A stretch of 35,597 nt of DNA from Methanomicrobiales archaeon (GCA_012521035.1 JAAYND010000017.1:1-35597), one strand, 5' to 3'. Positions 1 to 35,597 are shown, numbered from the stretch's first letter. Made by a program: numbers and translations. The notes: generated by a model not told the origin, from the letters alone.

Positions 1-680
1 AAGAACTCTCCGGGTTCGAGCTCAGCGAGTTCCTCGACCTCCTTTCTGGATGAGAAGAAGAGATTGACGGCTTTTAAGTCATTCTCGATCGAGAGCTTCC
101 CGATGATCTGGCTGTTGCACTGCGAGAGAACGTTCTTTGCCACGAGCGACGGCCGCTGGGTTGCGACCATCAATCCGAGTCCGCGTTTCCGGCCCCGGCG
201 GGATATCTCCTCAATCCTCTGTATGGGGGTGCCGATCTGCGGTATGAACTTGTCAGCCTCCTCCACGATCAGGAGGAAGGGCTGCTTCAGCCGGCTCTCA
301 AGGTCGTAGAGGATCTCGGCGAGCTTCGTCACCTCCTCGCGCATATCCGCCGCCTCCGAGACGTCGAATATCACCGCCGCCCTGGAGCGGATGGCCTCCT
401 GCATCACCTCCCTGAGATCGACCTTCCCGATCTCCGCGTCACAACCCTCGCCGGCACCGAGCCAGATGAGGGAGAACCGGTCCTTGAGCGAGAAGTACTC
501 CCCCTCCGTATCGATGATACAGAACCCTATCCGCGCCTGGAGGAGCTGCTCACAGAGGACAGCGATCCCCCAGCTCTTCCCGGCGCCCGACTGCGCTATG
601 ATGCAGGTCCGTCCCGTGACCACCTCCTGGGCATCGACGGCGACATCCCGGTCGCCGGCCTTTCCGATGACGAGATCCAT
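1..680 (-). CDS. HerA/DUF87-like ATP-binding protein, N-terminal part (C-terminus beyond window edge)
   Basis: Reverse-strand reading frame from ATG at 680: MDLVIGKAGDRDVAVDAQEVVTGRTCIIAQSGAGKSWGIAVLCEQLLQARIGFCIIDTEGEYFSLKDRF...; Walker A (QSGAGKSW) and IIDTEGEY typical of HerA/DUF87 ATPases; open to the left edge, so not in the ORF track. Confidence 0.8.
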   Translation of the reverse strand, partial: MDLVIGKAGDRDVAVDAQEVVTGRTCIIAQSGAGKSWGIAVLCEQLLQARIGFCIIDTEGEYFSLKDRFSLIWLGAGEGCDAEIGKVDLREVMQEAIRSRAAVIFDVSEAADMREEVTKLAEILYDLESRLKQPFLLIVEEADKFIPQIGTPIQRIEEISRRGRKRGLGLMVATQRPSLVAKNVLSQCNSQIIGKLSIENDLKAVNLFFSSRKEVEELAELEPGEF

Positions 681-769
681 TCGATAAAATGATCACAGGA
701 TGCCGGAAGTGTTAAGGTTTCGCTTCGGTTCCACGGGGGCGTATTCGAGGATCAGAGAGAAATCCAGTG

Positions 770-2134
770 TTACCTGTTCCGGAGGAGGGATAGAACTACT
801 CCAACCACCGAGAGTACACCGAACGCAAGGAAGATCAGTTGCAGGCTCCTCTGGAACTCCGGGAATATAGCCGGCGTGACGACGGTCGACCCCATGATGA
901 ACGCAAAGACGACGAGGACCGCCCCCATGGAGAGCATCATGCCAAGCGATCGCATCATCGCCGTCATCGCCGATGCGCTCCCATAGAACCTCGTCTCCAC
1001 GCAGCCCATTATGGCGGTGGTGTTCGGGGACGAGAAGAGACCGAGTCCGATACCGAGGATCGCCAGGAGCGCGACGATCACCGTGATCGGCGTCGTATCC
1101 GATATAGCGGCAAGACCGAAGAGACAGACGGCCGAGAGCGCCATCCCCACCGAGGCAACGTGCCCGGGCTGCACCCGGTCGGCGAGGCGGCCCGAGATCG
1201 GTGCGACGAAGACCTGGATGATCGGCTGCACGAGGAGGAGGGTTCCCGCGGCGACGGGCTCATAGCCCCGTATGTACTGGAGGTAGAGAGAGAGGAGGAA
1301 CCCGACAGCGTATGTGGCGCTGTAGTTGATCAGGGCGGCGCCGTTTGATGCGGCAAAGACACGGTTTTTCGTGAAGAGCGATACCGGGAAGAGAGGGCTT
1401 TTGCGCCGCCGCTCCACCACGTAGAAGGCCGCCCCGAGGATGAGCGCCGCTACGAGGAGGAGCATGCCGTCCGGGGTGGTAGCTCTCGCGAGGCCCAGGA
1501 AGAGGCAGAAGATCAGGGCGGAAGAGAGGATCAGGCCCGGCAGATCGAACTCCTCTGGATGCCGCTCGTTCAGGAACGCCGGGAACCTTCCGGCGTAGGC
1601 GAGAGCCGGGACAGCGATGGCCAGGGTCACGACAAATATGCTTCTCCAGCCGAAGAACTGGGTCAGTGCACCACCGAGGAACGGGCCGAGGGAGAGGCCG
1701 GCATAGACTGCGGTGGCGTTGAGCCCGATGGCGTAACCCCGCTCGCCAGGCGGGTAGAGACAGGTGATCAGGGCCACGCTGTTTGCGTAGATCATGGCGC
1801 CGCCGATCCCCTGCACGAACCTGAAGAGGAGGAGCATGCCGATCGTGGGCGTGAAGATGGAGAGGAGAGAGCCCACGACATAGACGATGACCCCGATCAT
1901 GAAGACGGTGACCCGTCCCCGGGAGTCACCGAGCTTTCCCGCCGGGAGGAGGAATATGACCGATGCGAGGAGGTAGGCACTCGTGACCCAGGCGAGTGTT
2001 GCAGCGTCGGCGACGAATTCCGCCCCGATTGCCGGGAGGGCGAGGTTGACCGCTGTGCCGGTGAAGGGATTTAAGAACGTTGCGATGGTGATGAGTATCA
2101 GGACGAATCTTCGCGAGTATGACTGCTCCACCAT
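770..2134 (-). CDS. MFS transporter, DHA2/EmrB-QacA-like drug exporter
   Basis: 454 aa, many hydrophobic helices; MFS-like motifs (LPAGKLGDSRGRVTVFMIGV, RFVQGIGGAMIYANSVALI). Confidence 0.85.
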   Translation of the reverse strand: MVEQSYSRRFVLILITIATFLNPFTGTAVNLALPAIGAEFVADAATLAWVTSAYLLASVIFLLPAGKLGDSRGRVTVFMIGVIVYVVGSLLSIFTPTIGMLLLFRFVQGIGGAMIYANSVALITCLYPPGERGYAIGLNATAVYAGLSLGPFLGGALTQFFGWRSIFVVTLAIAVPALAYAGRFPAFLNERHPEEFDLPGLILSSALIFCLFLGLARATTPDGMLLLVAALILGAAFYVVERRRKSPLFPVSLFTKNRVFAASNGAALINYSATYAVGFLLSLYLQYIRGYEPVAAGTLLLVQPIIQVFVAPISGRLADRVQPGHVASVGMALSAVCLFGLAAISDTTPITVIVALLAILGIGLGLFSSPNTTAIMGCVETRFYGSASAMTAMMRSLGMMLSMGAVLVVFAFIMGSTVVTPAIFPEFQRSLQLIFLAFGVLSVVGVVLSLLRNR

Positions 2135-2325
2135 TATTCCTCGTGCAAAACCCGACCCGGGCCCTGCAGTACAGAGTATTCGCGTTCATCGGGGATAAGA
2201 GCACTGACCCACCCGGATCGGCTCCGGGCGGAAAGGAGGGGGGAGGAGGCCACCCTGACCCTCAAAACAGGTATCGAGGCACCGATCTCTCACGGGGACG
2301 CGCAGGGCTGACCGACCCGGGAGCC

Positions 2326-2664
2326 CTACCGCCGGATCGCCCCTGCGATGGCGCCGCCGATGAGGGAGAGCAGACCCTGGTAGATGAACGCCGATACTAT
2401 GATGATAAGCGACGTCCCGACGCCCGCGATGAACCCGAACGCCCCGAGGAGAACCGTGCCGCCTATAAGGAGCAGCACCGAGATGATGATGGCGCCGAGG
2501 ATGCCGGCGAACAGTCCGGCTTTTGCGCCGTTCCCGATCCCGCCCCTGACCATCCAGCCGGCGACGAATCCACCGACCAGTGGCCCGACGACAGGCAGCA
2601 GGAAGCCGAGTATGAGCCCTACGAGCCAGCCTACGATGACACCTGTCCAGAAATTATTTGCCAT
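2326..2664 (-). CDS. Small glycine-rich membrane protein (DUF5518-like)
   Basis: 112 aa, WLVGLILGFLLPVVGPLVGGFVAGWMVRGGIGNGAKAGLFAGILGAI pattern of short archaeal membrane proteins. Confidence 0.6.
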   Translation of the reverse strand: MANNFWTGVIVGWLVGLILGFLLPVVGPLVGGFVAGWMVRGGIGNGAKAGLFAGILGAIIISVLLLIGGTVLLGAFGFIAGVGTSLIIIVSAFIYQGLLSLIGGAIAGAIRR

Positions 2665-2729
2665 AACCTATTCTTCACCGGCGGATGGACACGGAGATCT
2701 ATAATATAAACGTTGGGGTCGGGCCCCGG

Positions 2730-3674
2730 TTATGGGTGAATCCGGGTGCCCACACGCCCGGCCAGGGCGTCGCCCGCAGAGTCGAGCGACGTTATGATCA
2801 CCCGGCGGCCCCCGGCCTCCAGGAACGCTATCGCCGCCTCGATCTTTGGCCCCATGGTTCCGGGCGGGAAATGCGTAGCCGCAAGATGCTCTTTTGCCTC
2901 GGCGACCGTCATATCGCGGAGTACCTTCTGGTCCGGAGAACCATAATCCAGGTAGACGGACTCGACATCCGTCAGGATCAGGAGATCGTCGGCATCGACG
3001 AGCCGGGCGAGGAGTGCTGCGGTGTAATCCTTGTCCACAACGCCCTCGACGCCGTGGAGGGTGCCGCCCGGACCATCGACAACCGGTATACCCCCACCAC
3101 CGGCAGCGATCACGACCGCCCCGCCGTGGAAGAGACGGGATATGACCTCCCTCTCCACGATGGTCACCGGGCGCGGCGAGGGAACCACCCGCCGGTACCC
3201 ACGGTTCGGGAGCTCCACCATCTTCCAGCCATTCTTTTCTATGAGATCCCCTGCCTGCTTTTCAGTATAGTATGGACCGATCGGCTTTGTCGGGTTCTCA
3301 AACGCCGGATCATCGCCCCTGACCAGGGTCTGCGTCAGCACAGCCACGACCGGGCGGGCGTATCCCGCCTCATTGAGAGCCTCATTCAGCGACTGCTGGA
3401 GCATGTACCCGATCATGCCCTGGCTCTCGGCCCCGCAGACATCGAGCGGCATCGGCGGGAGGATATCCTTTGCTATCTCGTTTCGGAGGAGGATATCCCC
3501 CACCTGCGGCCCGTTTCCATGCGTTACGATGACGTCATACCCCGCGCGGATGATATCCACGATATGCCTTGATGTCCGGCGGACGTTTGCGAGCTGCGCC
3601 TCAGCGGTTCCCTTCTCCCCGTGCCGCCGGATGGCGTTACCGCCGAGCGCTATAACCACAGCCTTCTCCACCAT
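2730..3674 (-). CDS. arcC: Carbamate kinase
   Basis: 314 aa amino-acid-kinase fold: VVIALGGNAIRRHGEKGTAEAQ, VTHGNGPQVGDILLRNE, VVIAAGGGGIPVV, FPPGTMGPKIEAAIAFLEAGGRRVIITS. Confidence 0.93.
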   Translation of the reverse strand: MVEKAVVIALGGNAIRRHGEKGTAEAQLANVRRTSRHIVDIIRAGYDVIVTHGNGPQVGDILLRNEIAKDILPPMPLDVCGAESQGMIGYMLQQSLNEALNEAGYARPVVAVLTQTLVRGDDPAFENPTKPIGPYYTEKQAGDLIEKNGWKMVELPNRGYRRVVPSPRPVTIVEREVISRLFHGGAVVIAAGGGGIPVVDGPGGTLHGVEGVVDKDYTAALLARLVDADDLLILTDVESVYLDYGSPDQKVLRDMTVAEAKEHLAATHFPPGTMGPKIEAAIAFLEAGGRRVIITSLDSAGDALAGRVGTRIHP

Positions 3675-3679
3675 TCACA

Positions 3680-4978
3680 TCACCCCCTCTCCAGTGCACA
3701 GGTCATACAGTGAGGACCACCGTATCCCCCGGTCAGGTTCTCGAAGTGCAACGGATAGGTCTCGATATCGTGCTGGTAGAACTCCACCCGGTGCGGGAAG
3801 AACTGGCCGGCGTTTCGGATCCGGCGGTAGTCCTCCTCTGCGTGCCGGAGGAGATCCCCGTAGCGTTCCGGATCGGCCCCGGCCTTCCTCGCCAGGTTTG
3901 TAAGCACCATCTTCATAACCCGCTCGCCCTCTACCGTGAGGATGATACCGTCCTGGATACAGAGGACGTTTGCGGCGTAGGAGAGTTGTTCAAGGACCGA
4001 GAGGTCGATCACCGCAAAACCCTTTGAGCGGATGTAGTCATGGAGGCTCATGGTCTCCCCCGATGGCTCGTATCCCTCGCCCGCCCGGTGGTAGATATCA
4101 ACCTCTGCCTTCCGGAGGAGGAACTCAGCGCCGATCACCACATCGCTCGATGCGACGTTGAAGTAGGTATCGAGGTGCATATCGATCATCGGGTCAGGCC
4201 GCCCGCTCGGTATGAGGGGATGGCCCGGCTGGTGGACGACACCGATCTCATCAAAACCCGTGGCACAGGTGAGGAACTGGCGGATCCCGGCCTCGTTCGT
4301 CCGGTCCCCGGTGCCGATGAGGGCAAACTCCCCCATAGGTATGAAGTCGCCGCCCTCAAACGTCCCGGGCTCCTGTATCGTTCCGGCGATGGGGATGCCG
4401 AGGATCTCCCAGAGGAACCGGGTTATATCAACCTCCCGGGACCGCTGCGGTTTTGCCGGCCGCGTGCTGACGAGGCCGCACCCGGTGACCACCTGCTGAT
4501 CGCGCATGAAGTAGAGATTTGTGAGCGGTCCATGCCCCTGAATCCGGACATCCACACCGCCACCGGTATCCGCCTGCCCCACCTCAAGGACCGGGCTTAA
4601 GAGGAGGAGGGTGAAGAAGTGCTGCGAGTCGAGGGCATCTGCGTTTTCTTCCATGCTCCTCCGGGCCGCCTCAACCTCCTCGCCCTCGCCCCTGATGGTG
4701 ACGGCCTCGTGTGCCTGCTCGATGAGTCGCCGGCGCACGGCAGGGTCACGGTCAGCGGTATCGAGGATGGTCTCCTTGAGCCGCAGAACCCGGACGCCGA
4801 ACTCTTCCCGGAGTGTATACTCAAGGCGCTCGTGCTCCCGGCGCGCCTCGTAGCGGCTGAACGCCCGCTCGTAGAGCGCCGCATGCGGATCGAGCAACCC
4901 GAAGAACATCTCAATTCCTGGCCGGTGGACGGCAACCCGCCGGAGCCTCTCCCATTCTGCCTGAACTCTCGCTGTCAT
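3680..4978 (-). CDS. arcA: Arginine deiminase
   Basis: 432 aa; FEGGDFIPMGEFALIGTGDRTNEAG, HLDTYFNV, C-terminal catalytic-Cys context GGYGGPHCMTCALERG; 5 nt upstream of arcC on the same strand. Confidence 0.88.
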   Translation of the reverse strand: MTARVQAEWERLRRVAVHRPGIEMFFGLLDPHAALYERAFSRYEARREHERLEYTLREEFGVRVLRLKETILDTADRDPAVRRRLIEQAHEAVTIRGEGEEVEAARRSMEENADALDSQHFFTLLLLSPVLEVGQADTGGGVDVRIQGHGPLTNLYFMRDQQVVTGCGLVSTRPAKPQRSREVDITRFLWEILGIPIAGTIQEPGTFEGGDFIPMGEFALIGTGDRTNEAGIRQFLTCATGFDEIGVVHQPGHPLIPSGRPDPMIDMHLDTYFNVASSDVVIGAEFLLRKAEVDIYHRAGEGYEPSGETMSLHDYIRSKGFAVIDLSVLEQLSYAANVLCIQDGIILTVEGERVMKMVLTNLARKAGADPERYGDLLRHAEEDYRRIRNAGQFFPHRVEFYQHDIETYPLHFENLTGGYGGPHCMTCALERG

Positions 4979-5094
4979 CTAACCCCTCGCCCCCGCCCGG
5001 GGGGCGATCACTCCTGCAGAAAGTGGACCATTCTGACGCTTGATGAGAAAACTGGTGCTTGAGGTGGCGGCAAACGCCGTCTGATCGTTGAGAA

Positions 5095-5108
5095 AGGTTT
5101 TTATGTAT
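5095..5108 (-). promoter_or_regulatory. Putative TATA box for the arcA-arcC transcript
   Basis: Minus strand ATACATAAAAACC in otherwise GC-rich sequence, ~120 nt upstream of the arcA ATG. Confidence 0.35.
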
Positions 5109-5406
5109 TGATGCATCCGTTGGCACTCCAGTCAGGAAACTTCTCGCTGGAAAATGGATAAATCTGTCGCGAACCCTGCCCACCCATCGACCGGGGGAGC
5201 GAAATCCTGGAAACCGCCGCGCCGCCCTGGCGCACGATGCGAAGTCGGAGGGCGGGTTATCGGGGATTTTTGCCGCACGGTATCCCGGGCCGAAGCCGGA
5301 TATGAGCAATTTTGCGATTATCCGCATCCGGAGAGGGGAAAAGAAAATATGGACGTTCTACATGAAAGTACTGTTACGCGCCGGGCGGAGAACAGGGCGG
5401 CACCTC

Positions 5407-6357
5407 ATGAGGGAGGATAACATCATCGAGGTGAGAGACCTCGAACATTCATTTGGCGAGATTCAGGCAGTGCGTAGCGTCAGTTTCAGCGTCCGGAAAG
5501 GTGAGATCTTCTCCTTCCTCGGTCCGAACGGTGCGGGAAAGAGCACAACCATCAACGTCCTGACGACGCTCCTCCCCATACAGAAGGGCACAGTGCGGGT
5601 GGCCGGCTACGACCTCGCGCGGGAGCCCGAGAGGGTCAGGGAGTCTATCGGCATCGTCTTTCAGGATGAGGTTCTGGACCGCGATCTCACGGTCTGGGAG
5701 ACGATGGAGTTTCACGGGCGACTCTACTCGATCCCCCGCGATGAGCGGCGGCAGAGGATCGATGATATGCTCGCAGTGGTGGAACTTGAGGCAAAACGGG
5801 ATGTGCGGACAAAGCACCTCTCGGGCGGCATGAAACGGCGACTCGAGATCGCGCGCGGGCTTATGACCAGGCCAGAAGTCCTCTTCCTGGACGAGCCGAC
5901 GCAGGGACTTGATCCCCAGACCCGGCTGCGGATGTGGGACTACATCAGGCAGGTGAACGCTGCCGGGACGACGATATTCCTGACGACGCACTACATGGAC
6001 GAGGCCGATATGCTCTCAGACCGGATCAGCATCATCGACCACGGCAGGATCGTCGTAACCGGTACCCCCGAGGAGCTCAAGGATGCCCTCGGCGAGGATG
6101 TTATCTACCTGGAGACCGTGGATGACGCGAGGGCAGAGGAAGCCATCCAGGGGATCGATGAGATACGATCGATCACGGAGTCACCCAGGGGGCTTTCGAT
6201 AACGATATCAACCGATGGAAGTCACTGCCTCCCGAGGATCGTCGAGCTGGTGCGCGGCGCCGGCATCGATATCGTGAGCGCGAACCTCAAGAAACCGACG
6301 ATGGACGACGTATTCGTCCACTACACCGGCAGGGAACTGCGCGACATGGGAGGGTGA
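5407..6357 (+). CDS. ABC transporter ATP-binding protein, DrrA/daunorubicin-type exporter family
   Basis: Walker A GPNGAGKST, signature LSGGMKRRLEIARGL, Walker B VLFLDEPTQGLDP; ORF open from 5302 but the domain begins after in-frame ATG 5407. Confidence 0.9.
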   Translation: MREDNIIEVRDLEHSFGEIQAVRSVSFSVRKGEIFSFLGPNGAGKSTTINVLTTLLPIQKGTVRVAGYDLAREPERVRESIGIVFQDEVLDRDLTVWETMEFHGRLYSIPRDERRQRIDDMLAVVELEAKRDVRTKHLSGGMKRRLEIARGLMTRPEVLFLDEPTQGLDPQTRLRMWDYIRQVNAAGTTIFLTTHYMDEADMLSDRISIIDHGRIVVTGTPEELKDALGEDVIYLETVDDARAEEAIQGIDEIRSITESPRGLSITISTDGSHCLPRIVELVRGAGIDIVSANLKKPTMDDVFVHYTGRELRDMGG

Positions 6358-6366
6358 GGGGATCGA

Positions 6367-7203
6367 ATGGCATGGGAGTTTCTTACCGTCTACTGGCGGG
6401 AGATGATCAGGTTTGTCAGGTTCAGGACGCAACTTTTCTCGTCGCTCCTGCAACCGGCGCTCTGGATGGCGTTCTTCGGTGTCGCAATGTCAGCAAACTT
6501 CAACCGGTTCACCGCTACCATCCCCGTCCCGCCGGGCACGATCCCGGTCGATTACCTCACGTTCATGGCCGCCGGCATGATCGCGATGACGAGCCTCTTT
6601 ACGAGCCTCTTCGGCGGCATGAGTCTCCTATTCGATAAGAACTGGGGGTTGATGCGGGAGATGCTCGCAAGCCCCATGCCCCGGACCCACATAATGCTGG
6701 GGGTCAGCCTCTCGGGTATAACGAAGTCGTTCATCCAGGTCGTGATCATAATGGCGTTTGGCCTCATCCTCGGGGTCGAGTTCTTCCCGGGGTACTCACC
6801 GGCCCGGATCGCCGTCTCGATCCTCGGCATACTCACCTTCGTCGGTGTCTTCTCGCTCGGGTTCCTCCTCTTCTCATCAAACATATCGATGCGTCTAGAG
6901 AGCCCTGAGGGACTCCAGGGGATCATCACCCTCCTCACGATGCCGCTCTTCTTCGTCTCTAACGCCCTCTACCCGATCCAGGCCTTCCCCCCATTCTTGC
7001 AGACCCTCTCGGCATACAACCCCCTGACACACCTGGTCAACGGTATCCGCTACTTCGCCCTCGGAAGCGAGTTCTTCGCTGTCGGTGCGGAGTACTCCTA
7101 CACCCCGGCCGATATCCTCCTCTCGTTCTCCTACCTCCTGGTCTTCGCGGCGGTGATGTACATACTCGCCCGGCAGGCGTTCCAGAGAGCGGTGGTGACG
7201 TAG
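6367..7203 (+). CDS. ABC-2 type transporter permease
   Basis: 278 aa, six hydrophobic segments, ABC-2 end motif SNALYPIQAFPPFLQTLSAYNPLTHLVNGIRY; directly follows the ATPase. Confidence 0.9.
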   Translation: MAWEFLTVYWREMIRFVRFRTQLFSSLLQPALWMAFFGVAMSANFNRFTATIPVPPGTIPVDYLTFMAAGMIAMTSLFTSLFGGMSLLFDKNWGLMREMLASPMPRTHIMLGVSLSGITKSFIQVVIIMAFGLILGVEFFPGYSPARIAVSILGILTFVGVFSLGFLLFSSNISMRLESPEGLQGIITLLTMPLFFVSNALYPIQAFPPFLQTLSAYNPLTHLVNGIRYFALGSEFFAVGAEYSYTPADILLSFSYLLVFAAVMYILARQAFQRAVVT

Positions 7204-7284
7204 TATCTCACCCCGCCGGGACGCGGATCAAAAACCTGCCCGTAACCTTTTACCTGCACCGGATCAATCTCTCGTGTATCCGCC

Positions 7285-8259
7285 ATGACACATCTTCTCT
7301 CCTTCACTGCCGGGGGGGTGACCTGCGCCCTCCCTCTTGCCAGGATCCGGCAGGTCATCAGTATGGTGGAGCTCAAGGCCCCGGCCGGAGAGCGCCCCGG
7401 GGAGATCGGAACCATGAACCTGCATGGCAGGACTGTGCCGGTCTACTCGCTCCGGAGGCTTCTCGCCCTCCCCGATCGCCCGCCACGCTCCGGCGATGCC
7501 CTCGTCATCGCTCACGGGGATCCAGACTGCGTGGCTCTCCAGGTGGATGCCGTGAAGGGGGTTCGGGCGGGGACGATTCCCACCCCGCAGGTGAGGGGAC
7601 CATCCTCCTCCCCCGGCGCGATCCTGACCGAAGAGGAGGTCTTCATATACGATCTCCCCCTGTTCATCGCGGCGGGAGGAAGCGTACCGCTCCCCCTCCC
7701 CCCGGGCACGGCCGGCGCGGATGAGGACGAAACCCCCCGCGATCCCGTGAAGGAGAGCGCGATCCTCGCCGAGCGGGCCAGGGCGTTCTCGGAGCCAGAG
7801 GAAGAGCCTCGCGAGACCACATCTCCTGAACTCCTCACGTTCCAGCTCGCCGGCCAGGAATACGCCGTCAGAATGCAGTACATCCGGGAGGTCTTCATCA
7901 TACGCGAGATCACGCCGGTCCCGGGGGTGCCCGATTTCATCGCCGGAATCGGCGCCATCAGGGGAGAGATCATATCCATAGTCGACCTCCGCACGCTCTT
8001 CTCCATACCGAAGCACGGTCTGACAGACCTCAACCGGGTCATCGTCCTATCCAATGGGGAAGTGGCCTTCGGGATCCTTGCCGATTACATAACAGGTATC
8101 GGTATCCGGCCGACCGACCGGCTCGCCCCTGTAGAACCGGGTATGACGCCCATCGACCGGAGATACCTGATGGGGGTTGCGGATGGATCGGTTATCGTTC
8201 TCGATGCTGCAGCGATCCTCGCCGATCCGGGGATGGTGGTGGATGAGACCAGGAAATAA
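7285..8259 (+). CDS. Tandem CheW-domain coupling protein
   Basis: 324 aa with two CheW-like halves: N-terminal LLSFTAGGVTCALPLARIRQVI... and C-terminal LLTFQLAGQEYAVRMQYIREVFIIREITPVPGVPDFIAGIGAIRGEIISIVDLRTLF. Confidence 0.88.
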   Translation: MTHLLSFTAGGVTCALPLARIRQVISMVELKAPAGERPGEIGTMNLHGRTVPVYSLRRLLALPDRPPRSGDALVIAHGDPDCVALQVDAVKGVRAGTIPTPQVRGPSSSPGAILTEEEVFIYDLPLFIAAGGSVPLPLPPGTAGADEDETPRDPVKESAILAERARAFSEPEEEPRETTSPELLTFQLAGQEYAVRMQYIREVFIIREITPVPGVPDFIAGIGAIRGEIISIVDLRTLFSIPKHGLTDLNRVIVLSNGEVAFGILADYITGIGIRPTDRLAPVEPGMTPIDRRYLMGVADGSVIVLDAAAILADPGMVVDETRK

Positions 8260-8390
8260 TCCTGCATAATTCAGCCATTATGCTAAAAATCCCTGCAGAA
8301 CTCCCCCTTTTGAGATGAAACATTATTTAACCCGCGGAGGAGCATCAATTTATTGAGTCATAGAGGAGCGAGTGGAACGGAGGCAAGCCC

Positions 8391-10772
8391 ATGTTCACAT
8401 TTTTTTCAGATATGAAGGTCGGGACGAAGATCCTCGTCATCTGCCTGTTTCTGGCGATCGTCCCGACACTTATGCTCGGCCTGGTGGCGTACACCAGCTC
8501 GAGCGGCGTGATCAACGAGCAGATCGAGACGCTGCTTGAGACACAGGTGCACGACGCGAAGGGATGGACCAACGACGTATACAAACTCACGCGCAATAAG
8601 GTGAACAGCGACCTCAACGTTCTCCGGGAGAACTTCTACGCCCGGGGCACCCCTGAGGTCATCGGCGGGAAACTGACGCTCGTCGGCGCCGGCGGAGATG
8701 CATACGTCATCAACGATAACTTCGAGATCGTCGACCAGGTGCAGTCCCTCGTCGGCGGGGCGGCGACCGTCTTTCAGGTGTATGATAACAACGCCGTCCG
8801 GATCTCCACAAACGTCATCGGGACAGATGGCCGGAGAGCGGTCGGGACCGAACTGACCCAGAACGTCTACGACGTCGTGGTGAGCCAGGGAGAGACCTAC
8901 TACGGGAGCAGGGATCTCTTCGGCAAGCGTTACGTCACCGCGTACGAACCGATAAAAGACAGCAGCGGGAGGATCGTCGGGGTTCTCTTCGTCGGGACGG
9001 AGGAGGAAGAGACCCTCGACGTCTTAAAGACGAGCCTCCGGGAGACGGTCATCGGGAGGAACGGCTACATGTTCGTCATCGACAGCAACGGCCAGGTGCT
9101 CGTGCATCCCACCCTCGAAGGAGAGAACTGGGCCAGAGAGGCTTTTGTCCGGGAGATCCTCCAGAAGGAGGTCGGGATCATCCGCCACCAGGTCGACGGG
9201 ACGGATATGATCGATGCCTACACCTACTACGAACCGCTCGACTGGCACATCGTCTCGCGTGCCGAACTCTCTGACTTCACCGGACCTATCGACACGATCA
9301 GAAACACGATCATCGTCGTCGTCCTCGCATCCATCGCCATCGGTGTCGCCATAGCCATCCTCTTTGGCCGCTCAATATCTGACCCCCTGCAACAGGTTGT
9401 CCTGATGTTAAAGGAGCTTCGCAACGGAAACCTCTCCGCCCGGCTCAACATCCGCCGGCAGGATGAGATCGGGGTCATGGCAAAGACGATGGATGAGTTC
9501 GCCGGCGATCTCCAGACGAACGTCGTCGGGAACTTAAAGAAGATAGCACTCGGCGAGTACGTCAGGGAGTTCCCGATCACCGACGAGGGCGATGAGATTC
9601 GGCCCGCACTCGCCCTGATGGTCCAGTCCCTCGACCACCTCCACAAAGAGACGCTCAAACTCACGGATGCCGCCCGTGCAGGCGATCTCTCCATCCGGGG
9701 TGACGAGAAAGCGTTCCGCGGGGGGTACCGTATGATCATCGCCGGATTCAACAAGACCCTTGAGTCGATAACCGAGCCGGTGAACGAGGCGATGCGGCTT
9801 GCGAGGATCTACGCATCCGGTGACTTCACCGCCCGGTTCGACGAGAAGATCCCGGTCGCCGGGGAGTTCGTCGCCTACCGCGATGCCCTCAACACCATCG
9901 GAATCGAACTCTCCCGGCTGATGAAGCTGATCAGCGAGGAGCTCTACGAAGGGGTCTCGGTCCTCTCTCTCGCCTCAAACGAGATCCTGGCGGTCACGAC
10001 CCAGCTCGCTACAGCGAGTTCACAGACGGCAGCAACGGTGAATGAGACCTCAGACTCAGTCGAGAGCGTCAGGAAGAAGACCGAACTTGTGAACCAGAAG
10101 ACGAAGGGCGTCTCCGAGAAGGCGATGAAAGCCCTCGAAGTCTCGAAGGGCGGCCAGAGATCGGTGCGCGAGACACTGGAAGGCATGAACCAGATCCAGC
10201 GGCAGATGGACATCATCCGGATGAACGTCATCAGGCTCTCAGAGCAGAGCCAGGCCGTCGGCGAGATCATCGCCACGGTGACCGATATATCGGAGCAGTC
10301 CAACCTCCTCGCGGTGAACGCATCCATCGAGGCCGCAAAAGCCGGGGAGTTCGGGAAAGGGTTTGCGGTCGTCGCAAACGAGATTCACAACCTCGCCGAG
10401 CAGTCGAAGAAGGCGACATCGAACATCCGGGCCATCCTGACCGATATCCAGCAGGGTGTCTCCTCGACCGCTGCCTCGACCGAACAGGGGATGCGGTCCG
10501 TCGCGGATGCTGTCCGGTTGACGAACAACGCCCAGGAGGCGATCGAGGTGCTCGCCCAGTCGATCGCGGAGACGTCGCAGGAAGTCCTTGAGATCGCCAC
10601 ATCGATCCAGACCCAGGCCTCAGGGGTCGACCAGATCTCAAGCGCGATGGAGAACATACGCGACGCGGCACAGAAGAACCTTGAGACCACCCGCAAGGCG
10701 GAGAAGACCGCCGAGGATCTGCACGAACTCGGCGCCCGATTGAAGAGGATCACCCAGCAGTACCGGGTCTGA
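8391..10772 (+). CDS. Methyl-accepting chemotaxis protein with Cache-type sensor and multiple HAMP-like segments
   Basis: 793 aa; N-terminal TM, extracellular Cache-like region ([39 protein letters not shown]), second TM, HAMP, MCP hairpin tip [42 protein letters not shown]. Confidence 0.95.
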
Positions 10773-10783
10773 CACGACATACC

Positions 10784-13036
10784 ATGAGCGGGACGGACGA
10801 ACAATTCCGTGCCCGCCTCCTTGAGACGTTCCGGGAGGAGGCGGACGAATATCTCGAAGCTATCACGAGGGGGTTGATCGATCTCGAGAAGACCGGACTC
10901 ACGCCTGATCTGGTCGAGTCAGTCTACCGGAGGATCCATAGCCTGAAAGGTGCTTCACGGGCGGTCAACCTCCGGGAGATCGAGTCCCTCTGCCAGAACC
11001 TCGAGACCGTCTTCTCCCTCGTGAAACGGGGTGAGTACACCCCCCTGGTGGACGACTACGATCTCTTTCATGAGACACTCGCGGTCATAAAGGCGCTTCT
11101 CCAGGGCGAGCGACCCGGGACGCCGGTAGCGGAGATCATCAGGAGGCTCCGGACCCTCCCTGACAGGAAGGGGCCGGCCAGCGATGACCCGGATCGCGGG
11201 GATCTCCATGCACCGAAGACTGCCGGCGCCCGTGAGACCGGATCAGTGTTAGATCAGGGCACGGTGCGGGTCGCAGCCCACAGGCTCGACCAGCTCGCCG
11301 CCGGGGCCGACAGTCTTCTCACGACACAGATCTTTCTTTCGCACCGTATACGCGAACTCGAGGAGATGGCCACCCGTTTCACCCTCTGGCAGTGGAGCCA
11401 CTCCCAGGTCTTCAGCGACCTGAACCTGATCCGCAGGAAGGCCTTCGGCGAGGAGAGGACGATGCTGCCCTACGACATGGTTCTGCCGCTCCAGCGGGTG
11501 GTCGAGCTCCTGGAGCACAACAGGGAGTTTGGAACCTACCTGCAGCACGACCTTGCGGCACACCTGCGGGCTATGGAGGTCGATCAGGCGGCGCTAAAAG
11601 CGAGCATCTCAAAGATCTCCGACCTGGTCCACGACGCCGCGCTGCTGCCGGCATCGAGCATGCTCGCGCCGTTCTCTGTGTTTGTGAGAGAGGTCTCCCG
11701 CACATCCGGGAAGTCCGTCGACTTCACGATCGAGGGAGGGGAGATCGAGGTGGATCGGCGTATACTCGATGCGCTGAAAGAGCCCATCATGCACCTGATC
11801 CGGAACAGCATCGATCACGGGATCGAGGACCCCGGAACCAGGGTATCCCGGGGCAAGCCTCCCACAGGAACACTCCGGATCCGGGTCTATCCCCGCTCCG
11901 GCAGCAGGGTCGGCTTTGAGGTGACCGATGACGGCGCCGGCATCGACAGCAGCGCTATCCGGAGGACCGCCGTCGAGGACGGAGTGATAACGAAGGAGGA
12001 GGATGCAGCCCTCACGGACAGCGAAGCGATCTGGCTCATATTCCAGTCAGGATTAACGACGAGCCAGGTCGTCACCGACCTCTCGGGGAGGGGACTCGGG
12101 CTTGCGATCGTCGAGGATACTATATCACGCCTCGGGGGACAGGTGACGGTATCCTCAACCCCCGGCAGGGGAACCACCATCACCTTCTCCGTCCCGGTGA
12201 GGAAGGCCACCCTCAGGGGTCTCCTCGTCCGCTCCGGGAGGCAGACCTACGCCCTCCCCATGCAACAGGTGAAGCGGGTTCTCCGGGTGCGCCCCGATTC
12301 TCTGGTTATCGCCCGTGACCGGCCGACGATCCGGTTCGCCGGGGAGACGATCGAGGTTGTTAGACTTACCGATATCCTGAACGTCCCTCTCTCGGGACCG
12401 CTACCCGATGAGACGCGACCGGCCCCCCTCGTCATCATAGCATACGGGGCGGGGCAGATCGCCTGTATGGTCGATGAGGTGCTCCGTGTGCAGGAGATCG
12501 TCGTCCGGCCGCTCGGGAGCCAGCTTCGCTCCGTTCGGAGGATCGACGGGGCCGTGATCCTCGGGGACGGGAGCGTGGCGCTCGTCCTCGATCCCCTGGA
12601 ACTGATCCAGGACGCGATGCTGGCGAGTCGACCGGCACAGAATATCCCTGTCCGGGGGGAGGGTGGGCGGATCCTCGTCGTTGAGGACTCGGTTACATCG
12701 CGGATCCTTCTCCAGACGATACTTGAGGAGGCCGGATATCAGGTGGAGAGCGCTGTCGACGGCATAGATGCATTCGCAAGGCTTAAGCAGCATGAGTTTG
12801 ATATGGTCGTTTCAGATGTGGATATGTCCCGGATGAACGGTTTTACGCTCACCGAGAAGATACGTGCCGAAGGCCGGCAGTTTGCCGGGATCCGGGTGGC
12901 GCTGGTCACCTCGCTCGACTCGCCCGAGGACCGGGAGCGGGGGAGAGCGGTCGGGGCTGATGCCTACATCGTCAAGAGCAGTTTCAATACAGAGGATTTT
13001 CTTGAGACAGTGCGTCGCCTTATGCGCCGCCGCTGA
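10784..13036 (+). CDS. cheA: CheA-type hybrid kinase: Hpt - dimerisation - HATPase - CheW - REC
   Basis: 750 aa; Hpt YRRIHSLKGASRAVNL, HATPase HLIRNSIDHGIEDPGTR ... GRGLGLAIVEDTISRLGG, CheW region LVRSGRQTYALPMQQVKRVL, C-terminal receiver ILVVEDSVTSRILLQTILEEAGY...VSDVDMSRMNGF...VKSS. Confidence 0.93.
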   Translation: MSGTDEQFRARLLETFREEADEYLEAITRGLIDLEKTGLTPDLVESVYRRIHSLKGASRAVNLREIESLCQNLETVFSLVKRGEYTPLVDDYDLFHETLAVIKALLQGERPGTPVAEIIRRLRTLPDRKGPASDDPDRGDLHAPKTAGARETGSVLDQGTVRVAAHRLDQLAAGADSLLTTQIFLSHRIRELEEMATRFTLWQWSHSQVFSDLNLIRRKAFGEERTMLPYDMVLPLQRVVELLEHNREFGTYLQHDLAAHLRAMEVDQAALKASISKISDLVHDAALLPASSMLAPFSVFVREVSRTSGKSVDFTIEGGEIEVDRRILDALKEPIMHLIRNSIDHGIEDPGTRVSRGKPPTGTLRIRVYPRSGSRVGFEVTDDGAGIDSSAIRRTAVEDGVITKEEDAALTDSEAIWLIFQSGLTTSQVVTDLSGRGLGLAIVEDTISRLGGQVTVSSTPGRGTTITFSVPVRKATLRGLLVRSGRQTYALPMQQVKRVLRVRPDSLVIARDRPTIRFAGETIEVVRLTDILNVPLSGPLPDETRPAPLVIIAYGAGQIACMVDEVLRVQEIVVRPLGSQLRSVRRIDGAVILGDGSVALVLDPLELIQDAMLASRPAQNIPVRGEGGRILVVEDSVTSRILLQTILEEAGYQVESAVDGIDAFARLKQHEFDMVVSDVDMSRMNGFTLTEKIRAEGRQFAGIRVALVTSLDSPEDRERGRAVGADAYIVKSSFNTEDFLETVRRLMRRR

Positions 13037-14376
13037 TGGAGAGGTGCGATGATATGGAAGGTATACAGAATAGAAAAGGAATGAGCGCTCTGGTGGTAGA
13101 GGATAGCCGGACGCAGGCAGAGCTCATCCGCCACATTCTTGAGAAGGACGGATACGATGTCACCCTCGCCGAGGATGGGGTCAGGGCGATACAGCGGATA
13201 GAGGAGAGCCGGCCTGATATCGTCCTCTCCGACATCTTGATGCCCAACATGGATGGGTATGAACTCTGCCGCCAGATCAAGCAGAATTTCCCGGAGATCC
13301 CGGTCATCCTGGTCACAAACCTCTTTGACCCCGCCGATGTGATGAAGGGGCTTGCATCCGGGGCTGATAGTTTCATAGTCAAACCCGTCGATCCGGAGCT
13401 CGTCTACTCCCAGATCGAGGCTGTCCTCCGGACGGCAAGAGAACCCGACCCGGATGGCGCTCAGCCCGCAGAACTGGAGATCCCGTTCGCCGGCAGCACC
13501 TACACCATCACCGCCGGGAGACTCAGGATTGTAAACACCCTTCTCTCGACCTACACCGTCGCGGTGGCGAAGAACACCGAACTCCAGGAGGCACAGGAAC
13601 AGCTCCACGCCTTAAACGATCGGCTCAAGGAGGCCGTCGAGGATCTCTCGCGCACGAACGAGAGGCTTGCGGCGGAGAACCAGGAGCGGAGGCGCGTCGA
13701 GAAGGCGCTCGCGGATGCGAACCGGAAACTCCAGCTCATGGCGAATATCACCCGTCATGACCTCTTAAATCAGCTCGCGGCGCTCTGGGGGTACCTCGAC
13801 CTGGCCCGGGCGATGCGCGAGACAGAACCGACGGCCGCCTGGAATAACGTCGAGAGCGCCGGCAAGATTGCAAACCGGATCAGTAACACCGTCCAGTTCA
13901 CCGCCGAGTACCAGAAGATCGGGTCCGCATCCCCCACCTGGCAGGAGATCCAGGCGCTCGTGAAACGATCGGAGCAGTATATATCGCTGGATCAGGTAAC
14001 CCTCAAAAACGCTGTTCCCGAGAGAGTGGAGATCTACGCCGACCCGCTCATCGAGAAGGTCTTCTCAAACCTCATCGAGAACGCGCTACGTTATGGGAAA
14101 ACAACCACCTCCATCACCTTCAGCCTCAGGCGGGATGGGGATGCCTGGATCATCATCTGCGAGGATGACGGAACAGGTATCCCCTATGATGAGAAAGAGA
14201 AGATCTTTACCTACGCACACGGCATGAACACCGGGCTCGGTCTCTTCCTCGCACGCGAGATCCTCGCCATCACCGGCATCACCATCCGGGAGACGGGAAA
14301 ACCGGGGAGGGGTGCGCGGTTCGAACTTCTCTGCCCGGCAGGGGTGATCCGTGCTCCTGAACAGAACTCCGGGTGA
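13036..14376 (+). CDS. Response regulator - histidine kinase (REC-HisKA-HATPase)
   Basis: REC ALVVEDSRTQAELIRHILEKDGY...VLSDILMPNMDGYELC; H-box ITRHDLLNQLAALWGYLDL (His codon 13756-13758); N-box VFSNLIENALRYG; G-boxes EDDGTGIP, GLGLFLAREIL. Starts 1 nt overlapping the cheA stop. Confidence 0.9.
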   Translation: MERCDDMEGIQNRKGMSALVVEDSRTQAELIRHILEKDGYDVTLAEDGVRAIQRIEESRPDIVLSDILMPNMDGYELCRQIKQNFPEIPVILVTNLFDPADVMKGLASGADSFIVKPVDPELVYSQIEAVLRTAREPDPDGAQPAELEIPFAGSTYTITAGRLRIVNTLLSTYTVAVAKNTELQEAQEQLHALNDRLKEAVEDLSRTNERLAAENQERRRVEKALADANRKLQLMANITRHDLLNQLAALWGYLDLARAMRETEPTAAWNNVESAGKIANRISNTVQFTAEYQKIGSASPTWQEIQALVKRSEQYISLDQVTLKNAVPERVEIYADPLIEKVFSNLIENALRYGKTTTSITFSLRRDGDAWIIICEDDGTGIPYDEKEKIFTYAHGMNTGLGLFLAREILAITGITIRETGKPGRGARFELLCPAGVIRAPEQNSG

Positions 14377-14400
14377 GCATACCCCGTCGCAGGTGACCCC

Positions 14401-15801
14401 ATGAGTACCGGAGACCGATTCACCACGTTCTTTGCCTGCAGGAGGAACCGTGTCGCGGCTGTCATCGGACTGACCGCGCTGACCCTCGGCGGGAGCCTGG
14501 TTGGCATGCTCCTCGGCATCCCGGCGAGTCTCCTCCCCGCCCTCCCGCTCAGCATACCGATCATCCTTGCGAGCTACTGGTATCCGCGCCGCGGTGTCCT
14601 CTTCTCCACCGGAACCGCGGCCGCCTACGTCGCCATGGCGTATATCTTCTCTCCGCCCGTCGCCCGGCTTGCGCTCAGCGTCCTCCCCCGCGCGGCCATC
14701 CTGATCCTGGTCGGCTGCGTGGTCGCGTTCCTCTCGATGAGACTCCGGGAGTCCGAGCAGCAGATGAACCAGATCATCGAGTTCCTGCCTGATGCGACCT
14801 TCGCTATCGATCTCAATGGGAGGGTCATCGCCTGGAACCGTGCTATTGAGGAGATGACCGGGGTGAAGAAGGACGCCATGCTCGGCCGCGCCGATCGCGA
14901 GTATGCCCTGCCGTTCTTTGGAGAACGTCGGGCGCTGCTCGCCGATCTGGTCATCAGAGGTGATGCAGGGGCTGATCTCCCATCGGTCAGGAGGGTGGGG
15001 GATGTCCTCATATCAGAGGCCCACACACCCCGTCTCCGGGGCGGTCGGGGGGCACACATAAGGTTCGCGACGACCGCGCTCCTCGACTACGAGGGGAGGG
15101 TTGCAGGAGCCATCGAGTCCATCCGGGATATCACCGATGAGGTCATGATGGAAGGGGCGCTCCAGAATACCGGTCGCCAGCTCAACACCCTCTCGGGGAT
15201 CCTCCGCACCGATCTCTCAAACAGACTTGCAGTCCTCTATGGTCATCTCTCGGTGGGTGTGATGAAGTTCGATGACCCCGCAGTCCTCTCGTATATCAGC
15301 GACCTTGAGGATGCTGCAAACGGTATCAGGCGACAGATAGAGATCTCCCGTGACTTCCGCGACATCGGGACATCGCCGCCGGCATGGATGCCTGTGCAGG
15401 CGACCGTCATGAACGCGGCGAGTACCCTCTCATTCGGTGACGTCTCCCTCGAAGCATGGACAGAGAGGCTTGAGATCTTCGCCGATCTGCACCTTGAGAC
15501 GGTCTTTACCCACCTCTTCGAGAACTCGCTCGCCCCGGCGACGGGCGCGACCCGGATCATTGTCACCTACCACCTGCGCCCGGAGGGTTGCGCAATCATC
15601 GTCGAGGACGACGGGACCGGTATCCCTGATGAGATGAAAGGAGGGCTCTTCATCCAGAAGGAAGACGGCTACGGGCGGGGCCTCTTCCTCGCCCACGAGA
15701 TCCTCGCAATCACCTCCATCACCATCCGCGAGACGGGGAGGTTCGGGACAGGGGCGAGGTTCGAGCTTCTCGTGCCTCAAGAGGGATACAGGATCGTCTG
15801 A
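14401..15801 (+). CDS. Membrane PAS-domain histidine kinase-like protein with degenerate H-box
   Basis: N-terminal hydrophobic helices; PAS ATFAIDLNGRVIAWNRAIEEMTGVKKDAMLGR; HATPase EDDGTGIPDEMKGG...GRGLFLAHEILAITSI; region aligning to the neighbour's H-box reads GILRTDLSNRLAVLYGHLSV. Confidence 0.85.
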   Translation: MSTGDRFTTFFACRRNRVAAVIGLTALTLGGSLVGMLLGIPASLLPALPLSIPIILASYWYPRRGVLFSTGTAAAYVAMAYIFSPPVARLALSVLPRAAILILVGCVVAFLSMRLRESEQQMNQIIEFLPDATFAIDLNGRVIAWNRAIEEMTGVKKDAMLGRADREYALPFFGERRALLADLVIRGDAGADLPSVRRVGDVLISEAHTPRLRGGRGAHIRFATTALLDYEGRVAGAIESIRDITDEVMMEGALQNTGRQLNTLSGILRTDLSNRLAVLYGHLSVGVMKFDDPAVLSYISDLEDAANGIRRQIEISRDFRDIGTSPPAWMPVQATVMNAASTLSFGDVSLEAWTERLEIFADLHLETVFTHLFENSLAPATGATRIIVTYHLRPEGCAIIVEDDGTGIPDEMKGGLFIQKEDGYGRGLFLAHEILAITSITIRETGRFGTGARFELLVPQEGYRIV

Positions 15802-16610
15802 TGAGACTGGCGCTCCGCCTCTCGTACTTCGGGGACGGTTTCTTCGGCTCGCAGATGCAGCCCGGACTCCGCACCGTGGAGGGCGAGTTCATAGCGGCCT
15901 GCAGGCGTCTGGATCTCTTCACTGACTGGCGGGAGGCGGGGTACTCCATGGCCGGCCGCACAGATCGCGGGGTGCATGCCCGGTGCCAGGTCTGCTCGTT
16001 CTCCACCGGTGAGCCGGATCGGGCGATCCGGGCACTGAACCGGGTGCTCCCGGGGGATATCTGGTGCACGGCATGGGCGGATGTGCCGGCGGGGTTTCAC
16101 CCGCGCTACGATGCCGTATCGCGAACCTACCGCTACTACTTCTTCCCGGCCCCGGGCGATACCACTCTCATGCACGAGGCAGCAGAGAGGTTTGTCGGCC
16201 GGCATGACTTCTCGGCGTTCGCCCGTGCCGGCGACCGGAACCCCGAACGGGAGGTGCTCTCTGCACGGGTCTTTGAGAGCGGGCGGTTCGCTGTCTTCGA
16301 GGTGACCGGAGCGAGTTTTCTCTGGAATATGGTCCGGGGTATGGCGACGGCGCTTGACCGGGTGGGGAGGGGCGAGATGGATCCGGAGGAGATAGCCCGC
16401 CTCCTCACCGATCCACCCGTTCAAAGGCTCCCGGCGGCGCCCCCGGAGGGGCTTGTGCTCCAGGATATCGACTACGGGATCTCCTTTACACCGCTCCCGA
16501 CTGATGAGAAGGACCGGGGATACCGGGCCAGTCGACGCTACAACTACCACACCATCATGGCTGAGGTAGCAGCACTCCTTGCCCCGGAGGATGAAAAACT
16601 ACACGGCTGA
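15801..16610 (+). CDS. truA: tRNA pseudouridine synthase A
   Basis: RLALRLSYFGDGFFGSQMQPGLRTVEGEF, catalytic AGRTDRGVHA, FSAFARAGDRNPEREV; ATG overlaps the previous stop (tgATGa). Confidence 0.93.
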   Translation: MRLALRLSYFGDGFFGSQMQPGLRTVEGEFIAACRRLDLFTDWREAGYSMAGRTDRGVHARCQVCSFSTGEPDRAIRALNRVLPGDIWCTAWADVPAGFHPRYDAVSRTYRYYFFPAPGDTTLMHEAAERFVGRHDFSAFARAGDRNPEREVLSARVFESGRFAVFEVTGASFLWNMVRGMATALDRVGRGEMDPEEIARLLTDPPVQRLPAAPPEGLVLQDIDYGISFTPLPTDEKDRGYRASRRYNYHTIMAEVAALLAPEDEKLHG

Positions 16611-17008
16611 GGTGGAGTGCGGGTCCAAATATATTATATATTAGTATCGGATGAGGCAGGATACTACAGGGCATGCACAGGTAAAAGATTCTTTTCGTTC
16701 TCGCTATGAATAAAGAATTTCACGTGAGGCGGCGGATCATCCCGGGGAGGTGCGGCAGGCGAAATCAGTTTTCCTGCCCTCCAACAGAAATAACTTAACT
16801 TAAATGTTACGGTTGTTGAGGTTCGATGAGAGTGGATCCTTTGAGGATCAGAGCGCCCGGATCATCCCATCAACGATCAATGCATGATCTCCATTCTCAC
16901 CCCCTCTCCCACAACATTTAAATGAGCGGAGAATGGAATAGAAGCCTGGATGTTAATTAAATTAATTTAGTACATCTTATTTGTTAACTGTTTTAGTTTA
17001 ATAATAAC

Positions 17009-17021
17009 CTATTAATATATC
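17009..17021 (+). promoter_or_regulatory. Putative archaeal TATA element for the polysaccharide operon
   Basis: ctATTAATATATcc at the end of a ~400 bp AT-rich gap, about 45-50 nt upstream of ATG 17063. Confidence 0.45.
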
Positions 17022-17062
17022 CCTGCACAGTCCCGCTTCAGTACGTCAAGAGGGGAAAGTGA

Positions 17063-18217
17063 ATGTACGACAGGGATCCGGTTCCCGGGGGACCATCCAC
17101 TCATCAGAGCGGATGGTTCACTGGAGAAATAGCTGTGCCATTACCACAGTGCAGAGATGCAGAGATAGACAGGTGGATCGAACAAAACACCGACTACAAC
17201 CTCGATCAGGAGAACCAGATGCATGTCCCTGCTCTCCGATGTGAGGTACAGGAGCAGATCAACCCTCTACGAGCGCCGGCAGTCACCGGGTACCGGCGGA
17301 TGGTGAACGAAGCCGTTGAATCTGCCTCCGCCCGATCCCGCCGGCCGGGCAACAAAAGAACACTTGCAGCGATCCCCTGCTTCAACGAAGAGGTTGCCAT
17401 CGGTTCAGTCGTCCTGATGGCCCGATCGCACGTCGATGAGGTTCTCGTGATAGATGACGGGTGTACAGACAATACCGTGAAGGTCGCCCGGGACGCCGGA
17501 GCGACCGTGGTCTCTCACGGGACCCGGATAGGAAAAGGAAGGGGGATAAAGAGTGCTCTTGAGTATGCAGTCAGGTACGATTACGACTGCCTGGTCTTTA
17601 TGGATGGGGACGGCCAGCACAACCCCGATGAGATACCTGTCCTGATTGAACCTATCCTCTCCGGTAATGCTGATCTCGTCATCGGGTTTCGAACCCTCGA
17701 TCAGATGCCCAGATATCGGAGATTCGGGAGGATGGTGCTCGATATCGCCTCCAGCAATGGCAGTTCGATCACAGACTCGCAGTGTGGATTCCGGGCACTG
17801 GGCAGGAAGAGCATGGAATCGATGAACAGTACGTTGAAGAGGGATGACTTCTCGATCGAGTCAGAGATGCTCATGGTCGCGCAGAAAAATCATCTCCGTA
17901 TCAATGAAACGCCGATCAACTGCAGGTATGGTGATTTTGATACATCTACGATGAATCCGGTATCCCATGGGATAGAGGTACTTGGATCAATACTCTGGCT
18001 CACGGCAGAGAGAAGACCCCTCTTAAACATCGGCCTGCCCGGGCTTGTTGTGATGCTTGCAGGCGTATACTTTGCACTCCAATTTCTCCAGGAATTTGCC
18101 GAAACCGGCATCCTCCCGATCGGGCGGGGCATGCTCGCATCACTCCTCCTGATCCCGGGGGCTACCATCCTCACAGCAGGTCTGGTGCTTGCTCTCGCCG
18201 CAAGAATGCGGGGGTGA
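17063..18217 (+). CDS. Glycosyltransferase family 2 (dolichol-phosphate mannosyltransferase-like) with C-terminal TM helices
   Basis: GT-A core: RTLAAIPCFNEEVAIGSVVLMARSHVDEVLVIDDGCTDNTVKVARDAGA, VFMDGDGQHNPDEIP, DSQCGFRALGRKSME; C-terminal hydrophobic segments. Confidence 0.9.
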   Translation: MYDRDPVPGGPSTHQSGWFTGEIAVPLPQCRDAEIDRWIEQNTDYNLDQENQMHVPALRCEVQEQINPLRAPAVTGYRRMVNEAVESASARSRRPGNKRTLAAIPCFNEEVAIGSVVLMARSHVDEVLVIDDGCTDNTVKVARDAGATVVSHGTRIGKGRGIKSALEYAVRYDYDCLVFMDGDGQHNPDEIPVLIEPILSGNADLVIGFRTLDQMPRYRRFGRMVLDIASSNGSSITDSQCGFRALGRKSMESMNSTLKRDDFSIESEMLMVAQKNHLRINETPINCRYGDFDTSTMNPVSHGIEVLGSILWLTAERRPLLNIGLPGLVVMLAGVYFALQFLQEFAETGILPIGRGMLASLLLIPGATILTAGLVLALAARMRG

Positions 18218-18220
18218 GGT

Positions 18221-18250
18221 GAATGAAGGAGGGTGCGGAATGATCGGAAT
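18221..18250 (+). repeat. Direct repeat copy 1 (RBS + start codon segment)
   Basis: GAATGAAGGAGGGTGCGGAATGATCGGAAT; 29/30 identical to 18292-18321. Confidence 0.9.
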
Positions 18251-18314
18251 CACCGACTGTCCGTACTGCATGTGGAGTCGGATGATGAGGAGAATGAAGG
18301 AGGATGCGGAATGA
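18240..18314 (+). CDS. Candidate 24-codon leader ORF overlapping the wecB start
   Basis: ATG 18240: MIGITDCPYCMWSRMMRRMKEDAE*, preceded by AAGGAGGG; its TGA (18312-18314) overlaps the wecB ATG (18311-18313) as ATGA. Confidence 0.4.
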   Translation: MIGITDCPYCMWSRMMRRMKEDAE

Positions 18315-18321
18315 TCGGAAT
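18292..18321 (+). repeat. Direct repeat copy 2 (contains the actual wecB start)
   Basis: GAATGAAGGAGGATGCGGAATGATCGGAAT; 71 nt downstream of copy 1. Confidence 0.9.
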
Positions 18322-19390
18322 ACTGCTCGGCACGCGACCCGAGATCATCAAGATGTCTCCAATAATCAGGGAGTGTGAGCGAAGGGATCTTGACTACTTT
18401 ATACTCCACACGGGGCAGCACTACTCCTACGAGATGGATCGGGTCTTCTTTGAAGAACTCGAACTGCCTGACCCCGACTACAACCTCGACGTGGGTTCCG
18501 GAACCCATGCGGGCCAGACGGCGAAGATTATGGCGGGCGTCGAGGATGTTCTGATAAAGGAGTCCCCCGGGATAGTCCTTGTCCAGGGGGACACAAACAC
18601 CGTCATGGCCGGGGCCCTCGCGGCGTCAAAACTTCATATACGGGTGGGCCACGTCGAGGCAGGTCTCCGGAGTTTCAACCGCCGGATGCCGGAGGAGATC
18701 AACCGGGTCGTCACCGATCACATATCGGATTATCTCTTTGCACCGACAGAGAACGCCCGGATGAACCTCCTCGCAGAGGGCATCGATGATAAAAAGATCT
18801 GTGTTACCGGAAATACCGTCGTCGATGCGGTGTACCAGAGCCTCGAGATCGCGAAGAAGCGGGCCGACACCCTCAAAGACCTCGATCTCGAGCCCCGTAA
18901 CTACTTCCTCGTCACCGCCCACCGGCAGGAGAACGTGGACAACCGGGCCCGGCTCAGGGGGATCTTAGAAGGACTTATCGAGGTGCAGAAGGAGTTCCCC
19001 CTGCCGGTCGTCTTCCCCGTCCATCCAAGGACCGAGAAGCGGATTAAAGAGCTGGGAATCGAGGTCAACGGACTGAACCTGACAAAACCCTTCGGGTTCC
19101 TGGAGTTCCTGCAACTTGAATCGCAGGCGAAACTCGTTTTGACCGATTCCGGCGGTGTCCAGGAAGAGACCTGTATACTCGGTGTTCCGTGCGCCACGAT
19201 GCGTTACGATACGGAACGGCCGGAGACGCTGGACGTCGGATCGAACATCCTGGTCGGCACCGATGCAGAGACGATCCTCGAGGGAGTCCGCTCCGCAGCC
19301 GCCCGAAAACAGAGCTGGAAGAACCCGTACGGGGACGGGATCGCCGGAAAAATGATCGTGATGGTCTGTACCGCAGCACGAACCCAATAA
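18311..19390 (+). CDS. wecB: UDP-N-acetylglucosamine 2-epimerase (non-hydrolysing)
   Basis: MIGILLGTRPEIIKMSPIIRECERRDLDYFILHTGQHYSYEMD, VQGDTNTVMAGALAASKLHIRVGHVEAGLRS, LTDSGGVQEETCILGVPCATMRYDTERPET. Track ORF begins at 18233 but ATG 18311 starts the conserved protein. Confidence 0.95.
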   Translation: MIGILLGTRPEIIKMSPIIRECERRDLDYFILHTGQHYSYEMDRVFFEELELPDPDYNLDVGSGTHAGQTAKIMAGVEDVLIKESPGIVLVQGDTNTVMAGALAASKLHIRVGHVEAGLRSFNRRMPEEINRVVTDHISDYLFAPTENARMNLLAEGIDDKKICVTGNTVVDAVYQSLEIAKKRADTLKDLDLEPRNYFLVTAHRQENVDNRARLRGILEGLIEVQKEFPLPVVFPVHPRTEKRIKELGIEVNGLNLTKPFGFLEFLQLESQAKLVLTDSGGVQEETCILGVPCATMRYDTERPETLDVGSNILVGTDAETILEGVRSAAARKQSWKNPYGDGIAGKMIVMVCTAARTQ

Positions 19391-19409
19391 CTATCAGGGG
19401 AAGACATCT

Positions 19410-20777
19410 ATGAAGATCTGTGTACTGGGATTAGGGCACATAGGATTGCCGACCGCACTGCTGCTTGCCGCTCATGGCTCAAATGTTGTAGGCGTCGATG
19501 TAAAGAAGAGTGTTGTAGACTGTCTGAATCAGGGAAAGCTCCCATTTAAGGAACCTGGTATTGAAGATCTTTATCTCCGGGCAAAGGATCGGTTTACCGC
19601 GAAGAGCAGCCCCGGGAACGCGGATGTCTTCCTGATAGCTGTTCCGACTCCGCTGGATCCGACAACAAAAATCTCCAACCTCTCCTATGTCCGGAGGGCG
19701 GCAGGGATGATCGCAGATCACATCAAAGAGGGAGACCTGGTCATCCTTGAGTCGACCGTCCCTCCCGGAACGAGTGAGCGGGTCGTCATCCCCGTGCTTG
19801 AGAAGAGCGGCGTTGCTATAAGAGATTTCTTGTATGCGCATTGCCCTGAGCGGGCGATCCCGGGACGGACCGTACAGGAGATGATCTACAACAACCGCAT
19901 CATCGGTGGGTATGACCGGGATTCCACCGATCAGGCGATCTCTCTCTACCAGACCTTCGTCCGTGGTGAGATATACACGACCGAAACACGGACGGCTGAG
20001 TTTGTCAAACTGATGGAGAACACCTGCCGTGACGTGAATGTCGCGCTCGCAAACGAGTTTGCAAAACTCGCAGAAGAGTGCGGCGTCAACGTCTGGGAGG
20101 CCATCACCCTTGCAAACAAGCATCCCCGGGTCTCGATCTTAAACCCGGGCCCGGGGGTGGGGGGGCACTGCATCGCCATCGATCCCTGGTTCCTGACCGA
20201 GAACTCGACAAGGTGCAGGATGGTCTCAACGGCACGGGAGGTTAACGACTCCATGCCAAACTACGTGCTATACCTCACCCGCAACCTGCTACACGGCATC
20301 AAAAATCCGGTCATCAGTATCTTTGGCGTCGCCTACAAGGGCAACATCGGCGATACCCGGGAGAGCCCGGCGCTCAAGTTCATCCAGCTCGCCGAGAACG
20401 AGGGTTACGCTATCAGGTGCCATGACCCTTACGTGAAGGATTTCCCGCACCCGCTCATGGATGCCGCTGATGCGGCAGCCGGAAGCGACTGCGTCGTTGT
20501 GCTCGCCGACCACGACTGTTTCCAGAAAACTGATCCTGCGGATCTTCAGGTCCGAACAAAATTTGTCATAGACACCAGGAACATCCTCGACCATGAGCGG
20601 TGGATCAGGCAGGGTTTTGCTGTCCGGGTGCTTGGTGATGGTTCACAGGTGCCACCAATCGCCCTGGAAGAAGATATCCCACTGGCGGGCCTGTATTCGA
20701 CAGATGTGACCCGGCCAATCGCAACCCCACCATCGGTCCCTCTGTTCACCCCGGGTGGGCGGGGGAGGTTCCTTTAA
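19410..20777 (+). CDS. wecC: UDP-N-acetyl-D-mannosamine dehydrogenase
   Basis: UDP-sugar dehydrogenase: MKICVLGLGHIGLPTALLLAAHG, ESTVPPGTSERVV, YAHCPERAIPGRT, NPGPGVGGHCIAIDPWFL, IFGVAYKGNIGDTRESPAL. Confidence 0.93.
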   Translation: MKICVLGLGHIGLPTALLLAAHGSNVVGVDVKKSVVDCLNQGKLPFKEPGIEDLYLRAKDRFTAKSSPGNADVFLIAVPTPLDPTTKISNLSYVRRAAGMIADHIKEGDLVILESTVPPGTSERVVIPVLEKSGVAIRDFLYAHCPERAIPGRTVQEMIYNNRIIGGYDRDSTDQAISLYQTFVRGEIYTTETRTAEFVKLMENTCRDVNVALANEFAKLAEECGVNVWEAITLANKHPRVSILNPGPGVGGHCIAIDPWFLTENSTRCRMVSTAREVNDSMPNYVLYLTRNLLHGIKNPVISIFGVAYKGNIGDTRESPALKFIQLAENEGYAIRCHDPYVKDFPHPLMDAADAAAGSDCVVVLADHDCFQKTDPADLQVRTKFVIDTRNILDHERWIRQGFAVRVLGDGSQVPPIALEEDIPLAGLYSTDVTRPIATPPSVPLFTPGGRGRFL

Positions 20778-20834
20778 CACCGGGAATGGGCCTTCCCGGG
20801 ATAACCTTCGCATCCAGATAACACGAGGAGTCCC

Positions 20835-22043
20835 ATGAGACGGGTATGCATCATATCACAACATTTTCCACCGGAGAAGTCCGGGAACGCATCACGTACC
20901 TACGACACTGCCGTGCACCTCGCAAGATCCGGTATCGATCTGACAGTACTTGCACCGCATCCAACGTTTCCCACAGGGTCGTTCCCGCGCACCTGGAGGC
21001 GAATCCGGGAGGAGGAGGTCGATGGGGTCCGGGTCGTGCGTCTCTGGACCTGGCAACCTGGTTCAGGAGATCCGGGATTTATGAGCAGAATGGCCTACTA
21101 CCTCACCTTTCCGCTCCATGCTCTTCTCTGGCTTTGCTTTCCCTGGAACCGGTTTGACCTGGTCATCACATCAGCCCCCCCCCTCTTCACCGGAATCCCG
21201 GGCTACGTGCTCCAGCGGATATCCGGGGTGAAGTGGATCCTCGATATACGCGATCTCTGGATCGATGCGTCTATAGGCCTTGGATTCCTCAAAGAAGGGA
21301 GCACCTACGAAAAGATGAGCCGGAAATTTGAGGGGATCTGCCTCGCCCGTGCTGATCTTGTGAGCGTCACGACCGAAGAGCTCGGGCGGAAGATCGCGTC
21401 GCGCTACACCGTCACGGCCCCCATAGAGCTGATGCCAAACGGCGTCAATACCGATCTCTTCCGCCCCGCAGAGAGAGGAAAGAAGCAGCAGATCGTATAT
21501 GCCGGCAACGTGGGGCATGCACAGGATCTCGAGAAGGTAGCCCTCGCCGTCAAGTCGATGAACGGCACCTACAACCTGAAGTTTCTCATAGCAGGTGATG
21601 GAGACATACGCAAACACCTCGAGCGGTTGGTGGAGGCGGAGAACCTGACCGAATCGGTTATCTTCACGGGCGCCCTCCCCCGAGAGGAGATCCCGGGGTT
21701 GCTCTCCGAGTCGCTCGTAGGGATGGCGCCGCTGAAGCGACTTGCGACCCTCGAGTACGCTGCTCCCACCAAGGCCTACGAGTACATGGCGTGCGGGATA
21801 CCCTTCGTCGGGTGCGGAGACGGCGAGATTGCCAACCTCGCCAGGGAATCGGGTGCAGGGGTCATAGCCGATAACACCCCGGAGGCGATCGCCGCGACAC
21901 TCTCTTCGCTCCTGGATGATCCGGCGAAGATGGAGGAGATGGGTCGCCGGGGGCGGGAGTATGTCGCGGAGCACTACGACCGGAGAGCGATCACCCTCAA
22001 ACTGAAGCAGCATATCGAGAGGATGACATGGATGGGCGTTTGA
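20835..22043 (+). CDS. Glycosyltransferase family 4 (WbuB-like)
   Basis: 402 aa; CIISQHFPPEKSGNASRTYDTAVHLARSGIDLTVLAPHPTFP..., LMPNGVNTDLFRPAERGKKQQIVYAGNVG, APTKAYEYMACGIPFVGCGDGE. Confidence 0.9.
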   Translation: MRRVCIISQHFPPEKSGNASRTYDTAVHLARSGIDLTVLAPHPTFPTGSFPRTWRRIREEEVDGVRVVRLWTWQPGSGDPGFMSRMAYYLTFPLHALLWLCFPWNRFDLVITSAPPLFTGIPGYVLQRISGVKWILDIRDLWIDASIGLGFLKEGSTYEKMSRKFEGICLARADLVSVTTEELGRKIASRYTVTAPIELMPNGVNTDLFRPAERGKKQQIVYAGNVGHAQDLEKVALAVKSMNGTYNLKFLIAGDGDIRKHLERLVEAENLTESVIFTGALPREEIPGLLSESLVGMAPLKRLATLEYAAPTKAYEYMACGIPFVGCGDGEIANLARESGAGVIADNTPEAIAATLSSLLDDPAKMEEMGRRGREYVAEHYDRRAITLKLKQHIERMTWMGV

Positions 22044-23236
22044 GATCACTGGTCACCCGAATGAGCGGAGCGGTCCGGGAGATGGTGGTCGTCGACGGCG
22101 AGACCGCGTACATCCCCGACCCGGTATTTGGCATCATCAGAAATCGGGTGCACGCCGAGGTTGCAAGGACGCTGCTCCGCACGGGCGGCGATCCGCTCGC
22201 AGAACACCTCCTGAACTACATCGTGAACTGCCAGAATCCAGATGGATCCTGGAACGAGGTCCACGTCAACTACAACCAGCCTTCGGCCCTGGTCACCGCC
22301 TTTATCGGCGATGCACTGCTGGAGGCGGCTGACCGCTACCCCCATGAGGATGCGATCGAGAGAGCCCGGAACTGCGTCATCGCCGCCGAAAGGCGGCCCG
22401 GCTACTTCCTGAAATCGGCACAGTATACCGCTGACCACTTAAACGTCGACGCCTCCTGCGGGGCGTTCCTTGCACGCTACGCAGAGCGATACGATGACCC
22501 GGTTGCCCGTGCGGCGGCCGTTCGGGCTGTGGAGAACGTCGTCGGGCACCAGCGAGACGATGGTGTCTACCCGTATGCCGTGGACAGGGGAACCTACCCC
22601 TACATCTTCAACCTGCCCTGCGCCCACTACCAGGGGGTGACCCTCTACTACCTTGCGAAAGCAAACGACGTGCTCAAAGAGCGCTGGATCAGTGAGAGCC
22701 TCACGGAGGGTGTGCGCTGGCTCGCGGCCATCCTGTGCCCCTGTGGGCAGTTCAACTGGTCGGAGAGCGGTCTATCCTTTGCCTACCATCTCTCGGGAGC
22801 GTACGCATTCGCGCACGCCTCCTTCATCCACGCATCCCGGGGCAACGGCCACTACCTGGAGCATGCCGGTCTATGTTTTTACAGACTTGAGGAGATCGTC
22901 CGGGAAGGGCTTGCGCTCCGGTGGGAGCCGGAATCCTGGAACAGCCTGCCCCCATCGATCGCTGATGCAGCGAGGATGGCATCGATCGGGGGGTTTCCGG
23001 CACGACACCGGGCGTTTCGGTTCGGCTACGCAGTCTACCGGCAGGTCGCCCGGAGGAGGTACAGCGAGACCGCGGAGGCAGGATCGTTTTGGGTTCTCTG
23101 CCGGCTGCTCGGGATCCAGCCATCGACCGTGGAACCCTCAAAGAACTTTTCCGATCTCTTCATGACGTCTGAGGTTCTCGACTGCCTCAGCCAGGCGGAG
23201 ATCTGGGGGAATACGCATGAAACAGGTATTACTTGA
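22028..23236 (+). CDS. Alpha/alpha-toroid-like protein (prenyltransferase/heparinase-like fold predicted), function unknown
   Basis: 402 aa with repeated motifs (NYIVNCQNPDGSWNE, VVGHQRDDGVYPYAVD, ILCPCGQFNWSESGL) typical of alpha/alpha barrels; overlaps both neighbouring ORFs. Confidence 0.6.
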   Translation: MDGRLRSLVTRMSGAVREMVVVDGETAYIPDPVFGIIRNRVHAEVARTLLRTGGDPLAEHLLNYIVNCQNPDGSWNEVHVNYNQPSALVTAFIGDALLEAADRYPHEDAIERARNCVIAAERRPGYFLKSAQYTADHLNVDASCGAFLARYAERYDDPVARAAAVRAVENVVGHQRDDGVYPYAVDRGTYPYIFNLPCAHYQGVTLYYLAKANDVLKERWISESLTEGVRWLAAILCPCGQFNWSESGLSFAYHLSGAYAFAHASFIHASRGNGHYLEHAGLCFYRLEEIVREGLALRWEPESWNSLPPSIADAARMASIGGFPARHRAFRFGYAVYRQVARRRYSETAEAGSFWVLCRLLGIQPSTVEPSKNFSDLFMTSEVLDCLSQAEIWGNTHETGIT

Positions 23237-25358
23237 CCTGCAATCAGGGTCTATTCAGGTGGAGGATGTCCCCGTTCCCACCGTGTCGCGGGGGGTCATC
23301 GTTCAGAACGCCTGCTCCCTCATCAGCGCGGGCACAGAGTCGTCGCTCATCAACCTCGCGGGGCAGTCGCTCGTCGGGAAGGCGAAGGCACGCCCGGATG
23401 ATGTGAGGAGAGTCCTCCAGAAGATCGGCACCGACGGCCCCCTCCCGGCGTACCGGCAGGCGATGGGCCGGCTCTCAAAGCCGGAACCGCTCGGTTACAG
23501 TTGTGCCGGGACGGTGGTGAAGACCGGGACCGATGACTTCGAGGTCGGCGACCGTGTCGCGTGCGGGGGGGCCGGGTACGCGGTGCATGCCGAGTACGTA
23601 TCGGTGCCGAGGAACCTCTGCGTGAAGATTCCTGAGGGCGTCGAGTTCCGGGAGGCAGCGTTTGCGACCGTCGGCTCGATCGCGATGCACGGTCTCCGGA
23701 ACGCTCAGGTCACGGTCGGTGAGAGCGTCGCGGTGATCGGACTCGGGCTGATCGGGCTGCTCACGGTCCAGATCCTCAAAGCCTCGGGGTGCCGGGTCAT
23801 CGGGATCGATATCGACCGGGAGAAACTCTCTCTCGCGTCAGACCTCGGTGCCGACGCCGTCTCAAACTACGATGGCCTCACGGAGCGGATGAAGGCGTTC
23901 TCGTCGTTTGGGGCGGATGCGGTCATCATCACTGCGGCCACCCGGTCGAGCGCCCCCATTGAGGCTGCCGGCCGCCTGGTCAGGGACCAGGGCAGGGTCG
24001 TCGTCGTCGGGGATGTGGGCATGAACGTGCCCCGGAATATCTTCTACGAGAAGGAGGCTCCTATAATCGTCTCCCGGTCCTACGGTCCCGGCCGCTACGA
24101 CCGGAACTATGAGGAACGGGGGATCGACTACCCCATATACGTGCGGTGGACCGAGCGGAGGAACATGGAGGCGTTCCTTGAACTGGTGCGGCAGAAGAAG
24201 ATCGACCTCGACCGCCTGATAACCCACACATTCGCGCTTGAGGATGCACCAGGAGCCTACAACCTCATCAGCACCGGAAAGGAGCGGTATATCGGGGTTC
24301 TCCTGCAGTACAGCCCGAACGGCATGGGAGCTCTCGATACCGTCGCTCATCTTCCGGAGGCGGTGCGGAAGAAGAGGACGGACGGGGTCAGGACGCTCGG
24401 GTGTATCGGCGCCGGGATCCACGCTACAGGCTCGCTCTACCCCCACCTCCCGGCCCTCCCCGTGAACCTCGCCGGGCTCTCGACCGCGACAGGGCTTTCA
24501 GCGCACTCGGTCGCGAAGAAGTATGGGTTTTCCTACTGCACAACGGACTACCGGGAGATCCTCGATGACCCGGATATCGATGCGGTGATGATCGCGACCA
24601 GGAACGACCTCCACGCCCCGATGGCGATCGAGGCGCTACATGCCGGAAAGGACGTATTTGTGGAAAAACCACTTGCGACCGATATCGATGAACTCAGGGA
24701 TATCGTTCAGGCATGGAACGAGTCTGAGGGACGGATCATGGTCGGGTTCAACCGACGCTACTCGCCGCTTGCGCAGAAGATGAAGGAGTTCTTCGGGAAC
24801 CGGAGCACTCCGGCGGTTCTGCACTATCGCGTCAATGCCGGGCAGATCCCCACCGATCACTGGGTGCATGACGATGAGCAGGGGGGCGGCATGCTGATAT
24901 CGGAGTGCTGCCACTTCATCGACTTCATGCAGTTCATCACCGGGGCGATGCCGGTCCAGGTCTACGCCCGGGCGATCGGGCCGGCCGGGAGCCACCAGAA
25001 GTATGACAACTTCCAGGCGACCCTGGCGTTCGATGAGGGGTCGGTCGGCACAATCACCTACACGACGCTCGGCGATCCCTCGTACCCGAAGGAGACCGTC
25101 GAGGTCTTCTGCGATGGCGCCGTGGCGAGGATCACCGACTTCCGCGACCTCGAGCTCCGGCGGGACGGGAAGGCGTCGAGGGAGAGGCGGTGGCTCGCCC
25201 AGGACAAGGGGTTTGCCGGCGAACTCCTGGCGTTCGTGAAGGGCGATCTGCCGGACTTTGCCGGGAGTGTCGCGACGACGCTTGCGACGTTCCGGGCGTG
25301 GGAGTCGATCGAGGTCGGGGAGGTCCGGGAGATCGATGTTGGGGAGGTCGGGGTGTAG
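23217..25358 (+). CDS. Bi-domain oxidoreductase: zinc-type MDR dehydrogenase fused to Gfo/Idh/MocA dehydrogenase
   Basis: 713 aa; N-half MDR (GYSCAGTVVKTGTDDFEVGDRVACGG, VAVIGLGLIGLLTVQILKASGCRVIGIDID); C-half Gfo/Idh/MocA (TLGCIGAGIHATGSLYPHL, DIDAVMIATRNDLHAPMAIEALHAGKDVFVEKPLATD). Confidence 0.9.
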   Translation: MKQVLLDLQSGSIQVEDVPVPTVSRGVIVQNACSLISAGTESSLINLAGQSLVGKAKARPDDVRRVLQKIGTDGPLPAYRQAMGRLSKPEPLGYSCAGTVVKTGTDDFEVGDRVACGGAGYAVHAEYVSVPRNLCVKIPEGVEFREAAFATVGSIAMHGLRNAQVTVGESVAVIGLGLIGLLTVQILKASGCRVIGIDIDREKLSLASDLGADAVSNYDGLTERMKAFSSFGADAVIITAATRSSAPIEAAGRLVRDQGRVVVVGDVGMNVPRNIFYEKEAPIIVSRSYGPGRYDRNYEERGIDYPIYVRWTERRNMEAFLELVRQKKIDLDRLITHTFALEDAPGAYNLISTGKERYIGVLLQYSPNGMGALDTVAHLPEAVRKKRTDGVRTLGCIGAGIHATGSLYPHLPALPVNLAGLSTATGLSAHSVAKKYGFSYCTTDYREILDDPDIDAVMIATRNDLHAPMAIEALHAGKDVFVEKPLATDIDELRDIVQAWNESEGRIMVGFNRRYSPLAQKMKEFFGNRSTPAVLHYRVNAGQIPTDHWVHDDEQGGGMLISECCHFIDFMQFITGAMPVQVYARAIGPAGSHQKYDNFQATLAFDEGSVGTITYTTLGDPSYPKETVEVFCDGAVARITDFRDLELRRDGKASRERRWLAQDKGFAGELLAFVKGDLPDFAGSVATTLATFRAWESIEVGEVREIDVGEVGV

Positions 25359-25461
25359 GAGAGCATACTCGTCTGACAGAAGCGCTATATTCGTTGATAA
25401 TATCCTCAAATTTTGCAACCATCTGGCTTATAAGCCCCGGAATCCTCCTCAACGGAAAACC

Positions 25462-25779
25462 CTAACTCGCCACACCGTCTCGAAAAACATTCCGGATAAA
25501 GGGGTAATGCCGGTGTGCTACAACATCGGCACGCGAGAGCACTTTAACCGAGAGCCGTTCACCTGTCTGCATCAGTAGATCAAAAGCAATTCCAGCGAGG
25601 AATTCACGAATGCGAAAGTCCTCACCAGATGTTATAACAAGAATATCGATATCTGAGTCAGGGCGGTCATCCCCTCGTGCCACAGAGCCAAAGAGTATGA
25701 TCTCTTCTATCGCGCCCCCGTATGCCTCCCGTGCCTTTGCCGCGAACTCATTGACGACCGACTGCCTGACCAGAAGCAT
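25462..25779 (-). CDS. MNT-type minimal nucleotidyltransferase domain protein
   Basis: 105 aa; IEEIILFGSVARGDDRPDSDIDILVIT = GS-x10-D-x-D nucleotidyltransferase motif. Confidence 0.88.
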   Translation of the reverse strand: MLLVRQSVVNEFAAKAREAYGGAIEEIILFGSVARGDDRPDSDIDILVITSGEDFRIREFLAGIAFDLLMQTGERLSVKVLSRADVVAHRHYPFIRNVFRDGVAS

Positions 25780-26013
25780 GCAATCAGATGAGCTTATGAG
25801 TCAGCAGGGATAATGGTTGCTGTTGTCTGAGTCCCGGGGAACCCCGGACGACGCTCCGCACAGGGGGGAAGGCGAGCCGATCGATCGGTTACGATCCGCC
25901 GGCCACCCGCCAGAAAAAGAACCCCCGAACCCGGCAGATCCACACCAGGCCCCGCCCGGGGATGAAGTTGGGGCCTGTCATCTGCCCACTCCCCGGGCCT
26001 GCCAGCCCGCCAC

Positions 26014-27249
26014 CTACACGGATGACATCCGGGCGTTCTGCACATACGAGAGCTGCTCCGCTATCCTCTCCTGTATCGATCGCGGGTCCTCTTTTGCAAA
26101 CGCCTCCTCCCACTCGTCGTGCCGGCACGAGCAGTCCAGGCCCTCGAACACCGCCAGGTCGAAGTGCCGGTTATACTGCTCGATCGCTTTGATGATCCCG
26201 GCATCACACCTCCCACAGTTCCGGGCCCAGTCGAGGGACTCGACCGAGTAAGTCCAGGGGCTGACATAGACATGAGCACGGTCCCCGAACCGCTCCTGGC
26301 ACCTCTGCAGGAGATCGATGAGGCTCCAGAGCCATGGCGGGCGGTAGAGGTCGTTCTTCCAGAGTTCATGCACAACGGTATGCTTCTCGACCGTCGTCAC
26401 CTCGAGGTCCACGTAGTCGATCCCACGGGAGACACAGTAGGAGATCGTCCGCAGGATATCGTTTGTCGCCTCCGCCTCGGTGAGGAACGGTGGTTTGACG
26501 AGCAGGAGCGGTTTTGTCAGGACACCCATCCCCTGCATCCTGGAGTGGAAGTGATCGAAGTTGTTGGCCGAGAAGCCTTTGTTGATACAGAGGTTCATCA
26601 CCCGGGTATCCGCAGACTCAAAGCCGAACGCCACCTCAAGCTGCCGGCCGTTCAGGGCCTTCTTCATCTTCGCAACATGCTCATCGGGAGAGTAATCTAT
26701 CCTCGACTCGACGACCACCTTCTTGATGTTCTCATACCCGTTGATGTACGAGCAGATCTTCTCGATGGCGGCAACCGGCATCTCACGCTCGTTGAATATG
26801 TTCCCGTCGTTGTAGATCGATATGACCGGATAATCCTCAAGATCGACGGCATCCATGACGTGCTCGAACTGTGCGATGTACTCCTCGGCCGAGATCTCCC
26901 TGCCCCGGGCCGTCGCACAGTAAAAGCCGCACATGGTGCATCCCCCGGTCTTCTCAACCCAGTCACAACCCGTGGAACGCAGGAATACGATCAGTCGCCT
27001 TATAGGTTGATCATCGAGATGCCCGATCCGCTCTTCCCATCCGATGGGGACTGTAAAGTCGATATCTTCCGGTAAAAAACCGTTTTCTCTGCGCAATTTG
27101 CTGGCAAGCCCTCTCACCCTCTCAAGGATATCGTTATCAGTCGGAGGATCGGTAAGGATCCCCGCTCCGCTACTGCTATTGTGTACTGTCCTCTGAAGAA
27201 TACCTAATCCCCCCTTCCCGGAGAACTGACCGTCTGGCGGTGTTAACAC
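26014..27249 (-). CDS. Radical SAM protein, RaSEA/Elp3-like (archaeosine-type family)
   Basis: 411 aa; RLIVFLRSTGCDWVEKTGGCTMCGFYC Fe-S cluster motif, ISIYNDGNIFNEREMP, VVVESRIDYSPDEHVAKMK, LEVAFGFESADTRVMNLCINKGFS. Confidence 0.75.
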   Translation of the reverse strand: MLTPPDGQFSGKGGLGILQRTVHNSSSGAGILTDPPTDNDILERVRGLASKLRRENGFLPEDIDFTVPIGWEERIGHLDDQPIRRLIVFLRSTGCDWVEKTGGCTMCGFYCATARGREISAEEYIAQFEHVMDAVDLEDYPVISIYNDGNIFNEREMPVAAIEKICSYINGYENIKKVVVESRIDYSPDEHVAKMKKALNGRQLEVAFGFESADTRVMNLCINKGFSANNFDHFHSRMQGMGVLTKPLLLVKPPFLTEAEATNDILRTISYCVSRGIDYVDLEVTTVEKHTVVHELWKNDLYRPPWLWSLIDLLQRCQERFGDRAHVYVSPWTYSVESLDWARNCGRCDAGIIKAIEQYNRHFDLAVFEGLDCSCRHDEWEEAFAKEDPRSIQERIAEQLSYVQNARMSSV

Positions 27250-27377
27250 ATCTCCGGTGATCGTCGCCCTGCTTTACAAGGACATGCTCGAAAAGGGGCT
27301 TTATGTATTTATAGTTTGCTTTAGAACCCCTCGCCCACCGGATTTCATCCCTGCATCGGCAAAATGCAAAAGCATCT

Positions 27378-27473
27378 CTGAAAAACGGGTTCTTTATTTC
27401 AGGGATGCCGGATCAACGGTCCACCGCAATCGCTCTGGCAGGGCATCCCGGGGTCACAGAACCCTGTTTCCAG
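27378..27473. repeat. Long imperfect inverted repeat, two stems with symmetric 8x8 nt internal loop
   Basis: Left CTGAAAAACGGGTTCT-ttatttca-GGGATGCC (27378-27409), right GGCATCCC-ggggtcac-AGAACCCTGTTTCCAG (27442-27473); inner 8 bp perfect, outer 13/16 complementary. Confidence 0.75.
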
Positions 27474-27489
27474 ATGGAACCTGCGGCGA

Positions 27490-27503
27490 CATGCTATTTT
27501 ATA
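27490..27503 (+). promoter_or_regulatory. Putative TATA element for the capK-like operon
   Basis: gcTATTTTATATACC immediately downstream of the inverted repeat. Confidence 0.4.
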
Positions 27504-27703
27504 TACCTTGTTTGACGGTATACTCTCCCGAAGAAACAGAGGATCCCCGCTCACCGGATCATCCACCTCACCGGGCAGAACAGAGGAGCACGGCACCGCC
27601 CGCGGCCTGGAGAGCGAACTACCCTGGCGAGTGAAGAGATGGCTGGCAGAATGTGCCGGTCGTGGATCCTGAACAAGAGAAAAATGCACCCGGAGAACGT
27701 GAC

Positions 27704-29131
27704 ATGATACGTCTGGGAGAGAGGATCTGCGGCAGAGAGTCCTTCACTGCAAAGGCTCTCGGCATCCTTCCCTCTTACAGTACCTATAGAAAGACCTACG
27801 CCCTCCTCCAGGAATCCCGATGGTGGAGTCGGGAGGAACTATCAGCCTATCAGGCAGAGGCGCTCTCGCGCCTGCTCGACCACGCATATGCAAACGTCCC
27901 CTACTACCGCCGGATCTTCGATGACCGGGAGCTCGTGCCCGAAGACATCCAGACCCCGGCAGACCTCCGCCTCCTCCCGATCCTGACCCGGGAGGACCTG
28001 CAGACCCACCTCCCCGACCTCAAGGCCAGAAACTACCCGGACGCCGCCTTCGAGTATGTCACCACCGGTGGGTCCACCGGGATCCCGGTCGGGTTCTACT
28101 ACGAGCGAGGCGCCTCCCGGGCCCGGGAGTGGGCGTTCATGAAGACCCAGTGGGACTGCGTCGGCTACCGGTTTGGCGATAAATGCGCCGTCCTCCGGGG
28201 CTACATCGTTGGCTCCGCCAGCAATTCGGCATACTGGAAAAAGACCCTCTTCGGCCGGTGGTTGCTCATGTCATCCCATCACATGACCGAGGAGACCCTG
28301 CCGGCCTATGTCGATCAGATCCGGCGGTTTGGACCGAGGTTCATCCAGTCCTACCCCTCTACCGCAGCGCAGCTCGCCCGTTACATGACCGATAACGGGG
28401 TTGAGCCCTTTCCGACGGTGCGGGCGGTCCTCTGTGGCTCTGAGAACCTCTACCCCTGGCAGCGGAGTCTCCTCGAGGAGGCGTTCTGCTGCCGGATCTT
28501 CTCCTGGTACGGCAACTCCGAGCAGACCGTTCTCGCCGGAGAGTGCGAGGAGAGCACACACTACCATATCTTCCCCGAGTACGGGGTGGTTGAGCTGATC
28601 AGCAGAGATGGCCGGCCTGTGGAGGAACCGGGCGAACTCGGTGAGGTCATCGCCACCAACCTCACCAACTACGTCTGCCCCCTCATCCGTTACCGGACGA
28701 TGGATCTTGCAACCGTGGCACCGGGGCCCTGCACCTGCGGCAGGCACTACCCGCTGCTTGAGCGTGTGGAAGGAAGGATCCAGGACTTCATCGTAACCGG
28801 TAAGGGCGAGCTCCTCTCCGGTATCACCATGAACATCGATACTGATGCTTTCGATAACGTTAAACAGTTCCAGTTCTACCAGGAGGAGGTCGGGGAGGTC
28901 GTCCTGAACGTCGTAAAAAAACCGGCGTTCGGGGATCTGGATGCAGAATACCTCTACCAGGAGGTGAGCCGGAGTTGTGGCGACGACGTCACCGTCACCA
29001 TCAGGTACGTTGACAACATACCGCTCACCACCCGTGGCAAGTACCGCTACTTCGTCCAGAACCTGCCGGTACACTTCGGTGAGAGAGAGATGACAAAGAT
29101 TGAGCTCGGGACTTCAGATATGACTGCGTGA
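27704..29131 (+). CDS. PaaK/CapK-family adenylate-forming enzyme (phenylacetate-CoA ligase-like), copy 1
   Basis: Motifs TTGGSTGIPVGFYYERG, LCGSENLYPWQR, SWYGNSEQTVLAGECE, IATNLTNYVCPLIRYRTMDLA. In-frame ATG 27704 preferred to the track start 27653. Confidence 0.85.
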   Translation: MIRLGERICGRESFTAKALGILPSYSTYRKTYALLQESRWWSREELSAYQAEALSRLLDHAYANVPYYRRIFDDRELVPEDIQTPADLRLLPILTREDLQTHLPDLKARNYPDAAFEYVTTGGSTGIPVGFYYERGASRAREWAFMKTQWDCVGYRFGDKCAVLRGYIVGSASNSAYWKKTLFGRWLLMSSHHMTEETLPAYVDQIRRFGPRFIQSYPSTAAQLARYMTDNGVEPFPTVRAVLCGSENLYPWQRSLLEEAFCCRIFSWYGNSEQTVLAGECEESTHYHIFPEYGVVELISRDGRPVEEPGELGEVIATNLTNYVCPLIRYRTMDLATVAPGPCTCGRHYPLLERVEGRIQDFIVTGKGELLSGITMNIDTDAFDNVKQFQFYQEEVGEVVLNVVKKPAFGDLDAEYLYQEVSRSCGDDVTVTIRYVDNIPLTTRGKYRYFVQNLPVHFGEREMTKIELGTSDMTA

Positions 29132-29147
29132 TCCTGGAGATGCATAT

Positions 29148-30554
29148 ATGAAGGCTGACCTGCTGAAATGGATATCGGGGGCAAATCCTCTCACCGTACA
29201 AGCGCTCAGCCTGATACCTTCTTACCGCATATACCGGGAGATGTACACGCTCCTCGGGCAGTCCCAGTGGTGGAGTCACGAAGAACTTCTGGCATACCAG
29301 ACAGAGGCGCTCTCGCGCCTGCTCGACCACGCCTATGCAAACGTCCCCTACTACCGCCGGATCTTCGACGATCGAGGCCTCGTGCCGGGGGATATCGGAA
29401 CCCCGGAAGATCTCCGGCTCCTCCCGTTCCTGACAAAAGAGATCGTCCAGACCCACCTCCCCGATCTCAAAGCAAGAAACTATCCTGAATCGTCGTTTGA
29501 GTACGTCCGTACGTCCGGTTCTACCGGTACGCCGATGGGGTTTTACTACGAACGGGGGGTCTCCCGGGCCCGGGAGTGGGCGTTTATGAAGATCCAGTGG
29601 GACCGCGTCGGCTACCGGTTCGGCGATAAATGTGTCGTCCTCCGGGGACATGTGGTGGACAGCGCATCGAGCGGCATCTACTGGAAGCGCGAGCTCTTCG
29701 GCCGGTGGTTGATCATGTCCTCTCACCAGATGACCGAGGAGACCCTGCCGGCCTATATCGATCAGATCCGGCGGTTTGGACCCCGGTTCATCCACGCCTA
29801 TCCCTCGACGGCCGTGATCCTGGCGCGATTCATGAAGGAGCATGGGATCAAACCCTTCCCGACGGTGCGGGCGGTCCTCTGTGGCTCCGAGAACCTCTAC
29901 CCCTGGCAGCGGAGTCTCCTTGAGGAGGCGTTTCGATGCAGGGTCTTCTCCTGGTACGGCAACTCCGAACAGACCATGCTCGCCGGAGAGTGTGAGGAGA
30001 GCACACACTACCACATCTTCCCTGAATACGGGGTGGTCGAACTGATCGGCAGGGATGGACAGCCTGTGGCGAGACCGGGCGAGCTCGGCGAGGTCGTCGC
30101 AACCAATCTCACCAACTACGTCTGCCCTCTTATTCGCTACCGGACGCGGGATGTGGCGGTCGCCACGACGGAACGGTGCTCCTGTGGGAGACAGTACCCC
30201 CTGCTTGAGAAGGTGGAGGGGAGACTCCAGGAGTTCATCGTGACACGGAGCGGGCACCTGATCTCCGTCACCCCCATCAACTATGAGTCGGGGGCTTTTG
30301 AGAACATCCGGCAGTTTCAGATGTACCAGGAGACGATGGGAGAACTCATTGTAAAGGTTGTCAGAAAGCCGACTTACACCCGGGAAGATTCTCAGCAGCT
30401 CGCCAGGGAGCTCCGGTGGCAGCTCGGCGACGGCGTGGATGTAGAAGTCCGGTTTGTCGACGAGATCCCCCGCACAGAGGGCGGCAAGTTCCGGTACCTC
30501 ATCCAGAAACTACCGATCGATATCGGAGATCTCTCGAGCAGTTATTCGATGTAG
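29148..30554 (+). CDS. PaaK/CapK-family adenylate-forming enzyme, copy 2 (tandem paralogue)
   Basis: RTSGSTGTPMGFYYERG, LCGSENLYPWQRSLLEEAF, SWYGNSEQTMLAGECEESTHYHIFPEYGVVELI; near-identical core to copy 1. Confidence 0.87.
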   Translation: MKADLLKWISGANPLTVQALSLIPSYRIYREMYTLLGQSQWWSHEELLAYQTEALSRLLDHAYANVPYYRRIFDDRGLVPGDIGTPEDLRLLPFLTKEIVQTHLPDLKARNYPESSFEYVRTSGSTGTPMGFYYERGVSRAREWAFMKIQWDRVGYRFGDKCVVLRGHVVDSASSGIYWKRELFGRWLIMSSHQMTEETLPAYIDQIRRFGPRFIHAYPSTAVILARFMKEHGIKPFPTVRAVLCGSENLYPWQRSLLEEAFRCRVFSWYGNSEQTMLAGECEESTHYHIFPEYGVVELIGRDGQPVARPGELGEVVATNLTNYVCPLIRYRTRDVAVATTERCSCGRQYPLLEKVEGRLQEFIVTRSGHLISVTPINYESGAFENIRQFQMYQETMGELIVKVVRKPTYTREDSQQLARELRWQLGDGVDVEVRFVDEIPRTEGGKFRYLIQKLPIDIGDLSSSYSM

Positions 30555-31570
30555 GGGATCATCCTCCTCTTGATCCAGGGCCTGTTGATGATAGTGCTGT
30601 AGGTCCACTCCGCCGCCTTCCCCACGATATCCGCTCTACTCACTTCGATATGGATGGAGAGATCCGGGTTGTACTTTGCCTTGTGCATATTCAGGTTCGG
30701 GTTGTTTGCACCTGTGTTCTCAAACTCCCGGAAACCTTTCTCTTTTGCATCCCTGAGCAGGAGCCACTGGAGGTACTCGTTTGCTGATGTGCCGTCGATC
30801 TTCGGGCCGCCGACCCAGAGAAGATATCGCTTGTACTCCAGGGTTGTCCCGATACCTTTGAGATCCCCATCCCGGTCACAGAGGTGATAGACACGGACAG
30901 AGCCCGGATACGCCCGGAGGATATCCTCAAAGTAGCCCTGTGCGACCATCGGGATACCCATATCCGGGTGGCTGAATCGCTGGCGCACCGTCTCATAAAA
31001 GAGCGCAAGATCGCTCCCCTCCTCCAGGTAGTAGCCGCTCTTCTCAAACTTCCGGAGGTTCGTCCGCAGCTTCGCGTTCAGGTTCTTCCAGAGAGTCTCC
31101 AGGGGAGGAGTGAGATCGATGGTATAGGAGTAGCTGATCCGGGTCTGGTAGCCGTCCCAGATGAAATGGCGGATGTCATGGTAACCGGGGGCGAGCCTGA
31201 TCGAGAGGTAGTTTGGCGAGAGGTCGTCGATCACCTCCCGGAGCCCTTCGATGACCAGCTGCAGTCTCGACTCTTTTTTGCTCTGCTTTGCCGCGGTGTA
31301 ATCCCTGCTCATCACGATACCCTGGTAGGGTATGACCGCCTGCATGGGTGGAGGGGAGAAGGCGAGAGAAAGGCCGTTTCTTTGCCTGTGGAAGAACGGA
31401 CAGACTGCGACGAGTTCCCTGCCCCTGTAGATCCCGCAGGGAAGGAGCCTGTACCCGGTGTGCCGTTCCGTAATCTTCAGAAAATCCCACTTGTGAAAGA
31501 GGAGACCGGACGGGCCGGCATCGATGAACGCATCCCAGATATCCCTATCCGTGACGATCTCTATTGACAA
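30542..31570 (-). CDS. FemAB/GNAT-fold acyltransferase-like protein, copy 1
   Basis: 342 aa; GLLFHKWDFLKITERHTGYRLLPCGIYRGRELVAVCPFF, FSPPPMQAVIPYQG, NEYLQWLLLRDAKEKGFREFENTGANNPNLNMHKAKYNPDL; apparent TTG start at 31570. Confidence 0.78.
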   Translation of the reverse strand: MSIEIVTDRDIWDAFIDAGPSGLLFHKWDFLKITERHTGYRLLPCGIYRGRELVAVCPFFHRQRNGLSLAFSPPPMQAVIPYQGIVMSRDYTAAKQSKKESRLQLVIEGLREVIDDLSPNYLSIRLAPGYHDIRHFIWDGYQTRISYSYTIDLTPPLETLWKNLNAKLRTNLRKFEKSGYYLEEGSDLALFYETVRQRFSHPDMGIPMVAQGYFEDILRAYPGSVRVYHLCDRDGDLKGIGTTLEYKRYLLWVGGPKIDGTSANEYLQWLLLRDAKEKGFREFENTGANNPNLNMHKAKYNPDLSIHIEVSRADIVGKAAEWTYSTIINRPWIKRRMIPYIE

Positions 31571-31626
31571 GCTCTTCTCTCCTCGCTCTACTGGCGAGAT
31601 CCAGCTGCCCCCATTACCCGCAGTAC

Positions 31627-31640
31627 TCTAGATAAATGTA
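31627..31640 (-). promoter_or_regulatory. Putative TATA element for FemAB-like copy 1
   Basis: Minus strand acATTTATCTAgag ~60 nt upstream of the start; analogous AT-rich boxes lie upstream of copies 2 and 3. Confidence 0.35.
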
Positions 31641-32028
31641 GTGGTCACTGCCAGTCACAGGGCAGCAGGCCCACCGCACCGGGTGTCCAGGATACCTCCC
31701 GGCTGCCACATGACAGAAGACCGGGAGTCCGTGTTTCCCGGGAGGGGGGAGCAAGACCGAGCAGGAAGTTTCTTCACTGAGGCATGCCGTCCCGGATCAT
31801 CGATGAAGACCTCATTCTCCTGTGCGCTCCGGATCACCTCAGCCATGCCCCGAACCCCGTCCGGGCGGGGGGTCGGGCTTCGCGGAGAGGGAGGGCACCA
31901 CGTGCAAGATACGTCCCGGGTGGTCTCTCCACCTGCAAGGCAGGGGGCACACCTCCCGGAGGAGGCGGGGTGGTCCTGCAGACCGGAGTCACACCCCGGC
32001 CAGAGTGTCAGGCCGCCGGGGCCCAACC

Positions 32029-32037
32029 ATTATATAC
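32029..32037 (+). promoter_or_regulatory. Putative TATA element for the 63-aa ORF at 32059
   Basis: ccATTATATAcc ~25-28 nt before ATG 32059, spacing compatible with leaderless transcription. Confidence 0.4.
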
Positions 32038-32058
32038 CGTGATGCGTGAGGTGAGGGC

Positions 32059-32250
32059 ATGGTCGCACTCCGCCTCCTTGCTGTGGATGATATCTCGTAT
32101 CAATCATGGGAGTGCAGTCACCTGGAGGCATACGGTGATATCTGGGTGATATTTACAGAACATAACCTCCTTTCGGAGTTCCTGCAACATTTTTACCACG
32201 CATCCGGTCAGGATCTGGTCTCCATGCCGCACTCTGAGAATTTTTTCTAG
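32059..32250 (+). CDS. Candidate 63-aa small ORF (repeat unit A)
   Basis: MVALRLLAVDDISYQSWECSHLEAYGDIWVIFTEHNLLSEFLQHFYHASGQDLVSMPHSENFF; homologous DNA at 34734-34923. Confidence 0.35.
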   Translation: MVALRLLAVDDISYQSWECSHLEAYGDIWVIFTEHNLLSEFLQHFYHASGQDLVSMPHSENFF

Positions 32251-32354
32251 GGCGCTCCCTGTTCCCCGGACGTCTGACCATCTGCGATCCCCTGCACCGG
32301 AGGCGACAGGTTCCGGTATCTCACCCCGCCTCCGGCTGGCGACCTCTCGGCGGA

Positions 32355-33386
32355 TCACTCGATGTACGGGACGATCCGGCGCTTCAGCCAGGATGTACCG
32401 GCGATGGAGCTGTATGTCCATTCTGCCAGAGTCCCGATCATATCTTTCCGGTAGATCTCCATGTAGATCTCAAGATTCGAGCAGAATCGTGATTTGAAGA
32501 AGTTCAGGTCAGGTGTATTCGCCCCGATGTTCTCAAACGTCCGGTAACCTTCGGCTTTTGCACGCTGGACAAGGAGCCACTGGAGATACTCGTTCCCCGC
32601 GTGCCCTCCCTCGATCCGCGGTGTTCCCATCCAGAGCAGGAAACGCCTGTACTCCTGCGTGGCGAGTGCCCCCGCGAGAGCACCATCCCGGTCATAGAGG
32701 TAATAGGCGGCAAGGTGCTCCGGGTATGCCCGGAAGAGATCTTCGAAATAGCTCTGCCTGATCATCGGGATCTGCTTATCCGGGTGGCTAAACCGCCGGG
32801 AGATCGCGGTATACAGTCCTGAGAAGTCGTTGCTCCGCACGAGATCCATGCCCGCCTCCTCAGCTCTCCGGATACCGCTACGGAGTTTGTAGTGGAAGTC
32901 GCTCTGGATCGCTTCAATCGGCTGTGAAAGGTCGATTGTGTAGGTGTAGTGAACCCTCGGGGTGTATCCCCGCCAGGTGAACTGCCGGATGTCGGCAATG
33001 CCGGGCACAAGGGTCAGGGAGAGGTAGTGCGGCGAGATCGCGTCGATCTCGGCGGAGAGGTCGCCCGCGATGAGGCCCATGATCGCCTCCTTCCTGCTCT
33101 GTCTCATCACATCAAACTCGCGTACCGGGACAAAACCCTGGTAGGGTATGACAGCCTGCATGGGCGGCGGCGAGAAGAGCGTCTTTATCCCGTGCGTGCT
33201 CCTGAAGTAGAGCGGAACGAGGCAGACGAGCTCCTCTCCATTATAGATCCCGTACGGGAGGAGCCGGTACCCCGCATGGCGTGCGGTGATCGTGATGTAG
33301 TCCCACTTATGAAAGAGCAGCCCATACGGGCTCCCATCGATGAAGGTATCCCATACCTCCCTGTCATCCACGAGTTTGAGTGTCAT
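32355..33386 (-). CDS. FemAB/GNAT-fold acyltransferase-like protein, copy 2
   Basis: 343 aa; GLLFHKWDYITITARHAGYRLLPYGIYNGEELVCLVPLYF, FSPPPMQAVIPYQGF, GNEYLQWLLVQRAKAEGYRTFENIGANTPDLNFFKSRF. Confidence 0.8.
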   Translation of the reverse strand: MTLKLVDDREVWDTFIDGSPYGLLFHKWDYITITARHAGYRLLPYGIYNGEELVCLVPLYFRSTHGIKTLFSPPPMQAVIPYQGFVPVREFDVMRQSRKEAIMGLIAGDLSAEIDAISPHYLSLTLVPGIADIRQFTWRGYTPRVHYTYTIDLSQPIEAIQSDFHYKLRSGIRRAEEAGMDLVRSNDFSGLYTAISRRFSHPDKQIPMIRQSYFEDLFRAYPEHLAAYYLYDRDGALAGALATQEYRRFLLWMGTPRIEGGHAGNEYLQWLLVQRAKAEGYRTFENIGANTPDLNFFKSRFCSNLEIYMEIYRKDMIGTLAEWTYSSIAGTSWLKRRIVPYIE

Positions 33387-33445
33387 GGAACCCTGCTTCC
33401 GGCCGAGCGGTCCTTTCGGAATGCGCTCGCTACAGGATAGCGGCA

Positions 33446-33457
33446 GATATATTTATC
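33446..33457 (-). promoter_or_regulatory. Putative TATA element for FemAB-like copy 2
   Basis: Minus strand GATAAATATATC ~60 nt upstream of ATG 33386. Confidence 0.4.
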
Positions 33458-33592
33458 TTCTCGGGTGCCTCCAGGGAGCATCGTCCTGTATGATTTTTGG
33501 CAGAGGAGAAAGTAGCCCGGACCTCCGGAATCTCTCCCGCCATCCGACAACCATGCTCCGAACCTGGAGTCTGCCTCTCCAGTACGGGCGGT

Positions 33593-34621
33593 CTAAACCC
33601 TTCCCGTCGCCATCATCAGGCGTTTGACAAAGGCGAGGTATGCCCATTCGGAGACCGCCCCGAAGGTATCCTTCTTCTCTATCTCGAAGTACATCATGAG
33701 ATCCGGGTTAAACCGGGACTTGAAGAAGGCCAGGTCGGGGTTGTTTGCACCCATGTTCTCGAACATCTGGTAACCTTCGGTTTTTGCCCTCTGGATCAGG
33801 AGCCACTGGAGATACTCGTTCCCGGCATGGGCGGTCTCGACCTTCGGCGTCCCCATCCAGAGCAGAAACCGCCTGTACTCCTGGGCCGCCACCGCGCCCA
33901 CGAGTTCGTCTTCCGTATTGTAGAGATAGTATGCTGCGATCCTGTCCGGGTAGGTATGCACGAGATCTTCGAGGTAATTCCTATCGATCGGCGGGATATC
34001 GAGCGCGGGGTCACGGTAGCGGTCGGCAAGGATCCGGTGGAGTGTGGAGATATCACCCGTCCTCTCCAGCCGGAGGCCGGCATTCTCCTCTTTTTTCAGT
34101 TTATTTCGGAGCTTATAGTGGAGGTTGTTCCAGAGGTCTTCGATCGAGCGCGTAAGGTCGATGGTGTAGGTGTACCGGATCCGTGCATCGCACCGATCCC
34201 AGAGGTAGTGGCGCACGTCGTTGAACTCCGGGACGAAAGATACTGAGAGGTAGTTCGGCGAGAGACCCCGGATCTCCTCCTGGATCTCCCCGGCGATCAT
34301 GCCGAGGAGGGATTCCTTCTTGCTCTGTTTCAGCCTCGTAAACCCCCTGTTCATCACGCACCCGAGGAAAGGTATCACCGTGAGGGGGGGAGGAGAGAAG
34401 ACGGCGTTAACGCCGTACATCCGCCGGAAGAAGAGCGGGAACAGACAGGCCAGCTCGTTTCCCTTATAGACTCCATACGGGAGGAACCGGCTCCCGGTAT
34501 ACCGTGCTGTCAGGTGCAGGTAGTCCCACCGGTGAAAGAGGAGCCCTGATGGGCTTTCGTCGATGAATGTGTCCCAGGTATCTCTATCCTCTATGATGCT
34601 CACGGTCATCCTTTTCGTCAC
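33593..34621 (-). CDS. FemAB/GNAT-fold acyltransferase-like protein, copy 3
   Basis: 342 aa; GLLFHRWDYLHLTARYTGSRFLPYGVYKGNELACLFPLFF, FSPPPLTVIPFLGC, GNEYLQWLLIQRAKTEGYQMFENMGANNPDLAFFKSRFNPDL. Confidence 0.8.
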   Translation of the reverse strand: MTKRMTVSIIEDRDTWDTFIDESPSGLLFHRWDYLHLTARYTGSRFLPYGVYKGNELACLFPLFFRRMYGVNAVFSPPPLTVIPFLGCVMNRGFTRLKQSKKESLLGMIAGEIQEEIRGLSPNYLSVSFVPEFNDVRHYLWDRCDARIRYTYTIDLTRSIEDLWNNLHYKLRNKLKKEENAGLRLERTGDISTLHRILADRYRDPALDIPPIDRNYLEDLVHTYPDRIAAYYLYNTEDELVGAVAAQEYRRFLLWMGTPKVETAHAGNEYLQWLLIQRAKTEGYQMFENMGANNPDLAFFKSRFNPDLMMYFEIEKKDTFGAVSEWAYLAFVKRLMMATGRV

Positions 34622-34676
34622 CTCGCGCCCGGTCGTGATCTCCGGCGCCCGGTGACCACCCCCTCATCTCCTATCC

Positions 34677-34686
34677 CTATATATCT
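34677..34686 (-). promoter_or_regulatory. Putative TATA element for FemAB-like copy 3
   Basis: Minus strand aGATATATAGgg ~60 nt upstream of the start; the element is nearly symmetric and could also act on the plus strand. Confidence 0.4.
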
Positions 34687-34733
34687 TTCTTCAAGCCTGC
34701 CGATTTGCGTGACAGGGCACAAAGCGAGCAGGT

Positions 34734-34923
34734 ATGGTCATCTTCCACCTCCCTGCCATGGATGGCGTTTCGTATCAATCGTGGGCGGACAGCTCTGTAG
34801 TTGCGTGGGTGACGTCCGGGTGGTCATCACCGGGAACAACCTCTTTCCTGAACTCCTGAACCACGTCAACCGCGCATTCAGCCGGGATCTGGTCGCCCTC
34901 CCATGCTCCGGGAATTTCTCCTG
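34734..34923 (+). pseudogene. Repeat unit B: frameshifted homologue of the 63-aa ORF at 32059
   Basis: ATGGTC...GATGG..TTTCGTATCAATCGTGGG aligns with unit A (39/52 nt in the first segment; 77/117 nt in the last segment); a 1-nt deficit in the middle breaks the frame. Confidence 0.5.
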
Positions 34924-34946
34924 ACCGGGTGTGCGGTCCCGGTCAG
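34921..34946. repeat. Perfect 9-bp inverted repeat (CTGACCGGG-tgtgcggt-CCCGGTCAG)
   Basis: Stem 34921-34929 / 34938-34946 with 8-nt loop, at the end of repeat unit B. Confidence 0.65.
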
Positions 34947-35319
34947 CTGATTGATCGAGGAGGATACTCTCAAGGATACAGGGGCCCGCGCGGGCCGATG
35001 CGATCATACAACTGCAGCGGGGAACGGAGATGGCCTGCCCCCCCCGCCTCCCGGGCGGATCGATGCGGGCGCCACCGGGGTCCCCTTCCGCTCATGGAGA
35101 TGGGAGCCCGACCTCTCGCTATCCTGCCTGAAGTGTTACGCCGGCCTCGCCCGGCGACTCTCTCGCCCGGAGCCGGTGGCGAGGAGGCGGGCGCCGGGAC
35201 AGAAGACCGGGAACTGAGCGGGAGTGCACCTTTTTGGCGCACCCCCATCCCGGCCGGCTATTTTCCGGGAGAACATCGGGTTCCCTGGAGCCGGATCGTA
35301 AAAAACCTCATTACAATTA

Positions 35320-35597
35320 ATGACAGATATAGAGGAGAGGAGTGTAAACAATTTGTCCGCGATTCCAAAGGAGGAGTACCTGCTCAAGTGCACATCCGCC
35401 TGTGCGGGGTGCAGCTCTTCCCTGTGTCTGCGCTACGTGCTCAAGGCCGCCGGCCCGGATTCTGTTCTGGTCGTGCCTGCCTGCTGCACAAGCGTCATCC
35501 AGGGGATCTACCCCGGCACGGCGATGAATGTGCCGGTATATAACATAGCGTTTGCCGCTGCCGCCGCCTGTGCCTCCGGCATGAGCAACGCTTTTGA
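35320..35597 (+). CDS. 2-oxoacid (pyruvate-type):ferredoxin oxidoreductase beta subunit, N-terminal fragment cut by window end
   Basis: Manual translation from ATG 35320: MTDIEERSVNNLSAIPKEEYLLKCTSACAGCSSSLCLRYVLKAAGPDSVLVVPACCTSVIQGIYPGTAMNVPVYNIAFAAAAACASGMSNAF; CAGC and CCTSVIQG typical of PorB-like TPP subunits; no stop in window, so missing from the ORF track. Confidence 0.82.
   Translation, partial: MTDIEERSVNNLSAIPKEEYLLKCTSACAGCSSSLCLRYVLKAAGPDSVLVVPACCTSVIQGIYPGTAMNVPVYNIAFAAAAACASGMSNAF

Follow-up and report, generated by a model that had tools for sequence, protein, structure and literature searches.

CapK-type ligases and FemAB proteins in a Methanoculleus surface-polysaccharide locus: candidates for two different decorations of one aminouronic-acid glycan

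Background

In Porphyromonas gingivalis and Tannerella forsythia an aminouronic sugar receives either serine or glycine, and the choice between the two depends on the VimA protein. VimE is presumed to remove an acetyl group beforehand, and the authors of that study suggest that VimA itself makes the transfer (PMC7468200). In the VPS of Vibrio cholerae, N-acetylguluronate is amide-linked to glycine (PMC3901696).

The archaeal locus described here resembles the VimE/VimA case in that a GNAT-type transferase lies with polysaccharide genes, an aminouronic sugar is expected, and archaeal relatives of its FemAB proteins adjoin VimE-like deacetylases. It differs in having three FemABs instead of one, no VimE next to them and no Wbp 3-amino pathway in the locus. 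With the murein peptide transferases FemX, FemA and FemB it shares the tandem-GNAT fold, FemX being the best structural match, whereas the identity is only about 16%, the archaeal host is murein-free and the setting is a polysaccharide operon. The vps-type loci of Pseudoalteromonas and Vibrio plasmids (L136, L137) likewise hold a wecB-wecC pair and contain the nearest CapKs in our tree, but identity is about 30%, FemAB is missing there, and the glycosyltransferases and acyltransferases are others. Finally, PaaK and coenzyme F390 synthetase share the ANL superfamily and the common motifs with CapK, and are separated from it by a fully supported branch.

An initial annotation of this DNA described two CapK ligases and three FemABs as a candidate undescribed surface-glycan acylation or aminoacylation system. 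The word undescribed was too strong, as VimA/VimE is a published precedent in which a GNAT-type protein attaches an amino acid to an aminouronic sugar (PMC7468200).

Results and discussion

Layout of the locus

The window, by which we mean the whole stretch of DNA analysed, corresponds to the full length of contig C27 (35597 bp) in a Methanoculleus MAG of 87% completeness. Its relevant features are collected in Table 1. Profile matches (PF and TIGR models) placed the GT2, wecB, wecC, GT4 and fused ADH/GFO genes where the initial annotation had them, and to its gene list we add RaSEA, the toroid-like protein, the small ORF, the CapA relic and the start of porB. The picture of two tandem CapKs on the plus strand facing three FemABs on the minus strand stands, although the FemABs are arranged in tandem and not dispersed as had been written. 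The CapK1 gene was also correctly located; the start given for it is an in-frame ATG at codon 18 of a longer frame.

Table 1. Features of the Methanoculleus window discussed in the text
Feature	Position	Strand	Basis or remark
GT2 glycosyltransferase, first gene of the operon	17063..18217	+	PF00535; position conserved
wecB, UDP-GlcNAc 2-epimerase	18233..19390	+	TIGR00236 above cut-off
wecC-type nucleotide-sugar dehydrogenase (ManNAc dehydrogenase-like)	19410..20777	+	TIGR03026 above cut-off; UDP-ManNAc dehydrogenase models next
GT4 glycosyltransferase	20835..22043	+	PF00534
Toroid-like protein	22028..23236	+	Alignment, neighbourhoods, weak toroid model
ADH/GFO bi-domain oxidoreductase	23217..25358	+	PF00107 and PF01408
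RaSEA, radical SAM, tRNA-modification gene between operon and CapK1	26014..27249	-	TIGR01210 above cut-off
CapK1, adenylate-forming ligase	27653..29131	+	Alternative start 27704
CapK2, adenylate-forming ligase	29148..30554	+	
FemAB-B paralogue	30542..31570	-	PF13480; orthologue group B; TTG start as listed
Small ORF, 63 aa, conserved, intact copy	32059..32250	+	
FemAB-A paralogue	32355..33386	-	PF13480; orthologue group A; FemX-like structure model
FemAB-C paralogue	33593..34621	-	PF13480; orthologue group C
Small ORF, second copy, frameshifted	~34733..34924	+	
CapA relic (PGA_cap family), pieces only	~34936..35214	+	Just upstream of porB
porB start	35320		

The assignment to a surface-glycan locus of a murein-free archaeon is supported. 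RaSEA is probably outside the pathway, and in outgroups it is absent from the position between the operon and CapK1. Across archaeal families the toroid-like gene is linked to GT4 and usually also to ADH/GFO, as seen from gene neighbourhoods. The model of its product is weak (pLDDT 64.8), and its resemblance to the toroids of sugar epimerases, lyases and hydrolases may be taken as a hint only. A search for plasmid-borne relatives of the toroid protein found none.

Recurrence of the module and order of its assembly

We searched 150 genomes of the order with two profiles, one for FemAB and one for CapK; many of these genomes are drafts, and several contigs end inside CapK genes. Among the matches listed, the block recurs in 27 of the 150, all belonging to one family. 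In these genomes at least 58 FemAB matches lie no more than 4 kb from a CapK, so the arrangement is not due to chance, and the co-occurrence that the initial annotation expected across genomes is borne out. The usual order is GT2-wecB-wecC-GT4-toroid-ADH/GFO-(RaSEA, opposite strand)-CapK1-CapK2-FemAB-A,-B,-C (one to three of them)-small ORF-CapK3-CapA-porB-porA-porG, a layout conserved within Methanoculleus and shared by two neighbouring genera. Unlike this order, the window has its FemABs as B-A-C; CapK3, which elsewhere precedes CapA, is gone from its genome, and CapA is only a relic.

Outside this family, G036 (L115), G037 (L128) and G121 (L170), which represent three other families (f6, f2 and f5, respectively), carry wecB-wecC-GT4-toroid-ADH/GFO-CapK with no FemAB; in L115 CapA lies directly 3' of CapK. 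Two loci, L168 and L169, which come from different orders within the phylum, have GT4-toroid-ADH/GFO with no CapK. Since other families hold the CapK operon without FemAB, CapK is part of the older operon and the FemABs are later arrivals. Two nearly complete genomes of the genus Methanoculleus (G004, G010) have neither toroid gene nor FemAB nor a close CapK.

The number of copies varies between genomes. In the 16 genomes examined for this, FemAB-C is retained in all, FemAB-A in 11 and FemAB-B in 8, and broken FemAB remnants are found in G058, G112, G104, G116, G052 and G063. Such losses and remnants, together with the loss of CapK3 and CapA from the window, would be expected if CapK and FemAB were separate genes of a surface-glycan variability island, accumulated at the same place and serving no common glycan. 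We find this very improbable, given that gene order is conserved across the genera of the family and that the operon's toroid gene is present in all 28 genomes carrying the module FemAB clade (among the matches listed).

The initial annotation proposed that the ligases activate an acid, which the three FemABs then place at different sites on the glycan; the donor would be an acyl-adenylate or acyl-CoA. It is true that the FemABs have a domain of GNAT type, that CapK and FemAB stand together in all module genomes among the matches listed, and that they are joined also in the unrelated clusters L089, L088, L109 and L114. Against this, the CapK operons of three families lack FemAB, many FemABs lack CapK, and G072 and G022 have three CapK copies despite a single remaining FemAB, which argues against a fixed ligase-transferase pairing. 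As the fold neighbours of the FemABs are moreover mostly aminoacyl-tRNA-dependent and not acyl-CoA enzymes (see below), we doubt that a single ligase-FemAB chain operates here and consider the proposal quite unlikely.

CapK ligases and gene conversion of their cores

CapK1 and CapK2 share 70% identity over 453 aa. Their structural matches are of PaaK type (4r1l, E 2.5e-33), and the ANL signature motifs GSTG, YGxSE, YRTxD and GK are intact in them. Their scores against the PaaK equivalog model are 96.2 and 108 bits, compared with a cut-off of 646.3. In a tree of 25 proteins, 17 polysaccharide CapKs (the window's included) and 8 of PaaK and F390 types, the branch parting the two sets has a support of 100/100. 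A catabolic PaaK or an F390 synthetase is thus ruled out by tree and scores, in line with the initial annotation. The nearest outside group of the module CapKs is formed by those of the vps-like loci (support 89/80), which hold wecB and wecC. Because of this kinship and the glycine amide of V. cholerae VPS, we infer by analogy that CapK may contribute to amide or ester formation at a uronate; activation of a carboxylate for amide formation seems the more likely.

Comparison of the CapK copies revealed an uneven pattern of identity. Within a genome, CapK1 and CapK3 have a mean DNA identity of 90-98% over codons ~40-320 and of 54-76% outside. At fourfold sites of the core, CapK1 and CapK3 of one genome are 93.4% identical, compared with 71.0% when CapK1 orthologues are taken from different genomes, while in the C-terminus CapK1 and CapK3 share 65.4%. 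In the core tree, 10 of 12 genomes have their own CapK1 and CapK3 paired with each other; in the C-terminal tree CapK1, CapK2 and CapK3 fall into three groups, with two label changes, the fewest possible. The CapK copies show concerted evolution of the adenylation core by gene conversion, and their C-termini stay distinct. In the window only the CapK1-CapK2 pair is left, with a weaker conversion signal.

A recent simple duplication does not explain the likeness of the copies, as the C-terminal tree has three orthologous groups and the cores pair by genome. An assembly artefact is unlikely as the sole cause, for the pattern is seen in G034, G040 and G096, each on a single contig, and the values are not uniformly 100%. 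Among the FemABs no homogenised stretch comparable to that of the CapKs was detected. As the core is converted while the C-termini are copy-specific, the pattern suggests that the copies use a shared acid and different acceptors.

FemAB proteins

FemAB-A and FemAB-C are, with FemAB-B as reference, 45-51% identical to it, and all three score above the PF13480 cut-off. Their best NCBIfam match is in each case TIGR03019, the XrtA/PEP-CTERM FemAB model, at 42.5-57.1 bits and so far below its cut-off of 260.35; PF02388 matched one FemAB only, with 17.1 bits against a cut-off of 24. No exosortase or archaeosortase was found among the locus genes scanned, a subset of the window's ORFs. One other FemAB cluster does contain such a gene.

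Sequence searches of the PDB returned one irrelevant match for the single sequence, and weak matches to FemX only for the profile. The structure model of FemAB-A (pLDDT 88.4) has FemX, FemA and Sbb17/Sba18 on top of its PDB matches (best E 1e-15, TM 0.69), which agrees with the tandem-GNAT fold named by the initial annotation. MprF-type domains follow close behind, and most acetyl-CoA GNATs rank lower. Sbb17 and Sba18 are aminoacyl-tRNA-dependent synthases. Read from this rank of fold neighbours, aminoacyl-tRNA is the most likely donor, and we read the FemABs as putative aminoacyl-tRNA-dependent N-aminoacyltransferases that would modify the same glycan as CapK and do so independently of it.

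In a quick tree with some long branches, the module FemABs cluster with the VimE-linked FemABs L089, L132 and L117. Among the matches listed, a VimE-like gene lies within 5 kb of 51 of the 68 other FemABs of the order, with about 0.4% per gene expected by position, and near 0 of the 76 FemABs that are solo or part of the module; a search of the window's genome, at its 87% completeness, found no VimE-like gene either. Because of the 0 of 76, the parallel to VimA/VimE is an argument that the proteins may work alike and not one of membership, and the likeness to VimA is argued on grounds other than direct sequence comparison.

Three tandem paralogues with a FemX-like fold, of which FemAB-C is present in 16 of 16 genomes examined, could also recall the successive action of FemX, FemA and FemB, with FemAB-C placing the first residue and the others extending a short peptide on the glycan. 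The loss of copies is however not strictly nested, because G068 keeps B and C with A absent; such a relay we regard as unlikely.

A conserved small ORF

Between FemAB-C and CapK3, 16 relatives have a small ORF of 61-63 codons, of which the window has an intact copy. Upstream of it are a TATA-like stretch and a GAGGT site. Differences at codon positions 1, 2 and 3 are 0.19, 0.14 and 0.43, and the sole change of length is in frame. This codon pattern shows a predicted protein, for which no Pfam match was found, and a functional RNA in the conserved intergenic stretch was rejected, Rfam giving chance matches only. New here are the gene conversion of the CapK core and the conserved, previously unannotated ORF of 63 residues preceding CapK3.

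Proposed role of the locus

We think it somewhat probable, a little beyond even, that this Methanoculleus surface-polysaccharide locus applies two different decorations, one by CapK and one by FemAB, to one aminouronic-acid glycan. Gene content, folds, orthology, the sequence in which the locus was assembled and gene conversion are shown by the data; for the donors, acceptors and products of both decorations we infer the following. The base operon (GT2, wecB, wecC, GT4, toroid, ADH/GFO, CapK and CapA) would build and modify the chain, probably with N-acetylmannosaminuronate. The CapKs would activate a carboxylate as its adenylate, and the product would be an amide or ester carried by the glycan; the C6 carboxyl of a hexosaminuronate is the most plausible substrate, with a small acid or an amino acid as the alternative. 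Within the family of the window (f1), an ancestor had its CapK duplicated and acquired VimA-like FemABs on the other strand. These FemABs most likely take aminoacyl-tRNA and would add amino acids to free amines of a glycan intermediate, possibly in succession. Gene conversion within each genome keeps the adenylation cores of the CapKs alike and leaves their C-terminal domains copy-specific.

Against this reading of two decorations speak the absence of a VimE-like gene near the module FemABs, which leaves the acceptor amine unexplained, and the TIGR03019 and PF02388 scores, which fall below their cut-offs. A more specific version, to which we give little credence, is that a relay of three FemABs without VimE adds tRNA-derived amino acids or a short peptide to a ManNAcA-type glycan, with the core-converted CapK isoenzymes delivering one acid to different acceptors.

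Conclusions

To our knowledge, the enzymes that add amino acids to archaeal surface glycans are largely unassigned. Literature on Methanoculleus and FemAB, on CapK and uronate amides, and on threonine on Methanococcus glycans gave no assignment of function, and the Bordetella b-Cool paper describes uronamides but has no link to CapK. The locus is a compact, genus-wide candidate set for amino-acid decoration of archaeal surface glycans, and it ties archaeal FemABs to the bacterial VimA/VimE precedent. Further, with converted cores next to stable C-termini, the CapKs are a natural experiment for learning which region of the enzyme may set the acid and which the acceptor.

Small ORF, CapK copies and neighbouring genes

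Within genomes, the core (codons ~40-320) of the copies of CapK, an adenylate-forming ligase, is subject to gene conversion, and the C-termini remain copy-specific, both in the window (27653-30554) and in the surveyed loci L094-L105. CapK3 is deleted in the window, where we also detect relics of CapA and a second, frameshifted copy of the small ORF. The small ORF itself (63 aa, MVALRLLA...SENFF) is conserved and unannotated, adjoins the FemAB (FemX-like transferase) genes and shows a protein-like substitution pattern in 17 genomes.

The toroid-like family adjoins GT4, and usually the ADH/GFO fusion too, across several archaeal families; it may be a uronate epimerase, lyase or hydrolase. In the genus, RaSEA separates the ADH/GFO gene from CapK1; in outgroups it is missing from this position. 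The small nucleotidyltransferase-domain protein (PF01909) is possibly one half of an MNT-type pair, and the neighbouring genes for an amino acid kinase family protein and an arginine deiminase family protein look like an arginine deiminase pathway pair.

Features of the window
Feature	Position	Strand
Amino acid kinase and arginine deiminase family proteins	2730-4978	-
Toroid-like protein, unnamed family	22028-23236	+
Small nucleotidyltransferase-domain protein	25462-25779	-
RaSEA (archaeosine radical SAM)	26014-27249	-
63-aa ORF	32059-32250	+
Relics	34733-35214	+

Further, a second type of archaeal FemAB cluster was found at L109, L112-L114 and L129-L131, with PIG-L, DUF354, a VimE-like deacetylase and 1-3 FemABs, and in some cases ATP-grasp, flippase and archaeosortase.
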